From Flavobacterium sp. WC2421 (GTDB lineage: Bacteria; Bacteroidota; Bacteroidia; Flavobacteriales; Flavobacteriaceae), in assembly GCF_040822115.1 (NCBI RefSeq), contig NZ_CP162004.1, forward strand, positions 682,001 through 746,000: 64,000 nucleotides of DNA, written 5' to 3'. Below, piece by piece: positions 1-64,000 of this stretch. The stretch's first letter is position 1. Each line of letters begins with the position of its first letter. The notes below the pieces were generated by a model that did no database searches, had not been told where the DNA came from, and saw nothing but the letters and a program-made list of their open reading frames with translations. The translations under genes and the position numbers were made by a program.

Positions 1-1
1 G

Positions 2-1363
2 ATAAAAAATGCCGACTTATTGGTTAAAACTTTTGGTGATAATGCCAATCAAGTTCATGGAGTTCCGGGACATCAAATTGTAGAAACAGGATTGGTGAAA
101 CTATATCAAATTACAAAAAACAAAGCCTATTTAAATTTGGCTAAATACTTTTTAGATAATAGAGGCAACCCAAAAAATCATGCTTTATATGGAGCCTACT
201 CCCAAGATGATATCCCTGTAATCCAACAAAAGGAAGCAGTGGGTCATGCTGTAAGAGCCGTTTATATGTATGCTGGAATGACCGATATTGCTGCGATCGA
301 GAATGACAAAGAATACCTTAATGCAGTGAATGCTTTGTGGACAAACATGGTCAACAAAAAAATGTACATCACTGGTGGAATTGGTGCCATACATGATGGA
401 GAAGCTTTTGGTGCAAACTATGAATTACCGAACCTTACGGCTTATAATGAAACTTGTGCTGCTATTGGTGATGTGTACTGGAACCATAGATTACACAATC
501 TAACTGGAAGTTCTGATTATTATAATGTTATTGAACGCACTTTGTATAATGGCTTAATTTCTGGAATTTCATTAGACGGAAAACAATTTTTCTATCCTAA
601 TGCACTAGAATCAGATGGAGTTTATAAAAACAACAGAGGCTCTTGCACTCGTCAATCATGGTTTGATTGTTCTTGTTGCCCAACAAATTTAATTCGTTTT
701 ATTCCTTCAATTCCGGGATTAATTTATTCGACAAGCAAAGAGGTACTGTATGTGAACTTATATGCTTCAAATAATGCAAAAATTACATTAGATAAAACTG
801 AATTAGAGATTGCTCAACAAACCAATTATCCTTGGGATGGTAAAGTTGCAGTTACTGTTTCACCAAAAAAAGAAAGTGAATTCACTATAAAATTAAGAAT
901 ACCAGGTTGGGCAACTAACCAAGTATTACCTGGAGATTTATACAGTTATAAAAATGTTTCATCTGCAAAAACAACCGTTTCTATAAACGGAAAACCAATA
1001 AATTACCAAGTAGATAAAGGATATATTACCATTACTCGTAAATGGAAAAAAGGCGAAAAAATAACCCTTAATTTTCCTATGGAAGTAAAGGAGGTAGTGA
1101 CTAATAGTAAAGTAGAAAGTAATATTGGAAAAGTAGCATTAGAATATGGTCCAATAGTGTATGCGATTGAAGAAATTGACAATGCAACTGCATTCGATAA
1201 AATTACTGTCGATGCCAATGACAGCTTCAAAGTTCAAAAAGAAAATAACCTTCTAGATGGGGTGAATACGATTCAAAATAAAAGATTAAAAGCCATTCCT
1301 TATTATTCCTGGTCTAATAGAGGCGTTGGTAAAATGAAAGTTTGGATTGATTATAAAGAATAA
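2..1363 (+). CDS. Beta-L-arabinofuranosidase, GH127 (5' end outside window)
   Basis: C-terminal part of a glycoside hydrolase family 127 enzyme, which releases L-arabinofuranose from beta-linked arabino-oligosaccharides. The frame is open to the left edge, so the true start and any signal peptide lie outside the window; the TTG at 20 is not a start. GH127 enzymes use a zinc-bound cysteine nucleophile. The expected ligands are present: an NETC motif (Glu codon 449-451, Cys 455-457) and a CSCCP motif (adjacent Cys codons 674-679). A HGVPGHQ stretch sits near the start of the visible part. It is the first visible gene of an arabinose operon, 86 bp before GH51. Family assignment is strong from motifs and context; exact linkage specificity is inferred. 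Confidence 0.85.
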   Translation: MKNADLLVKTFGDNANQVHGVPGHQIVETGLVKLYQITKNKAYLNLAKYFLDNRGNPKNHALYGAYSQDDIPVIQQKEAVGHAVRAVYMYAGMTDIAAIENDKEYLNAVNALWTNMVNKKMYITGGIGAIHDGEAFGANYELPNLTAYNETCAAIGDVYWNHRLHNLTGSSDYYNVIERTLYNGLISGISLDGKQFFYPNALESDGVYKNNRGSCTRQSWFDCSCCPTNLIRFIPSIPGLIYSTSKEVLYVNLYASNNAKITLDKTELEIAQQTNYPWDGKVAVTVSPKKESEFTIKLRIPGWATNQVLPGDLYSYKNVSSAKTTVSINGKPINYQVDKGYITITRKWKKGEKITLNFPMEVKEVVTNSKVESNIGKVALEYGPIVYAIEEIDNATAFDKITVDANDSFKVQKENNLLDGVNTIQNKRLKAIPYYSWSNRGVGKMKVWIDYKE

Positions 1364-1394
1364 AGCAATATCCATAGAGAAAATAAACAAATCA

Positions 1395-1430
1395 TTAAAG
1401 TTTAAATTAACCCACAACTTTAAACTTTAA
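1395..1430. repeat. AT-rich inverted repeat between GH127 and GH51
   Basis: Perfect 12-bp arms (1395-1406 and 1419-1430, TTAAAGTTTAAA and its complement) around a 12-base loop, followed by further TTTAAAC-type words up to the next start codon. There is no T-run after the stem, so it is not an obvious terminator. It may be a transcript-processing or stability element inside the operon. Confidence 0.5.
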
Positions 1431-1449
1431 ACCTTAAACAAATGTAAAA

Positions 1450-3435
1450 ATGAAACCAAATTTAATTACCAAAATTACGCTATGCGGGCTTTTACTTAAC
1501 GGCTTTTATGGTCAAGCCCAAAAGACGACGCTTGAGGTGAACACCACAAATACTGTTACTAAAATTCAACCTACAATGTACGGTGTGTTTTTTGAAGACA
1601 TCAACTTTGCTGCCGATGGAGGTCTTTATGCCGAAATGATCAAAAACCGTTCATTTGAATTCGACACGCCACTTATGGGATGGGAACAACCCAACAGTGA
1701 CACTCATTCATTCAATAACGAATCAGGAATTGCAACCACTATTAAGGCATTAGAAAACAAAACAAACCCTAGTTTTTGTAGAGTTCTGGTAAAAAATGAC
1801 AAAGGATTTGAAATGATCAATGTTGGATTCAGAGGAATGGGGATTAAGAAGGATGCAAAATACAATCTTTCTTTAAAAGCAGCCAATCACAATGGTGCTA
1901 TTAAAAAAATCATAATCCAATTTATTGATAAAGACAAAAAAGTATTAGGCGAAACTAGCATTGTTCCTACATCAAACGATTGGAAAGGATATTCAGCACA
2001 ATTAACCGCTACTCAAACCGAAGCCAAAGCACAACTGAAAATTACGTTTGAAGGAACAGGTACTATTGATTTAGACATGATTTCGGTATTCCCGGAAGAC
2101 ACTTGGATGCATCGAAAAAACGGAATGCGTAAAGACATCGTTCAGTTACTTTATGATATGAAACCAGGATTTCTAAGATTCCCAGGAGGTTGTATTGTAG
2201 AAGGTAGAACTTTGGCACAGCGCTACCAATGGAAAAAAACAGTGGGTGATGTAGAGAAAAGAGAAACATTAATTAACCGTTGGAATACCGAATTTGAACA
2301 CAAACCAGCACCCGATTATTTCCAAACTTTCGGATTGGGATTTTTCGAATATTTCCAACTTGCCGAAGATTTGGGAGCACAACCCTTACCTATTTTAAGT
2401 TGTGGAATGGCTTGTCAATTTAATACGGGCGAGTTGGTTCCTATGGAAGAATTAGATCCTTATGTTCAAGATGCTTTGGATTTGATCCAATTTGCCAATG
2501 GTAGTGTTGAAACTCCTTGGGGTAAAGTTCGTTCAGATATGGGACATCCAAAACCATTTAATTTAAAATTCATTGGTGTAGGTAACGAACAATGGGGACC
2601 AGATTATATTGCTAGATACAAAGTTTTTGAAAAAGCGATTAAAGACCAATACCCAAATATGACAATTGTCTCAGGTGCAGGTCCATTTCCAGAAGGAGAT
2701 TATTTTGACTACGGAATGGAAGAGTTAAAGAAATTAAATGCCGAAATTGTAGATGAGCATTATTATAAAAACCCACAATGGTTTAGAGAAAACGCTACTC
2801 GTTACGACAATTATGATCGAAAAGGACCTAAGATTTTCGCAGGAGAATATGCTGCACAAAGTGTTGCTATTGCAAGTCCTGACAATAAAAACAATTGGGA
2901 ATGTGCTTTTTCTGAAGCGGCTTTCATGACTGGATTAGAAAGAAATGCCGAAGTAGTCAACCTAACTTCATATGCTCCATTAATGGCACACGAAGAAGCT
3001 TGGCAATGGACACCAGATTTACTTTGGTTCAATAATTTAGAAGCCTACGGATCTGCTAATTATTATGTTCAAAAATTATTTGCAACCAATAGAGGAACCG
3101 ATTTAATCAACATAACCAAAGAAGGAAAAGCAGTGACAGGACAAAATCATTTGTTTGCCTCTGCTGTAAAAGACGTGGTGAGTAAAGACGTAATTGTAAA
3201 ATTAGTCAACACTTCGTCTTCAGCACAAGTAGTTAATATTGATTTAAAAGGAAGCAAATTATCGTCTAAAGGAACATTGACTACCCTTACTAGTGCAAAC
3301 TTAGAAGATGAGAACTCTTTTGCCAATCCTAAAAAAATTAGCCCAACAGAAAGCGAAATTAAAGTGAAAAATAACAAAGCAATAACAAGTCTACCACCCT
3401 ATTCTGTTACTGTTTTAAAAATTAAAATGAAGTAA
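1450..3435 (+). CDS. Alpha-L-arabinofuranosidase, GH51
   Basis: Secreted or periplasmic GH51 enzyme of 661 residues that removes terminal alpha-L-arabinofuranosyl groups from arabinan or arabinoxylan fragments. The first about 23 residues form a signal peptide ending near GFYGQAQ. An N-terminal carbohydrate-binding-like beta domain (to about residue 215) precedes the catalytic (beta/alpha)8 barrel. The GH51 acid/base is Glu380 in GVGNEQWG and the likely nucleophile is Glu466 in FAGEYAAQS. A C-terminal beta-sandwich ends with the usual LPPYSVTVLKI sequence. It lies between GH127 and araB, so released arabinose would feed the isomerase pathway encoded next. The ATG at 1450 gives a clean signal peptide. 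Confidence 0.93.
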   Translation: MKPNLITKITLCGLLLNGFYGQAQKTTLEVNTTNTVTKIQPTMYGVFFEDINFAADGGLYAEMIKNRSFEFDTPLMGWEQPNSDTHSFNNESGIATTIKALENKTNPSFCRVLVKNDKGFEMINVGFRGMGIKKDAKYNLSLKAANHNGAIKKIIIQFIDKDKKVLGETSIVPTSNDWKGYSAQLTATQTEAKAQLKITFEGTGTIDLDMISVFPEDTWMHRKNGMRKDIVQLLYDMKPGFLRFPGGCIVEGRTLAQRYQWKKTVGDVEKRETLINRWNTEFEHKPAPDYFQTFGLGFFEYFQLAEDLGAQPLPILSCGMACQFNTGELVPMEELDPYVQDALDLIQFANGSVETPWGKVRSDMGHPKPFNLKFIGVGNEQWGPDYIARYKVFEKAIKDQYPNMTIVSGAGPFPEGDYFDYGMEELKKLNAEIVDEHYYKNPQWFRENATRYDNYDRKGPKIFAGEYAAQSVAIASPDNKNNWECAFSEAAFMTGLERNAEVVNLTSYAPLMAHEEAWQWTPDLLWFNNLEAYGSANYYVQKLFATNRGTDLINITKEGKAVTGQNHLFASAVKDVVSKDVIVKLVNTSSSAQVVNIDLKGSKLSSKGTLTTLTSANLEDENSFANPKKISPTESEIKVKNNKAITSLPPYSVTVLKIKMK

Positions 3436-3535
3436 TCGTAACAAAATAAAAGTGAATTATACATTTATTAGCTAATACTTTCATAAACAACAGTTTTTAT
3501 GTCATTTTAATAAAAATTAGAACCCTTAATTAAAT

Positions 3536-3556
3536 TAAGTGTTTTTTATACACTTA
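3536..3556. promoter_or_regulatory. Arabinose-regulon operator candidate upstream of araB
   Basis: Perfect palindrome TAAGTGT-N7-ACACTTA located 15 bp before the -7 box of araB. The same 21-bp palindrome with identical arms and spacer length occurs at 11080-11100, just upstream of the GH97 gene. Two identical copies next to two sugar genes indicate binding sites for one regulator. In Bacteroides, arabinose genes are controlled by AraR of the NrtR family; whether that protein binds this site is inferred. No regulator gene for it is in the window. Confidence 0.65.
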
Positions 3557-3570
3557 TAATTTATTTATAC

Positions 3571-3578
3571 TATATTTG
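3571..3578 (+). promoter_or_regulatory. -7 promoter box of araB
   Basis: TATATTTG matches the Bacteroidetes -7 consensus TAnnTTTG. The TTG that would start a longer araB frame at 3576 is part of this box, which places the true araB start at the ATG at 3603. Confidence 0.6.
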
Positions 3579-3602
3579 TCATTACAATTTAAAGAATCTA
3601 GA

Positions 3603-5294
3603 ATGAAAAATTATGTTATTGGATTAGATTACGGAACAGACTCTGTTCGAGCGGTCTTAATAGATACAGAAAACGGACAAGAAATAGCATCTAATGTTTG
3701 TCATTATTCCCGTTGGAAAAACAAAGAATATTGCAATGCATCTATCAATCAGTTTCGCCAACATCCACTAGATCATATCGAAGGTCTAGAGGCTACAATA
3801 AAATATGTTGTTCAAACTAGTAATGTAGATCCTTCATTAATACGAAGCATTTGTATTGATACTACAGGATCATCTCCAGTACCCGTTACCGAAGATGGAA
3901 CACCACTAGCTTTGACCAAAGGATTTGAACACAATCCGAATGCCATGATGGTATTATGGAAAGATCATACTTCAATAAACGAAGCCAACGAAATCAACGA
4001 ATTATCAGCTAGCTGGGGTGGAGAAAACGTTACCAAATATGTGGGAGGAATCTATTCATCAGAATGGTTTTGGGCAAAAATTCTACACATTGCACGACAA
4101 GATGAAGCCGTAAAAAATGCCGCTTACACTTGGATGGAACATTGTGATTTAATGACCTATTTATTGATTGATAATAAAGACTTAAAATCATTTAAAAGAA
4201 GTCGTTGCGCTGCAGGACATAAAGCAATGTGGCATGAAGACTGGAATGGATTGCCACCTGAGGAATTCTTAGGGCAATTGCATCCTTACCTAGCCGCTCT
4301 TCGTGGAAGATTATATGATGAAACGTATACATCAGATATTGTAGCTGGAAAATTAAGCCAAGACTGGGCCACTAAACTTGGACTTACAACGGATACAGTA
4401 ATTGCGGTTGGAACATTTGATGCACACTCTGGGGCGGTAGGAGCAAAAATTGAAGAAAACACTTTGGTTCGCGTAATGGGAACCTCAACTTGTGATATTT
4501 TAGTAGCTTCAGAAGAAGCAGTTGGAACTAAAACAGTACGTGGAATTTGTGGTCAAGTACATGGTTCAGTAATTCCAGGTTATGTAGGTCTTGAGGCAGG
4601 TCAATCTGCATTTGGAGATTTATTAGCTTGGTACAAAGAACTATTATTATGGCCCACCGATAATTTAATTGCTACTTCTACCCTTTTGACTGCGGAACAA
4701 AAAGAAAAACTACAAGAAGAAATTAGCGATAATCTAATTATAAAATTAACAGAAGAAGCAGAGAAAATTCCTGTTTCCGAAAGTATTCCAATAGCATTAG
4801 ACTGGATCAACGGAAGAAGAACTCCAGATGCCAATCAAGAAATCAAAAGCGCCATTTCTAATTTATCATTAGGGACTAAAGCACCTCATTTATTTAAGTC
4901 ATTAGTAAATGCAATTTGTTTTGGATCAAAGAAGATTGTAGATCGTTTTGAAGAAGAAGGGGTAAAAATCGACACTGTTATCGGAATTGGTGGTGTTGCT
5001 AGAAAATCGCCTTTTATCATGCAAACTTTGGCCAATGTATTGAACAAACCAATAAAAGTAGCTGCATCTGATCAAGCACCAGCACTTGGAGCTGCTATAT
5101 ATGCAGCCGTTGCAGCAGGAATTTACGATAACGTAATTGAAGCCAGCAAAAAAATGGGAAGTGATTTTGAAAGCGAATATTTTCCTCAATTAGATAAAGT
5201 TGCTGCTTATAATAAATTGCTTTTGGGTTACGAACAACTGAGCTTTTTTGCAGATCCATCACTTAAAAAATTACAAGATGAGCTCTATGTATAA
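3603..5294 (+). CDS. araB: Ribulokinase
   Basis: FGGY-family carbohydrate kinase of 563 residues that phosphorylates L-ribulose with ATP to L-ribulose 5-phosphate, the second step of arabinose breakdown in the cytoplasm. The start MKNYVIGLDYGTDSVRAV is the FGGY phosphate-1 motif. A GTFDAHSGAVGA segment and the C-terminal GIGGVARKSPF segment are typical of AraB. The ATG at 3603 is chosen because the upstream TTG falls within the promoter box. The 3' end overlaps araD. A 21-bp palindrome and a -7 box precede it, so araB probably begins its own transcript as well as being read from upstream. Confidence 0.95.
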   Translation: MKNYVIGLDYGTDSVRAVLIDTENGQEIASNVCHYSRWKNKEYCNASINQFRQHPLDHIEGLEATIKYVVQTSNVDPSLIRSICIDTTGSSPVPVTEDGTPLALTKGFEHNPNAMMVLWKDHTSINEANEINELSASWGGENVTKYVGGIYSSEWFWAKILHIARQDEAVKNAAYTWMEHCDLMTYLLIDNKDLKSFKRSRCAAGHKAMWHEDWNGLPPEEFLGQLHPYLAALRGRLYDETYTSDIVAGKLSQDWATKLGLTTDTVIAVGTFDAHSGAVGAKIEENTLVRVMGTSTCDILVASEEAVGTKTVRGICGQVHGSVIPGYVGLEAGQSAFGDLLAWYKELLLWPTDNLIATSTLLTAEQKEKLQEEISDNLIIKLTEEAEKIPVSESIPIALDWINGRRTPDANQEIKSAISNLSLGTKAPHLFKSLVNAICFGSKKIVDRFEEEGVKIDTVIGIGGVARKSPFIMQTLANVLNKPIKVAASDQAPALGAAIYAAVAAGIYDNVIEASKKMGSDFESEYFPQLDKVAAYNKLLLGYEQLSFFADPSLKKLQDELYV

Positions 5295-5979
5295 CGATTT
5301 AAAACAAGAATGCTACGAAGCAAACATGCAACTAAATGCGTTGAATTTAGTAGTATATACTTTTGGAAATGTTAGTGCTGTAGATAGAAAAAACGGTGTT
5401 TTTGCCATAAAACCAAGTGGCGTTCCTTATGAAGATTTGAAACCTGAGGATATTGTTATCGTTGATTTTGACAATAATATCATTGAAGGAAACATGCGTC
5501 CGTCATCGGATACTAAAACACATGCCTATTTATATAAAAATTGGCCTAATATAGGTGGTGTAGCACACACGCACGCTACATATTCTGTGGCTTGGGCGCA
5601 AGCGCAAAGAGACATTCCGATTTTTGGAACTACACATGCAGATCACTTAACTTCTGATATTCCTTGTGCGGCTCCTATGGCTGACTCCCTTATCGAAGGA
5701 AATTATGAGCACAATACTGGAATTCAGATTTTGGATTGTTTCAAAGAAAAAAATCTTTCTTATGAGGAAGTAGAAATGATTTTAATAGGAAATCATGGCC
5801 CATTTGCCTGGGGCAAGAACGCAGCAAAAGCAGTATATAATAGTAAAGTATTGGAAGTGGTTGCCGAAATGGCCCATCTTACATTACTAATAAATCCTAA
5901 TGCTCCAAGATTGAAAGATTCGTTAATAAAGAAACATTACGAACGCAAACACGGAAAAGATTCGTATTACGGACAATAG
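5287..5979 (+). CDS. araD: L-ribulose-5-phosphate 4-epimerase
   Basis: Class II aldolase-type epimerase converting L-ribulose 5-phosphate to D-xylulose 5-phosphate, which enters the pentose phosphate pathway. It has the family features: a GNVSAVDR segment near the N terminus, KPSGVPY for phosphate binding, the zinc-ligand pair in HTHATYSVAWAQ, and a third His in GNHGPFAWG. Starting at 5287 (MYNDLKQ) gives 230 residues, close to E. coli AraD, and overlaps the araB stop by 8 bases, which suggests translational coupling. An alternative in-frame ATG lies at 5278. Confidence 0.95.
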   Translation: MYNDLKQECYEANMQLNALNLVVYTFGNVSAVDRKNGVFAIKPSGVPYEDLKPEDIVIVDFDNNIIEGNMRPSSDTKTHAYLYKNWPNIGGVAHTHATYSVAWAQAQRDIPIFGTTHADHLTSDIPCAAPMADSLIEGNYEHNTGIQILDCFKEKNLSYEEVEMILIGNHGPFAWGKNAAKAVYNSKVLEVVAEMAHLTLLINPNAPRLKDSLIKKHYERKHGKDSYYGQ

Positions 5980-5986
5980 TCAAATC

Positions 5987-6026
5987 GTTTATTTGTTGAA
6001 TCGTTTAATCCATTCAACAAATAAAC
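5987..6026. repeat. 15-bp perfect inverted repeat between araD and araA
   Basis: Arms 5987-6001 and 6012-6026 (GTTTATTTGTTGAAT and its complement) with a 10-base loop. It is followed by a run of GTTAAAC-like words up to the araA start. There is no T-tract after the stem, so read-through into araA is expected. It may act as an mRNA-stability or attenuation hairpin. Confidence 0.6.
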
Positions 6027-6066
6027 AGTTAAAAAAACAAACAGTTAAACGATTAAACAAAAAGAA

Positions 6067-7575
6067 ATGATAGATATATCTCAAAAAGAAATTTGGTTTG
6101 TAGTAGGAAGCCAAGAATTATACGGTGAAGAAACACTACGAAAAGTAGCTGAACATTCGCAACACATTGCAAAAGGTTTAGATGCTTCATCACTTGTTCC
6201 TCTGAAAATTGTTTACAAAGATGTGGTAAAATCACCAGCTCAAATTACAAATGTATGTTTAGAAGCCAATTCTAATAAAAACTGTATTGGTATCGTGGCT
6301 TGGATGCATACCTTCTCCCCAGCCAAAATGTGGATTGGTGGTTTAAGTATTCTTAAAAAACCTATCTGCCATTTACACACACAATACAACGCCGAAATTC
6401 CTTGGGGTTCAATAGACATGGACTTTATGAACTTAAATCAATCAGCTCATGGAGACAGAGAGTTTGGTTTTATCATGTCTAGAATGCGCAAAAAACGTAA
6501 GGTAATTGTAGGACACTGGGAAGACGAACGTGTTCAGAAAAAAATAGGGAACTGGACAAGAGTAGCTTTGGGTTGGGATGAATTACAAAATTTAAAAGTA
6601 GCTCGTATTGGTGACAATATGCGTGAAGTTGCCGTTACCGAAGGAGACAAAGTAGAAGCTCAAATTCGTTTTGGCGTTTCAGTAAATGGTTATGATTCAT
6701 CTGATGTGACTAAACATATCGAAAAAATTACAGACCAACAATTAAACGATTTATTAGCTGTTTACGAAGCTTCTTATAATCTAACTCCATCATTAAAAGA
6801 AGGTGGCGCACAAAGACAATCACTTGTTGATGCGGCAAAAATCGAATTAGGATTAAGAGCATTCTTAGAAGAAGGTGGGTTTGGAGCATTCACAGATACC
6901 TTTGAAAATCTAGGTGCATGGAAACAACTTCCAGGAATCGCAACCCAACGTTTAATGGCGGATGGATATGGATTTGGTGGGGAAGGAGACTGGAAAACAG
7001 CAGCAATGGTTAGAGTTTTAAAAGTAATGAACGTAGGTTTAGAAGGCGGTACATCATTCATGGAAGATTACACCTACCATTTTACTCCTCAAAAATCGTA
7101 TGTATTAGGATCACACATGCTTGAAATTTGCCCTTCAATTGCTGATGGAAAACCTTCTTGCGAAGTACACCCATTAGGAATAGGTGGAAAAGAAGACCCA
7201 GCACGTTTGGTATTTAATTCACCAGCTGGTGAAGCGATCAACGTATCTTTAGTAGATATGGGAACTCGTTTTAGATTGATTGTAAATGAAGTTATTGCGG
7301 TTAGACCAATGGCTGATTTACCTAAGCTTCCTGTAGCAAGAGTATTATGGGATTGTAAACCCAACTTAGATATAGCAGCTACAGCATGGATTCTAGCAGG
7401 TGGAGCACACCATACTGTATATAGCCAAGCAGTAACTACGGAATTTATGGAAGATTTTGCCGATATTGCAGGCATCGAATTGCTTGTTATCGATGATAAA
7501 ACAACAATCCGTGAGTTTAAAGACACAATAAATGCCAATGAAGCATATTATCATTTGTTCCAACATGGAATGTAA
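6067..7575 (+). CDS. araA: L-arabinose isomerase
   Basis: Cytoplasmic manganese-dependent isomerase interconverting L-arabinose and L-ribulose, the first step of the pathway. The 502-residue length matches bacterial AraA. The N terminus [15 protein letters not shown] is diagnostic, as are the [14 protein letters not shown] segment, the metal-site Glu in [13 protein letters not shown] and the later GGAHHTVYS His segment. It follows araD after a hairpin-containing spacer of 87 bp and precedes galM by 21 bp. No frameshift or missing motif was seen. Confidence 0.97.
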
Positions 7576-7596
7576 TTTCTAAAAAAACCTAAAGTT

Positions 7597-8778
7597 ATGA
7601 ATATAGTAAAACGTTGTATTTATGGATTTTCCATAGTAAGTTTGGCCTGTATGAATGTTCAATGTAAAGGCGATAAAAAAATGGAAGAAACTACCGTTGA
7701 CACAAAAGTTACGGATTCCGTATCTATAGTAAAATCAGAATATGGAACTACACCAAAAGGGGAAAAAGTAGATCAATATACACTTACTAATCAAAAAGGG
7801 ATGGAAGTAAAAATCATCACTTTTGGAGGTATTATCTCTTCTATGAAAGTACCTAACAAAGAAGGAAAATCAGAAGAAGTGGTAATTGGTTTCAATTCAT
7901 TGGACCAATACATGAAAGACAATCCTTATTTTGGAGCACTTATTGGACGATATGGAAACCGAATTGCGAAAGGTAAATTTACCCTAGACGGAAAAGAATA
8001 TTCGTTGGCTATTAACAATGCACCAAATGCATTACATGGTGGACCAGAAGGTTTTCATAGAGTTATTTGGACTGCAGAAGAAGCAAAATCAGGCGATAGC
8101 GCTGCTTTAAAATTGAAGTATGTAAGTAAAGATATGGAAGAAGGTTATCCAGGAAACTTGACTGTTTTTGTAACCTACACCTTGAATAATGACAATTCAT
8201 TAGACATTCTTTATGAGGCAACAACCGATAAGAAAACCGTGGTAAACTTAACAAACCATTCTTATTTTAATTTATCATCTGATTTTTCTAAACCTATTTT
8301 AGATCATGAAATTACGATTGATGCAGATAAATTAGTTCCTGTTGCAGCAACACTTATTCCTACTGGTCAATTGACAGATGTGACTAATACCCCTTTCGAT
8401 TTTAGAAAACCTAAAAAGATTGGAGCTGAAATTGAAGCCAAAAACGAACAATTGAAAAACGGATTGGGTTATGACCATTGCTGGGTACTTAATAATCAAG
8501 ACAAAGGAGAACGTTTTGCAGCTTCGGCATATGATGCAGGAAGCGGAAGATTGCTTGAAGTATTCACAGATCAACCTGGTATTCAATTTTATTCAGGTAA
8601 CTTCCTAGACGGGACTTTGCCAATGAGAAATGGAGGAACTTATGCACGTAGAACTGGTTTTTGTTTAGAAACACAACATTATCCAGATTCTCCAAATCAA
8701 AAAGATTTTCCTACTACAGTATTAAACCCTGGAGAAAATTACAAAACACAAACAACGTTTAAGTTTTCAGTAAAATAA
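7597..8778 (+). CDS. galM: Aldose 1-epimerase (mutarotase), lipoprotein
   Basis: Mutarotase of 393 residues that interconverts alpha and beta anomers of aldoses. A lipobox (CMNVQC, about residue 23) suggests it is a lipoprotein, so it acts outside the cytoplasm. Family motifs include IGRYGNRIAKG, ALHGGPEGFH with the catalytic His, VNLTNHSYFNL with the second His, and a Glu in FCLETQHYPDSPN. As last gene of the arabinose operon it probably equilibrates free L-arabinose before uptake. Substrate preference cannot be read from sequence. A strong terminator follows at 8868. Confidence 0.9.
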   Translation: MNIVKRCIYGFSIVSLACMNVQCKGDKKMEETTVDTKVTDSVSIVKSEYGTTPKGEKVDQYTLTNQKGMEVKIITFGGIISSMKVPNKEGKSEEVVIGFNSLDQYMKDNPYFGALIGRYGNRIAKGKFTLDGKEYSLAINNAPNALHGGPEGFHRVIWTAEEAKSGDSAALKLKYVSKDMEEGYPGNLTVFVTYTLNNDNSLDILYEATTDKKTVVNLTNHSYFNLSSDFSKPILDHEITIDADKLVPVAATLIPTGQLTDVTNTPFDFRKPKKIGAEIEAKNEQLKNGLGYDHCWVLNNQDKGERFAASAYDAGSGRLLEVFTDQPGIQFYSGNFLDGTLPMRNGGTYARRTGFCLETQHYPDSPNQKDFPTTVLNPGENYKTQTTFKFSVK

Positions 8779-8867
8779 TTGAAATAGAAATACTAACTAT
8801 TATAGATTAATTTTCTATACCTATAAATAAGTTAAGTGGTTTTGGTTTAAATATGGAACTAGTTAGT

Positions 8868-8898
8868 AACCCCAGAAGTAGTACTTCTGGGGTTTTTT
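8868..8898 (+). terminator. Rho-independent terminator of the arabinose operon
   Basis: A near-perfect 13-bp stem (AACCCCAGAAGTA and its complement around one base) followed by a T-run. It lies 90 bp after the galM stop. Confidence 0.9.
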
Positions 8899-9013
8899 AT
8901 GACCTAATTTTATCAAACAAAACGGAATAAAGGTTATCAACTATAGATGAAATACCTATAGCTAGTTACATTCAGCCTAGTTGATTTAAAATTTCAAATG
9001 ATGCACCCGTTTC

Positions 9014-9080
9014 TAGCCCTGATCGAAGCGGCATCCTTTCCTGCCATTTTTTGGCAGGAAAGATATAGTGTAGAGCAGGA
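9014..9080 (+). ncRNA. Structured intergenic element, copy 1
   Basis: Begins TAGCCCTGAT, has an ATCCTTT block, a perfect hairpin (arms 9036-9046 and 9052-9062), an AAAGATA block and ends GAGCAGG. A divergent copy with the same order of blocks lies on the minus strand at 36001-36073. The outer pairing CCTG (9018-9021) with CAGG (9076-9079) becomes CCCG with CGGG in the other copy, a compensatory change. I recall similar intergenic elements from other flavobacterial genomes, unverified. Function is unknown; a small RNA or transcript-end structure is possible. With the flanking terminators it fills the 378-bp gap between galM and GH97. Confidence 0.45.
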
Positions 9081-9098
9081 AATAGCTCCTAAAAACAG

Positions 9099-9130
9099 AA
9101 AACCTCGAAAGCACAAACTCTCGAGGTTTT
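9099..9130 (-). terminator. Terminator downstream of GH97
   Basis: Stem AAAACCTCGA / TCGAGGTTTT with a 12-base loop and T-rich sequence on the minus strand, 26 bp beyond the GH97 stop codon. Confidence 0.75.
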
Positions 9131-9156
9131 TCACAAATTAAAACTAATTAAAAAAA

Positions 9157-11076
9157 CTAAATCTTCACGACAAACCCACCATGAGATTTCATAGTTATTT
9201 TGAGTTTAGTCTTTTTGGATACTGGATTTTGTTGAAATCCTTTTTCGTTTTCGCTAATAATAAAACCATTCACATTGGTCACAAAAGACAAATCAATTTC
9301 AATTTCCTTGGCTGTATTCTCCCCGTTAATCCCCACAATATGCCAAACGTTATCTTTTTCTCGAGCCATTATAACATACTTCCCTGGGTATCCATCAATG
9401 AATTTAGAGTCGTCCCAATTCGTTGGGATATCTTTTAAATAATCGACTACATATTTTGGCATTTTGGCCATTCCTTCCGGAATTTCGGCAATATGTTGCA
9501 CTCCTGATAAAAATAAAACGGGCAATGCTAGTTCGAATGCTGGAGTTGTTTTTCTAGTTATATTAGGAATGGAATCCAAAACCATCGGCGTGAAATCCAT
9601 GGGGTCAAAAACATTACGAGCAAAAGGAAGCATGCTACAATGGGAAGGTGCTAAGTCAGCAATATCTTGAAAGAAAGTAATGTATTCGTATCCTTTAACG
9701 GCCTCCGTAGAAACTAAATTGGGATACGTACGTTGCCATCCTCTAGGCAACGTAGCGCCATGAAAATTAACCATCAGATGATGAGTGGCAGCATCCGTAA
9801 GCATATCGTGATAATAATTAATCATAGATTGACCATCACCTCCAAAAAAATCAACCTTGATACCGGCAATTCCCATATCGGCCAGTTTCGTGAATTCACT
9901 TTCCCTGTCCCGATGCGTCAACAACAAACTTTTAGGATGATAATCGGTACTGTTCCAAGAACCAGATGAATTGTACCAAACCATTAGTTTTACGTTCTTC
10001 CCTTTGGCGTAAGCCACTAATTCTTTCATTTTAATAAATCCAATTCTTGTATCCCAGTCGGCATCAATTAAACAATACGGCCAATGCATTTGCGAAGCGT
10101 AATCTATAAATTGTAAAGTAGTATCAAAGTTCACCGAATCATCTTTTAGCAAAACCCAACTCCAAGAAGACAATCCACTTTTTATAAAAGAAGTTTCCAT
10201 GGGTATAGACGGCTCAGCAAGATCCGTCCCCATCGTACTTTCGGTAATTGTTTTTAAGGAGCCAATTGTTAGTGTTCTCCAAGGAGTGAACCATGGCAAG
10301 GTAGATTGTGGATTTAGAGCACCGTCAGGAAAAACTTCTTCTTTTTGAGGGAAGGTAAGTTGCATTGCTTTTGAGGTATCATTATAGACCAATCGGCTAC
10401 CACAATAATTTCTTGGCAAACCAACTTCGGAAACTAAAATCCATGTAGCATTAGATTGAAATAAAGCGGGGTACACCCAGCCTTCGCCAATTTCAGGTTT
10501 TGTATTAACAGGAACACCCATTGCATAATGCTCTTCATAGGAAGGATTGGTTTCTTTCCAACCCGTCTTGGCTTTAGACATGGGTTGCAACCAGGCTTTA
10601 GTAGTGGCATCAAAATTATAGCTGGTTTTTTCCTCTACAATTTTTTTAATCTCATTTGACGTTTCTGGAAAATGGTAACGAAAAGCAATTCCATCGCTTG
10701 ATAGCTGGAAAATGATATCCATCGCTTCTCCTTTATTATTTTGCAAACTCACCGTATATTGATTTGCGGTGTATGAGATTTGTTTTCGTTTCCCTTGCAA
10801 CATAGTATAACTAGATTGAATAGGTGTGGGCTTAGAAACAGACACTATTTCTAAACCCGTATAAAAATTAGCATCTTCTCTAATAATGCCAAGTTCCGAT
10901 GTATTGATAACCACCTTATCTTTAAAGAAGACCTTATAAGAAGGCGTATTTTCTGAATTTAGATTAAATTCGATTTTTACTGTTTTATCTGAATTGACAA
11001 AATAATAAGCAGTTGGTTTCAGTACGAAAGAGGTCAATGAAACGAACAACAAAGACAAGAAAATTATATTTTTCAT
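9157..11076 (-). CDS. GH97 glycoside hydrolase
   Basis: Exported GH97 enzyme of 639 residues with an N-terminal signal peptide (MKNIIFLSLLFVSLTSFV). It has the N-terminal beta-sandwich, then a (beta/alpha)8 barrel (WSWVLLKDDSVNFDTTLQFI onward) and a C-terminal sheet. The GIKVDFF motif places an Asp at residue 409, where retaining GH97 members have their nucleophile, so a retaining mechanism on alpha-galactoside or beta-L-arabinopyranoside is more likely than an inverting SusB-type glucosidase. Some retaining Bacteroides GH97 enzymes are described as acting on both. The shared operator with araB supports an arabinose-containing substrate. The exact substrate is inferred. Confidence 0.88.
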   Translation of the reverse strand: MKNIIFLSLLFVSLTSFVLKPTAYYFVNSDKTVKIEFNLNSENTPSYKVFFKDKVVINTSELGIIREDANFYTGLEIVSVSKPTPIQSSYTMLQGKRKQISYTANQYTVSLQNNKGEAMDIIFQLSSDGIAFRYHFPETSNEIKKIVEEKTSYNFDATTKAWLQPMSKAKTGWKETNPSYEEHYAMGVPVNTKPEIGEGWVYPALFQSNATWILVSEVGLPRNYCGSRLVYNDTSKAMQLTFPQKEEVFPDGALNPQSTLPWFTPWRTLTIGSLKTITESTMGTDLAEPSIPMETSFIKSGLSSWSWVLLKDDSVNFDTTLQFIDYASQMHWPYCLIDADWDTRIGFIKMKELVAYAKGKNVKLMVWYNSSGSWNSTDYHPKSLLLTHRDRESEFTKLADMGIAGIKVDFFGGDGQSMINYYHDMLTDAATHHLMVNFHGATLPRGWQRTYPNLVSTEAVKGYEYITFFQDIADLAPSHCSMLPFARNVFDPMDFTPMVLDSIPNITRKTTPAFELALPVLFLSGVQHIAEIPEGMAKMPKYVVDYLKDIPTNWDDSKFIDGYPGKYVIMAREKDNVWHIVGINGENTAKEIEIDLSFVTNVNGFIISENEKGFQQNPVSKKTKLKITMKSHGGFVVKI

Positions 11077-11079
11077 TTT

Positions 11080-11100
11080 TAAGTGTTTTATTTACACTTA
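11080..11100. promoter_or_regulatory. Arabinose-regulon operator candidate upstream of GH97
   Basis: TAAGTGT-N7-ACACTTA, with identical arms and spacer length to the site before araB (3536-3556). It ends 3 bases from the GH97 start codon. A -7-like TATTCTTG lies directly upstream at 11101-11108, so the transcription start would fall inside the palindrome, as expected for a repressor site. Confidence 0.65.
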
Positions 11101-11280
11101 CAAGAATACGAAAATAAATTTATATATAAAACGATGTAATAAAAATAGTATGGTAGTGGGAATTAAATATATAAAGGTGACTTAACCTGAATTTTGACTG
11201 TGTTCCATAGAAAATTGGAATTAGAAAATTATTGAGAAAAATTTAAATTTAGCCTAAAATTTAGAAAAGTATAAAACCAA

Positions 11281-11308
11281 AAAAACCGCTTCTTTCGAAG
11301 CGGTTTTT
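11281..11308 (-). terminator. Original terminator of tRNA-Leu, displaced by the element
   Basis: Perfect 11-bp stem (AAAAACCGCTT / AAGCGGTTTTT) with a 6-base loop directly abutting the left att repeat. Before integration it would have lain immediately after the tRNA-Leu 3' end, which now sits 22.6 kb away. The hairpin is symmetric and can work on both strands. Confidence 0.75.
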
Positions 11309-11326
11309 GTACCCGGAGCCGGAGTC
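11309..11326. repeat. Left attachment-site repeat (tRNA-Leu 3' end)
   Basis: The 18 bases GTACCCGGAGCCGGAGTC are identical to 33923-33940, which is the 3' end (acceptor and T-arm) of the intact tRNA-Leu. Sequence identity stops immediately on both sides. This isolated fragment is the second copy expected from site-specific integration into a tRNA gene. Confidence 0.9.
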
Positions 11327-11473
11327 ACACCCTATCATTTCAGCAAAATCACAAAACCTTATAAACATTGACAAAAATTAATTAAAATCTTTGTTTTCAG
11401 TACTTAACGCACACATTAAAACTCAAAAACTATCTAATAAAGACTAACGAAGTTGAAGCATTATCAATAATTG

Positions 11474-11494
11474 TCGGGCAATAATCGGGCAAAT
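11474..11494. repeat. Candidate integrase arm-type site, left
   Basis: Two TCGGGCAA words 11 bp apart (11474-11481, 11485-11492), about one helical turn. Nearly the same composite, GGGCAATARTCGGGCAAAT, occurs in the same orientation at 33850-33868 near the right end. Placement inside both ends fits arm-type binding sites for the tyrosine integrase. Confidence 0.55.
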
Positions 11495-11519
11495 TTGTAA
11501 ATTGAATATTTAAATTTAT

Positions 11520-11527
11520 TATCTTTG
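11520..11527 (+). promoter_or_regulatory. -7 promoter box of the integrase gene
   Basis: TATCTTTG matches TAnnTTTG and lies 18 bases before the first ATG of the integrase. Confidence 0.5.
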
Positions 11528-11545
11528 TTTTGTTCAAACAATTAA

Positions 11546-12877
11546 ATGTTTAAGAAAATGGCAACAGTACAATTTAGAATAAGAAGCAAGGCAAACAAAA
11601 ACGTACCAGTAAAAGTGCGTCTTTTAAATGGTAAAAATACCGACTTAGAGCTAAATACAGGGTTTACTATTAACCCAACAGACTGGAGCGAAACAACAAA
11701 TCGTCCAAAACAAAACAATGCTGGAAACAAGCAAATTTTTAGCGACCTAAAAAAACTAGAATCATTCATTTTTGAACAACTCAACAAAGATCTAGGAAAC
11801 GGAATATTAATAGATTCCTACTGGCTAGAAAATACGATTAAAGAATGTTTTAAACGTGTTGAGAAAACAGATGCAGGATTAATGATCAATCACATTCAGC
11901 ATATAATAGACAGTGCCTCCACACGTAAAGTAAAAGGCCGAAAGAATCTGGGTTTATCAAAAAGCAGAATCAATAGTTATATTAATTCTAAAAATATTTT
12001 GACTGAATATCAAAAACACATAAAAAAACAAATACACTTTCTAGACATTAATAAATCATTTATAGACAAATTCTCTAACTGGTTAATAAATGACAAAAAG
12101 TACTCTATAAATCATTCGGGCGATCAGATTAAGAACCTAAAAGCAGTATGTTCAGACGCCGAAAAAGACAACATCACAGTAAACCACTACGTCAAAAATA
12201 TTGAGGTTTTTTCTGAAAGCAATGAAGATAGATTTATAGTAACACTATCCTTTGCAGAGTTAGAGCAAATAAGAACATGCGAAGAGATTAAGACAGCTGC
12301 ATTAATAAACGCCCGTAACTGGATGTTGCTAGGATGTGAAATTGGACAAAGAGGCGGAGATTTACTCAATATTACAAAAGATAATATTCGTTATAATAAG
12401 GGAAATATGTATTTGGACTTAATACAGCAAAAAACAAATAAAAAAGTAACCATTGGAATAGTAAACCCTCACATTATCGATATTATAGAAAATCATTTCC
12501 CTTATCCAATAAGCACACAAAAACTAAATGTACATATTAAAAAAGTTTGTGAACTTGCCAAAATAGATGAGAGGGTTGAAGGAAAAAAATGGGACGAAGA
12601 GACTAAACGAAAAAAATTAGATTTTTACCCTAAATACGAACTGGTTACAAACCATAGTTTCAGAAGATCTTTTGCAACTAATTACTATAAAAAGATGCAG
12701 ACTTCCATACTAATAGGCATAACAGGACATTCGAAGGAGAGTTTATTTTTGCAATACATAAATGAACGTGAAGACAAAGATGCAAATGCAGATTTATTTA
12801 TAAAAATGTGGGAAATAATGAATAAGGAAGCAGAGGAAAAAGACGAAGACAAACCATCACAACTGAATGTAGTATGA
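11546..12877 (+). CDS. Tyrosine recombinase / integrase
   Basis: Site-specific recombinase of 443 residues that should catalyse insertion and excision of the island at tRNA-Leu. It has an N-terminal arm-DNA-binding domain (about 1-100), a SAM-like core-binding domain (about 110-220) and a C-terminal catalytic domain. Catalytic residues are visible: Arg269 in GQRGGD, His370 and Arg373 in HSFRRS, His395 in GHS, and nucleophile Tyr404 in LFLQYI. It is the first gene inside the left att repeat. Translation could also start at the ATG at 11558 (MATVQFRIRSK), which resembles relatives better. Confidence 0.95.
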   Translation: MFKKMATVQFRIRSKANKNVPVKVRLLNGKNTDLELNTGFTINPTDWSETTNRPKQNNAGNKQIFSDLKKLESFIFEQLNKDLGNGILIDSYWLENTIKECFKRVEKTDAGLMINHIQHIIDSASTRKVKGRKNLGLSKSRINSYINSKNILTEYQKHIKKQIHFLDINKSFIDKFSNWLINDKKYSINHSGDQIKNLKAVCSDAEKDNITVNHYVKNIEVFSESNEDRFIVTLSFAELEQIRTCEEIKTAALINARNWMLLGCEIGQRGGDLLNITKDNIRYNKGNMYLDLIQQKTNKKVTIGIVNPHIIDIIENHFPYPISTQKLNVHIKKVCELAKIDERVEGKKWDEETKRKKLDFYPKYELVTNHSFRRSFATNYYKKMQTSILIGITGHSKESLFLQYINEREDKDANADLFIKMWEIMNKEAEEKDEDKPSQLNVV

Positions 12878-13090
12878 ACAAAATCCAATCAGTTTTTAAA
12901 ATAGTAGAAAAGAAAATTAATTCTCGATAAATTGATATATCAAGTAGTAAATACCTTTCTTGACATATGTAAATGGCAATACCAATGAAGGAATGTTTTT
13001 AGAATATATAGGCAAGAAACATAATTAATTATGCTTTGCGACCAGTAGAAATTTGGACTTAGAAATCAAAAAAAGTTAAAGAAGTTAAAT

Positions 13091-13098
13091 TAACTTTG
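13091..13098 (+). promoter_or_regulatory. -7 promoter box of the 412-residue gene
   Basis: TAACTTTG matches TAnnTTTG, 36 bases before the GTG start at 13134. Confidence 0.4.
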
Positions 13099-13133
13099 CT
13101 CAAATCGGATACTGTATCTTAATAAATAAACTT

Positions 13134-14372
13134 GTGAAAACAGAAATAAACAAAGTAAAAGAGGTATTACAGGAGATTCTAAATTCTTTTGATGATGAAG
13201 GCTTAGATAATAAAATAAGCTTACTTGAAGAAGGTGTAGCCGAATTTTTTGTTGCAAATAGAGAAAATACGAACTTTTTTGCGACCTTTCTAAATAACTT
13301 TATACTTAAACCTATTGCAAAACAAATAGAAATTCTGGAGGCGCAACTTCCATCGTCAAGTAGAACACAAAAGGCCAGAAGAGAGATTCAACTCAAAATT
13401 ATAGATAGATTTAAAAGTCTGCTTATAATTTTTTTTAATGACTATCATAAGTATTTACAAGGGTTTAGTGAATACGATAAATTTATTAAGCAAAATACTA
13501 AAAAAAAGGCTTATAAAAGAGATAGTTTATTATCAACTAGCTTTGGTGAATTATTAGAATTTTACTCAGTTCAATATTTTAAGAAAGTTGTAGATACAGT
13601 TTTTGATAATACCTTTATTTATTTTAAAGAAATTTTTGAGGATTCTAAACAAATTGAAAATTCAAAGCAAGAAATTCTATTGTTTGTCAAGCAATTGGAA
13701 GAAACTATTGATTCCTTAAGAGTAATAATAGCAAATAAAGAAAGTAAGCTTGACGAAGTTTTAAAAGAGGAAACTCCATATGGGACGAAAGAATATGAAA
13801 TGGAAAACGGAGAACTAATTACTGTTGAATTATTAGACGGATATGTTTCTGATATAATAGAAAGGAGTGATATTATTATGAAAAATAAATATCAACAAAC
13901 TATATTAAAGAAGCTTTCTGATAAGTTGTATAGTTCTTTTCTTTTTTTACAAGAATTTAAGCCATCTAAAGAAAGCCCTACAACAGTTTTTCATAGCCTA
14001 AAATTTGAAGAATTGAACTCCTTTTGTGAAGAGTTAAGGGATTTTATCGGTATGCAAGTAAAACTGGAAACAATAAAAGAGGTTTTTACAGTTGGATATC
14101 CGATAGATAATCCTAAAATAAACTTAATTAATGGGACACTAAACGATTTTGGTTTTCTAATTTCAAAAATGAGACCCTACTTTATAGACTCGATTAAAAC
14201 CAAATCAAATTATGCTCAATGGTGGTCAGAACGTTTTACTTTTAATCTTATAGAAAAAGATAAAAAAAATGTTTCAAATATGATTTCAAATATGGAAAAA
14301 GGGACTCGATTTCCTTCAAAAAAACAATCAATATTTAAAATCATCGAAAGTTTAAACCCTATCCCACAATAA
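13134..14372 (+). CDS. Unknown mostly helical protein of the island
   Basis: Not recognised. The 412-residue product is rich in Lys, Glu, Ile and Phe, is predicted by eye to be largely alpha-helical, and has probable coiled-coil stretches around residues 180-215. No signal peptide, transmembrane segment or catalytic motif was seen. It starts with GTG preceded by a TAACTTTG box. It sits between the integrase and the Xis-like gene and has its own terminator, so it may belong to element maintenance or regulation rather than cargo. A GTG start is an assumption; no better ATG lies upstream in frame. Confidence 0.75.
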   Translation: MKTEINKVKEVLQEILNSFDDEGLDNKISLLEEGVAEFFVANRENTNFFATFLNNFILKPIAKQIEILEAQLPSSSRTQKARREIQLKIIDRFKSLLIIFFNDYHKYLQGFSEYDKFIKQNTKKKAYKRDSLLSTSFGELLEFYSVQYFKKVVDTVFDNTFIYFKEIFEDSKQIENSKQEILLFVKQLEETIDSLRVIIANKESKLDEVLKEETPYGTKEYEMENGELITVELLDGYVSDIIERSDIIMKNKYQQTILKKLSDKLYSSFLFLQEFKPSKESPTTVFHSLKFEELNSFCEELRDFIGMQVKLETIKEVFTVGYPIDNPKINLINGTLNDFGFLISKMRPYFIDSIKTKSNYAQWWSERFTFNLIEKDKKNVSNMISNMEKGTRFPSKKQSIFKIIESLNPIPQ

Positions 14373-14465
14373 TCCCACATTAATTTTAAGAAAACCTTCT
14401 TAAGCCTTGTATTTACTCAATAATCAACTGAGTAATACAGGGCTTTGTTTTTTCTATCCCACAAT
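14361..14465. repeat. ATCCCACA direct repeats before the Xis/replication genes
   Basis: ATCCCACAAT at 14361-14370 and 14456-14465, and ATCCCACATT at 14372-14381, plus a partial TGCCCACA right after the last. The first two overlap the end of the 412-residue gene. Direct repeats just upstream of a DNA-binding gene and a polymerase-like gene could be iterons or operator sites. Only three copies are seen, so chance is not excluded. Confidence 0.35.
14403..14453 (+). terminator. Terminator after the 412-residue gene
   Basis: Long imperfect stem AAGCCTTGTATT..ACTCA pairing with TGAGTAATACAGGGCTT, followed by a T-rich tail. Confidence 0.7.
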
Positions 14466-14507
14466 GCCCACACTTGATTTGTCTTATAAAATTTAAAACA
14501 AATTAAT

Positions 14508-14783
14508 ATGAGAGAATCAAGTTTAAATCAGTTTAATACTGACCAGTTACAACCAGAAGCCATTCAAGCATTGGTAGCTCAAGTACACGAGCTTTCTGCA
14601 AACCTTCAACCAAAACAACCCGAAGAGTATTTAACCCGACAAGATGTTGCAAAACTTCTTAAGGTTAACATCTCAACCGTGAGTAATTGGAAAAATGATG
14701 GTGTTATTAATGCCTATGGCATTGGAGGAAGAGTCTACTATAAGAGAAGCGAGATTGACAAAGCAATGATTAAAATTAATTAG
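14508..14783 (+). CDS. Helix-turn-helix protein, MerR/excisionase type
   Basis: A 91-residue DNA-binding protein. Residues about 43-88 (EYLTRQDVAKLLKVNISTVS then a GGRVYYKRSEIDKA segment) are the winged helix of the HTH_17 / excisionase family common in Bacteroidetes integrative elements. The N-terminal 40 residues are polar and unrecognised. It lies 8 bp before the polymerase-like gene, so the two are co-transcribed. A role as recombination directionality factor or as regulator of the next gene is inferred from size, fold and position. Confidence 0.85.
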   Translation: MRESSLNQFNTDQLQPEAIQALVAQVHELSANLQPKQPEEYLTRQDVAKLLKVNISTVSNWKNDGVINAYGIGGRVYYKRSEIDKAMIKIN

Positions 14784-14791
14784 TCATTGCT

Positions 14792-16330
14792 ATGGAAATT
14801 AACACAATAAAAGGTAGTTACTATGTGTACCTACCAACAAAGCTGTACAGTAAAATTGTGGAGCTATCGGAAGAAAACGAACATATTGATTTAGGACTTT
14901 CAGCATTCTTATTACATCTAATAATTAAAGGAAAATTTAAAGACAAAGAGTTAGAAAATGGCAGTGAATGGGTGAATTTATGTTCAGGAATCTTAAGAAA
15001 ATATGACTGTGAAACCTACAAAACTTCATGTCATTTAAAATTTTTAAAAGAAAAGGGGATCATCGATTCATTGCCATATATTAAAAATATAAAAGGCAAA
15101 AAAGATGAATGTGCTAAACATAAAATTACAGAACAATATTTGACGTCAAAGAACGAAACAGTCTCAGCAAATGACTCCAAAATATTCATGCAAGAATATG
15201 AAGTAAAGAATAAACAAGTTGTAAAGCAGAATCAAAAGCGAATTAATCAAAGAAAAGGAGTTGCTCAATACAAGACAGAGCATTTAACAAAATGGCTAAA
15301 TAGTTCTGGCTTTTCATTGGATATTGTTTCAGCATCAAAATATGTAGATAAAAAATATAGCACAACAAATGATTTAGCAAAGAAAAAGAAACGACGAATA
15401 ACAAAAAAAATTAAACGTTTAATAGCAATAAATGAATTTAAGAGCTTAAACAGTAAATATTTTAGAGATGGTAAGGATGATCGTTTACATAGCTATTTTA
15501 CATCATTACCGTCCGATTTAAAGCGATTTGTTACCTATGAAGGGCAAAGATTAAAAGAGGCTGATATTAAAAGTTCTCAACCATTTATTTTAACAATAAT
15601 TCTTGGTATAATCAAGGATGAATATTATTATGAGATAACAAAGTTCAAGCAAATATCAGAAAAAAGATTTAGCAATAGGTTGATTAAGAGAATTAGTAGT
15701 TTAATTAATACATATGAAGATGGTGAATATATATTAGATATAAGAGGTATATGTTATAATATTACTATAATGCTGCAAGAAACGTTGAAACCCTTTGATT
15801 TTACTGAAATCGACAGCTTCATTTCTTTAATTCATTCAAAAGACATTTACACTTATGTAGGTGAACACCTTTTAGAATCTGGTGCGATTTGGTTTAAAAG
15901 TAACAAGTTTTTCACGATACTTTTTGATAAAGAAAAGAAAGCTCATCGAATTTATGATTTTGATGATTTAAGAAAATGTGCAAAAAAGATAACTATAAAC
16001 GCTCTATATGCTTCACCAAAAAATTCAGGAGTTAAAGCATTGCAAGATTTTAAGATGTTATTTCCAGAGGTCACAAAACTATTAGATGTTATGAAGAAGA
16101 ATAACAAAGCTGAATTACCCATTTTAATGCAACGAATAGAGGCTAAATGTATTCTGGACTACTGTTCTAAGAAAATATCTAAAAAGCACCCAGAAACGCT
16201 TCTAATATCAAGGCATGATAGCCTTGTGACTACAGAGGATAAATTTGAAGTTATGAGGAACGCCTTAAATGCATTATTAAATAATTATTTTGGTATCGAC
16301 GTTGAATTGGGGGAAGAATTATGGGAGTAA
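14792..16330 (+). CDS. Putative template-dependent polymerase, family A / T7-RNAP-like palm
   Basis: A 512-residue island protein with no label I can assign with certainty. The second half carries three motifs in the order and spacing of family A DNA polymerases and single-subunit RNA polymerases. Motif A is EADIKSSQPF with Asp258. The motif B-like KKITINALYAS has Lys398 and Tyr406 eight apart, as Lys631/Tyr639 in T7 RNA polymerase. Motif C is SRHDSLVT with Asp476 (T7: HDS). A conserved-looking DDRLHSYFTSLPSDLKRF precedes motif A. The N-terminal 200 residues are Lys-rich and may bind DNA. Coupling to the Xis-like gene suggests a replication initiator or primer-making role. Fold assignment is inference. 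Confidence 0.6.
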   Translation: MEINTIKGSYYVYLPTKLYSKIVELSEENEHIDLGLSAFLLHLIIKGKFKDKELENGSEWVNLCSGILRKYDCETYKTSCHLKFLKEKGIIDSLPYIKNIKGKKDECAKHKITEQYLTSKNETVSANDSKIFMQEYEVKNKQVVKQNQKRINQRKGVAQYKTEHLTKWLNSSGFSLDIVSASKYVDKKYSTTNDLAKKKKRRITKKIKRLIAINEFKSLNSKYFRDGKDDRLHSYFTSLPSDLKRFVTYEGQRLKEADIKSSQPFILTIILGIIKDEYYYEITKFKQISEKRFSNRLIKRISSLINTYEDGEYILDIRGICYNITIMLQETLKPFDFTEIDSFISLIHSKDIYTYVGEHLLESGAIWFKSNKFFTILFDKEKKAHRIYDFDDLRKCAKKITINALYASPKNSGVKALQDFKMLFPEVTKLLDVMKKNNKAELPILMQRIEAKCILDYCSKKISKKHPETLLISRHDSLVTTEDKFEVMRNALNALLNNYFGIDVELGEELWE

Positions 16331-16416
16331 AAAATGATATTGAGGAAATTGATAATTCTATTAAAACAAATATCATAGTTACAGATAGGTTTACGGCACT
16401 TTGCATTGACAAATAA
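16321..16416 (+). CDS. Possible 31-residue peptide overlapping the polymerase-like gene
   Basis: ATG at 16321 overlaps the previous stop by 10 bases in another frame and opens a 31-codon frame with many Asp, Glu, Ile and Lys residues. Tight overlap favours translational coupling, but nothing about the product is recognisable and such a frame can arise by chance. Confidence 0.25.
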   Translation: MGVKNDIEEIDNSIKTNIIVTDRFTALCIDK

Positions 16417-16509
16417 AATTAATTCATTGAATGCAAAGGACCAAATCAAGAATTAGGTAATACTTACGTTTTTTAAGTAAAGTTGATTTAAGACAAAATG
16501 TAGTTTATT

Positions 16510-17328
16510 TTAAATTTCATTAATATTTTTACTCCTAATATCATCAATACGATTTTTTTCCTTTTGCAAATCAAGATTGTATTTTTCTAATTCTTTATTT
16601 TTTATTTTCATGTCAACTATTAAAGAATCGATATACTTTTTATAGAAATAATTTATATTGAATTCAAAGCCAAAATCAGCTGATGATGGACTTGGATAAG
16701 CTGCTTTAAGATACTTTTTCATCTGTTTTTCTTCTAAATCATCTCTATTTACGCGTTTGCCAGTTGTTTTATATAGGAAATCGTCCATTTTCTGGTCATT
16801 TTCTACCTCACTCCCAACTCGACTGCCATGTACTCTATAGCGTAATAAAATGTACTTATCTTCCTCCTCATATAAAGTGTATTTCATATTGTATAAACCA
16901 AAGTTTTCGATCTCAATGTTGGGAATTTGTTTAATGGTTTTAGGGTATTTTTTATCAAATAAATTTTTAAGTTCTAAAGTTTGCTTTTTATAAGCTGCTA
17001 ATATTTCGTCAGAAATTTTATAGTTTAGATACTTTTTGCTGTATCCTTTTTTTACTGTATAGGAAAGGTATATTGAATGTTTATCTTTGCTCACATCAAA
17101 ATAATAGTACCTGCTATCAATAGGTAATGCAAATTGATTGTTTTCTAATTTATGATCTTTATTTAATTGTTTAATTTCACTTAAAAACATGGAATCTGAC
17201 ATATAAGGTGAAAGTGTCAGAAAAAGTGGTTGATGATTAATTTTTATTGGAATTGATTTTTTTTCGTCTTCTTTATTATTGCAACTAATTAAAAGTAAAA
17301 CAAGAGCTATTGTGTATATAATTTTCAT
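16510..17328 (-). CDS. Unknown lipoprotein
   Basis: A 272-residue product with a lipoprotein signal peptide (TIALVLLLISC, lipobox Cys at residue 16) followed by an Asn/Lys/Glu-rich linker, so it should be anchored in a membrane facing the periplasm or the outside. The body has alternating Tyr-rich strands and ends in a charged helical or coiled-coil tail (about 225-272). No family recognised. It lies 128 bp beyond hsdR on the same strand, across an AT-rich spacer, so it is probably not a restriction subunit. Confidence 0.8.
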   Translation of the reverse strand: MKIIYTIALVLLLISCNNKEDEKKSIPIKINHQPLFLTLSPYMSDSMFLSEIKQLNKDHKLENNQFALPIDSRYYYFDVSKDKHSIYLSYTVKKGYSKKYLNYKISDEILAAYKKQTLELKNLFDKKYPKTIKQIPNIEIENFGLYNMKYTLYEEEDKYILLRYRVHGSRVGSEVENDQKMDDFLYKTTGKRVNRDDLEEKQMKKYLKAAYPSPSSADFGFEFNINYFYKKYIDSLIVDMKIKNKELEKYNLDLQKEKNRIDDIRSKNINEI

Positions 17329-17456
17329 ACTTATTTGATTTGATTTTTTTTACAGGAATGATGATTTTAATTTTAGATTTTAATATTTTCCAAATAAACA
17401 TAGTAGACCTCATTTTCATCTATCTTAACTTTTCTATAATTTAAACTTTTCATACC

Positions 17457-20400
17457 CTAGACCCTATACTTCTTAAAATTCTCTGCCTGTTCAAAAATCT
17501 CTTTATAAACCTCGTCTCGATCTACTGGAGGATAACCATTATCAGCTAAGAGGATAATCAAACCTACTTTCAATTCTGCTTTTATATCATCTCGTTTACT
17601 CCAATCCGTATATTGAGCTTTATCATCAACCACTTCTTTGACTTTTTGTGCAAGTGTGATTAGCTTTTCTTCTGGATACACAAAATCATATTTAATTGCC
17701 AAGGCTTTTAAAATGTCGTAGAAGGCTTTTTCTTCTATATCAATTCCTAAATCTTTGAACGAGTCTTTCTCTTTTTTTAAGGCAAAATACAAGTCAATAA
17801 TCTCATCAGTAAAGTCCTCTAGTACCATACTGTTTAACACATCGCTTTCTTTTCGTTCGTTGTATTTGTCCACAATAAATTGCAGGCGTTTTGAAAAATC
17901 AATTCCCATAACTTTATTGATTTTCTGTACGTCTTCAATGGCTTTTGCCAATAATTTTTGCAACAATTTAATCTTGGTGTTGGGAAGTTTAATCTTGTCC
18001 AATTTCGCCAAATAATCTTCTGAGAAAATGTCAACCTCTGTTTCACCAGTTTCTCCTAATTTAAAGATCTCTTCGATTCCTTCACTTTCAATTGCTTCCT
18101 GAATCATATTACGAACTTTATTGTTCATTTGTGCAGTATCTGGAGCAACTCCTTTGGTTAGTTTGAATACAATGGATCTTACAGCCAAGAAGAAATGAAT
18201 TTCATCTCTAACGTGATTCGTAAAAGCGTCACTACCTGAACAAATATCATAGGCCGCTTTTAAACGCTTTACGATATACATAAAACGTTTTTCTATATCT
18301 TGTGTTATCTGGGCAAATTCAGCACCTTTATTTAAAGTGTTCAGTTGTTCCAGAGGTGTGCCGTTGAAATACTTACTATTATCAAATTTATGAAACAGTT
18401 TATGTAATAAATCCAATTGGTCTTTTACTACTACAATAGATTGCTCGATGTCTTCAAAAATGTCAGAATCCTTTTTGTTATAATGGGCTAAAGCTAAATT
18501 CATTTGCTTTTTGATACCAATATAATCCACAATCAAACCTTTGTTTTTTCCTTCGAATTTTCGATTCACTCTTGAAATGGTTTGAATCAAATTGTGACGC
18601 TGGATTGGTTTATCAATATACATCGTATCTAGGAATGGAACATCAAAACCTGTCAACCACATGTCTACTACGATGGCTATTTTGAAATTGGATTTTTCGT
18701 TTTTAAATTGTCGGTCCAACTCTTTACGATCGTCTTTTGTGCCTAGTAAATGATACATGTCTGCTGGGTCATCTTTACCTCGAGTCATAATCATTTTTAT
18801 ACGCTCGATTGGTTTGATCTCTTTTTTCTCTTTATCGGTTAGGATTACACCTTCATCACAAACTTTTATTTCACCCCATTCAGGTCTTAGCTCTAAAACG
18901 TTTTTATACAACTCATAAGCGATGGGTCTGCTGCTGCAAACAAACATAGCTTTCCCTTTTACTGTAGCTCCTTCGGTTATTCGATTCTCATAATGGTTCA
19001 CGAAATCCTCAGCTAAATCCTTTAGTCGTTTAGGATCACCAATGATGGCATTCATTTGCGCCATCACTTTTTTACTCTCTTCAATTTGATGCTCATTACT
19101 TCCTTCCTCAGCACAACGGTTATAGTATTCTTCAATTTCTTGAAGTTTACGATTATTCAATAAAACTTTGGCGGCACGTCCTTCATAAACGATGCGTACC
19201 GTAATTTCATCTGCAACAGATTCCGTCATCGTATAGGCGTCTACCACTTCTCCAAATACATCAATGGTAGCGTCAATAGGAGTTCCTGTAAAACCTACAT
19301 AAGTGGCATTTGGTAAAGAATCGTGAAGGTATTTAGCAAAGCCATAGGTTTTAACCACCCCTTTTTCAGTCACCGTTACTTTTTGATCTAAATTGGTTTG
19401 GCTTCGATGCGCTTCATCTGAAATACATATTACATTGTTTCTATCTGTCAATAATTTAGTGTCCTCATTGAACTTGTGAATCGTAGTTAAGAATACGCCA
19501 CCGCTGTTTCTACCCTGAACTAGTTCCCGAAGATTAGATCGACTTTCTACACTGATAATCGTATCATCACCCACAAAGCCTTTGGCATTCGTAAATTGTC
19601 CCGATAATTGGTCGTCGAGATCCGTTCTATCGGTAATAAGAATAATTGTGGGACTACCGAAATGAGTACTTTTCATCAATAAGCGAGTCAAGAATAGCAT
19701 CGTATAGCTTTTCCCGCATCCTGTGGTACCAAAATAAGTTCCTCCTTTACCGTCGCCTTCTGGACGTTGGTGAATTTTTATGTTTTCAAAAAGTTTTGTG
19801 GCTGCATAATATTGGGGATAGCGACAAACAATCTTTTCGTTTTTCTTAGAGCTATCGGGTAGATAGATAAAGTTGTGAATAATGTCACGCAGTCTTTTAC
19901 GATTGAACATTCCTTGAATTAAGGTGTACATCGCGTCAATACCGTCTACTTCTTTTTTCATGCCTTCTATTTTACGCCAGGCATAAAAGAACTCGTAAGG
20001 GGCAAAGAATGAACCTGCTTTGGTATTCACACCGTCACTAATAACGCAAAAAGCATTGTATTTAAACAAATCAGGAATGTCTCTTTTATATCGAGTGGTT
20101 AACTGGACATAAGCATCGTGAATAGTGGTATTTTCCTGAATGGCAGTTTTGAATTCAAAAACTACCAATGGCAATCCGTTGATGTATAAAATCAAATCAG
20201 GGATACGCATTTCGTATCCTTTAATCGCTAGTTGATTTACAATTTTATAAATATTGTTATCTTCTTCCGAATAGTCTATGAGCTGTATGTAACAATCTTT
20301 TTCGCTGCGGTCTTCTCTTTTTAATAGAAAACCATCCGAAACCATTTTCATAATCGCTTTATTGCTTTCATACAAATCTGATGAAGGCAAGCGTTCTAAA

Positions 20401-20645
20401 TCTCTAACGATAGAATCAATTTCGATTTCGGAAATATTCACTGAAGCATAATTAGATCGCAAATAATTTCTTAAATCATCTGTAATCAGGACTTTTTCAC
20501 TTACTATATGTCCGTAAGTAGATGGTGGTTCTGCAACTCCATTGAATTCTAATTTACGGATGTCACTTCCTACAAGATAAGTCATCTCTTGTTCTTGTAG
20601 TAAGCTGATAAATGCTTGTTCTAATTGTGCTTCGGTAAATTTCAT
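17457..20645 (-). CDS. hsdR: Type I restriction enzyme R subunit
   Basis: Motor and nuclease subunit (1062 residues) of a type I restriction-modification complex, cutting unmodified DNA after ATP-driven translocation. The N-terminal PD-(D/E)xK nuclease shows Asp150 and the Glu164-x-Lys166 motif (PDLILYINGLPLVVFEFKT). The SF2 helicase has Walker A GTTGCGKS (Lys312), DEAH at 410-413, and QTISRVNRKFEGK as motif VI. The C-terminal third is the helical R-M contact region. It is the last gene of the defence operon, 10 bp after the DUF262 gene and separated from hsdM/hsdS by three unrelated genes. No inactivating change was seen. Confidence 0.96.
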   Translation of the reverse strand: MKFTEAQLEQAFISLLQEQEMTYLVGSDIRKLEFNGVAEPPSTYGHIVSEKVLITDDLRNYLRSNYASVNISEIEIDSIVRDLERLPSSDLYESNKAIMKMVSDGFLLKREDRSEKDCYIQLIDYSEEDNNIYKIVNQLAIKGYEMRIPDLILYINGLPLVVFEFKTAIQENTTIHDAYVQLTTRYKRDIPDLFKYNAFCVISDGVNTKAGSFFAPYEFFYAWRKIEGMKKEVDGIDAMYTLIQGMFNRKRLRDIIHNFIYLPDSSKKNEKIVCRYPQYYAATKLFENIKIHQRPEGDGKGGTYFGTTGCGKSYTMLFLTRLLMKSTHFGSPTIILITDRTDLDDQLSGQFTNAKGFVGDDTIISVESRSNLRELVQGRNSGGVFLTTIHKFNEDTKLLTDRNNVICISDEAHRSQTNLDQKVTVTEKGVVKTYGFAKYLHDSLPNATYVGFTGTPIDATIDVFGEVVDAYTMTESVADEITVRIVYEGRAAKVLLNNRKLQEIEEYYNRCAEEGSNEHQIEESKKVMAQMNAIIGDPKRLKDLAEDFVNHYENRITEGATVKGKAMFVCSSRPIAYELYKNVLELRPEWGEIKVCDEGVILTDKEKKEIKPIERIKMIMTRGKDDPADMYHLLGTKDDRKELDRQFKNEKSNFKIAIVVDMWLTGFDVPFLDTMYIDKPIQRHNLIQTISRVNRKFEGKNKGLIVDYIGIKKQMNLALAHYNKKDSDIFEDIEQSIVVVKDQLDLLHKLFHKFDNSKYFNGTPLEQLNTLNKGAEFAQITQDIEKRFMYIVKRLKAAYDICSGSDAFTNHVRDEIHFFLAVRSIVFKLTKGVAPDTAQMNNKVRNMIQEAIESEGIEEIFKLGETGETEVDIFSEDYLAKLDKIKLPNTKIKLLQKLLAKAIEDVQKINKVMGIDFSKRLQFIVDKYNERKESDVLNSMVLEDFTDEIIDLYFALKKEKDSFKDLGIDIEEKAFYDILKALAIKYDFVYPEEKLITLAQKVKEVVDDKAQYTDWSKRDDIKAELKVGLIILLADNGYPPVDRDEVYKEIFEQAENFKKYRV

Positions 20646-20655
20646 AAAAATGTTT

Positions 20656-22446
20656 TTATAACTGCTCGTAATAGACTTTTAATTTATTTGCCATCAATCT
20701 TCTGCGTTCTTCTAAAAATCCTTCATATACCAAGTGACTTGCTTCCTCTAGAATACTTGGAATGTCATTATTAATCAAGTTTTCTTGCAGACTACTTTCA
20801 GAATCCAAAGTGCTTATTCCATTAGTTCCCGCCTGTATTTGAAGTTTTACCTTATCCAAATAATCTTTAGGCGTTAACATCCCCACTTTTATATTGGTAG
20901 CTTGTTCTGTGAATACAAAATTGGCAACTTGATTGTATGCTTTCTGTGGATATCCATTATTCATCAAGTATTTTTTTGGAAAAATATGATGTACATCTCC
21001 TCGTTGTTCTATAAGGCTACTAATTTTCATGCTTTTAGATAAAAAAGCTACCGAATTATTACTTACTTGTGCCGCTAAATACAAGTTGTATGCATTGTTG
21101 TTGACACTGGAAGACTCTAAATCGTTTATGATTCCGAAATCCCAAAAACCGGCACCCAAGTTCGCTTGTTCCATTTGGATTAAATAGGCTGCTATTCCTT
21201 TTTCATTGATTTGTTTGATGTCTTCATCTATTCGAGATTCTGCAGAACCGGAATAACGACCAATTAATATACTCATGACCAACCAACGTTTTACATAGCC
21301 TTGTGTTTCCGCTTCACCCATTCCATCTTCACGCAATTTTAAATACAAAGCATAAGCAAAATTCAAACTGTTTTGAGAAGATATTAATTTCTTACTAATT
21401 AAACCTGTCGATTTAATGATCATTATAAAACGTTGGTAATTAGTCTGATTTACAAAAGCAGATAAGCCTTCGGATAGTTTAGCATAACTGGCTTCGGCAA
21501 TACTTCCTTCATAGGAACGGGTTTCAAAATTCCTTCCTGATAATAAAGCGACTAAATCACTGAATTTACCACGACTAAACTTGAAAGTAAATGCGACTCT
21601 TAATAAAGCTATATAATCAGGTACATACAAATCATCACTGCCTGTAGCCATCCATTTGATCTCTTTGTAGTAATCAGTCTGTGTAAAGGTATTGTCGTTG
21701 TCTTGTATGTGTTTAATGAATCCTTTATCGACTAACAAGCGGCAGAAGTAATCTACCATTTTACGCATGGTGTTGCCGCCATATTTTTCATCAGAAGCGA
21801 TTTTAGACATTACAAAATCGGCATTGCTTAAGACAACGCCTTTTTGATTGATACGGATAAAAATTTCGGTAACGGTATCAATATCTAAACTGGCATCTAA
21901 TTCGATAATACCCACTTGTTTGGTTTTGATTCGTTTTAGGTTTTCAATACGCTCTTCTACTAAATCTTCATCGGCATCAGGATTGTCTTGGCAATATTTC
22001 CGAATGGCTTTAGAAATGGAAATTTCATCATTTACAATTGGGTTAATATTATCTATCCATTCCGGACTTTTTTCGTAGGCTTTATTGAGTACATCAAATT
22101 TTTCTTCAAGAGGATTAAAGGCGATGCGAATGTTTATTTCTTTGTAGTTTTTATCCAAAACACGTTGGCCGACTATGGCAGCTGTTAAAGCTGTAATACG
22201 TTGTTGACCATCTATCAATACTTTTTTGCCAGCAGATAGTTCGCCGTTCTTTAATTTTACATCTGGATTTCTCCAGGTAATTATATAACCCACAGGATAT
22301 CCCTGATATAAGGAATCAATTAAGTCTCTTACTTTGGCACCGTTCCAAACAAAAGGTCTTTGAATTTCAGGAATGGCAATATCGCCAGATTTGATCCAAC
22401 TTAATAATGTTTCTACGGGTTGTTGATGGACGCTATATTTTGCCAT
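20656..22446 (-). CDS. DUF262 / HNH protein (GmrSD-like)
   Basis: A 596-residue protein with the two halves of GmrSD-type defence proteins. The N-terminal DUF262 ParB/sulfiredoxin-like nucleotidase domain has the signature IPEIQRPFVW and IDGQQR (Asp79-Gly-Gln-Gln-Arg83). A C-terminal HNH-like nuclease segment has GDVHHIFPKKY (His486, His487) followed by Asn in a QATNIKVG segment. Relatives restrict modified phage DNA (type IV, GmrSD, BrxU) or act with phosphorothioate systems (SspE). Here it sits between the Panacea gene (39 bp) and hsdR (10 bp), so it is part of the type I operon. Target and NTP requirement are inferred. Confidence 0.9.
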   Translation of the reverse strand: MAKYSVHQQPVETLLSWIKSGDIAIPEIQRPFVWNGAKVRDLIDSLYQGYPVGYIITWRNPDVKLKNGELSAGKKVLIDGQQRITALTAAIVGQRVLDKNYKEINIRIAFNPLEEKFDVLNKAYEKSPEWIDNINPIVNDEISISKAIRKYCQDNPDADEDLVEERIENLKRIKTKQVGIIELDASLDIDTVTEIFIRINQKGVVLSNADFVMSKIASDEKYGGNTMRKMVDYFCRLLVDKGFIKHIQDNDNTFTQTDYYKEIKWMATGSDDLYVPDYIALLRVAFTFKFSRGKFSDLVALLSGRNFETRSYEGSIAEASYAKLSEGLSAFVNQTNYQRFIMIIKSTGLISKKLISSQNSLNFAYALYLKLREDGMGEAETQGYVKRWLVMSILIGRYSGSAESRIDEDIKQINEKGIAAYLIQMEQANLGAGFWDFGIINDLESSSVNNNAYNLYLAAQVSNNSVAFLSKSMKISSLIEQRGDVHHIFPKKYLMNNGYPQKAYNQVANFVFTEQATNIKVGMLTPKDYLDKVKLQIQAGTNGISTLDSESSLQENLINNDIPSILEEASHLVYEGFLEERRRLMANKLKVYYEQL

Positions 22447-22485
22447 TTATTTATACTTTTTCTTTGAATTTAAAATGAATCACTG

Positions 22486-22947
22486 TTATTTCTCTTTGTA
22501 TTTCCTTGCTAAGTTTACTATATCAATTATTTGCCCTTGTGGTGTGTTTAAAACTCCGTAGGTCGAATTAACTAAGTTATTAAGCTCTGTCCAACTATAA
22601 TCTTTGCAATGACCTATAACAAAATCCACAACTTTTTTGGCCTCATCTTTTAAACTCAAATTCTCTTTTTTATTTAAGAAAATTATGACCGTTTGTTCTC
22701 TGTTTTTATCATCAAGTTTTATAGTAACTTCATAATTAGAAGATTCATTATAAATACTTCTTAATGTTTTATAAAATGGGCCGTATTCAGTTTGCATCCA
22801 TTCTATATCAGTTATTTTCTCAAAATTAGTTATTGCATAACGCCACTCTATTAAATAAAGTAATTTCATTACTCTAGAAATAGATAACTGATTTGAATTA
22901 GGGTATTTTATATACAAATAATCTAAAATATTTATTACTCTCTCCAT
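22486..22947 (-). CDS. Panacea (SocA/DUF4065) domain protein, putative antitoxin
   Basis: A 153-residue single-domain protein. The N-terminal layout (ILDYLYIKYP, SRVMKLLYLIEWRYA, WMQTEYGPFYKTLRSIY) matches the Panacea fold, formerly DUF4065, found in SocA and in a broad class of antitoxins that neutralise unrelated toxins. The immediately preceding gene (2 bp away, same strand) encodes a membrane protein, which is a plausible toxin partner since several Panacea partners are membrane-active. It is enclosed in the type I operon between hsdS and the DUF262 gene. Antitoxin function is inferred from family and pairing. Confidence 0.8.
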   Translation of the reverse strand: MERVINILDYLYIKYPNSNQLSISRVMKLLYLIEWRYAITNFEKITDIEWMQTEYGPFYKTLRSIYNESSNYEVTIKLDDKNREQTVIIFLNKKENLSLKDEAKKVVDFVIGHCKDYSWTELNNLVNSTYGVLNTPQGQIIDIVNLARKYKEK

Positions 22948-22949
22948 AA

Positions 22950-23846
22950 TTAAAATCCTTTTTCTAGTGCTTTATTAATATTTGGAAAATCCCAATCAAT
23001 TTTTTCAACAAAAGCTACTAATCTTTTTTCCTCATCTTGATTTAATGTAAACTCTATTTCAACTTCTTCAAAAGCCCTATCATTTTTACTTTCTATTACA
23101 ATAATTGAAGTTTGTTCGAGATTCATTAAATCCTTAAAAGCTTTTATATAGAAGCTCCTGCTTTTCATTTTCATATTCCAAACCGTCTCCTCTTCAATTT
23201 GAGCAAGATCATTAACAACTTTGTAATAACTTCTCCTAAATTTCGTCCTTTTGCTGTCGGCAACTGGAATCCCTGAGTTTTTAAAAAATTTAATTTCTTG
23301 CCAAGCTTTGAAAATTAATCCTTCTTTCTTATAACTAGTACGACTTCTCCTTTTTAACTCAGGATTTGAAGAGTAACGTCCTAATACATAAAATTCGTCA
23401 TTAATTAGTTTATATAAACTAATTCTTTCATTACTTCCCAATTTCATTTTTTCAAAAAGATAAGCTAAATGAATTTCTACAATTTCAATAGAATTATTAT
23501 TAATTTTTGAAATTTGACTTTCTAAGTTTTGAATTTTAATATCTAATTCATTTTTTTCATTATTTAATAAATCAATTTCATTAGTTTTATTTTTTTCTAT
23601 TTTTTCAATAGTTTTTGAATTGGAAACCTGCTTAACAATATGCATAATACTAGAAAGTATTATAAAACAAAACAAAATCCAACCAAGTGAATTAGAATGT
23701 ATTTTATGCCAAAATATTTCACGATTCAAACTAAACAATATACCAACAATAGCAAAAATTAAAGTATTTAATCCATTCCAATAGGGCAATCCATGTTCAT
23801 ATATATGGTTCGAAAAAATTCCGAATTTTGTGTTCTCTATTCCCAT
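22950..23846 (-). CDS. Membrane protein with coiled coil, possible Panacea partner
   Basis: A 298-residue protein not matched to a family. Two transmembrane helices near the N terminus (about 24-42 and 52-70) are followed by a coiled coil (about 78-120, Asn/Glu/Lys/Ile-rich) and a cytosolic domain of about 170 residues. That domain contains LYKLINDEFYVLGRYS and a basic RRSRTSYKKEG stretch, faintly like a GAF-type sensor. It is 9 bp after hsdS and 2 bp before the Panacea gene. It could be the toxin of a Panacea pair or a membrane sensor; the sequence does not decide. Confidence 0.75.
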   Translation of the reverse strand: MGIENTKFGIFSNHIYEHGLPYWNGLNTLIFAIVGILFSLNREIFWHKIHSNSLGWILFCFIILSSIMHIVKQVSNSKTIEKIEKNKTNEIDLLNNEKNELDIKIQNLESQISKINNNSIEIVEIHLAYLFEKMKLGSNERISLYKLINDEFYVLGRYSSNPELKRRSRTSYKKEGLIFKAWQEIKFFKNSGIPVADSKRTKFRRSYYKVVNDLAQIEEETVWNMKMKSRSFYIKAFKDLMNLEQTSIIVIESKNDRAFEEVEIEFTLNQDEEKRLVAFVEKIDWDFPNINKALEKGF

Positions 23847-23855
23847 TTAAGTTCT

Positions 23856-25052
23856 CTAGTAATTAGTTTCTATTCCACTCTCAACCCTTGTCATTTTTGC
23901 CAACAATAACTCCTTCAATTCCTCTAACTTTAGATTTTCTAAAACTTTTATAATTAGTTTACTATCTATTAATTCTACAGTTGAATTAAATTTCGCAAAC
24001 ACCTCATTGTCAGGAATTAACACTGGAATTGATTGAATATTGTACAAAGGCAACTTTCCTTGAACTCCACCTACTGTACTTTCTTCAATCACTCTTTTAC
24101 CAATTTCTGAATTTAAATAATGATAGAGAAACTTTGCATTTACAAACTCTATATTATTTATTTTCATACAGTTTTCAGTAAGATTTGCATTATTTAAGCT
24201 TTCGTTAATAATATTAACCACACCTATTGTACCAACAATAGAAATAATTACATCATTTGTATTAGCAGTGTATCTTGAAATTTGAGCTTGAATTTCATGT
24301 GACACATACTGAAATTTTGAATTTAATACTAAAAACTTAGTTTTTTTCATGTCTGCAACCTTGATATAAGGTCTACCAATTTTGAAGTCATTCAATTCAT
24401 CACCTTTCGGTAGGCGCTTTCCTCCTTTAATACTTGAAAATCCACCTAAATTTAAAAACCTCCATCCTTCAGGTAAATTTTCAAAATCTATTTCATCCAC
24501 AAACCATTGCTTGTAAATAGCCTGAGCGGTATCTTCGAGTTTAGTAATGAGTTGGTTGTTTAAGGCAATACGGTTTTGAATAATGTTGTATTCTCGAACG
24601 ATTTCTTGTTGTTTTTCAGGAGAAGGAATAGGTAAATAACAATCGTTTAAAGCATCCCAATCAAATCCACCTCTAATCGCACTATCGCATTTAAAATCGG
24701 CATATCTGTCAAATTCGGATCTTCTAAACCACATCATCAAATATTTTGGATTGAGTTCATTCTCGTCATTAACTTCAAAAACGGTGTACGCAGGAGAAAC
24801 CAAGACTGGCTCTTCATCAATTTTCAAAACAACTGGAAATTTATGAACTCGAATAACAGACATAAAATCGCAAGAAAATTGATGTTTATTCACAACTTTA
24901 TAGACACTCATATCAGTTCCTATAATATTAGACGTTGAAACTCTAAATTCTTTGGTCATACTAAGACCAACTAATTTTGAAACTTTTAAATCTCTATTTC
25001 TATTTTCTACTTTATGAATATAGTCTCCTAATCTTTTATAACTTGATTTCAT
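23856..25052 (-). CDS. hsdS: Type I restriction enzyme S (specificity) subunit
   Basis: Specificity subunit of 398 residues that sets the bipartite recognition sequence. Two target-recognition domains are present (about 1-155 and 200-350), each followed by a conserved helix: LPIPSPEKQQEIVREYNIIQ and a C-terminal FNSTVELIDSKLI segment. The ATG overlaps the hsdM stop by 17 bases, indicating translational coupling. The recognition sequence cannot be predicted from sequence alone. No inverted partial hsdS copies were found nearby, so phase variation by inversion is not indicated. Confidence 0.95.
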   Translation of the reverse strand: MKSSYKRLGDYIHKVENRNRDLKVSKLVGLSMTKEFRVSTSNIIGTDMSVYKVVNKHQFSCDFMSVIRVHKFPVVLKIDEEPVLVSPAYTVFEVNDENELNPKYLMMWFRRSEFDRYADFKCDSAIRGGFDWDALNDCYLPIPSPEKQQEIVREYNIIQNRIALNNQLITKLEDTAQAIYKQWFVDEIDFENLPEGWRFLNLGGFSSIKGGKRLPKGDELNDFKIGRPYIKVADMKKTKFLVLNSKFQYVSHEIQAQISRYTANTNDVIISIVGTIGVVNIINESLNNANLTENCMKINNIEFVNAKFLYHYLNSEIGKRVIEESTVGGVQGKLPLYNIQSIPVLIPDNEVFAKFNSTVELIDSKLIIKVLENLKLEELKELLLAKMTRVESGIETNY

Positions 25053-26604
25053 AACCTAATTCTTTGAAAACGGTTAATAAATCAGTTTTCGATTTTGTTT
25101 CGGCCTGCAATAGTTCACCAAACTCTGCCTGTAAAGTTTGCATTTTTTCATCAAAATCAATATTCTCATCACGGTTAACGAATTCAATGTATTTACTTGG
25201 CACCAAGGAAAAATCTTTGGAGGTAACCTCTTCTAAAGAAGCGGAATAAGAAAACTCAGGAACATCGTGATATTTTGATAAATCTGTTTGCCAATTGTGG
25301 TAGGCTTGAGTGATTTCAAGTATATTCTCTTCAGAAAATTGCGTAAATTTCTTTTCAAAAGGAATTCCTTTTTCTCTTAAATCCAAGAATAAAATTTCGT
25401 TTTGGCGGTCTCTATAGTTTCTGGTTTCATCCGGCAATTGAACTGTTCTAGCTTTTTTATTTTTGTTCAAAATCCAAAGCGTTACACTAATGTCAGTGGT
25501 ATAAAACATAGATCGTGGTAAAATTACAATGGCTTCCACAATATCATTTTCTATCAGTTTTCTACGAATTTTATACTCTTCACCACCGCCAGAAAGTGCA
25601 CCATTGGCCAAGATAAATCCTGCCACACCGTTTTCGGAAAGTTTAGAAACCATATTCAAAATCCAAGCATAATTAGCATTGCTAGTAGGAGGGACGTCAT
25701 AGCCTCTCCAGCGAGGATCGTCTACCAATTCATCAGCAGCTCTCCAGTCTTTTTGGTTGAACGGAGGATTAGCCATAATGTAATCGGCTTTCAAATCGGG
25801 ATGTTGGTCACGACCAAAAGTGTCGGCCGCTACATCACCTAAATTGGCCGCAATCCCACGAATGGCCAAGTTCATTTTGGCCAGTTTGTAGGTTGTAGAA
25901 GTGTATTCTTGTCCGTAGATAGAAATCTCTTTTTTGTTACCGTGATGGTTTTCTATAAACTTAATAGATTGCACAAACATACCTCCAGAACCACAAGCGG
26001 GATCATAGATAACCCCTTTGTAGGGTTCAATCATTTCGGCAATGAGGTTTACAATACTTTTAGGGGTATAGAATTCACCTTTCCCTTTTCCTTCTGCCAA
26101 GGCAAACTTGCTCAGAAAATATTCATATACACGACCCACAATATCGGTCTGTTTGTCCTTGATGGTGTCAATGTTGTTGATCGTGTCTAACAAAGCAGCT
26201 AACTTACTCACATCCATATTAAGACGAGAGAAGTAGTTGTCAGGCAAAGCGCCTTTCAGGGCAGGATTGTTTTTCTCGATAGTATGCAAAGCGGTATCGA
26301 TTTTTAAGGCAATATCATTTTGCTTGGAGTTTTCAATAACAAATGACCAACGGGATTCTTCGGGTAAAAAGAAAATGTTAGACATATTGTAGAATTCCTT
26401 CATTTCCAGGTATTTCTCTTTTCCATCAGCGATCAGTTCCTTGCGACGTTCTTCAAACTTGTCACTGGCAAATTTCAGGAATATCAACCCTAACACTACG
26501 TGCTTGTATTCAGATGATTCTACTGTTCCTCGCAGTTTATTTGCCGAATCCCAAAGGGTTTCTTCTATGCTTTTTTCTTTCTTTGCTTTAGCTTTTATGG
26601 CCAT
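25036..26604 (-). CDS. hsdM: Type I DNA adenine methyltransferase M subunit
   Basis: Methylation subunit of 522 residues that adds N6-methyl groups to adenine using S-adenosylmethionine. It has the helical HsdM_N region (ETLWDSANKLRGTVESSEYK), SAM-binding motif I DPACGSGG (Asp201) and catalytic motif IV NPPF (Asn279). It begins 2 bp after the receiver-domain gene and overlaps hsdS. A second, separate methyltransferase domain is encoded two genes upstream in the kinase fusion, so the operon holds two HsdM-type domains of clearly different sequence. Confidence 0.97.
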   Translation of the reverse strand: MAIKAKAKKEKSIEETLWDSANKLRGTVESSEYKHVVLGLIFLKFASDKFEERRKELIADGKEKYLEMKEFYNMSNIFFLPEESRWSFVIENSKQNDIALKIDTALHTIEKNNPALKGALPDNYFSRLNMDVSKLAALLDTINNIDTIKDKQTDIVGRVYEYFLSKFALAEGKGKGEFYTPKSIVNLIAEMIEPYKGVIYDPACGSGGMFVQSIKFIENHHGNKKEISIYGQEYTSTTYKLAKMNLAIRGIAANLGDVAADTFGRDQHPDLKADYIMANPPFNQKDWRAADELVDDPRWRGYDVPPTSNANYAWILNMVSKLSENGVAGFILANGALSGGGEEYKIRRKLIENDIVEAIVILPRSMFYTTDISVTLWILNKNKKARTVQLPDETRNYRDRQNEILFLDLREKGIPFEKKFTQFSEENILEITQAYHNWQTDLSKYHDVPEFSYSASLEEVTSKDFSLVPSKYIEFVNRDENIDFDEKMQTLQAEFGELLQAETKSKTDLLTVFKELGYEIKL

Positions 26605-26606
26605 AA

Positions 26607-27854
26607 TTATAATTTGATAATTTCTTTAATGTGTAATTTTGTTCCGTCAGGGCTTGGCTCTGTTCTTACGTTTAGGTTGTCCCCAAGGGAAATATGATTC
26701 TGCATAACCATATTTGGTTGGATACTAAGGCTATTTGAACCGTTATTCGGTTGGAAGGTGCCATATCCATTTTCGGCTATTCTAGTGACATGACCTTCAT
26801 GCCATTCCATTGCATTTTGATTGTTGTTGTTTTCTACCAGGTCTATCCATAAACTTTCGTTTGCCTCCATGCTGCTGTTGTCATTTAGATAGTTTTGATA
26901 CCATACCAGCAAATCGCAGACAGTAAATGTTAACTGGTAAAGTAGGTATGGCGTTTTTATTTGTGCCCTATAATCTTGATAATCCATGTTTTTTGCTGGA
27001 TCCACATCCGATGTATGTGAGGCGGCTCCTGTGATGAATAATAAATTTTTGATGTTATCAGCCATTAATTTTGAAAAATGAGTTTTCGAACACCTAACGT
27101 TATTGGGTTTACAATGTTTGGTTGGTTCACCTGCTAAAAACAAACTAGAATCTGTTAGATTAAGTTTGCCATCCTTACCAATACAATTCTCATGTAATAT
27201 ATTATACTTAACAGCGTCTCTAAAAACATATTCAACATATTTTCTAAGTTGTGTAAAATAGAGTGAAGGTTCTAAATCACTTCCATTCGATTGAATTGAT
27301 TTGATTATGGTTACAAGATGATTTATATCTTCAGCAGGAACATTTATTTTTTTTGCGATGTGAAAAACCTGTCTATGTTGAATCTCAATTTTAGTTTGTT
27401 CCAAGTTATCGATTTCTTTTATAATGTCTTGAATTAACTCTTTTTCATGCAATGTTTTAGTATAGTAGTCAAATTCTATTCTACCAAATTTTATATTATT
27501 CTGGTATTCCAAAATAGGTTCCATAAATTCCTGATTTGTCAAATTTCTTTGAGCTCCAGTATAAATAAACCAAGGGATTATTCTGTCACCCAATAATTCA
27601 CTTAAGAATTTTAAAGAATAGAATAAACCAGTATTACTTTGCTTTTCTTCATCAATATCTGATTTTTTGTACCCAGTAGCATCTAATATAACTGCCTGGT
27701 ATTCATAACTGGAATCATTTTTTAATAATTCCATTCCTTGCACATGATATTTTTCACTAACCAATTCAATATTGGCCATTTTAGCCATTTTCTTGATTTG
27801 CTCCAATGGCTGACCATTATGTTGATCATCTATCAATAAGACTTTATAGCTCAT
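26607..27854 (-). CDS. Receiver-domain response regulator with C-terminal OB-like domain
   Basis: A 415-residue protein if started at 27854 (MSYKVLLIDD), where the ATG overlaps the kinase stop by 11 bases; an ATG at 27881 would add nine residues. The N-terminal receiver has all canonical residues: Asp9-Asp10, phosphoacceptor Asp58 (AVILDAT), Thr99 (FIYTG) and Lys133. A helical middle domain (about 150-335) contains FITGAASHT, weakly like HEPN/DUF4145-type helices. Residues about 354-415 resemble a cold-shock/OB fold (GHVTRIAENGYGTF). It lacks a standard HTH output, so its target is probably RNA, single-stranded DNA or a protein. It is presumably phosphorylated by the preceding kinase fusion. 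Confidence 0.8.
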   Translation of the reverse strand: MSYKVLLIDDQHNGQPLEQIKKMAKMANIELVSEKYHVQGMELLKNDSSYEYQAVILDATGYKKSDIDEEKQSNTGLFYSLKFLSELLGDRIIPWFIYTGAQRNLTNQEFMEPILEYQNNIKFGRIEFDYYTKTLHEKELIQDIIKEIDNLEQTKIEIQHRQVFHIAKKINVPAEDINHLVTIIKSIQSNGSDLEPSLYFTQLRKYVEYVFRDAVKYNILHENCIGKDGKLNLTDSSLFLAGEPTKHCKPNNVRCSKTHFSKLMADNIKNLLFITGAASHTSDVDPAKNMDYQDYRAQIKTPYLLYQLTFTVCDLLVWYQNYLNDNSSMEANESLWIDLVENNNNQNAMEWHEGHVTRIAENGYGTFQPNNGSNSLSIQPNMVMQNHISLGDNLNVRTEPSPDGTKLHIKEIIKL

Positions 27855-30531
27855 AAGATAATTTGTATTTAAATTCAACACCTACTTCAAAAGTATAACC
27901 ATTAGCTTCATCAATGGCATAATTATTTTGAAATACTTTACCATTATTGCGCTCGGTAAGAACTTTAACGATATGACCTCCTTTGCCAGAATTAGACGTA
28001 GATCCTGCTTTCCCTCCATCAGCAAAATAATCCATAGCATTAATTTTTGAAGGTTTCCCATTATTTAAAACAGCAATTGTAACCATCTCTTCTTTAGAAT
28101 CTAATGACAACGCCATTTTAATCTTGTTGACTTGATTTGAACCCTTAAAACCACCATGTTTAATTGCGTTATCGAAAATATTTGTAAAAACTCTTTGCAA
28201 ATCTTTTTTGTAAACTGATATAATAAGTTCCTTTATATCAAAATCAATCTTAATTTTATCAATATCAGTACAATCAATTTCAAATAAATTACCATTGCTC
28301 TTCAACTGATTATCACAGAATTCTTTGATGAATACTAGAACATCAATATTTTCTTTTATAGAAGCATTTTCTGAAGTGTCATATAAATCGGAAAGAATAA
28401 CTGCTAATTTTTGCACACTAGTATAAATATCTTTGATAGACGAATGAACGGTGTCATTACTGTCCTGATCTACAATATTATTAAACAGCTCCGGATTTGC
28501 ATCCGCAAACATTTCTAAAGTAACTATTTGCCCTTTGAGATTTAATAATTCTCCATTACGAATATCATGTAATTTCCATTGAAAATCATTCATACGTTCT
28601 TTTAACAAAGTATCAATCGTCGCTTGAAGCTGAAAGGTTTCAATTTTGCCTTTATCAGATTGAATTCTGGCTCCTTCAGTTAATGCCCTTTGGAGGATTA
28701 ATGAACCTTGTGTATCAAAACGTGGAATAACGACTTTGATTCGCATAAAATCCTGCTTTCTTAAATTTGGCATTACCGTCCCTAAAGAAAAAGAATCAAC
28801 TTGCTTGGTTACATAATCGCTGCTTAGTTGCTGTATTAAGTATGATAAATCAACAATGTCATTATTGATAGTAAATGCATCAATATCTGGAGATATAAAG
28901 ACAGGATAGTCTAAACTAGCATCAATAAAGCTAGGTTTTAGTTTATTAAAGCGTTTAGAAATCAACAGAGCAGGAGCGGTTAATTTATTAAAAACTCTAC
29001 TAACGATATCCTCTGCCAAGGAGTCGATTGCAATAGTATAAAGAAATGAATCGTTTAATAAATCTGAAATTTTAACTAATTTTCCAGATTCATTGTCAGT
29101 TCTAACTCTGGGAACTGACGTTAATACATTTGATAATTCAACTAATGTAGATCCTTCAGGAACTTCAAAATCGTCAATTGTTGTTAAATATCTCGGTAAA
29201 TTGAAATTGAAATCGTTTTCCGCGATCTCAGAATAAGGTACAATTCTTGAAAATTCATTCTCTTCTTTACCATTCTCCCATACATCTGCTATATGGTTGA
29301 TGTTTTCCGGCATCAGTTTATTTATAAACCTTTCAGATAAATATTCTTTACTTGCGTCGATAATAAAAATTGAATCTCTTTTAAAATCCGGTTTATTCTC
29401 AAGTATAATTATAGAACTAGGTATTCCTGTACCATATAATAATTTTGCCGGTAATCCAATTATGCCTTTTATGAAGCCGGATTCCAATAGATATTTACGA
29501 ATATTTCTTTCAGATCCTCCTCTAAAAAGGACGCCGTTTGATACGACGCAGGCAGCTACACCATTTTCCTTCAAAGATTTAACGATATGCAGTAAAAAAG
29601 CAAAGTCACCGCTATTTGTGGGAGGTATTCCAGTAGTGGAATTCCATCTATCGAACATATCACTATGGGGGTCTGTAGACCAATTGTGGACATTAAAAGG
29701 AGGATTAGAAACAACATAATCAAACTTTTTAAGTTGAGTTTGAATATGGTTGGATTTATCCATGGAAACATCTAAAAAGCTGGGAAAATTTAAAACATCG
29801 CGATTCTCCAAATTATAATCAGTAATTCCATGAAAAAGGAAAGTCAATTTTGCCACGAAGATGTTTTCTGGAATTCTTGTTTCTCCATATATAGTCACAT
29901 CATCACCACCTTCTTTAAAAACTGAAAATAAAAGACTCCCTGTTCCGCAAACAGGATCATAAATGCTTTTGACACTATTATCTTTTTTGAAACCAATTAG
30001 TTTTGCTATTAAAATACCAATTTCATTGGGTGTGGCTGTTCCAGCAGAATACTTGACGCTATTTTCAATAAAAGATTGGTTTACGTGCTCAAATGTGTCA
30101 ACCCAGATGGTATTTCTTGTATTATCGGACGAAGCATGTCTGTTAGAATAATCTTCAATTAAAAGAATAATATTACCCAGAATAATATCTGAATCATGGT
30201 CTTTTCCTAAAACGGAGGCGCTATTAAAATCAATGAAATTTATTACACCATCGAAAATAGGGTTCTCCCTAGCAATAGAATTTAATCGCTTATTTATTTC
30301 ATTACCAATTGAAGTTCTTTCTTCATAACATAATTTTAAAATAGATTGAAAATCACAATCGGCGGGAATCGTTATATTCAAACCTGTATTAGTGTTTTTA
30401 TTATCACTAATGTGTCTTAAAAACACCAATGTTAAAATATAGTTTTTTAGACTATCGACCTCAATTTTACCCCGGAGTTTATTTAATAAATTCCAAAAAT
30501 CACTATTCCAACTATTTTTACTCTCAGACAT
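27844..30531 (-). CDS. Type I methyltransferase-specificity protein fused to a histidine kinase
   Basis: An 895-residue four-part protein. Residues 1-130: HsdM_N-like helices (FWNLLNKLRGKIEVDSLKNY). Residues 150-430: N6-adenine methyltransferase with motif I DPVCGTG (Asp192) and motif IV NPPF (Asn276). Residues 450-640: an HsdS-like target-recognition region ending in GTVMPNLRKQDFMRIKVVIP. Residues 645-895: a histidine kinase with H-box LHDIRN (His655), N-box NIFDNAIKH (Asn788), and G-boxes NNG (823-825) and GKGGH (849-853). All catalytic motifs of both enzymes are intact. It overlaps the receiver gene by 11 bases. The layout suggests a kinase controlled by DNA binding or methylation state. 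Domain identities are clear; the sensing role is inference. Confidence 0.88.
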   Translation of the reverse strand: MSESKNSWNSDFWNLLNKLRGKIEVDSLKNYILTLVFLRHISDNKNTNTGLNITIPADCDFQSILKLCYEERTSIGNEINKRLNSIARENPIFDGVINFIDFNSASVLGKDHDSDIILGNIILLIEDYSNRHASSDNTRNTIWVDTFEHVNQSFIENSVKYSAGTATPNEIGILIAKLIGFKKDNSVKSIYDPVCGTGSLLFSVFKEGGDDVTIYGETRIPENIFVAKLTFLFHGITDYNLENRDVLNFPSFLDVSMDKSNHIQTQLKKFDYVVSNPPFNVHNWSTDPHSDMFDRWNSTTGIPPTNSGDFAFLLHIVKSLKENGVAACVVSNGVLFRGGSERNIRKYLLESGFIKGIIGLPAKLLYGTGIPSSIIILENKPDFKRDSIFIIDASKEYLSERFINKLMPENINHIADVWENGKEENEFSRIVPYSEIAENDFNFNLPRYLTTIDDFEVPEGSTLVELSNVLTSVPRVRTDNESGKLVKISDLLNDSFLYTIAIDSLAEDIVSRVFNKLTAPALLISKRFNKLKPSFIDASLDYPVFISPDIDAFTINNDIVDLSYLIQQLSSDYVTKQVDSFSLGTVMPNLRKQDFMRIKVVIPRFDTQGSLILQRALTEGARIQSDKGKIETFQLQATIDTLLKERMNDFQWKLHDIRNGELLNLKGQIVTLEMFADANPELFNNIVDQDSNDTVHSSIKDIYTSVQKLAVILSDLYDTSENASIKENIDVLVFIKEFCDNQLKSNGNLFEIDCTDIDKIKIDFDIKELIISVYKKDLQRVFTNIFDNAIKHGGFKGSNQVNKIKMALSLDSKEEMVTIAVLNNGKPSKINAMDYFADGGKAGSTSNSGKGGHIVKVLTERNNGKVFQNNYAIDEANGYTFEVGVEFKYKLSYEL

Positions 30532-30557
30532 AAACTTTTATTTAACTAATTACTTTG

Positions 30558-30594
30558 CAAATGTAAATTGCATTAGTGCATTACACGTGCATTA
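30558..30594 (-). promoter_or_regulatory. Promoter and three-fold operator of the defence operon
   Basis: On the minus strand TACATTTG (30558-30565) is a -7 box 26 bases before the kinase-fusion start. Upstream, where the -33 region should lie, are three direct copies of TAATGCA (plus-strand TGCATTA at 30569-30575, 30577-30583 and 30588-30594). The third overlaps the WYL stop codon. Repeats covering the spacer between -33 and -7 fit a repressor site, most simply for the adjacent WYL protein. Confidence 0.55.
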
Positions 30595-31590
30595 ATAATT
30601 ATTTTTCATTTTATCGATTCTATCTTCTAGTTTTTCAACTAAAAATTGTGGTTTAATTAGTCTGATTTTTTCTCCAAAAGACAAAATCAATGTTTCCAAC
30701 TCATAGTTTGGTATTAGGTTTAAGTGAATGAAATACTTACCATCTTGTTCTTTAATTTTCTGTGAGCCGTGAATAGGTTTGGTTTTTAAGTAAGGGACCA
30801 GAGACTGGTTAGCTTCAATTACGATCTCTTGGACTTCATCATTTGATACAGTAACTCCCACAACATCTTCGAAATATTCATTAAAGTCGATTTCAGTCTC
30901 TATATATTCCTGAGAAGTTTCTTGTATACTTTCTATTCTGTCTAAAGCTAAATTTGTTATAGTTTCATAATCATTGGACTTCCCAAATAAAAACCAACGC
31001 ATATTATATTGCTTTAAATAATAGGGATGTAGGGAAAGGGTAGTAGCAGTATCTGTTTTGAAATTCTTATATTCAATATTTAAAACCTTTTTATAAAGAA
31101 TTGCATTATAAAGTTCCGGAATGTATTCCAATCCCTTCAAGTATTCATTTTGTTCAAAACTGATAATAATCTCCTTTTGTTGTTTCAAGTTAAATGTAGA
31201 TTCTAATCTTGTATTTAGCTCATTGATCCAATTGTATTGTGGTAATCCTTTGAAGCGGTCTAATGTTAACAATGCTTCCCTTAATTGATTTGCTTCTGTT
31301 TCATTCAAGGGTTGGTTTGAAATCGAAAAAGAAGGGTTTTGATACCTATAGAAAACTCTTCTCCCTTCTTTGTCTTTTGTGAGTTCAACATTCCAACCTT
31401 GTTCACTTTCCATGAATCTTAGATCATCATAGAGTTGTCTTTTTTTAATCCCTTCTTCATTTCCGGAATACTCATAAATTGCTTTATTACATTCTTCGAT
31501 AAGATCTTCAATAGCGTATTTTCTTCCAGTATTACGGAAGCACTTATCTAAAGTTTGGTATCGGATAATAGCATGTTTATTTGTAGACAT
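30592..31590 (-). CDS. WYL-domain transcriptional regulator
   Basis: A 332-residue regulator: an N-terminal winged helix (about 1-85; RYQTLDKCFRNTGRKYAIED and a KKRQLYDDLRFMESEQGW segment), a central WYL domain (about 165-235, YLKQYNMRWFLFG) and a C-terminal WCX-like domain. WYL proteins of the BrxR/CapW type control defence islands and respond to nucleic-acid signals. It is the first gene of the minus-strand cluster, and its stop codon lies inside a repeat array upstream of the kinase-fusion promoter. A role as repressor of the operon is inferred from that position. Confidence 0.9.
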   Translation of the reverse strand: MSTNKHAIIRYQTLDKCFRNTGRKYAIEDLIEECNKAIYEYSGNEEGIKKRQLYDDLRFMESEQGWNVELTKDKEGRRVFYRYQNPSFSISNQPLNETEANQLREALLTLDRFKGLPQYNWINELNTRLESTFNLKQQKEIIISFEQNEYLKGLEYIPELYNAILYKKVLNIEYKNFKTDTATTLSLHPYYLKQYNMRWFLFGKSNDYETITNLALDRIESIQETSQEYIETEIDFNEYFEDVVGVTVSNDEVQEIVIEANQSLVPYLKTKPIHGSQKIKEQDGKYFIHLNLIPNYELETLILSFGEKIRLIKPQFLVEKLEDRIDKMKNNY

Positions 31591-31927
31591 GTAAGAATTT
31601 AGTTCTGAATTTTATATAACACAATAATACAACAAAGCATAGGAATTAGAATGAGGAAAGCCGTAAAGGATTGCCTTATTTTAGATTAATTCCATGCTCT
31701 TTAATTTGTTTTGATTGCATTTGAGTAAAGAAACGATATTTTGTAGGAATTTACTATACCCAGTTTTAGTGATATTCTAAATGATTGTTAAGATAAGGAT
31801 TCGCTTAATTTATATGTTTTATGGGGTTTTAAGGTCTGGATTTATTTTTAATTTATATATTTGAATATCATTACGAACTACACTTAAGTAGTAGCAACCT
31901 GCGACCACACGCGAAGGTGCTGAAACA
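31591..31927. other. Intergenic region between WYL gene and right-end genes
   Basis: No gene or RNA recognised. On the + strand a -7 box TATATTTG (31856-31863) lies 64 bases before the ATG at 31928, so this region holds the promoter for the three right-end genes. The WYL promoter must also lie here, but no clear box was found for it. Confidence 0.5.
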
Positions 31928-32335
31928 ATGAGCCTAAACAAAGGAAAAATTATGTTTAAAACACCTCGGTTTATTTCCAAATTCAATACTGCTTTAAAAA
32001 CAAAAAAGGCTGAAAAAAATCTGTTTAAGATTTATTTAGACCTCGATTTCCAGTTTTATAGTGTCGATTTTGACGAGCTCCACGAAGTCAACTATGTATA
32101 TGACGAGAAGGAGTTGTACGACCAAAGTATCGCTGGTATTACAACGTTTTTAAAATTTCAAAAACCCAATGGAAGGGATTATGAGTTTTACCCTGATATC
32201 TATTATACACAACTAGGTAAAAATCAAAAATATGCTATTATCACGTATTCTTTTACAGGAGCTTATTCTACTAAAGCAGTTGCAATGGTTCAGAGACTGC
32301 GATTAGATACTATAGAGATATTTAAACATTCCTAA
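31928..32335 (+). CDS. Unknown small protein, right-end gene 1
   Basis: A 135-residue protein without recognised domain; an internal ATG at 31958 (MFKTPRF) is an alternative start. The central part is acidic and aromatic (YLDLDFQFYSVDFDELHEVNYVY, split by turns) and the end is basic. No signal peptide or transmembrane helix is evident. It is followed 8 bp later by another unknown gene, and a TATATTTG promoter box lies upstream, so the two are probably one transcript. It is the first gene of the region between the defence operon and the right att site. Confidence 0.65.
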   Translation: MSLNKGKIMFKTPRFISKFNTALKTKKAEKNLFKIYLDLDFQFYSVDFDELHEVNYVYDEKELYDQSIAGITTFLKFQKPNGRDYEFYPDIYYTQLGKNQKYAIITYSFTGAYSTKAVAMVQRLRLDTIEIFKHS

Positions 32336-32343
32336 AAAATATA

Positions 32344-32727
32344 ATGAAAACAAAAGCAATAAAAACTTTTACAGCTGTCATTACCCTTGGACTAGAAATA
32401 GGCTATAGCAAAGAGCTTTATAAGAAAGGTTTTTTTATTCAGACCCTTCAGGAGTATCAAAGGCATAGAATTGATGAAGCAAGTATTTATTTAAGTGCTT
32501 CAATCACCGAATGCATTATTGTTTTAAGTGGTCAGGAAGAAAAACATATAAGATTAGAATTTATAAACTATCCTAAATTTCCTTTGGAAGTTGAGGTGTT
32601 TAAAAATGAAATAATAAAACTTGGTTCTCATTTGCTTAAGAAGTTGCAGCAGAATAGATCTGTTATTGTGTTTACAGATGAAACGATTATGTTGGAAATC
32701 GATGAAGCAATAGACCCAAGGATTTAA
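32344..32727 (+). CDS. Unknown small protein, right-end gene 2
   Basis: A 127-residue soluble protein of mixed helix and strand content, no recognised family. It has a hydrophobic strand EASIYLSASITECIIVLSG and a C-terminal VIVFTDETIMLEIDE segment. It starts 8 bp after the preceding gene and is probably co-transcribed. Function unknown; location in the island end suggests accessory or defence-related cargo, but nothing in the sequence confirms that. Confidence 0.65.
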   Translation: MKTKAIKTFTAVITLGLEIGYSKELYKKGFFIQTLQEYQRHRIDEASIYLSASITECIIVLSGQEEKHIRLEFINYPKFPLEVEVFKNEIIKLGSHLLKKLQQNRSVIVFTDETIMLEIDEAIDPRI

Positions 32728-32788
32728 ATAAATTTACAATATTAAAGAAGTTACAAACCAATTTTTGTAACCAATAACAAAAAAACAT

Positions 32789-33229
32789 ATGAAAATTACA
32801 AAAGATTTTTTTTTGACAATTACCTATTTGATAGTTCTATATCTCATTTTGACTTTAAATAATTTAGCATTTCAATGGCTAACTATAAAAGTTATTGCGC
32901 CAATTTTTGAATGGTTTTATGTGTTAGATTGGTTTTGGAAAATTCTTATCTTAGTTTTTGGGGGTATTAGTATAATTACGATTTTTTACAGTTTGCTCAC
33001 TTTGCTTGGAACCATAGTTAATATGTTCTTGGGTAGGGTGTTTCCTTACAATAAAGTAACATTAATAGGCTCGATTATTTTGTGCCTTATAAATATAACT
33101 ATTTTAGAAATCCTCGCATGGAAACTACCAAAATATGATTTTTGGCTTTTCGGATTATGGCTAATTATTGCATATGTTATTGTTCAGATGAATTGGGTTT
33201 TTATTTACCAGCCGAAAAGTAATGACTAA
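32789..33229 (+). CDS. Unknown four-helix membrane protein, right-end gene 3
   Basis: A 146-residue integral membrane protein with about four transmembrane helices (residues about 8-28, 45-70, 85-110 and 118-140) and no sizeable soluble domain. No family recognised. It follows the two small unknown genes by 61 bp. A link between these genes and a membrane-acting defence effector is possible, but only by position. Confidence 0.7.
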   Translation: MKITKDFFLTITYLIVLYLILTLNNLAFQWLTIKVIAPIFEWFYVLDWFWKILILVFGGISIITIFYSLLTLLGTIVNMFLGRVFPYNKVTLIGSIILCLINITILEILAWKLPKYDFWLFGLWLIIAYVIVQMNWVFIYQPKSND

Positions 33230-33275
33230 AAAACTAAAAGCTGTATTAATAATCCTTTTTATCAATATTCAATGA
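33222..33275 (+). pseudogene. Possible remnant gene start (17 codons)
   Basis: ATG overlapping the previous stop by 8 bases opens a short frame MTKKLKAVLIILFINIQ then stop. It looks like the first half of a signal peptide and may be the start of a gene lost when the island end decayed. Chance is a fair alternative. Confidence 0.2.
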
Positions 33276-33849
33276 GAAAACTGGAAGGAGAAATAGAATT
33301 AATTCACATTAGTTTTTAAGATTGTATGTTAAACTGTAATTTTTTTTTACAAAAAAAAATAGAGACATTAAGGACTATATATAAAGTAGAGGGTGGGAAG
33401 TTGAAAAGGAAAATGACTTTTAAAACAGCCACCCCCCCTAGGTGAAAAATGTTTTCTTCGATTTGTTTTGAAATTTTATGTTCTTCACTGGTCGAGGGAT
33501 TTCGCATCCTGTATCAGTGATTTGTAACAGTATAGTAAAACAGCTCTGTTAAGTTATTTTTATTCGCTTTTATATTGCTGAATAGCAATGCCTGTCTAGG
33601 TTGTTTGCACAATTACAAACCGTCACTTCTTTTTCAAAGTAACATTATAACTGAATACTTACTTTGTATAATTGAAAAATGTCATATAAGTTGAAAGAGA
33701 TGAAAACTATCTTAACAGGAAAAGGACATGAATAGGTGTTTGTATCTATACTTTCAATTTATTCTAAAATTTAAAAACACAGCAACTATAATATATAAGA
33801 AATATAAACATTGAAAAATGAGTTTATTTTGCGTGTTTTCTCTTTTGTT
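33276..33849. other. Non-coding right end of the island
   Basis: About 570 bp with no convincing gene. It contains a short G/C run (CCACCCCCCCTAGG near 33430) and AT-rich sequence. A 63-codon minus-strand frame here lacks codon bias and any recognisable feature. Confidence 0.5.
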
Positions 33850-33868
33850 GGGCAATAGTCGGGCAAAT
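33850..33868. repeat. Candidate integrase arm-type site, right
   Basis: GGGCAATAGTCGGGCAAAT differs at one base from 11476-11494 at the left end and has the same orientation. It lies 55 bp inside the right att repeat. Confidence 0.55.
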
Positions 33869-33876
33869 AAAATAAA

Positions 33877-33920
33877 AAAAAGCCTGTAATACCTGATAAA
33901 CAAGTGATTACAGACTTTTT
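33877..33920 (-). terminator. Island-borne terminator for tRNA-Leu
   Basis: Stem AAAAAGCCTGTAAT / ATTACAGACTTTTT. Its single imperfect pair is C-A on the + strand but G-U on the minus strand, so it folds best in the tRNA's transcript. It starts 3 bases after the tRNA 3' end and ends in a T-run on that strand. It replaces the native terminator now stranded at 11281-11308. Confidence 0.75.
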
Positions 33921-33922
33921 AA

Positions 33923-33940
33923 GTACCCGGAGCCGGAGTC
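33923..33940. repeat. Right attachment-site repeat, inside tRNA-Leu
   Basis: The 18 bases are identical to 11309-11326 and cover the acceptor 3' strand and part of the T-arm of the intact tRNA-Leu gene. Confidence 0.9.
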
Positions 33941-34003
33941 GAACCGGCACGGTTTCCCACAGGTGTTTGAGACCAGCGCGTCTACCAATTCCGCCATCCG
34001 GGC
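33924..34003 (-). tRNA. tRNA-Leu(CAA)
   Basis: Class II tRNA of 80 nt. The acceptor stem GCCCGGA pairs with TCCGGGT (one G-U pair) and the discriminator is A. The D-arm contains AATTGGTAGACGC, the anticodon loop CTCAAAC gives anticodon CAA (33967-33969 on the complement), a long variable arm follows, and the T-loop is GTTCGAC. CCA is not encoded, common in Bacteroidetes. It reads UUG codons. Its 3' end is the integration site of the island on its downstream side. Confidence 0.95.
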
Positions 34004-34165
34004 TTAGCTAGACATGAAATAACAACAGTTATTTCAACGCAATAAAAGAGGAGATTGTAATAAATCAACCATCGATTCCTTTAACACGGTGCAAATGTAA
34101 AAAATAATATTAAAAATTCTACTAAAAATACTTAATTTTTTCCTTTCAGAGTTGAATAAATTTTA

Positions 34166-34173
34166 TAAATTTG
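34166..34173 (+). promoter_or_regulatory. -7 promoter box of prs
   Basis: TAAATTTG matches TAnnTTTG. It implies a leader of about 110 nt before the prs ATG; the leader holds several GC-richer short words but no known riboswitch was recognised. Confidence 0.5.
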
Positions 34174-34292
34174 CACCTCGTTAAAAACGCAACACACAAC
34201 TAACTACACCCGAGGCGCATACAAACATCTGGCTTAGACAATTGACGAAGCCGAACAGTATGGAGCGTAGCGGAATAAAAACAACAAATTAA

Positions 34293-35234
34293 ATGTCACA
34301 CCTAGAACCAGAAGCTAAAATTTTTGCTTGTTCACAAAGTGTCTATCTTGCTGAAAAAATTTCTGCAGAATACGGAATACCACTAGGAAAGGTTACCATG
34401 TCACATTATAGTGACGGTGAATTTCAACCTTCTTACGAAGAGTCTATCAGAGGGTTACGTGTGTTTATTGTTTGTTCTACATTCCCAAATTCAGATAATT
34501 TGATGGAATTATTACTAATGATAGATGCTGCAAAACGGGCTTCGGCTAGACATATAACTGCAGTAATTCCTTACTTTGGTTGGGCTAGACAAGATAGAAA
34601 AGACAAGCCAAGAGTTCCGATAGGAGCTAAACTAACAGCTAAGTTGCTAGAAACTGCTGGAGCAACAAGAGTAATGACCATGGATTTGCATGCAGATCAA
34701 ATTCAAGGATTCTTTGAAAAACCAGTAGATCACCTTTTTGCCTCTACTATCTTTTTACCGTATGTAAAAAGTTTAGGATTGGACAATTTGACAATCGCTT
34801 CTCCTGATATGGGAGGTTCAAAAAGAGCGTATGCGTATTCTAAGTTTTTAGAATCGGATGTAGTTATTTGCTACAAACAAAGAAAAGAAGCCAATATTAT
34901 CGACACCATGGAATTAATTGGTGAAGTAAAAGGTAAAAATGTAATCTTAGTAGATGACATGATTGATACCGGAGGAACTTTGGCGAAAGCCGCTGATTTA
35001 ATGATGGAAAAAGGAGCATTGAGTGTAAGAGCAATATGTACACACGCCATCTTATCAGGAAGCGCCTACGAAAAAATAGAAAATTCTAAATTATTAGAAT
35101 TAATTGTTACCGATTCTATTCCATTAAAGAAAGAATCAAAGAAAATAAGAGTGTTGAGTTGTGCCCCGCTTTTTGCTGAAGTTATGCACATGGTACATCA
35201 TAACAATTCCATTAGCGGAAAATTTATTATGTAA
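34293..35234 (+). CDS. prs: Ribose-phosphate pyrophosphokinase
   Basis: Makes phosphoribosyl pyrophosphate from ribose 5-phosphate and ATP for nucleotide, His and Trp synthesis. The 313-residue length fits. Class I motifs are present: FSDGE-type YSDGEFQPSYEE, YFGWARQDRKDKPR for ATP and flexible loop, MDLHADQIQGFF with the metal-binding His, and VDDMIDTGGT, the ribose-5-phosphate loop. It lies 42 bp before rplY on the same strand, a pairing usual in Bacteroidetes. It is the first chromosomal gene after the tRNA-Leu integration site. Confidence 0.97.
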   Translation: MSHLEPEAKIFACSQSVYLAEKISAEYGIPLGKVTMSHYSDGEFQPSYEESIRGLRVFIVCSTFPNSDNLMELLLMIDAAKRASARHITAVIPYFGWARQDRKDKPRVPIGAKLTAKLLETAGATRVMTMDLHADQIQGFFEKPVDHLFASTIFLPYVKSLGLDNLTIASPDMGGSKRAYAYSKFLESDVVICYKQRKEANIIDTMELIGEVKGKNVILVDDMIDTGGTLAKAADLMMEKGALSVRAICTHAILSGSAYEKIENSKLLELIVTDSIPLKKESKKIRVLSCAPLFAEVMHMVHHNNSISGKFIM

Positions 35235-35276
35235 CCACAAACAAGTAGAATATTTAATAACTATATAATTTTTACA

Positions 35277-35891
35277 ATGAAATCGATTACAATTAAAGGA
35301 TCAGAAAGAGAAAGCGTGGGAAAAGTTGCGACTAAAGCCTTACGTAATGCTGGAGCGGTTCCTTGCGTGTTATACGGAGGAGATCAACCAGTACATTTTT
35401 CAGCAGAAGAAAAAGCATTCAAAAGCTTGGTTTACACTCCAAACGCTCACACAGTTGTGATTGAACTTGGAAAAGGAAAATCATTCAATGCAATTCTTCA
35501 AGACATTCAGGTTCACCCTGTGTCTGACAAAATTTTACATATTGACTTCTTTCAAATTTTTGAAGACAAAGAAATCACTATTGAAGTTCCAGTTAAAATC
35601 ATTGGTAACTCTAAAGGAGTTATGGCAGGTGGAGATTTACGTTTAAACAACCGTAAATTAAAAGTAAGAGCATTACCTAAAAATCTTCCTGATTTTGTTG
35701 AAGCTGACATTACACCACTTAACATGGGTAACAAATTATACGTTACTAAAGTGCCATCTGAAAACTTCAAAATCATGCACCCAGACAACACAGTAATTTG
35801 TCAAGTGAAGATTTCTCGTGCTGCTATGAAAGCGGCTCAAGAAGCTGCAAAAGCTGCAAAAGCAGGACCTGCAAAAGGAAAGAAAAAATAA
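35277..35891 (+). CDS. rplY: Ribosomal protein L25 (general stress protein CTC family)
   Basis: 5S rRNA-binding protein of the large ribosomal subunit, in its long CTC form (204 residues). It has an N-terminal L25 domain (to about residue 95; VPCVLYGG), a C-terminal TL5-like beta domain (about 96-180), and an Ala/Lys-rich tail that probably contacts rRNA. It follows prs by 42 bp and ends at a terminator at 35911. Confidence 0.96.
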
Positions 35892-35910
35892 TATTTTCTC
35901 TACAAATTCA

Positions 35911-35944
35911 AAAAGCATCAGTTTCACAACTGGTGCTTTTTTTT
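35911..35944 (+). terminator. Terminator of prs-rplY
   Basis: 13-bp stem with one G-U pair (AAAAGCATCAGTT / AACTGGTGCTTTT), 4-base loop and an eight-T run. Confidence 0.9.
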
Positions 35945-36000
35945 GTTCTTCACTTTTTTTATTTTTAGAAGCACAACTACCTACTTTCATCAACAATTCA

Positions 36001-36073
36001 CCCGCTATTCATTTCAATCTTTTTGCCCGCCAAAAAAGGCGAACAAAAAGGATTTCCATTACTATCGGGGCTA
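36001..36073 (-). ncRNA. Structured intergenic element, copy 2
   Basis: Read on the minus strand: TAGCCCCGAT, a GAAATCCTTTTT block, a hairpin with a 7-bp CTTTTTG/CAAAAAG base and a CGCC/GGCG tip, AAAAGATT, then ATAGCGGG. The order of blocks is that of copy 1 at 9014-9080. The outer CCCG/CGGG helix replaces CCTG/CAGG there. An AT-rich stretch with repeated AATTATCTAATT words follows at 36121-36160. Confidence 0.45.
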
Positions 36074-36164
36074 TTTTACAACTTTTAATTATCCTTAGAA
36101 AATCCTTTCAACCCACTCCATCAAATTATCTAATTATCTAATTGACAAATTATCTAATTAAGTT

Positions 36165-36172
36165 TACTTTTG
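36165..36172 (+). promoter_or_regulatory. -7 promoter box of pth
   Basis: TACTTTTG matches TAnnTTTG and ends only 4 bases before the ATG at 36177. Either the transcript is leaderless or translation starts at the ATG at 36282. Confidence 0.5.
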
Positions 36173-36176
36173 CATC

Positions 36177-36851
36177 ATGATAAAATGGATACACAGCCTG
36201 TTTTCATCACCAAAAACAGAAGAAAATACAGATTATATAAAACCGGAGGTTCACGAACACCACAAAAACAATATAAAAAGCATGAGTAATAAGTTTTTAA
36301 TTGTAGGACTTGGCAACATTGGTGCTGAGTATGTAAACACAAGACACAACATCGGTTTTAAAATACTGGATCACCTAGCCAAAAAAGAAAGTCTCTCCTT
36401 CGAAACCGTAAAACTAGGCGCACTTGCTCAATACAAATTTAAAGGAAGAACCTTTTTACTGCTAAAACCTAATACGTACATGAATCTTAGCGGTAAAGCA
36501 GTACAATATTGGATGGATAAAGAAAATATTCCCTTGGAAAATTTATTTATCATCACCGATGATTTAAATTTATCTTTTGGAACCATCCGCATTAAACCAA
36601 AAGGAAGTGATGGGGGTCATAACGGACTTAAAAACATCAACCTAGTTTTAAACACCAATCAATATACCCGATTCCGTTTTGGAATCAGTGATGAGTTCAA
36701 AAAAGGAAAACAAATAGATTATGTCCTTGGAGATTGGGATGACAAAGAGAAAGTAGCTCTGCCTGAACGCTTAGAAACTGCATCCGAAATTATAAAATCA
36801 TTTGGAACCGCAGGATTAGAAAATACTATGACAACCTATAACGGTAAATAA
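36177..36851 (+). CDS. pth: Peptidyl-tRNA hydrolase
   Basis: Recycles stalled peptidyl-tRNA by cleaving the ester bond. The conserved domain begins at FLIVGLGNIGAEYVNTRHNIGF, which contains the catalytic His (split here as NTRHN), and includes LLKPNTYMNLSG, DDLNLSFG with the key Asp, and GSDGGHNGLK. About 35 residues precede the domain; the ATG at 36282 (MSNKFLIVG) would give a 189-residue enzyme of standard length, whereas the ATG at 36177 would be almost leaderless. Both are possible. It is convergent with the metalloprotease gene across a shared terminator. Confidence 0.95.
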   Translation: MIKWIHSLFSSPKTEENTDYIKPEVHEHHKNNIKSMSNKFLIVGLGNIGAEYVNTRHNIGFKILDHLAKKESLSFETVKLGALAQYKFKGRTFLLLKPNTYMNLSGKAVQYWMDKENIPLENLFIITDDLNLSFGTIRIKPKGSDGGHNGLKNINLVLNTNQYTRFRFGISDEFKKGKQIDYVLGDWDDKEKVALPERLETASEIIKSFGTAGLENTMTTYNGK

Positions 36852-36887
36852 AAAAAGGGAAACGCACTTAGTACGTTTCCCTTTTTT
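36851..36887. terminator. Bidirectional terminator between pth and metalloprotease
   Basis: Perfect 14-bp stem AAAAAAGGGAAACG / CGTTTCCCTTTTTT with a 9-base loop; it serves both convergent genes. Confidence 0.9.
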
Positions 36888-36903
36888 GCTTAGATTAAAA
36901 TAA

Positions 36904-39579
36904 TTATTCTATCACCAATTTTTTTATTTCTTTTCTATCACCATCAACAACCGTTAACAAGTAAACTCCCGATTGCATGTTTTGTAATTGAATATTTTTA
37001 TTAAAAACGGTTTCGTTTGTAAATTCTTTTTCAAATAATTTCCTGCCTAATAAATCGTGAACGTAGACTTGCACCCCATTTGAAGATTGGCTTGTAAACT
37101 GAATATTAAAATTCCCTTTATTTGGATTTGGATACATCACAAAATCACTAATCTCAAAATCAGCTGCTGAAAGCGTATAGGATTGTGCGCAAATCGCAAT
37201 GGATGCTGAATTTAAAGTACCCGTATCATTCTTATAAGCATCACGGATTCTAAATGTCCAAGTTCCTGATGGATTTTCGCCATTAAAAGCTGCCAAAGCT
37301 TGAAAAGGAGTTACTGTTTGTAATGTAGTAGTACCACATACTAAATCAATGCCTGAATCATCATAAATCAAGTCCAAAGTACTGTTTGTATTTCCACAAC
37401 TTTTGTCAAATAATTTCACGGTTGTTCCAAGAGGGCTTACCACCTCCATTTCGACATCCGATAAAAAAGCATGAGTGAAATTGACTTTAAAATTCACATC
37501 AGAAACTGTCGCTGATGTCGCCGGAACAGTAATGGTTCTTGTAGTATAAGCTGCTTGTTCCGGAATTGCAAATGGAGCTGTAAAAGAATAGGTATTACAA
37601 GTAGAACTTACAGAATATCCTATAGAAAAAGCTTTACTATTTATAGCATAAAAAATACTGGCTGTTGGTTCTACTAGAATTCTACAGTTTTTAGCTGTAA
37701 CATTAGGAACAGTAATAATTTGCACACCATCATTTGGAGTATTTGCAACCAACACTGTTGGAAAAGTTAGTCCTCCATCAGTAGATAGTTTTATATTTAC
37801 ATTTGTAGATCCTGCTAATACATTAGCGCCATTTACATCCCAATTAACAACTTCACTAGTTCCTTGAAACCAACTTAAATTCTCCGTATTTTGTGAGGTC
37901 ACCGCGAATGGCCCAGCTGTTCCACTTACAGTAATAATCGCTTCATCAGAATTAGTTTGGGCAGTGCCCGCGGCTGCATTGTCTCTTCCTGTTAAAACAA
38001 AATGGAGTGTTCGCGCCACTGTTGCAACCGATTCCCATTTACTGGTTAGTTTATTCGACAAAACATTAGCATAGGCAGGCATGTACCTTGTAGCACTACT
38101 GCTTGGAAGTAATGATCTGAACAAGGGTCCATCTGCTTTAGACGAAACAGCTAAACTATTTGCTTTATCAGCAGTTACTGCAGAGTCGTTTTGTTCCCAA
38201 GTATAATTAACTGTATCCCCATTGGGATCTGAACCAGTACCTTTCAAAATAAAGGCAGTACCTTTAGGAATAGTATAATCCAAACCAGCGTTAATTGTTG
38301 GTGGACTGTTCGTAATTGTTGTACTTGTAGGACATGTTTTTGTTAATAAATTATCTTGTATTTGCTTAATGCTTGCATAAGCAAAATAATCATCTGAATA
38401 AGCTTGCACATCATAATCCGTTGTAATACCAGCATAACCCATTATCGTAGAGCCACTTCCTGGCTCCACATTTACTCCCGTTCCCTCAAGTTCATAAGAA
38501 AAAGTATGATTTGCCCCTAATTGATGTCCCATTTCATGTGCTACAAAATCGATGTCAAAAGTATCACCTTCGGGTTTATTATCAGATGGAGAAGTATAAG
38601 CACTTCCTTTTCCTAAAGGAACCGCAACTGATGGTGGCACACACACACAACCAATACAACCAGCATTTCCCCCACCTCCAGATGCTCCAAATAAATGCCC
38701 AATATCATAACCCCCATTCGTGATTGTACTACTTAAATTATCTTGCAATTCTTGAGCCCACGTCCCTCCTGCTCCTGCCGTTGCATCTGAATAAGGATCA
38801 GTTGCTGCATTGGTGTACATTATTAGATTATTATTGCTAATGATCACTAATTTCACTGCCAAGTCTTTATTAAAAACACCATTTACTCTGGTCATTGTTG
38901 CATTCATAGCCACCAAAGCTTTAGCAATAGTACCACCATGATACGTGGTATATTCACCCGTACAGGATAATGCTAATCGTAATGTTTTAAAAACTTTATT
39001 ATTGGCAGAAATCTTAGCGGTTCTGTTTAGTAATTGTTTGTCTATACTTACATCTTCTGTTTTACAATTTAAAGGCAATTTCCCTGTTTCTCTGTTTGTA
39101 TTTGAAATAATTGTATATAATGATTCTCCTGAGATGGGCTCGATAAACTCAGATCCGCTATCACCCCTTAAAACCATAGTTTGAATTCCTTTTGGAGAAA
39201 TACTAAAATTTAAAGATGCATTTTTATCAGTAATTCCAACACCAGAATACGCTCTAATATCTGGGTATTTTGCTTGCAATTCAGGTTCAAAATTAGAAGA
39301 TTCTCTAACTAAAAATTTTTCTAATTCCCCTTTTGCATTTGGAACTGTAATTTCAATCCCGCTTACTTCATCCGTTTTATTGTCAGTTTTTGTTAATAGT
39401 TGTTTTAAAAAGGCATCGTTCAACTGAAATGCCATTTGTTTATTAGCATTTGGGCTATTGCTGTTTTTATCTAATGCAGACACAACACTAGAATCCATTT
39501 TTTTCCAAAGTAATTGATTTTGGGCATCAACCGAGGAATAGAATAGAATAATTAATAGAATTGTAATGTATTTTGTCAT
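36904..39579 (-). CDS. Secreted reprolysin-like metalloprotease with P domain and T9SS signal
   Basis: An 891-residue secreted zinc protease. The start at 39579 (MTKYITILLIILFYSSVDAQ) gives a signal peptide; the longer frame to 39675 does not. A propeptide-like region (about 20-200) leads to a metzincin catalytic domain with HEMGHQLGANH (HExxHxxGxxH, first His about residue 348) and a downstream Met-turn region. Then come Ig/PKD-like segments, a proprotein-convertase P domain (about 655-800) and a C-terminal type A T9SS sorting domain (YPNPNKGNF to the end). It should be exported by T9SS and released or anchored at the surface. Substrate unknown. Confidence 0.92.
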   Translation of the reverse strand: MTKYITILLIILFYSSVDAQNQLLWKKMDSSVVSALDKNSNSPNANKQMAFQLNDAFLKQLLTKTDNKTDEVSGIEITVPNAKGELEKFLVRESSNFEPELQAKYPDIRAYSGVGITDKNASLNFSISPKGIQTMVLRGDSGSEFIEPISGESLYTIISNTNRETGKLPLNCKTEDVSIDKQLLNRTAKISANNKVFKTLRLALSCTGEYTTYHGGTIAKALVAMNATMTRVNGVFNKDLAVKLVIISNNNLIMYTNAATDPYSDATAGAGGTWAQELQDNLSSTITNGGYDIGHLFGASGGGGNAGCIGCVCVPPSVAVPLGKGSAYTSPSDNKPEGDTFDIDFVAHEMGHQLGANHTFSYELEGTGVNVEPGSGSTIMGYAGITTDYDVQAYSDDYFAYASIKQIQDNLLTKTCPTSTTITNSPPTINAGLDYTIPKGTAFILKGTGSDPNGDTVNYTWEQNDSAVTADKANSLAVSSKADGPLFRSLLPSSSATRYMPAYANVLSNKLTSKWESVATVARTLHFVLTGRDNAAAGTAQTNSDEAIITVSGTAGPFAVTSQNTENLSWFQGTSEVVNWDVNGANVLAGSTNVNIKLSTDGGLTFPTVLVANTPNDGVQIITVPNVTAKNCRILVEPTASIFYAINSKAFSIGYSVSSTCNTYSFTAPFAIPEQAAYTTRTITVPATSATVSDVNFKVNFTHAFLSDVEMEVVSPLGTTVKLFDKSCGNTNSTLDLIYDDSGIDLVCGTTTLQTVTPFQALAAFNGENPSGTWTFRIRDAYKNDTGTLNSASIAICAQSYTLSAADFEISDFVMYPNPNKGNFNIQFTSQSSNGVQVYVHDLLGRKLFEKEFTNETVFNKNIQLQNMQSGVYLLTVVDGDRKEIKKLVIE

Positions 39580-39768
39580 GGGTACAAAAAATTTATGTCT
39601 CAAAATTAAAGTATTTATTACTAACTTATAAAATGTAATCTCACAATTTTGATTGAAAAATAAGATTCGACGCATACTTTTGTAAAAAACTCCCTCATTT
39701 TAACGAAACTAATGCCTTATTCAAAGAAAATCAGCTCCTCATCGCTTCACAATTAAAATAGATTAGCA

Positions 39769-39776
39769 TAAATTTG
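39769..39776 (+). promoter_or_regulatory. -7 promoter box of ribF
   Basis: TAAATTTG contains the TTG that would start the longest ribF frame (39774), so that start is ruled out in favour of the TTG at 39798. Confidence 0.6.
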
Positions 39777-39797
39777 CAATATTATAAAACTTACGCT

Positions 39798-40730
39798 TTG
39801 AAGATTTTTCATTCTATAAAAGATTTCAGTTCTCCAAAAAAAACAATCCTAACGCTAGGTACCTTTGATGGAGTTCATGTTGGTCATAAAAAAATTCTGG
39901 AGAGAATAATACAAAATACCGCTAACAAAAAATACGAAAGCCTTGTACTCACTTTCTTTCCTCATCCAAGAATGGTTTTGCAAGAGCAATCCGAAATAAA
40001 ACTACTGAATACTATCCCCGAAAAAATAAATCTATTAGAGAAAATTGGAATTGAAAACTTAGTCATTCATCCATTTGACGAAACTTTCTCGAGATTAACA
40101 GCTGAAGAATTTGTAAGTACTGTCCTTGTGGATCAATTTCATATCCATAAAATCATTATTGGTCACGACCATCGTTTTGGTAGAAACCGTACGGCAAATA
40201 TTGATGATCTCATTAATTTTGGCAAACAGTATGGCTTTGAAGTAGAACAAATATCTGTTCAGGAAATAAATGATCTTTCAGTTAGCTCAACAAAAATTAG
40301 GAATGCCTTATTGGAAGGAAATATGAATTTGGCAAATGAATACTTAGGCTATGATTATTTTTTAACGGGTACAATATTTAAAGGAAAACAACTGGGAAGA
40401 ACAATTGGGTTTCCCACCGCAAATTTAAAAATAGAAGAAAACTATAAGCTTATTCCGCTAAATGGTGTTTATATTGTTAAAAGCACAATCGACCAAAAAA
40501 CAGTATATGGAATGATGAACATAGGCTTTAATCCAACAGTTAAAGGAGAAAGCTTATCCATCGAAATTCATTATTTAGATTTTGATGCTGATTTATATGA
40601 TCAAAAAGTTGCAGTTTCCATCCTTAAATACCTTCGCCCAGAAGAAAAATTCGATTCAGTCGATACCTTAAAGAAACAATTACAAAAAGACAAAGAGGCA
40701 ACAATAGCTTATATTAAAGGTCTTAAATAA
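39798..40730 (+). CDS. ribF: Riboflavin kinase / FAD synthetase
   Basis: Bifunctional cytoplasmic enzyme making FMN from riboflavin and FAD from FMN. The N-terminal FAD synthetase domain has LTLGTFDGVHVGHKKI (nucleotidyl transferase HxGH) and IIGHDHRFGRNR. The C-terminal flavokinase domain (from about residue 185) has GKQLGRTIGFPTAN and GVY. The start is set to the TTG at 39798 (KIFHSIKDF), giving 310 residues, because the TTG at 39774 is part of the -7 promoter box. A TTG start is unusual but no ATG is available in frame. Confidence 0.93.
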   Translation: MKIFHSIKDFSSPKKTILTLGTFDGVHVGHKKILERIIQNTANKKYESLVLTFFPHPRMVLQEQSEIKLLNTIPEKINLLEKIGIENLVIHPFDETFSRLTAEEFVSTVLVDQFHIHKIIIGHDHRFGRNRTANIDDLINFGKQYGFEVEQISVQEINDLSVSSTKIRNALLEGNMNLANEYLGYDYFLTGTIFKGKQLGRTIGFPTANLKIEENYKLIPLNGVYIVKSTIDQKTVYGMMNIGFNPTVKGESLSIEIHYLDFDADLYDQKVAVSILKYLRPEEKFDSVDTLKKQLQKDKEATIAYIKGLK

Positions 40731-40776
40731 TTAAAAAAAATCTCGTTACATTTTAAATATATTCCTATATTTTATG

Positions 40777-40784
40777 TAAATTTG
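40777..40784 (+). promoter_or_regulatory. -7 promoter box of first membrane-protein copy
   Basis: TAAATTTG lies 3 bases before the ATG at 40787, so that ATG precedes or coincides with the transcription start; the ATG at 40841 is preferred. Confidence 0.5.
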
Positions 40785-40840
40785 ATATGTATTTTCCTGT
40801 TTATCAAAGAGATGGTATTTTAATTTTTAAAACCAAACGT

Positions 40841-41293
40841 ATGAAACTACCTAAAGAATTATACAACGGAATTATTATTTTTATCGGAATTAGTCTTTAT
40901 TTTTTATTAATGGAAGCATTAAATTTAGCTGGTCTATTTTATTTGCGTTTATTTAATATCCTTTTTGTCTTCTATGGAGCAAACAAGACCTTAAAATCAA
41001 ATTTCTTGGAAGACAAGAAGGTATTTACTTTTAATGCCATTTCAGCTTTAGCTACTTCACTAATAGGTGTTTTTTTAAGCATTATTGGACTAATTATTTA
41101 TAGCTATGCTAAAGGTGGTGATCAATATGTACAATCTTTGTCTGAAACCTTATTATTTGGTGGAAACCCTTCTATTATGACCTACAGTATTAGCTTACTT
41201 TTTGAAGGAATTGTCTCGGCCGTAATAGTTACATTTATCTTAATGCTCTATTGGGACACTCGTTATGCTTCAGACAAGCATGGAATCAATTAA
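40841..41293 (+). CDS. Four-helix membrane protein, tandem copy 1
   Basis: A 150-residue integral membrane protein with about four transmembrane helices and short loops. The start at 40841 (MKLPKELYNG) matches the start of the next gene (MKLPKELLNG) and follows the promoter box. The two proteins are clearly paralogous along their length, sharing FLLM, FYLRL.NILFVFYG, GVFLSIIGLI and GGDQYVQSL..T.LFGGNPSI. Family not recognised; the layout resembles small DUF4199-like membrane proteins of Bacteroidetes, which is a guess. Confidence 0.8.
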   Translation: MKLPKELYNGIIIFIGISLYFLLMEALNLAGLFYLRLFNILFVFYGANKTLKSNFLEDKKVFTFNAISALATSLIGVFLSIIGLIIYSYAKGGDQYVQSLSETLLFGGNPSIMTYSISLLFEGIVSAVIVTFILMLYWDTRYASDKHGIN

Positions 41294-41368
41294 ACCTTTG
41301 CCTGTTTAAAAAAATTATCGCTTCCTAGTAAAACAGCAAGTTGCGTTTTTTATCTAAATAAACTTATT

Positions 41369-41806
41369 ATGAAACTACCAAAGGAATTACTGAATGGCTG
41401 TCTGATCTTTATTGGGATTGCGGTTTATTTTTTACTTATGAATGTTTTGGGATATGGCAACTCCTTTTATTTGCGCTTAGTCAACATCCTTTTTGTGTTT
41501 TATGGTGTAAATAGAACAATCAAAATGAATGTTAACATAGGAGAGAAATCATTTGTTACTAATGCTGTTTCTGCTATGGCTACTTCCCTTGTAGGTGTTT
41601 TTTTAAGTATTATAGGATTAATTTCATATAGTTATATGAAAGGAGGGGATCAATACGTGCAATCCCTATCAAAAACATTTTTATTTGGTGGAAATCCATC
41701 AATATTCACCTATTCAATCAGTCTGCTTTTTGAAGGAATTGCTTCTTCAGTGATTGTAACCATGTTACTACTATTGTATTGGAACAACCGCCTAGCGACT
41801 GATTAA
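41369..41806 (+). CDS. Four-helix membrane protein, tandem copy 2
   Basis: A 145-residue paralog of the preceding gene, 75 bp downstream, with the same four transmembrane helices and the conserved GGDQYVQSL and FGGNPSI loop segments. Differences are spread evenly, so the duplication is not recent. Function unknown. It lies 98 bp before bioB, which has its own promoter box. Confidence 0.8.
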   Translation: MKLPKELLNGCLIFIGIAVYFLLMNVLGYGNSFYLRLVNILFVFYGVNRTIKMNVNIGEKSFVTNAVSAMATSLVGVFLSIIGLISYSYMKGGDQYVQSLSKTFLFGGNPSIFTYSISLLFEGIASSVIVTMLLLLYWNNRLATD

Positions 41807-41875
41807 CTACCGTTAATATATTTTCATAAACTTTTATTTCAATGCCAATACATTGATTCTTTAGAACAATTTGAT

Positions 41876-41883
41876 TACTTTTG
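41876..41883 (+). promoter_or_regulatory. -7 promoter box of bioB
   Basis: TACTTTTG matches TAnnTTTG and contains the TTG at 41881, ruling that start out; the ATG at 41905 follows by 21 bases. Confidence 0.6.
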
Positions 41884-41904
41884 GCGCATCAAAAAAACGC
41901 ATCA

Positions 41905-42990
41905 ATGAGCATTACTAAACATAACTGGACGAAAGAAGAAATTATTAATATATACAACAAACCTATGATGGACTTGCTTTTTGAAGCAGCTTCCATTCAT
42001 AGAGAGCATCATGACCCAAATGTTGTACAAGTTTCTACATTATTATCTATAAAAACGGGTGGTTGTCCGGAAGACTGTGGCTATTGCCCACAAGCTGCTA
42101 GATACCATACATCTGTTGAAGGGAATGACCTTATGACAGTAAGCCAAGTCAAAGCACAAGCTTTACGAGCTAAGTCAAGCGGATCTTCAAGGGTATGCAT
42201 GGGTGCTGCTTGGAGAAATGTAAAAGATGGGCCAGAATTTGACCAAGTTTTAGAAATGGTTCGTACCATTAACAAACTGGACATGGAAGTATGTTGTACA
42301 CTAGGTATGATTACCGAAAACCAAGCACATCGTTTGGCAGAAGCGGGATTGTATGCCTACAATCATAATTTAGATACTTCAGAAGAATATTATAAAGAAG
42401 TGATATCGACACGTGGTTTTGAAGATCGTTTACAAACCATTGAAAACGTTCGCAAAACCAATGTAACCGTTTGTAGCGGAGGAATTATTGGAATGGGCGA
42501 AAGCATAGAAGACAGAGCCGGAATGCTAGTGGCACTTTCTACTTTAAACCCACAACCAGAATCAGTACCAATCAATGCATTAGTTGCTGTTGAAGGAACT
42601 CCAATGGAAGAAGAAAAACCAGTTGAAATTTGGGAAATGATACGTATGGTTGCAACCACTCGTATTATCATGCCAGAAACCCAAGTGCGTTTATCAGCTG
42701 GAAGAATGAATATGAGCCGTGAAGGACAAGCCATGTGCTTTTTTGCCGGTGCTAATTCAATCTTTGCTGGTGACAAATTACTTACCACTCCAAATCCTGA
42801 TGTAAATGAAGACATGAAAATGTTTGAAATGTTAGGATTGAATCCTCAAAAACCATTCACTAAAGTTTCTCAACCTGCAACAGTTGAGGCAGAAGATTCA
42901 CAGTTTGCTCCTCTTGGAGAGAAACCAAAATGGTCAAGACCAGGACATGTTATCGAAAAAAACCTAGAAGCTTCTACTAAAGGAAAATAG
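41905..42990 (+). CDS. bioB: Biotin synthase
   Basis: Radical SAM enzyme that inserts sulfur into dethiobiotin, the last step of biotin synthesis. It has the CxxxCxxC cluster motif in CPEDCGYCPQ, the second-cluster Cys in the ENVRKTNVTVCSGG region, and the AGRMN segment. With the start at 41905 it has 361 residues, the normal length. It stands alone here with its own promoter and a terminator at 43008; bioA and bioD lie 20 kb away on the other strand. Confidence 0.97.
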   Translation: MSITKHNWTKEEIINIYNKPMMDLLFEAASIHREHHDPNVVQVSTLLSIKTGGCPEDCGYCPQAARYHTSVEGNDLMTVSQVKAQALRAKSSGSSRVCMGAAWRNVKDGPEFDQVLEMVRTINKLDMEVCCTLGMITENQAHRLAEAGLYAYNHNLDTSEEYYKEVISTRGFEDRLQTIENVRKTNVTVCSGGIIGMGESIEDRAGMLVALSTLNPQPESVPINALVAVEGTPMEEEKPVEIWEMIRMVATTRIIMPETQVRLSAGRMNMSREGQAMCFFAGANSIFAGDKLLTTPNPDVNEDMKMFEMLGLNPQKPFTKVSQPATVEAEDSQFAPLGEKPKWSRPGHVIEKNLEASTKGK

Positions 42991-43007
42991 TCTTTCCTTA
43001 ATTATAT

Positions 43008-43042
43008 AAAAAACCATCTTGCAAAACAAGATGGTTTTTTTT
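43008..43042. terminator. Bidirectional terminator between bioB and giant T9SS gene 1
   Basis: 14-bp stem (AAAAAACCATCTTG / CAAGATGGTTTTTT) with a 5-base loop, between two convergent genes. Confidence 0.9.
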
Positions 43043-43055
43043 GAATTTAATCTGG

Positions 43056-46000
43056 TTAATTAATCACCTTTTTGGTAACAACCTTCCCGTTTTGAAGTGC
43101 TACTTTAACTAATAACATTTGTTGAGTAGCTCTCAAATTTAAAATCATCAATTCTTGTGAGTTTACATTCCTTTTGTGAAAAACCTCTTTTCCAGTAACA
43201 TCCGAAATGATTATTTCATCAATTAATTCAGTTGAAGAAGCAACTTTCATCTGTTTATTTTTTATTGAAACTATAACTTGAGTATTTAATTTATCAAAAT
43301 CAGTAATTCCTAATGACTTATTAACATAAATCAAGTTAAAACGGTCATTAAAAGTACCTGCCACTGAATTAAAATTATAAGGTGTGGCTTTTATATTATG
43401 AACCACATTTAATAACTTATCTTCTAGATAAATATTTTGGCCATCTAGAAACAAACCGTCTACATGATCAATAGCAATTGTAGCATTTCCATTGGTATTA
43501 ATGGAATATCCTAATGGTACTGTGTCAGAATCCAAAAATGGTAAACCTTTACTTTGTATGGCCAATTTATCAGTTCCTATTAAACTATATAATAAAAAAG
43601 GAACAGTATCGTCAAACACATAACTATCATAACCTCTATCATAACCATCAGTTGCATTTTCAATATACCCAACCAAAGCTTGACTAACATTTGAAGAACT
43701 ATTTGTCAAGTTTAACCAAATCCTGTGTTTTTCAAGTTCCTTTATTTTATTGTTATTTTTAACTTTATAAAAATTGGTGTTATTACTTGTTTCTCGCATG
43801 GTATTATTAAACTTCAATGATCCAGCTATTTCATTTTGTATAATAAACCCTTGACCAGAGGCAATAAACTCTGTTGGCGAATTATTGTTTCCAGTACCTG
43901 TATTACCCGCGGCACCCCCTAGTAAATTATAATAATAATAATCAGTTGCGCTAAAATCATTACCAACCAAACGATTATTATGGGACCAAAAATATAGGGT
44001 GCCTTCTAAAGTATTCGTTGGATTCGAAATGGGGTCATAAAGGTTTTCGTTAATAAAATCTGTGGCATTAATTGCAGATGGATATGGATTCCCCACTAAA
44101 CTTAAACCCACATCGCCTGGTGGAGTTGTAACTGCCACAGTTATGTTTCCGTTATTAGGAACTCCAACAAATTGATTTGAGGTCACCATCGGTACTGTGC
44201 TTGAAGTGTTTTCAGGAGCTCGAATGGCATAACCTTTCCCTAGTTCGAAAACGGAAGTTGAAGGGTTTAAAATTGTAAATGTATCATTCATACTATTATA
44301 GGAGAAAAACTTATCTCCTTTTGTCAGTGGTGAAAAATCAAGTAAAGTTTGTGAACTAGTTGTTGGAGAGCACCAATAGGTTATATCATAGTATAACATT
44401 GGGGTCGTATTTCTTTTTACATTAATATTTCCGCTATTCGATCCTGTATATGTCGTTTGTAACAAACTGGCATTATTTTCAAAAGTAAGTGTGCCAGGAC
44501 TTGCTACGGTAACAGCGTCTCCAACTGATAACGTAAAACCATCTTTTACCGTAAGATCTCCTTTTGTAACAGTAAGCGTATTGGCAATATCAATATCACT
44601 ACCCATTGTATAAACTCCCCCCGTACCAGAAAACAAAAGATTAAAATAACTTCCAGTTGTAACGGTTTGAGATGTTCCGTTATATTCAACTGTACCAGAA
44701 GAAAAAGGTTTGGCATTTGAAATCCCTGAAAAACGAATTGTACCATTCATAGATACAACAGAAGCAAAAATTAATGTTCCTCCTCTCATATCTATAACTG
44801 AACTAGGAGCCAAAACATTTAATGCACTAGTAGTCAAATTATACCCATTCATATCAAAAACAGGAGTACCGCCATTATTAATATTCAATTGTCCACCAGT
44901 TACTATATTACCAGAAGCCGTTTGTGTTCCAGAAGTATTGTATATTTCTATTGCCGGTGAGGCATTATATGTTCCAGACACAATTTTTTGCCCTCCAGTT
45001 CCATTGGAATAAAACACTGTATTTACCCAGGTTTTCCCTGAAGGAAGGGGAAGACTAGAAGTATTTAGTGTTATGATTTTTCCAGCACCAGTATTAGAAA
45101 ATGAACCGCCATCGTTTAAGGCAAAAGCCCCCATATTTAAAACCGATGTACTAACATTATTATTCAAAATATTTTTTACACTAATTCCTATTGATGTAGT
45201 CAATGGATTCACTGTTTTAGAGTTCGTTAAATTATTGAATGTAGTTATACTAGATCCTCCAATAGACTGAGCAATCGTTCCATTAAAATTGACTGTGCCT
45301 GTGTTCGCTACGAAGGCCCCATTATTTGTCCAATTCCCTTTTATTGCTAATGTATTTGAACCTGATACCGTTAAAGTAGCACCTGTTTTAATTGTAATGT
45401 TTTTGCAAATTCCACCAGCTGCTCCTATAATTGGTTGATTAGTATTTACTCCTATACTTACATCTGTTGTTGCTGTAGGAACACTTCCACCACACCAATT
45501 AGAAGGGGTATTCCAATCGGTACTAGTAATACCAAGCCAGGCTCCAGTCAAACAAGAGGTTAATACATTTACAACTCCAGTTGTAGAAGATCCAAACCAT
45601 GTCCCGTTTATATTTGTAGCTGCGGAACCAGTTCCACCCCATGAACCTATAGCAGTTTGTAGTACTCCTCCTAAAGTTAATGAACCTGAAGTTGATGCTG
45701 TCCCATTTAATAATAAAGCCACCGCAGTATCCTTAATTTCAAAATCTCCTGAAATAGTAGTTGTTCCTGTAAATGTTTTATTACCTGAATTACTCAAAAG
45801 TAGATCCCCATAATTCTTAACCGCCACTGTTTGTGCTGTTCCATTATAATCAACAGTACTATCTACATCCAAAAAAGTTGTCGAAAATACAGGAAAAAAA
45901 CTTGTCCCACTTATTTGTAAGGTACTAAAATCTAAAACCGTAAGAGTTGAACCTCCAGAAATAGAAAAACCTCCTGTGTTTAAAGTTGCATCACTATCAA

Positions 46001-48185
46001 TAATAAGAGGAACATTTGCATTAAAAACTTTATTTGCATTTGCTGTTATAACTCCTGTATTCGTTACAAATACACCTCCAGTTGATGTAAATGGTGTTTT
46101 CCATTCTAGGCCTGTACCTTGAGCTGATGTTCTATTGTATTGTAAAGTGGCAGCAGAACCATAAGTAGGTATTGCTGATACAGTTGCAGCACCTTCCATA
46201 GAAAGGATTCCATTTATTGTTGGCAATCCAGTAAGTGTTTTAACTCCTGAATTTGAAAATGTAAGATTATTAAAGGTGGAGGCTGTTGCCAATGTTTGAG
46301 TAGCTCCGCCAAAATTCACAGTTCCAGTTCCAGCCACAAAATTTGCCCCAGTACCCATCCAAGCAGTTGTTGTTGAAGAGTTTACATTAAAAACACTTGA
46401 ACCACCATTTAAAATTCCGGCAGTTAAATTAACATCCCCAGAAAAAGTATGCGTTAGTCCAGAACCTAAATTCAAATTCCCGCCCGTACCATTAATAGTA
46501 AATCCAGCTCCATTTACATTTCCTCCCAAAGTAGCAGTACCTGCTGTTTTAGTCATAGACACTAATCCCGTTGTGGTAAAACCAGCAATACTTTGGGTAG
46601 TCATTGTATTAGCAATAATAATTGGAGAACTACCTGCGGTAAATAATCCACCATTATTTATAAAATTACCTCCAAGGGTTAAACCAAAATTAGCTGTCGC
46701 TAGCTTCGCCCCATTATTGATGGTCAAAGGTATAGATGCATTAAAAACCTTGGCTGCATTAAGTGTTATAACTCCAGTATTAGTTATATTAACACCGCCT
46801 GTAGCTATAAAAGAACTTATCCATTCTTGTCCAGCAGTTCGGGCAGTTGCCGTATTGTATTGTAATGTAGCCGATGCGCCATAGCTTGGAATAGCAACTG
46901 AGGGAGAAACGGGCACAGTTGCCGTTCCTTCCATAGAAAGAATCCCATTAATAGTATTAGCACTTGGCAATGATTTTATTCCTGAACCCGAAAAAGTAAG
47001 ATTATTAAATACTGGGTTTGATGCAGAAACAGTTTGGTTTCCAGCCGCCCCAAAATCAACGGTTCCAGTACCAGCCGTAAATAAACTTCCAGTTCCGCTC
47101 CAAGCAGTTGTACTTAAAAGGTTTGCCTTTATAGTACTAGAACTTCCGTTTAAAATTCCTGCGGTTAAAGTTACTCTTCCTGAAAAAGTGTGAACTAGTC
47201 CTAATCCTAAATTTAATGTTCCTCCTGTTCCGTTAATAGTTAAAGCTGCTCCACTAACATTAGATGTAAAAGTTGCTATTCCTCCCGTTTTTAACATACT
47301 CACAGTACCAGTTGTAGTAAAACCTTGAATCGATTGACTAGCAGTACCTGTAAAAAAAACTTGTGCAGTTCCTAAAGCAACAGTACCAGAATTAGAATAA
47401 TTCCCTCCTAAATACAATCGCCCTACTGTACCTCCTGTACCAGTATAAGTCATAGCACCTGAATTAGAGAAACTACCTGCCGTTGTGGTAATTCTCCCCG
47501 TTGTTCCAATAGTAAAACTTCCAGTATTTGTATTTAAAAAATTCCCTGTTGAAATGTTTAATTGTCCTGATGTCGTAAGATTAACCAATCCATTATTCGT
47601 AAAATCTCCTGTGAGTGTTGTCACACTTGTTGTCCCAGCAATTGTTCCATTATTAGTAATAAAACCGGTTACATTCAATGCTCTACTATTAATATCTAAT
47701 GTTACCCCATTATTAATAGTCAAATTTGCAATCAAGGTAGATGCTGAAACAGTTACTGTATTAGCACTAGAACCATTACCGATTGTAATATTAGGTCGAA
47801 CACCTGTTGGCGTTAAAATACCAAAAGTGGCCGTCCCCGTAAACAATACTGTCCCAGGACCGTTGACTCCGTTAGTAGTAGTCCCGCTGTTAGAAAAAGT
47901 TCCCGAAACGGTTAAAGTTTGTCCATTATTTACAACTAACTTACTTGTAGTATTGCTTAGACTAAGGTTTGTAATACTAGTTGAAACCGTAACCGTAACT
48001 GTATGTCCTGTAACAATAGTTACGTTATCCGTACTAATTGGAACTATTCCACCTACCCAAGTTGAGGCCGTTGACCAATTTCCATTTCCAGCGCTTGTTA
48101 TAGTTGCTGCATTAGCAAATGAAACTGTTAACAAAAAATACAAAACTAAAAAAGATCTTATGTTAGAAAGTAATTTTATATTCAT
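43056..48185 (-). CDS. Giant T9SS surface protein 1, tandem beta-repeat type
   Basis: A 1709-residue exported protein. The start at 48185 (MNIKLLSNIRSFLVLYFLL) gives a signal peptide and follows the -7 box. The body to about residue 1250 is Thr/Asn/Gly/Ser-rich beta structure. Two long units start with QSI.GFTTTG and contain INGTGG.LNLG, LTAGILNG, INGILSMEG and TNTGVIT, repeating every 247 residues (741 bp). Such sequence suggests a right-handed beta helix or a stack of beta units. The C-terminal about 450 residues are the shared module of the four giant proteins and end in a T9SS sorting domain (VTGKEVFHKR to the end). Probably an adhesin or matrix protein; ligand unknown. Confidence 0.9.
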   Translation of the reverse strand: MNIKLLSNIRSFLVLYFLLTVSFANAATITSAGNGNWSTASTWVGGIVPISTDNVTIVTGHTVTVTVSTSITNLSLSNTTSKLVVNNGQTLTVSGTFSNSGTTTNGVNGPGTVLFTGTATFGILTPTGVRPNITIGNGSSANTVTVSASTLIANLTINNGVTLDINSRALNVTGFITNNGTIAGTTSVTTLTGDFTNNGLVNLTTSGQLNISTGNFLNTNTGSFTIGTTGRITTTAGSFSNSGAMTYTGTGGTVGRLYLGGNYSNSGTVALGTAQVFFTGTASQSIQGFTTTGTVSMLKTGGIATFTSNVSGAALTINGTGGTLNLGLGLVHTFSGRVTLTAGILNGSSSTIKANLLSTTAWSGTGSLFTAGTGTVDFGAAGNQTVSASNPVFNNLTFSGSGIKSLPSANTINGILSMEGTATVPVSPSVAIPSYGASATLQYNTATARTAGQEWISSFIATGGVNITNTGVITLNAAKVFNASIPLTINNGAKLATANFGLTLGGNFINNGGLFTAGSSPIIIANTMTTQSIAGFTTTGLVSMTKTAGTATLGGNVNGAGFTINGTGGNLNLGSGLTHTFSGDVNLTAGILNGGSSVFNVNSSTTTAWMGTGANFVAGTGTVNFGGATQTLATASTFNNLTFSNSGVKTLTGLPTINGILSMEGAATVSAIPTYGSAATLQYNRTSAQGTGLEWKTPFTSTGGVFVTNTGVITANANKVFNANVPLIIDSDATLNTGGFSISGGSTLTVLDFSTLQISGTSFFPVFSTTFLDVDSTVDYNGTAQTVAVKNYGDLLLSNSGNKTFTGTTTISGDFEIKDTAVALLLNGTASTSGSLTLGGVLQTAIGSWGGTGSAATNINGTWFGSSTTGVVNVLTSCLTGAWLGITSTDWNTPSNWCGGSVPTATTDVSIGVNTNQPIIGAAGGICKNITIKTGATLTVSGSNTLAIKGNWTNNGAFVANTGTVNFNGTIAQSIGGSSITTFNNLTNSKTVNPLTTSIGISVKNILNNNVSTSVLNMGAFALNDGGSFSNTGAGKIITLNTSSLPLPSGKTWVNTVFYSNGTGGQKIVSGTYNASPAIEIYNTSGTQTASGNIVTGGQLNINNGGTPVFDMNGYNLTTSALNVLAPSSVIDMRGGTLIFASVVSMNGTIRFSGISNAKPFSSGTVEYNGTSQTVTTGSYFNLLFSGTGGVYTMGSDIDIANTLTVTKGDLTVKDGFTLSVGDAVTVASPGTLTFENNASLLQTTYTGSNSGNINVKRNTTPMLYYDITYWCSPTTSSQTLLDFSPLTKGDKFFSYNSMNDTFTILNPSTSVFELGKGYAIRAPENTSSTVPMVTSNQFVGVPNNGNITVAVTTPPGDVGLSLVGNPYPSAINATDFINENLYDPISNPTNTLEGTLYFWSHNNRLVGNDFSATDYYYYNLLGGAAGNTGTGNNNSPTEFIASGQGFIIQNEIAGSLKFNNTMRETSNNTNFYKVKNNNKIKELEKHRIWLNLTNSSSNVSQALVGYIENATDGYDRGYDSYVFDDTVPFLLYSLIGTDKLAIQSKGLPFLDSDTVPLGYSINTNGNATIAIDHVDGLFLDGQNIYLEDKLLNVVHNIKATPYNFNSVAGTFNDRFNLIYVNKSLGITDFDKLNTQVIVSIKNKQMKVASSTELIDEIIISDVTGKEVFHKRNVNSQELMILNLRATQQMLLVKVALQNGKVVTKKVIN

Positions 48186-48225
48186 ATAGTGTTGATTTTT
48201 AACACACATCGTGCATTATTTCATA

Positions 48226-48233
48226 CAAATATA
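48226..48233 (-). promoter_or_regulatory. -7 promoter box of giant T9SS gene 1
   Basis: TATATTTG on the minus strand, 40 bases before the ATG at 48185. It lies only 16 bases upstream of the alternative start at 48209, supporting the shorter frame. The rest of the 324-bp spacer to the next gene holds only that gene's terminator. Confidence 0.6.
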
Positions 48234-48475
48234 ATTCATTTCATCACACGATTTATTTATTAAGAAAAATCCGCTGCTAGTTAAACGTGTTTTTTAAAAT
48301 TTATCCTATCATGCAGGTTTGCAATACCGTTTTTGGTTTGCCTATTGAATACAAACAAGTAGTATTAAATAATAAAACATACCGCATTAACCAAAAAAAA
48401 ATGATTTAAATCAAAAGTATGTTCTAACTATTAAATTCAAATAGTAGTCACATCTCATATTCCAAAATTATATTA

Positions 48476-48510
48476 TAAAAAAACCCATTATGAGTACACA
48501 TAATGGGTTT
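48476..48510 (-). terminator. Terminator of giant T9SS gene 2
   Basis: 12-bp perfect stem AAACCCATTATG / CATAATGGGTTT with a 6-base loop and T-run on the minus strand. Confidence 0.9.
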
Positions 48511-48533
48511 CTACATAAATTCTTATTTATAAT

Positions 48534-51500
48534 CTAATACACAATTTTTTTATTTACTGTTTGTCCGTTTTGCAAAACTACTTTCACAATTAGAGCTTGA
48601 TCAGTAGGACCTAAATTAGGTATCGTATATTCAATATTATCAACTTTTATTTTTTTATAAAGTTGTTTTCCAGAAAAATCATAAACAAATATTTTATCTA
48701 TAAGATCATCTGAAGATTTAATTTGTATTTCTTTGTTTTTATTCGAAATTACGACACCATATTTCAAATTCTCAAAGTCATCTGTTGCTAAAGTTTTATT
48801 ACTATAACTTAAAATAAAACGCTCATTAAAAACCCCATCTTCTGTTTTAAATAAATAGGGAGAGTTTTTTAAATTATGAGTTGTATTAAGTAGTTTGTCT
48901 TCTAAAAACACCTCTTTATCAACTAATGATCCATCCACCTGACCAATTGCGATTTCAAAGTCACCCACTATGGTTGAACTGTATCCAAGTGGCACCTCAT
49001 CGGCTTGATCAAACGGTAACGCTCTTCCTTGAATAACTAAATTCTTATCCTGATTAATACTATAAAAATCTAAATATTCATTAGAATCAAAACTTTCTCC
49101 ATCAAAAGCAGAGTCATATTCATTTGTTGCGTCAGTTATATAACCAATTAGAGTTTGTTTAAAAGCTCCTTGAGTATTAGTTAGATTTAACCAAACACGA
49201 TCTTTTTCAATAGGCTTTTCTGTTTCGTATTTAGCGTTTTTTATTTTAAAAAATTGTTGATTAATTCCTGAACCGTCAGCTATAGTTGTTCCGGAAAGAC
49301 GCATTGAATTAGAGAATGTAACTGGGTTAGTACCTAAACTGGTTGTAAAGAACGATTGTCCTGCAGCAATATTACCAGTAGGAACAGTTCCTCCGCTAGT
49401 GGCTACTGCACCAGTCCCATTATAGGACGCATAATCATCCGAAGTGTAAGCATAAGCCCCAGAACCTGCGGTTCCGTTTGATATGTTTGAAGCCAATTGA
49501 ATAGCTGTATTATGTGTCCATATATAAATTGTTCCTTCAATGTTTAAATTATTACCCGACAAAAACAGCGCTCCATTTATCGCAGAAGGGTATGGATTCC
49601 CTACCAGATTAGAAGTTCCTGTTGGTCCAATTGGTAGGACAATTTTTCCATTATTTGGAACCCCCACAAAAGTGGCTTGATAAACCGAGGGTGGTGATGA
49701 TGAAAACCCTTGGTTTCCATTAATAATGTACCCTTTTCCTGGTTGCATAATCGCTGAAAATTGTTCTCCTGCCCAATTTTCTGGTGTAGCAAAGTCATTA
49801 TATGAATATGCTAACCCTGATGAATAAGAAGGTGATATATTTAAATTTTGCCCTGTAACTGGCGATGACCAATACGTATAATCCGAATTAATAACCGAAG
49901 AAGTATTTCTGATATAATTTATAGTTCCAGTATTTACTGAAGCATCATTTACTTGTACTAAACTGGCACTGTTTTCAAAAGTTAATTTTCCACTACCTAA
50001 AACAGTTACCTCATTAACTATTTTCATGGTTCTTCCTGTCTTAATAACTACATTTTTACTTCCAGACACGGTACAAGAACAACCATTTACATCAGCATCT
50101 ACACTGTAATCTCCTGCAAATATAATTTTATCACTAAGTGTTGGAGCTATTCCACTTGACCATACAGTCCCGTTCCATGAATTTGTACCATTCACCTTTA
50201 TCATGACTACGGCGGATGTACTACTTAAAGTACATGAAGTTACTGTTCTTCGAAACCAAGTTGTTTGTGTAATGGACCCTGTAGTATAATTGATTGTATT
50301 ATTAGTACCCGTAGCGGCAGAAAATCCTGTTGTAGCACTTGTGGTACTACTTTCCCAAAGATAAGCATAAGTACCTGTTCCTCCACTTGGTATAGAACCA
50401 GTTAGGGTAGCTTTAGATCCATTACAAATAGGTTCTATATAAGATGCCAAAATATACACTTTCTTTACAGTTCCAACACAGGGATCTCCAAAAACTCCAT
50501 TGGTGGCAGGAATTGTAGCCGAATTATTTCCTAATAAATACCCTTCCGTTACAGATTGACTAGAGGTAGCATGGCAACTTCCTATAGTAAAATTTGGGGA
50601 GGTCCCACCTGGAGTTCCGTAACTTGCGAATGCAACATTCGAAAAATAAGTCCCTAAAGGAGCTGTAAGCAAAGCATTACCACCTTCTGCAGCTGTAGCG
50701 CTCACTTGTCCAGAAGTTCCACTACTAAAAGACAAACTATTATTACTTAATGATGGGTTTACCGTCACTGTTGTAGATATACAAGATGTTGAATTACAAC
50801 TGCCCTCATACCTAACATAATAGGTTGTTGTAATTGTTGGCGAAACACTTATCGTATTTCCTGAACCAACTAATGTCACTCCACAAGATCCTGAGTACCA
50901 CTTTGCACTCGCTCCACCGCCTAATGTCCCGCCACTAACAGTTAACGAAGTAGAGCTTCCAACGCAAATAGTTGTTGGTGCAGTAATTGTTGTTGGAACA
51001 GCTGAAGATGTACTTAGTGTTATACTTCCAACTGCGCTTACATTTCCGCAACCTCCAGTCAATTGAATCGAATAACTATAAGTCCCTGCAGCATCGGTTG
51101 GTGTACCGCTTATTGTAATTGTGTTTGATGCCCATACCGCTTTCACACCAGCTGGCAAACCATTAGCCCCAATTACATTATTATTTGAAATCCCTGTTGC
51201 TCCTGTTGTTGTATGCGTTATATTAGTCATACTAGTTCCTGAGCAAACAGTTGGGCTAGAAGATGCTGTACTAGCAGTATTATTTGAAATTGTTGCTGTA
51301 CAAACACTTGAATAAGATATCCCTGAGCATGGTGAATTTTGAACTACAGCTCTATAATATGTAGTCTGTGTTAGACCTGAAATATTTATATTATTACTTG
51401 TTGTTACTATTGTCGTTGGAGCTGTTGCAAAATTATCAGTAGAAGATTCCCATCGAATTGGCGTTCCCACTTGACCAGACAAGGCTATGTTTGCAATATA

Positions 51501-52619
51501 TGTATTAGCACATCCGCTTACGTTTGAGGGTAGCGTACCTCCTGCACTAGACGATGCGATAGAAACATATAAATATTTACCTCCTCCACCATTACCACAG
51601 CCATTAACCGACTGCACGTTGATATTACCTGCAGTTGCCGTTGCGCTAAAAGTTACACTTGCTGAAAGTCCATCAGCTGCTGGCGTTATTGTAGCTCCAC
51701 TACCACTATATAACCAAACATAAGAAGAAGAATATACATCTGGAGTTATTGTGTACGTTGTTGTTGAATTTTGACATTGAGAGTTTGAGCCTGATAAGCT
51801 ATTTGGTCCTGCACCAGGTCCATTTGAAACATATACTGTTCTTGTTGCAGTGTATGTTGTACATCCACCTGAACCACCTATTGTATATGTAATAACTGCA
51901 GTACCAGCTGATTTACCCGTAACTAAACCACTAGATGCGTTAACAGTAGCAATACCTGTATTACTACTTGACCAGGTTCCTCCAGAAACTGTTGAACTAA
52001 ACGTAGAAGTTGTTGTCCCGTACGTACATAAGTATTGGGTACCAGACAAGGTACCTGCGCTAATTGGACAACCTTTTAAAGTAACATCATCAATATATAA
52101 TACCCTATTAGTATTATTTGAATTAGAATCTTTGTAAATTGCAATCCAAACTTCAGAATTATTATTAGCAGAAGCTGGTAAAGTAATACTTGTTTTTGTA
52201 ACATTAGATGTTGTAGGCGTATAGGACGTAATTATAGTACTTGTTGTAGCGCCTTTATCAGAACTTACCAAAACTAAAAAAGATCCAATACCATTATTAC
52301 TAATACTATTACAATATGAGAATATCATATTTTCATAACCTGTCGTATTTACTGTAAACAAATAATAATCCCCTGTGTTCCAATTAGATCCTGCCAAAGA
52401 TCTACTTCCACTGCATGGATTACTATTGCTAATCAACGCGTTTGAAACACCATTTTGAGCTATCGATGGAGTCCCAACGGTATTATTAATATTTGGATTA
52501 TAGGAACCTTCAAAGTCATATTGAAAAAGAGTTGTTTGACTGAAAGAAACATTAGAAATTATTAAACAAATAATACAAAAAATTATTTTCTTATTAATTA
52601 AAAGTAAAATTCTATTCAT
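48534..52619 (-). CDS. Giant T9SS surface protein 2, Ig-like type
   Basis: A 1361-residue exported protein with a signal peptide ([17 protein letters not shown]). An N-terminal jelly-roll-like domain (about 28-185) with [11 protein letters not shown] precedes Ig/PKD-like repeats rich in Ser, Thr and Gly with paired Cys (for example [19 protein letters not shown] and a [15 protein letters not shown] segment). From about residue 850 the shared C-terminal module runs to the T9SS sorting domain ([11 protein letters not shown] to the end). It shares [18 protein letters not shown] and VIQGRALPF with its three relatives. Probably surface-anchored or secreted; binding target unknown. Confidence 0.9.
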
Positions 52620-53048
52620 ATGGCATTTTTAAAAAAATTGGGAGTAAATTCTATATATAATTCTTCTAAATAGTCCATTTTATTTTTCTAAAAAAAACAA
52701 AACCACATAGATTTTAGCAATATCGCTTGTCATTTTATGAATTATAAAATTTAATCGGCAATAAGCGTTTAAATCCGATTAAGAACAGGTTTTGAATGGA
52801 TTGAAAAAAAAATCGCACAAAATAAACATTCAGTGTTTGCTTTTTTTATCAATAAATTTTAAATTCATTAAAATGCAATAAAGAGAGCTCATTATTTTAA
52901 TTATTATAAACACCAGTTCATTTTGTTGTAAAACAAAACGCGTTTACAACCAACCTCTATTAATACTAATTTTCTAATAAAAACTGTAATCAAAAAATAG
53001 TAGTATAAAAAAGTTAACATATAAGTTTAAAAAAAATCTATAAATAAA
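52620..53048. other. Intergenic region between giant T9SS genes 2 and 3
   Basis: About 430 bp of AT-rich DNA with no gene or RNA recognised. It should contain the promoter of gene 2, but no clear TAnnTTTG box was found. Confidence 0.5.
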
Positions 53049-53079
53049 AATCCCATCTTGTTCAAAACAAAATGGGATT
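53049..53079 (-). terminator. Terminator of giant T9SS gene 3
   Basis: Imperfect stem AATCCCAT..TTGT / ACAA..ATGGGATT with T-rich sequence on the minus strand, 23 bp beyond the stop codon. Confidence 0.75.
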
Positions 53080-53102
53080 AGATATATACTTTTTTAAAAA
53101 TT

Positions 53103-56100
53103 TTAGTTTATCATTTTTTTATGGATTATTTCTCCTCCTTGCAAACTTACCTTTATTAACACTGTTTGCTTAGCTGAAAGTAAGTTTAGAATAATTAGTT
53201 CTTTATTATTCACATTGGCTTTCTTATAAATTTGCCTTCCTAATAAATCATAAATTACTACCGTATTGATATTTTCAACTGATGAATTTATTTTTACTTC
53301 TTTATTTTTATTTGAAATTAAAACTCCTTTTTCAAGTATATCAAAATTATCAGTTGCAAGCATTTTATTAGTATAACTTAACACAAAACGATCATTAAAA
53401 GTACCTGTTTCAGTTTTAAAATTATAAGCAGATTCATTCAAGTTATGAATACTATTAGTTACATTATCTTTTAAATAAATGGCTTTACCAGCAAATAAAC
53501 CATCAACCTGATCAATATTTATAGTAAATTCTCCTGAAATGGTGGAACGATAACCTAAAGAAATGGTGTCCGAATCTTCAAATGGTAAAGCTCTACCTTG
53601 AATTACCAAATTTTTATCTTTATAAACACTATAAAAATCAATAAATTCATTCCCGTCATAACTTTCCCCATCATATCCACTATCAAAATCATTTGTGGCT
53701 CCTGAAATATACCCTACTAATGTTTGCTTAAATGCACCTTGAGTATTTGTCAAGTTTAACCAAATTCTGTTTTTTTCAATCACCTCAACTGATTTAGAGT
53801 TTGACGCATTTTTAAAAAACTGAGAATTGTCTAGTTTCACTCCTAATACATCCACTCGCATGCCATTATTAAATGTTGCTACTTGACCACTAGCAACACT
53901 AGTTGCAAAAAAAGACTGCCCTGATGTTATTTTTCCAGATGGGATACTTGAAGTATTAAAACCTAAAGTAGTAGCTGGAGTTCCAACGCCAACACCTCCT
54001 GTAAAATTATATGATGCATAGTCATTAGAGGTATAAGCATAAGCTCCAGAACCAGCACTTCCATCAATAATGTCTGAGGCTAGTTGAATTGCTGTATTAT
54101 GTGTCCAAAAATAAATAGTTCCTTCTAGAACAGCACTATTTGCAGATAAAAACAAATCAGCGTCCAATGCTGATGGATAAGGATTTCCAATCAAGTTTGA
54201 AGTATTTACTCCTCCAATGGGAATTTTAATTATTCCATTATTAGGAATACCTACAAAAGTAGCAGAAAAAGGGGATGGAAATGGAGGTAAAGGTGGTGCA
54301 TATTCTGGCCCTCTAACTATATATCCTTTTCCAGGTGCCATAACTGTTCCTGAAGATTCTTGCCTCCAATCCTCAGGACTGGCAAAAGCATCATATGAAT
54401 ACATCTTTCCTGCTAGTGTATTTGGGGATAAAGCTCCCAAAGTACTCCCAGAAACTGGCGAAGACCAATAAACATAATCGGTATTTATAATTGCCGGGGT
54501 TATTCTATTGTAATTTATATTTCCAATATTGGTAGCCGAATTATTAATTTGTACTAAACTTGCATTGTTATTAAAATTAAGCGATCCGCTTGAAATAGTA
54601 ACCCCATTAGTTATTTTCAAAGTAACTCCAGAATTAACGGTAACGTTTCCGGAATTCACTTGGCAAGAACATGCTTCCATATCTCCTGCTATAGTATATG
54701 ACCCATTAAATATAAGCGCTTGAGCACTTGTAGGAGGACCATTTGTCCATGATCCATTCCAAATAGCAGCTGCTGGAACAGTCATTGTAACTATATTTGA
54801 AGTTGCTGGATTAGTTATTGCACAAGTTGTATTAGAAGTCATTATTACTTTTATCGCATCTCCATTAGACAAGGTTGAAGAGGTATAGGTTGAAGAGACA
54901 GCTCCACTTATTAAAGTTGCTCCATTATACCATTGGTAAGTTGGCGTTGTACCTCCATTGATTGGTGCAGCTGTAAAAGTTACTGATGTTCCTGAGCAAA
55001 TCGCTCCCAATGGAGAAGCTACAATACTTACACTCGCTGGTGAATTTGGGTTCACTGTCATAATTAGAGTATTTGAAGTTGCTGGACTAGCTGTTACACA
55101 AGTTGCATTTGAAGTCATTATTACTTTTATAGCATCACTATTAACTAACGTTGAAGATGTATAGGTTGAAGATGTCGCTCCGCTTATTATTGTTACTCCA
55201 TTATACCATTGGTAAGTTGGATTTGCGCCTCCGTTTATTGGTGTAGCTGTAAAAGTTACTAATGTCCCTGAACAAATCGCTCCTAATGGAGAAGCCACAA
55301 TACTTGCACTTGCAGGTAAGTTAGGATTTACAGTAACCGTAGCACTTCCTGAAATTGTGCTAGAACAATTAGGTGTACTTTGATAAGTTGCACTGACTAA
55401 ATTATAAAGAAAAACACCAGTAGCAGTTGTTGCAACTGGTACATTTACATTACTACTGGCACTTATATTAACAGTTTGATTAGAACCTCCATTTATATTA
55501 TAAATAACTGTAATAGCCACAGTTCTAGGATTTGTAAAAGTGATATTAGGAGATGAAGCACCAGCACAAACAGTTGTTGAACCACTAATTGTTGCATTAG
55601 CCATAGGTCTAACAATTAAATTAGCCCCAGCATTTATAATACCACTGGTTCTGGTACACGTCGCATTTGATATTGAAACTATAGTATACCCAGTATTGGA
55701 TGTAGGACTATCCCCTGGCGTAAAACTATAAGGCGAAGCAGTTGGTATTGAGACTGTAAATTGTTGTAAAGTGGTATCATTTTTATAAGTTATACTGTAT
55801 GGGGTTGTAAAAGTGGTATCATCTGCATCATATATCAGTTGTGGACTACCTCCAGTACAAATAGTACTCGCTATAAAACCATTACTTATATTATTAGGAA
55901 AAGTATTAACTGTGATAGTCACAGCTGTTGTATATGCTGAATAAAAAGTAGTTCCTTGAACAACCGATTTCGTTCTTCGTTTATAGCTTGTTGTTGAAGA
56001 TAAAGCAGGTGGGGAATATGTAGCTGCCGTTTCTGAACCTATAGTAACATAGCTACCACTGGCATTCGTTTGCCATTCATAGGTAATTGTCCCAGAACCT

Positions 56101-56675
56101 GTACCCGGTGTCGTAGAAGTCAATGTTGACGGGGTAACTCCACTACAAATTATTTGTGAAGTTCCGATAGCGCCTGTAGTAACAACATTTATACCTCCAG
56201 CAGTCTCAATTTGATCAAATAAGTACAAAGCCCCACCACCTACACAAACCGCATATTGAGTAGCCCCTACAAAAATTTCATCATTATTATTACAACTTCC
56301 ATTCAAACTAGCTGGACCATTTTGAAGATATAGTGCAACATTTGAAGGTAATCTCAATACAGAATGATCAAAATTAATGTGACCATTAGGAGACGTTACA
56401 ACAATTAATGAAGAATATAAATATATGTCGGCATTTTTATTTAAATCTAATGTCCCAGAAATAGTTATAGTATTTGCGTAAATAGGTGTAACATCAAGAG
56501 TCACTGTGCTTCCGGAAACAATCGTCACATTATCGGTAGAAGCAGGAACTACACCTCCAACCCAAGTTGACGATGCCGACCAATTACCTCCAGTTGATGT
56601 ACTCGAAATGTTTGCTCCAAAAGCGGTAATCTGAACTAAGACTAAAAAAAAGGGCAGGAGTAATTTTTTTATCAT
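53103..56675 (-). CDS. Giant T9SS surface protein 3, tandem Ig-like type
   Basis: A 1190-residue exported protein with a signal peptide (LLLPFFLVLVQITAFGA). The N-terminal part resembles gene 1 (WVGGVVPASTDNVTIVSG). The middle holds Ig-like domains, including two neighbouring 92-residue copies (276-bp period, about 54781-55056 and 55057-55332) that share ASPLGAICSGT and TYQWYNG and are nearly identical, a recent duplication. The shared C-terminal module starts around residue 640 and ends in a T9SS sorting domain (IYDLLGRQIYKK to the end). Likely an adhesin-type protein; function not demonstrated. Confidence 0.9.
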   Translation of the reverse strand: MIKKLLLPFFLVLVQITAFGANISSTSTGGNWSASSTWVGGVVPASTDNVTIVSGSTVTLDVTPIYANTITISGTLDLNKNADIYLYSSLIVVTSPNGHINFDHSVLRLPSNVALYLQNGPASLNGSCNNNDEIFVGATQYAVCVGGGALYLFDQIETAGGINVVTTGAIGTSQIICSGVTPSTLTSTTPGTGSGTITYEWQTNASGSYVTIGSETAATYSPPALSSTTSYKRRTKSVVQGTTFYSAYTTAVTITVNTFPNNISNGFIASTICTGGSPQLIYDADDTTFTTPYSITYKNDTTLQQFTVSIPTASPYSFTPGDSPTSNTGYTIVSISNATCTRTSGIINAGANLIVRPMANATISGSTTVCAGASSPNITFTNPRTVAITVIYNINGGSNQTVNISASSNVNVPVATTATGVFLYNLVSATYQSTPNCSSTISGSATVTVNPNLPASASIVASPLGAICSGTLVTFTATPINGGANPTYQWYNGVTIISGATSSTYTSSTLVNSDAIKVIMTSNATCVTASPATSNTLIMTVNPNSPASVSIVASPLGAICSGTSVTFTAAPINGGTTPTYQWYNGATLISGAVSSTYTSSTLSNGDAIKVIMTSNTTCAITNPATSNIVTMTVPAAAIWNGSWTNGPPTSAQALIFNGSYTIAGDMEACSCQVNSGNVTVNSGVTLKITNGVTISSGSLNFNNNASLVQINNSATNIGNINYNRITPAIINTDYVYWSSPVSGSTLGALSPNTLAGKMYSYDAFASPEDWRQESSGTVMAPGKGYIVRGPEYAPPLPPFPSPFSATFVGIPNNGIIKIPIGGVNTSNLIGNPYPSALDADLFLSANSAVLEGTIYFWTHNTAIQLASDIIDGSAGSGAYAYTSNDYASYNFTGGVGVGTPATTLGFNTSSIPSGKITSGQSFFATSVASGQVATFNNGMRVDVLGVKLDNSQFFKNASNSKSVEVIEKNRIWLNLTNTQGAFKQTLVGYISGATNDFDSGYDGESYDGNEFIDFYSVYKDKNLVIQGRALPFEDSDTISLGYRSTISGEFTINIDQVDGLFAGKAIYLKDNVTNSIHNLNESAYNFKTETGTFNDRFVLSYTNKMLATDNFDILEKGVLISNKNKEVKINSSVENINTVVIYDLLGRQIYKKANVNNKELIILNLLSAKQTVLIKVSLQGGEIIHKKMIN

Positions 56676-56960
56676 ATTTCCCTAAGTTGTTAATATTCAA
56701 AGTAGTGTAATCTCTAAAAAGAAAAAACTTACATATACAAAATAAATTAAAAATAAATTAAACAATACAACAAAGTCGTTAACTTGCACATTAATCCGAT
56801 ATAACATCATTTTTCACACATAAAACGACTAAATACCTTACATACAATTCATTGTAACTTTATTTTTTAATAAATAAATCCTTCTTTATACAACTAAATT
56901 AAATAACAAACTGACCTTTTTTAAGTTAGAATTTCAATTTAAAACCCTTAAAAATCCAAA

Positions 56961-57437
56961 ATGAAAGATGTATTTTCCATAAAAGAAGCTATCAAAAAAG
57001 CAGAACATTATTGTGCCTATCAAGAACGTTGTCATGATGAAGTAGAGCAAAAATTGAGAAGCATGAAAATGGATCAAGAGGAAATAAGCACTATTATAAC
57101 TCATCTTATAAATGAAAATTTTCTTAACGAAAGTCGTTTTGCTTGTAGTTTTGCAAGAGGAAAGCACCGAATCAAATATTGGGGAAAGATTAGAATTGTT
57201 AACGAATTAAAATTTCGAAATATAACTAGCTACAATATTAACCTAGCTCTTAAAGAATTTACACCCGAAGAATATGAAACAACATTTCATGTATTAGCTG
57301 AAAGACATTGGGAATCAATTCACGAATCAAATAAATTAAAAAAAAGGAAGAAATTTTGTGACTATTTACTTCGAAAAGGATTTGAAAGTGATTTGATCTA
57401 TTCGAAAATCAAAGAATTAGAACAAACTCCAAAATAA
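56961..57437 (+). CDS. recX: RecX family regulatory protein
   Basis: A 158-residue RecX-type modulator of RecA filaments. It has the helical repeats of the family: AEHYCAYQERCHDEVEQKL, the LINENFLNESRFACSFARGK segment and a third C-terminal repeat. The ATG at 56961 fits the domain start. It stands as a single gene between two giant T9SS genes, divergent from the one on its left over 285 bp of AT-rich DNA. Confidence 0.93.
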   Translation: MKDVFSIKEAIKKAEHYCAYQERCHDEVEQKLRSMKMDQEEISTIITHLINENFLNESRFACSFARGKHRIKYWGKIRIVNELKFRNITSYNINLALKEFTPEEYETTFHVLAERHWESIHESNKLKKRKKFCDYLLRKGFESDLIYSKIKELEQTPK

Positions 57438-57610
57438 CTTACTAATTTGCAATTGCTTTTAAAACAAATAGTCAGGAAAAATAAAGGCACCCTCCACAAT
57501 CGCAAAACTTATAAAATTAGTAAAACTAAACCTCAAAATTTATAATTACCCCAAAATTTTAGAAAAATACAGGGTAAAACTCAATTAGAAAAAAAATCTA
57601 AATAACAAGA

Positions 57611-57638
57611 AATCTTTTACATATATTTGTAAAAGATT
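57611..57638. promoter_or_regulatory. Palindromic promoter region of giant T9SS gene 4
   Basis: Perfect inverted repeat AATCTTTTAC-N8-GTAAAAGATT. The spacer and right arm contain TATATTTG (57622-57629), a -7 box. A regulator bound here would block the polymerase directly. The predicted leader to the ATG at 57748 is about 110 nt. The rest of the 310-bp spacer shows nothing else. Confidence 0.5.
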
Positions 57639-57747
57639 AATTTATCGGATTTTACGGTTACTTGTCGATTAAATTTTAATAAGTAAAACCTTTTTTTGTT
57701 AAACATCGTAAATAGAGTTTTAGTCCATAAACTTAATTAATGCTAAT

Positions 57748-60700
57748 ATGCATAAACAATTACTATTACTATTCTTTTTTTGTTTATTTATAGAGTCATC
57801 AAATGCTCAGTGTACTATAACAGGTAACCAAACTAGTTATGGAGCTAGCGCATGGATAGGTTATGTATATGCAAATACTAACGGTGGAAATCCTCCCAGC
57901 AATGCATTCACAACTACTTACCAAGGATTCGTCAATCAACCAGAAATTTTCGATCAGAATTTAGGATCTGGGTCTATTTCAGGAACAAATTTATGTGGTA
58001 CATATGCTAATAATTTTGCAGTACGGTATAAAATGAATAAAACCATGCCGGCAGGAACTTATAATTTTACCGTTGGTGGTGATGATGGATATCGTTTAAG
58101 CATAGATGGTGGAACAACCTATATAATCAACAACTGGAACGACCATGGGTATGTTAGTTCTACAACTTCTGTTTACTTAAGTGGTAATACAAACTTTGTT
58201 TTAGAATATTTTGAAACAGGAGGAGATTCAAGAGTATCATTTAACTATACCGTAGATCCTTGTTCTACCGCTCCTACTTCAATTACGGGTAATAACAACA
58301 TTTGTAATGGATTTGCCACAACCCTTACAGCAACTGGAGGTTCAGCAAATAGCTCCACAACTTACCAATGGGGAACTGGAACTGTAGGTAGTAATATTAT
58401 TGCAGGACAAACAGCAAGTTCAATAACTGTTACCCCAGCTACGAGCACAACCTATTGGGTAAGAAGAATTGATTCTTCTCCATGTAATGTCACAACTGGA
58501 GCTGCATCACAATTAGTAACTGTAAATCCAAACCCAGGTGATCAAACCAGTTATGGTAGTAACTCATGGATTGGATATGTTTATGCACCAACAAATACAG
58601 GAAATCCACCAAGTAATGCTTTTACAACAAACTACATTGGCTATATAACGCAATCTGAAATGTTTAATTTAGATTTAGTGAATGGTTCCATTTCTGGACC
58701 TAATTTGTGCTCCAGTTATGCTGATTATTTTGCTATACGCTTTAAAATGCAAGAAAACCTCGACGCAGGCTATTATACTTTTACGGTTGGAGGGGATGAT
58801 GGATATCGTTTAAGTGTTGATGGTGGAGCAACTTTTTTAACTAATTTAAGTGATTGGACTGGTCATGCTTATCAATCAAAAACAGCAACTGTTTATCTAA
58901 GTGGAAATACCAATTTTGTCTTAGAGTATTTTGAAAGTGGTGGGCAATCTAGAGTTTCGTTCAACTATACCGTCTGTAAAACATCTACAGCTCCTACTTC
59001 CATATCCGGAGCAAGTACGCTTTGTACGGGCGAGGGAGGAACAACTTTGATTGCTACTGGAGGAATACTAGCCTCAAACTCCGTTTATCAATGGGGAACA
59101 GGAAGTACAATAGGTAGTAACATTATAACCGGACAAACGACTCCTGATTATGTAATAAACCCCACTGTTACTACAACGTATTGGACAAGAATAATAGACT
59201 GTTCAACATATACAACATCTGGAGTAACAAAAACAATTACTGTCAATACTGGAACCACAGCAGGAACATTAAGTTCAACTGCAACCACGATTTGTAAAAA
59301 TACTAGTCCAAACCCGATAACAATAGCGGGGAATGTAGGAAGTATTACCAAATGGCAATATGCAAATGACAATGCTTTTACTAGTGGAGTTACTGATATA
59401 GCATCAACCGCAACTACTTTAACTAGTGCATTAATGGGAAACATTAGTACGACACGATATTACAGAGCAGTTGTTCAAAGCGGGTCTTGTCCTATAAAAA
59501 ACACAGTTCCTATTTCAATTACAGTTCCTGCTTCATTAACCTACTCCAATGGTGCTTGGAATGGTACACCTGATGCAACAACATCAGTAGTAATCTCTGA
59601 TAATTTGATTTTGACAAATGATTTAAGCGTATGTTCTTGTCAAATTTCAAATGGATATACTTTAACGGTTGAATCTGATAAAAATTTAATAATTCAAACA
59701 ACTTTAACAGTTGACACTAATTCAAACTTAATTGTAAAAAATAACGGAAGCATCGTTCAAGCAAAAGACAATTATACAAACTCTGGGAATATAACCTACA
59801 TCCGTTCTACAACTCCTATAGATAAATTTGATTATACTTATTGGTCCACACCAGTTTCCCCTCAAACATTATACAACCTTTCCCCTAATACTTCTGGTGA
59901 TAAATTCTATTCGTTCAACGAAACTATTGATGACTGGAAACAAGAGGATAATTCTATCACAATGGTTAAAGGAAAAGGATATACAATTCGTGGTCCTCAA
60001 GACTATGTTTCACCAAAACCATTGAGTGTATTTGATGGGACATTTAAAGGAGCTCCTAATAATGGCATCATCACTATTGGAATTGGTAAAGCAGGAAATT
60101 CAAACTTATTAGGAAATCCGTACCCTTCAGCATTGGATGCTAGCTCATTTTTAACAGCTAATAGCAGTTTATTAGAAGGAACCATTTATTTATGGACACA
60201 TAATACTGATATTGCATTGAATACACCTAATCCAGGATCAGGAACATATGCCTACTCATCAGATGATTATGCTTCTTATAATTTGACTGGAGGAGTTGGT
60301 ACTGCCAAAGCAATTAGTTCTACAAACTCAGGTGCAGTAAATGCAAATATTCCTACTGGAAAAATTGCTTCTGGTCAAGCTTTTTTTACCACCAGTAAAG
60401 CGATTGGTACCGCCACTTTTAACAATACTATGCGAGTGGGAGCTAATGGAATAACTGGAACGAATAATCAGTTTTTTAAATTTAGCTCAAATTCAAAAAC
60501 AACCGAAAGTAAAACCATTGAGAAAAATAGATTATGGCTTGACCTATATAATGACCAAGGTGCGTTCAAACAAACTTTAATTGGTTACATCACTGATGCT
60601 ACTGATGACTATGATGATTCATTTGATGGCGAAAGTTTTGACGGAAATGAATTTGTAGATTTTTACAGTATTAATGAAGACAAGATTTTAACAATACAAG

Positions 60701-61194
60701 GACGTGCTTTACCATTTAAAGATACTGATATAGTACCTATTGGATATACAACTGTTATTGATGGTAATTTTAGCATCGGCATAGACCAAGTTGATGGTGA
60801 TTTTACAACTCAAGTGGTTTACTTAGAAGATAAATTACTCGATATTACTCATAACTTAACAGAAAAACCATATGATTTCACAACAGAAAAAGGTGTTTTT
60901 AATGACCGATTTGAAATAAAATACACTAATAAAACATTAGGAACTGATACCTTTACTCCATCAAACAGTAATTTTGCAGTTTATAAAAAAGGGAAACAAA
61001 TTAAACTAGATTCACAAACTAAGCTAATTCAATCAGTACAAATATTTAATATAAGTGGAAAGTTAATTTACAGTCAAAAAGAAATTAACAATTTAAAATT
61101 CAGTACGACCGATTTAAGTATCAATAACCAAGTTGTTATTGTAAAAACAACATTAGAAGACAAACAAATCAAAACAGCTAAAGTTATCTTATAA
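57748..61194 (+). CDS. Giant T9SS surface protein 4 with two PA14 domains
   Basis: A 1148-residue exported protein with a signal peptide (LLLLFFFCLFIESSNAQ). Two tandem PA14-type domains (about 27-172 and 268-410) share TSYG..WIGYVYA.TN.G, FTVGGDDGYRLS.DGG and NFVLEYFE.GG.SRVSFNYTV. PA14 domains bind carbohydrates in many adhesins and glycosidases. Each is followed by an Ig-like segment with TTLTATGG/TTLIATGG. From about residue 600 the shared C-terminal module begins (YTYWSTPVSPQ) and ends in a T9SS sorting domain. It is the only one of the four on the + strand. A glycan-binding surface protein is likely; ligand unknown. Confidence 0.92.
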   Translation: MHKQLLLLFFFCLFIESSNAQCTITGNQTSYGASAWIGYVYANTNGGNPPSNAFTTTYQGFVNQPEIFDQNLGSGSISGTNLCGTYANNFAVRYKMNKTMPAGTYNFTVGGDDGYRLSIDGGTTYIINNWNDHGYVSSTTSVYLSGNTNFVLEYFETGGDSRVSFNYTVDPCSTAPTSITGNNNICNGFATTLTATGGSANSSTTYQWGTGTVGSNIIAGQTASSITVTPATSTTYWVRRIDSSPCNVTTGAASQLVTVNPNPGDQTSYGSNSWIGYVYAPTNTGNPPSNAFTTNYIGYITQSEMFNLDLVNGSISGPNLCSSYADYFAIRFKMQENLDAGYYTFTVGGDDGYRLSVDGGATFLTNLSDWTGHAYQSKTATVYLSGNTNFVLEYFESGGQSRVSFNYTVCKTSTAPTSISGASTLCTGEGGTTLIATGGILASNSVYQWGTGSTIGSNIITGQTTPDYVINPTVTTTYWTRIIDCSTYTTSGVTKTITVNTGTTAGTLSSTATTICKNTSPNPITIAGNVGSITKWQYANDNAFTSGVTDIASTATTLTSALMGNISTTRYYRAVVQSGSCPIKNTVPISITVPASLTYSNGAWNGTPDATTSVVISDNLILTNDLSVCSCQISNGYTLTVESDKNLIIQTTLTVDTNSNLIVKNNGSIVQAKDNYTNSGNITYIRSTTPIDKFDYTYWSTPVSPQTLYNLSPNTSGDKFYSFNETIDDWKQEDNSITMVKGKGYTIRGPQDYVSPKPLSVFDGTFKGAPNNGIITIGIGKAGNSNLLGNPYPSALDASSFLTANSSLLEGTIYLWTHNTDIALNTPNPGSGTYAYSSDDYASYNLTGGVGTAKAISSTNSGAVNANIPTGKIASGQAFFTTSKAIGTATFNNTMRVGANGITGTNNQFFKFSSNSKTTESKTIEKNRLWLDLYNDQGAFKQTLIGYITDATDDYDDSFDGESFDGNEFVDFYSINEDKILTIQGRALPFKDTDIVPIGYTTVIDGNFSIGIDQVDGDFTTQVVYLEDKLLDITHNLTEKPYDFTTEKGVFNDRFEIKYTNKTLGTDTFTPSNSNFAVYKKGKQIKLDSQTKLIQSVQIFNISGKLIYSQKEINNLKFSTTDLSINNQVVIVKTTLEDKQIKTAKVIL

Positions 61195-61196
61195 AT

Positions 61197-62354
61197 TTAA
61201 GGGCAAGACAAAAGCACACTCACAGCATTTCCACCAAATCCAACAGCATTTACTAATACTTTTTTAATGGGTTTGGTTTGTGATTGCACTTCTGCAAAAG
61301 GGACTCCAATAAACCTATTGTGTTGCATCATTAATAGAGCGAGTTCCAAACTTAATAAACCTGAAGCGCCAAAAGTGTGCCCTATTTTCCATTTGTTTGA
61401 CGTCAGTAAGGGAAGAGTTGAACCAAAAACTTTTTGAATGGCAAGATATTCTGTCAAATCTCCTTTTATAGTTCCTGGAGCATGCATTACAATCACATCA
61501 ACATCGGAAAGTTTAGTCTCTTTCAATGCCATTTTCATTGATTTTTGAAAACAAGTGGCTTCTGCCGAAATGGAAATATTATGCTCTAATAATTCTGTGG
61601 CATAACCAATTCCTTCAATATAAGCCAAGGCATTATCTTTTTTACCAATCTCTAAACAGCAAACTGCTGCGCCTTCACCCAGAATCATCGTGTTTTGAGT
61701 TTTCTCTAAATCAAGAGCGCGATTGGGATACGCATCATTATTTCGAGAATATATTTTAAGTGCTCTCATTTGAGCAATTGTAAAATCAGTTAAGGGAGCC
61801 TCACTTCCTCCAACTAGAAATTTATCAACCATTCCAGCTCGTAGCCAAGCCACTCCATTTAATAGGGCATGCAAAGCAGTAGAGCAAGTTATAGAATGCG
61901 AAATTTCAGGACCAGTACTTTGTAAGTCGTGGGCAACCCAAGAAGAAATATTTCCCAAGGTTGTTGTAGGCGATGCCAATGTTTGCGCTTTACCTGTCTC
62001 AAGGTACTCTTGATAATGTTTCTCAAATAATTCAGTTGCACCGCGGGAAGAGCCAATGTTAATTCCAAAAACATCATTTGAACCCCAACCTGCTTGTTTC
62101 ATAGCAGACCGAGACGCTTCCATCGCATACAAAACCGATTTGTCTAAGGATTTGTATTTTGAATCTGACTCTTTCAATAATTCGATTTTTTGAACCGAAT
62201 TAGTATCTAAGGGTGCTATAAATGTGGGTGCTTCATCCAAATGTTGTTTTACAAAACAGTGTGCTTCATTTAGATAATTCTCCCATATTTTTACGGGATC
62301 ATTTCCTAATGGAGAAACAGATGAAAATGCGGTGATGGATATTATTTGAGACAA
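61197..62354 (-). CDS. Beta-ketoacyl-ACP synthase in the biotin cluster
   Basis: A 385-residue KAS I/II-type condensing enzyme with the full catalytic triad: Cys157 in HSITCSTALHAL, His291 in VMHAPGTIKGD and His326 in WKIGHTFGASG. It lies 128 bp after bioA on the same strand, with bioD further upstream, so it may help build the pimeloyl chain for biotin. A general fatty-acid or other lipid role is the alternative. It is somewhat short for FabF and has an unusual N-terminal region, so it is probably not the housekeeping enzyme. Its stop lies 2 bp from that of the convergent PA14 gene. Confidence 0.88.
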   Translation of the reverse strand: MSQIISITAFSSVSPLGNDPVKIWENYLNEAHCFVKQHLDEAPTFIAPLDTNSVQKIELLKESDSKYKSLDKSVLYAMEASRSAMKQAGWGSNDVFGINIGSSRGATELFEKHYQEYLETGKAQTLASPTTTLGNISSWVAHDLQSTGPEISHSITCSTALHALLNGVAWLRAGMVDKFLVGGSEAPLTDFTIAQMRALKIYSRNNDAYPNRALDLEKTQNTMILGEGAAVCCLEIGKKDNALAYIEGIGYATELLEHNISISAEATCFQKSMKMALKETKLSDVDVIVMHAPGTIKGDLTEYLAIQKVFGSTLPLLTSNKWKIGHTFGASGLLSLELALLMMQHNRFIGVPFAEVQSQTKPIKKVLVNAVGFGGNAVSVLLSCP

Positions 62355-62371
62355 AGTTGTATTGATTTAAC

Positions 62372-62455
62372 CGCAAAGGTCGCAAAGTTTTTCGCAAAGC
62401 ACACTAGCTTTGAAGCTGAAATAACAACATTGCGAATCTTTGTGATTCCTTTTGA
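62372..62455. repeat. CGCAAAG word-repeat spacer between bioA and the ketoacyl synthase
   Basis: CGCAAAG occurs at 62372-62378, 62381-62387 and 62393-62399, followed by inverted AGCTTTGAAGCT and TTGCGAATCTTTGTGATTCC words. I recall similar CGCAAAG spacers in other flavobacterial genomes, unverified. It is not a known RNA or site. Confidence 0.4.
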
Positions 62456-62482
62456 TATTTAGGAAAATTATTTTCTAAAAAT

Positions 62483-63754
62483 TTAAACTATTTCTAGAGC
62501 ATCTTCGACTACTTGATATATTTTTTGCAATTGGATATTGGAAATAATGTATGGTGGCAAAATGTAAACAATATTCCCTACGGGACGTAAAATCACTCCA
62601 TTTTCAATAAAAAAATCATAGAGTTTGTTTCGCATACTTCCATAGTAACTTGCTACACCGTCTGTTTTTATCTCTAAAGCAAAAATAGTTCCTAAAACTC
62701 GGGTAGTCTCCACTTTTGGATGCTGCTTGATTTTGTTTTGAAAAGCAAGATGACTTGCATTCACTCGAACTAAATTAGCCTGCATTTCGGAAGTAGTTAA
62801 CAATTCTAAACTAGCCAACGCTGCTGCACAACCTGTAGGGTTTGCGGTAAATGTATGTCCGTGAAATAATGCCTTATTAATATCTTCGTCATAAAAAGCG
62901 TCAAAAATAGCTGAAGTAAAAGTGGTAATCGCCATAGGAATTGTACCTCCTGTCAAGGCTTTTGACAAGCACATCATATCTGGATTTTCCTTAAGATAAT
63001 CCATAGCAAAGTTTTTTCCTGTTTTTCCAAAACCAGTCATCACTTCATCGGCAATAGTCAATACATTATTTTCTTGGCAAATTTTGATTAATTGATCTAA
63101 TGTTTCTGGTTCGTACATTACCATTCCTGCTGCTCCTTGAACTAAGGGTTCAAAAATAAAGCCAGCACAATTATTATTATTTATTTGAGTTTTTAACGCC
63201 TCATAACTTTCTTGCTCTTTCCCTTTTACTGGTACCGGAATCCGAACTACATCAATGAACATCCCTTCAAAGGCCTGAGTATAAAACGAAATTCCGCTTG
63301 CTGCCATGGCTGCAAAAGTATCGCCGTGAAAAGCATTTTCGAAAGCAATAATGGTAGTTCGCTTTTCTCCTTTGTTGAAAAAAAACTGCAGTGCCACTTT
63401 TATAGCTACTTCAACTGCAGTAGAACCATTATCCGAGAAAAATATTTTTTGCTGATTATCTGGTAAAATTTCGATTAACCTTTCCCCAAGAACAATTGCG
63501 GGCTCATGCGTAAAACCACCAAATAGGACATGCTCTAATGTTGTGAGTTGTTTGTAAATAGCATCAGCAATGAATTTATTACTGTGCCCATAAGGATTTA
63601 CCCACCAAGAAGCGATGGCATCTATATATTCTTTGTCATTTTCGTCCCAAAGCAAAGCACCTTCTCCTTTTTTTATAGCGATAGGAAGTGCAGCCGTTTT
63701 ATGTTGTGTGTAAGGATGCCAAAGATATTGGCGGTCTCTTTCTGTTAAGTTCAT
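62483..63754 (-). CDS. bioA: Adenosylmethionine-8-amino-7-oxononanoate aminotransferase
   Basis: PLP enzyme that transfers an amino group from S-adenosylmethionine to 8-amino-7-oxononanoate, giving diaminopelargonate in biotin synthesis. The start at 63754 (MNLTERDRQYLWHPYTQ) matches the family's N terminus; the longer frame to 63799 adds a hydrophobic stretch and is rejected. PLP-binding features include DEVMTGFGKTG and the Schiff-base Lys265 in SKALTGG. The product has 423 residues. It follows bioD by 82 bp on the same strand and precedes the ketoacyl synthase. Confidence 0.97.
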   Translation of the reverse strand: MNLTERDRQYLWHPYTQHKTAALPIAIKKGEGALLWDENDKEYIDAIASWWVNPYGHSNKFIADAIYKQLTTLEHVLFGGFTHEPAIVLGERLIEILPDNQQKIFFSDNGSTAVEVAIKVALQFFFNKGEKRTTIIAFENAFHGDTFAAMAASGISFYTQAFEGMFIDVVRIPVPVKGKEQESYEALKTQINNNNCAGFIFEPLVQGAAGMVMYEPETLDQLIKICQENNVLTIADEVMTGFGKTGKNFAMDYLKENPDMMCLSKALTGGTIPMAITTFTSAIFDAFYDEDINKALFHGHTFTANPTGCAAALASLELLTTSEMQANLVRVNASHLAFQNKIKQHPKVETTRVLGTIFALEIKTDGVASYYGSMRNKLYDFFIENGVILRPVGNIVYILPPYIISNIQLQKIYQVVEDALEIV

Positions 63755-63758
63755 TTTG

Positions 63759-63766
63759 CAAAGATA
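63759..63766 (-). promoter_or_regulatory. Possible -7 promoter box of bioA
   Basis: TATCTTTG on the minus strand ends 4 bases before the bioA ATG. If used, the bioA transcript would be essentially leaderless. It may also be chance, with bioA read from bioD. Confidence 0.35.
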
Positions 63767-63836
63767 AAAGAAGTGAGAGACAAGAAGCAAGAAAACCATT
63801 GAAATCAGGTTTGTTTATGCCAACTTGCCCTTGCAC

Positions 63837-64000
63837 TTATAATTTTAGTAAATTTTCTCTAAATTGATCAGCATATTCTCGGATTACATTTTGATCAAAA
63901 TAAGGTTCTTGCTCAATTCTTCCAATACATTTCTCTCCTGTCTTATGGAGAATAATAGATTCTGTTGCTTTGTTTTCTTCGCCACTAAAGATAATTCCAG
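63837..64000 (-). CDS. bioD: Dethiobiotin synthetase, C-terminal end only
   Basis: The last 54 codons of a frame open to the right edge of the window. The visible tail includes GIIFSGEEN, ESIILHKTG, GRIEQEPYFDQ and a final helix, the ending I know from flavobacterial BioD. BioD closes the ureido ring of dethiobiotin using ATP and CO2. The position directly before bioA supports the call. Confidence 0.8.
   Translation of the reverse strand, partial: GIIFSGEENKATESIILHKTGEKCIGRIEQEPYFDQNVIREYADQFRENLLKL

Follow-up and report, generated by a model that had tools for sequence, protein, structure and literature searches.

The window, that is the whole stretch of DNA analyzed here, comprises 64,000 nt of Flavobacterium sp. 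WC2421 (NZ_CP162004.1, positions 682,001 to 746,000), and all coordinates are given as window positions (Table 1). A row of genes on the minus strand runs in the order WYL, sensor, receiver, hsdM, hsdS, three further genes and hsdR, and the whole row is housed in a tRNA-Leu island. The order reported in the initial annotation, with the sensor-receiver pair preceding hsdM-hsdS-hsdR, is confirmed and is extended by the WYL gene upstream and by the three extra genes before hsdR. Transcription of the operon is probably under the control of the WYL regulator, a frequent companion of the pair. Scanning of seven related loci gave no sign of a SAM riboswitch conserved along with the system.

Table 1. 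Features of the gene row and its island, with the domains of the sensor and of its partner.
Feature	Window position	Strand	Evidence or remark
WYL-domain regulator	30592..31590	-	heads the gene row, upstream of sensor; Pfam WYL 1.3e-12, WCX 3.1e-8
Sensor: HsdM_N, N6-adenine methyltransferase, single TRD and histidine kinase, 895 aa	27844..30531	-	
Sensor, HsdM_N helices, residues 10-122	30166..30504	-	Pfam PF12161 5.9e-10
Sensor, N6-adenine methyltransferase domain, residues 145-452	29176..30099	-	
Sensor, SAM motif I DPVCGTG, residues 192-198	29938..29958	-	sequence
Sensor, catalytic motif IV NPPF, residues 276-279	29695..29706	-	sequence
Sensor, HsdS-like target-recognition domain (TRD), residues 456-606	28714..29166	-	conserved RFNKLKP at 527-533
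Sensor, dimerization/phosphotransfer helices, residues 607-725	28357..28713	-	model helices 635-678 and 695-719; block pLDDT 55-78
Sensor, predicted phospho-acceptor His655 (LHDIRN)	28567..28569	-	H-box alignment
Sensor, HATPase catalytic domain with N, G1 and G2 boxes, residues 726-890	27862..28356	-	Pfam PF02518 1.5e-7
Response regulator (partner), 415 aa from its ATG	26607..27854	-	
Partner, receiver domain, residues 1-150	27405..27854	-	predicted phospho-acceptor Asp58 at 27681-27683
Partner, helical output domain, residues 155-340	26835..27392	-	conserved R204, E208, R212, H221, C224, TGAASHT
Partner, cold-shock/S1-like OB domain, residues 350-415	26610..26807	-	S1CSD-TOTE-2 in relatives; CspC-like fold
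hsdM, type I system of this operon	25036..26604	-	Pfam N6_Mtase 1.6e-102, HsdM_N 7.1e-23
hsdS	23856..25052	-	Pfam Methylase_S 2.8e-19
298-aa protein	22950..23846	-	no convincing match to any family
SocA/Panacea-type protein	22486..22947	-	Pfam PF13274 1.5e-12
GmrSD_N (DUF262) protein	20656..22446	-	Pfam PF03235 2.2e-34
hsdR	17457..20645	-	NCBIfam TIGR00348 1.9e-144, above cut-off
Left att-like repeat of the island	11304..11331	.	direct repeat with 33918-33945
Right att-like repeat	33918..33945	.	3' end of tRNA-Leu (33923-34003, minus)
Tyrosine recombinase of the island	11546..12877	+	Pfam Phage_integrase 1.9e-7, Phage_int_SAM_5 5e-9

The sensor had been described as HsdM_N helices, a methyltransferase, an HsdS-like region and a histidine kinase within a single frame of 895 residues, and this architecture is borne out by Pfam, by models and by box patterns. 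Pfam detects the HsdM_N and N6_Mtase domains, and HATPase_c lies above its cut-off in the C-terminal part, where the earlier reading had placed it; among the relatives, Pfam misses the methyltransferase part in the sensor of L020 and the ATPase part in that of L018. The kinase box patterns (H, N788, G1, and G2) are found in 65/65 sensor fusions, each with a histidine within the aligned H-box stretch, and the H (His655 column), N and G columns are invariant in all 22 aligned sensors, whereas the methylation motif [ND]PP[FYW] occurs in 31/63 sensors and DPx[CST]GxG in 27/63. About half of the sensor relatives are thus without the methylation motifs, while the window sensor retains both, DPVCGTG and NPPF, and because they are intact it may, judging from its sequence, still methylate DNA.

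The partner carries true receiver residues, and D9/D10, D58, T99, and K133 were all confirmed as the initial annotation had listed them. D58, K133, and T/S99 are kept in 127/127 receiver partners. Pfam alone missed the receiver: a scan of the window partner at E up to 1 returned no family at all. In fold searches with whole models, the best matches were mostly to the receiver for the partner and to the methyltransferase for the sensor. As for the output, announced as helical plus OB-like, the middle is helical and the end is cold-shock/S1-like. The latter was matched to S1CSD-TOTE-2 (PF22707) in 4/21 partner relatives (best 4.4e-5), the window copy itself being without a Pfam match, and the C-terminal part gave a match to a CspC-like fold in a viral library (best E 1.1e-3). 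Taken by itself, this cold-shock/S1 likeness suggests that the partner might act at the RNA level. As the cold-shock/S1-like part is absent from short partners of 292-316 aa (L037-L041, L091, and L092), RNA binding through it is not the only output of the family. A search with the middle domain yielded 224 matches, and among the 120 listed most are receiver proteins of 380-410 aa; among seven shorter ones that were read, some start late and others end early. Profile comparison of the middle domain with DUF4145, which we take to be a HEPN-type family, gave a faint likeness that is not significant (P 0.0063, probability 6%). Abi_C, presumably a HEPN family as well, scored 5.7e-5 against DUF4145 in one direction and 0.025 in the reverse one, and the middle domain gave P 0.52 against Abi_C and 0.078 against the unrelated hsdM. 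An earlier comparison of the middle domain with a HEPN profile, based on a poorly built set, had given a probability of 0.3%. HEPN proteins are characterized by the motif R-x4-6-H, and none was seen at the conserved histidines of the partner. HEPN identity of the middle domain is retained as no more than a lead, the DUF4145 likeness being weak.

Sensors were searched with the TRD-kinase half (E cut-off 1e-25) in 395 genomes of the phylum of the window, and 12 of these, including its own genome, contain one. In 12/12 the receiver gene lies directly downstream. This adjacency is difficult to reconcile with an ordinary type I methyltransferase to which a non-functional kinase tail has been added; DPVCGTG and NPPF, intact in the window copy, would fit such an enzyme, but the family shows the reverse pattern, with the kinase boxes always kept and [ND]PP[FYW] frequently lost, and we regard this explanation as barely credible. 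In 27/27 loci measured, both genes share one strand and are spaced by -80 to +5 nt, and sensor and receiver co-diverge (r 0.84, n=28); the two are an evolving unit. The correlations are lower for sensor and hsdM (0.39, n=21) and for sensor and WYL (0.40, n=20); they still exceed all 2000 permutations, and hsdM and WYL are therefore not freely exchanged relative to the sensor. A viral scan gave one locus (L048), whose genes have the same lengths and starts as in L009; it is probably the same region, called viral. No copies were found in a plasmid scan by protein.

An hsdM-type gene follows the pair in 22/30 loci, while Druantia III genes are located downstream in L001 and McrBC genes in L041; five of the 30 loci (L012, L018, L020, L091, and L092) contain no recognized restriction gene directly downstream. 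The sensor moves between restriction systems and the system behind it is exchanged: the sensors of L002 and L003 are 91% identical (TRD 95%), yet the adjoining hsdM is 22% and hsdS 16% identical, and hsdM is <35% identical in 8/21 locus pairs whose sensors are at least 40% identical. This bears on the proposal of the initial annotation that the sensor reads the modification of its own operon, in which it would recognize the same site as the HsdS of the operon, report its methylation state and thereby tune restriction. The window copy, which has a TRD and in which the SAM and catalytic motifs are intact, does precede hsdM, hsdS, and hsdR. The TRD does vary: of the 21 locus pairs whose sensors share at least 40% identity, 7 have a TRD less conserved than the methyltransferase domain, and in the 65-80% band the TRD stands at 69 vs. 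75 for the methyltransferase domain. However, where hsdM is at least 70% identical (14 locus pairs), the mean identity is 48.1 for the TRD vs. 35.3 for HsdS, and TRD identity is the higher one in 11/14, a comparison that is indirect in that HsdS was taken over the whole protein. In L011/L033, hsdM is 90%, the TRD 86% and HsdS 36% identical; L015/L016 is an exception, with 34% for the TRD and 47% for HsdS. The sensor TRD thus appears mostly less variable than the HsdS of the operon, with exceptions. Along with the unrelated restriction systems behind close sensors, the Druantia III and McrBC neighbors, the loci with no restriction gene directly downstream and the loss of methylation motifs next to kinase boxes that are always found, this weakens the proposal to the point that we consider it quite improbable.

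The five loci would rather suit an autonomous defense, the second idea of the initial annotation (a phosphorelay-triggered effector). Here the receiver protein would execute the defense, e.g., as a toxin that cleaves or binds RNA once it is phosphorylated, with the restriction operon no more than a neighbor in a defense island. The polar residues R204, E208, R212, H221, C224, and H280 of the middle domain, conserved in 119 to 126 of 127 partners, resemble an active site, and the faint likeness to DUF4145 points in the same direction. However, the HEPN motif is missing at the conserved histidines, the DUF4145 likeness is not significant and no kinship to Abi_C is apparent; upstream of the pair, L018 carries hsdR and L091 carries both hsdM and a gene for a NACHT protein, and the arrangement in one row alongside WYL and restriction genes points to regulation. 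We judge such an autonomous role to be possible, albeit somewhat unlikely.

The pair gives the impression of a hitherto undescribed module by which bacterial immunity is alerted or controlled. With a probability of roughly 0.55, we read it as a portable, soluble, cytosolic two-component system serving immunity, composed of a methyltransferase-shaped sensor that would bind DNA or a DNA mimic and a response regulator acting at the RNA level or as an effector. Domain make-up, phosphotransfer residues, linkage, co-divergence, exchange of the restriction systems and loss of methylation motifs are computed observations; from these we infer what the ligand is, which way the signal runs, that phosphotransfer takes place and that the output is at the RNA level, as follows. 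The sensor would dimerize through the helices of its own kinase, its HsdM and half-HsdS parts resembling the M2S core of type I enzymes. Its target would most likely be DNA in a certain state or with a certain sequence, or possibly a phage protein imitating DNA, and target binding would alter the autophosphorylation of His655. The phosphoryl group would then move to Asp58 of the partner, the helical and cold-shock/S1-like parts of which would target RNA or serve as an effector, and either the neighboring defense operon would be adjusted or the cell would respond directly. The phage anti-restriction proteins Ocr and ArdA imitate DNA and bind M2S complexes of differing specificity. Since catalysis seems dispensable, no matching to HsdS is evident and several DNA-targeting defenses lie downstream, the sensor could be a decoy restriction enzyme that guards against anti-restriction proteins or foreign DNA generally, the receiver launching a second, RNA-level defense when restriction is suppressed; we offer this tentatively and hold it to be unlikely. 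If the preferred two-component reading is true, DNA recognition is wired straight into a phosphorelay in bacteria, type I restriction, Druantia III, and McrBC loci gain a portable controller, and there is a direct route to asking how immune operons detect foreign DNA or anti-restriction proteins. One histidine, one aspartate and a few candidate ligands provide an experimental handle.

To our knowledge, no histidine kinase with a DNA-methyltransferase fold as its input has been described. Detocs uses two-component logic in phage defense as well, with an effector in which REC is joined to a purine nucleoside phosphorylase, whereas no nucleoside phosphorylase was found in the window partner (Pfam, no family at E up to 1). 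From type I HsdM/HsdS (M2S) the window sensor differs by the kinase fused behind the TRD, and its family by not retaining the catalytic motifs throughout. In line with the initial annotation, which knew of no such kinase input, no earlier description of an HsdM-TRD-kinase fusion with this partner was found in the accessible portions of the open-licence literature, which is not proof of absence; none is described in the portions covered of PMC8011034, PMC13373217, PMC12839542, PMC7159879, PMC12255303, PMC12458937, PMC2292703, PMC8523701, and PMC7641849, and none of five kinase or receiver terms occurs in a restriction review (PMC12707154). In HEF_HK/Response_reg_2 pairs (PF19191/PF19192), according to the sections of the source available, 83.4% of the kinases carry an N-terminal HATPase_c_3 (paraMORC-like), and most of the genes linked to them are of type II (PMC8011034). 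The window pair shares with them a soluble kinase and a receiver encoded by adjacent genes near restriction-modification genes, whereas its sensor has the HsdM-TRD part as input. Neither PF19191 nor PF19192 matched either window protein (Pfam, E up to 1), and PF19192 was found in 2/150 genomes of the genus and not in the own genome. Response_reg_2 kinship of the partner was rejected, a profile comparison with two Response_reg_2 proteins only giving a probability of <1%. CapK/CapS, as far as the source excerpt goes, consists of an anti-sigma-factor-like kinase and a STAS-wHTH repressor; both this pair and ours place a GHKL-type kinase and a partner upstream of diverse immune operons as a portable controller, and they differ in that the CapK/CapS sensor is not a methyltransferase (PMC13373217). 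A STAS domain and a winged HTH are absent from the window partner by Pfam at E up to 1. Finally, in the parts of the sources consulted, BrxR and CapW are likewise WYL proteins heading a row of defense genes, the likeness concerning the WYL domain and the position, whereas the WYL protein of the window precedes a kinase-receiver pair (PMC12255303; PMC13373217).

The sensor, the 895-aa fusion of methyltransferase, target-recognition domain (TRD) and histidine kinase, and its partner, the 415-aa response regulator, are a true pair rather than a coincidence. A partner search of genome contigs retrieved 20 loci, and a sensor-type gene lies directly upstream in all 20 (at one, L020, the ATPase part alone was recognised). 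A second search, of 395 genomes of the window's phylum, found the TRD-kinase half in at least 12, and the partner profile found at least 11 of the same 395, ten of them among these 12; up to four candidates were scored per genome in both searches, which makes the counts lower bounds. The two genomes missed by the partner profile nonetheless carry the partner gene directly downstream of the sensor, so that with the ten already known the arrangement holds in 12 of 12, and the fusion-beside-receiver neighbourhood that the initial annotation had proposed as a check is recovered in other genomes. In the eleventh partner genome (locus L040), the partner is preceded by a kinase-like protein that lacks a methyltransferase and whose HATPase_c match (0.0026) is below the cut-off. 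This histidine-kinase-like protein and its short receiver partner (L040:2259-5474) are embedded in a type III CRISPR locus that also encodes Csm4, a RAMP protein, a Csx1-like protein (CARF below cut-off) and Cas6. Moreover, sensor and partner diverge together (Pearson 0.84, n = 28), more closely than with hsdM (sensor 0.39, partner 0.48; n = 21 each) or the WYL gene (sensor 0.40, partner 0.30; n = 20 each); these are correlations of pairwise identities with no tree correction, and the weaker ones likewise exceed nearly all permutations.

Motif retention was counted in 65 sensors (the window copy, 39 search matches and 28 loci, minus L040 and two duplicates, with no further de-replication). By the script's patterns, the kinase boxes are kept in all 65: each has a histidine within the aligned H-box stretch, an asparagine in the N-box and the two G boxes. 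The sensor-kinase and receiver make-up claimed earlier is strongly supported by sequence. Among the 63 sensors covering the methyltransferase, [ND]PP[FYW] is retained in 31, DPx[CST]GxG in 27 and both in 22, including the window copy. Because the methylation motifs are so often lost while the kinase boxes are kept throughout, catalysis cannot be needed for the function common to the family; it may persist in the clade of the window copy.

The host genome is a single contig of 3.83 Mb, of which the window covers bases 682001-746000, and the nearest named relative of the partner comes from a Flavobacterium (96%). The whole defence row belongs to an integrated island, about 22.6 kb long, since it lies between two 28-nt repeats, with a tRNA-Leu at the right and a tyrosine recombinase at the left. 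The SocA/Panacea and GmrSD_N genes (20656-22947) are placed between hsdS and hsdR, and BLAST matches to the GmrSD_N protein were found again in several related loci. The island also contains a SAM-I/IV riboswitch (53.4 bits against a cut-off of 41.1), which is oriented divergently to the WYL gene and extends over the beginning of the open frame at 31928; none reached the gathering score in seven related loci scanned.

Features of the gene row, the island and its surroundings (window positions)
Feature	Position	Strand	Remark
WYL regulator	31590..30592	minus	first of row
Sensor	30531..27844	minus	
Response regulator	27854..26607	minus	
hsdM	26604..25036	minus	
hsdS	25052..23856	minus	
298-aa unknown protein		minus	after hsdS
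SocA/Panacea protein		minus	after 298-aa protein, before GmrSD_N protein
GmrSD_N protein		minus	directly before hsdR
hsdR	20645..17457	minus	last of row
att-like repeat, left copy	11304-11331		28 nt, pair 86% identical, flanking row; adjoined by tyrosine recombinase
att-like repeat, right copy	33918-33945		3' end of tRNA-Leu(CAA)
SAM-I/IV riboswitch	31863-31960	plus	
Flavo-1 RNAs (two)	9011-9086; 35994-36076	opposite	one each side of island

Neighbouring genes were tallied at 30 loci with the full pair (the window; L001-L020; L033, L035-L039, L041; L091, L092), the stretches of L006 and L041 stopping at a contig edge. An hsdM-type gene, labelled by BLAST to the window's proteins (E <=1e-3), lies downstream in 22 of the 30, one of them (in L006) cut by the contig end, and a WYL gene directly adjoins the sensor in 20, divergently in five of those. 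Elsewhere, Druantia III DruH and DruE (L001), McrB/McrC (L041) or AAA_15 and UvrD genes (L038) are found downstream. Directly downstream in L012, L018, L020, L091 and L092, the same BLAST recognised no restriction gene, family-library scans covering a minority of the downstream genes there; L018 has hsdR, and L091 hsdM and a NACHT protein, upstream. The Druantia genes of L001 (L001:11503-20425) stand behind a WYL-sensor-receiver triad, the NACHT/STAND-like protein of L091 (960 aa; L091:2446-5328) is directly upstream of the pair, and in L016 a 1969-aa, DruE-sized helicase gene directly precedes the sensor.

The sensor could be tuned to the methylation site of its own operon, and comparison of 20 loci (190 pairs; hsdM- and hsdS-position genes picked by place, some of the latter without a BLAST match to the window's HsdS) renders this improbable. 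The sensors of L002 and L003 are 91% identical (TRD 95%), yet their downstream HsdM and HsdS share 22% and 16%, and hsdM identity is below 35% in 8 of the 21 pairs whose sensors are at least 40% identical. Furthermore, where hsdM identity reaches 70% or more (14 pairs), the TRD has a mean identity of 48.1 versus 35.3 for HsdS and is the higher of the two in 11. Pointing the other way, conservation of the TRD falls short of that of the methyltransferase domain in 7 of those 21 pairs, and L015 and L016 share 34% in the TRD versus 47% in HsdS. On balance these identities disfavour the earlier idea of a DNA-modification sensor that adjusts restriction; the sensor is not tied to one restriction system.

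The best overall explanation, to which we assign a probability of roughly 0.55, is a two-component system that senses DNA or a DNA mimic and serves immunity. A dimeric sensor resembling M2S, the type I methyltransferase core of two HsdM and HsdS, would bind one fixed ligand, the likeliest candidate being DNA in some state, with a DNA-mimicking anti-restriction protein also possible; the signal would pass from His655 to Asp58, and the receiver protein would then work at the RNA level or as an effector, ligand and output being what we infer. Ocr and ArdA are DNA-mimicking anti-restriction proteins. The DNA-mimic idea is drawn from their biology, from the available portions of PMC7261183 and PMC10149784, and from a sensor match to PDB 7eew, an Ocr-bound methyltransferase, which shows the fold, not binding.

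CapK/CapS, in the accessible text, shows that immune operons can be governed by portable controllers built on a kinase (PMC13373217), and in Marinomonas CRISPR-Cas expression is affected by a kinase together with a response regulator whose output is of LuxR type (PMC8523701, in part). The available portions of these two sources and of PMC8011034 name no methyltransferase as kinase input for CapK/CapS, the Marinomonas pair or HEF_HK/Response_reg_2. The last pair, as far as that excerpt of PMC8011034 goes, is the nearest printed relative and likewise lies near restriction genes, although its sensor and domains differ from those of the window's pair.
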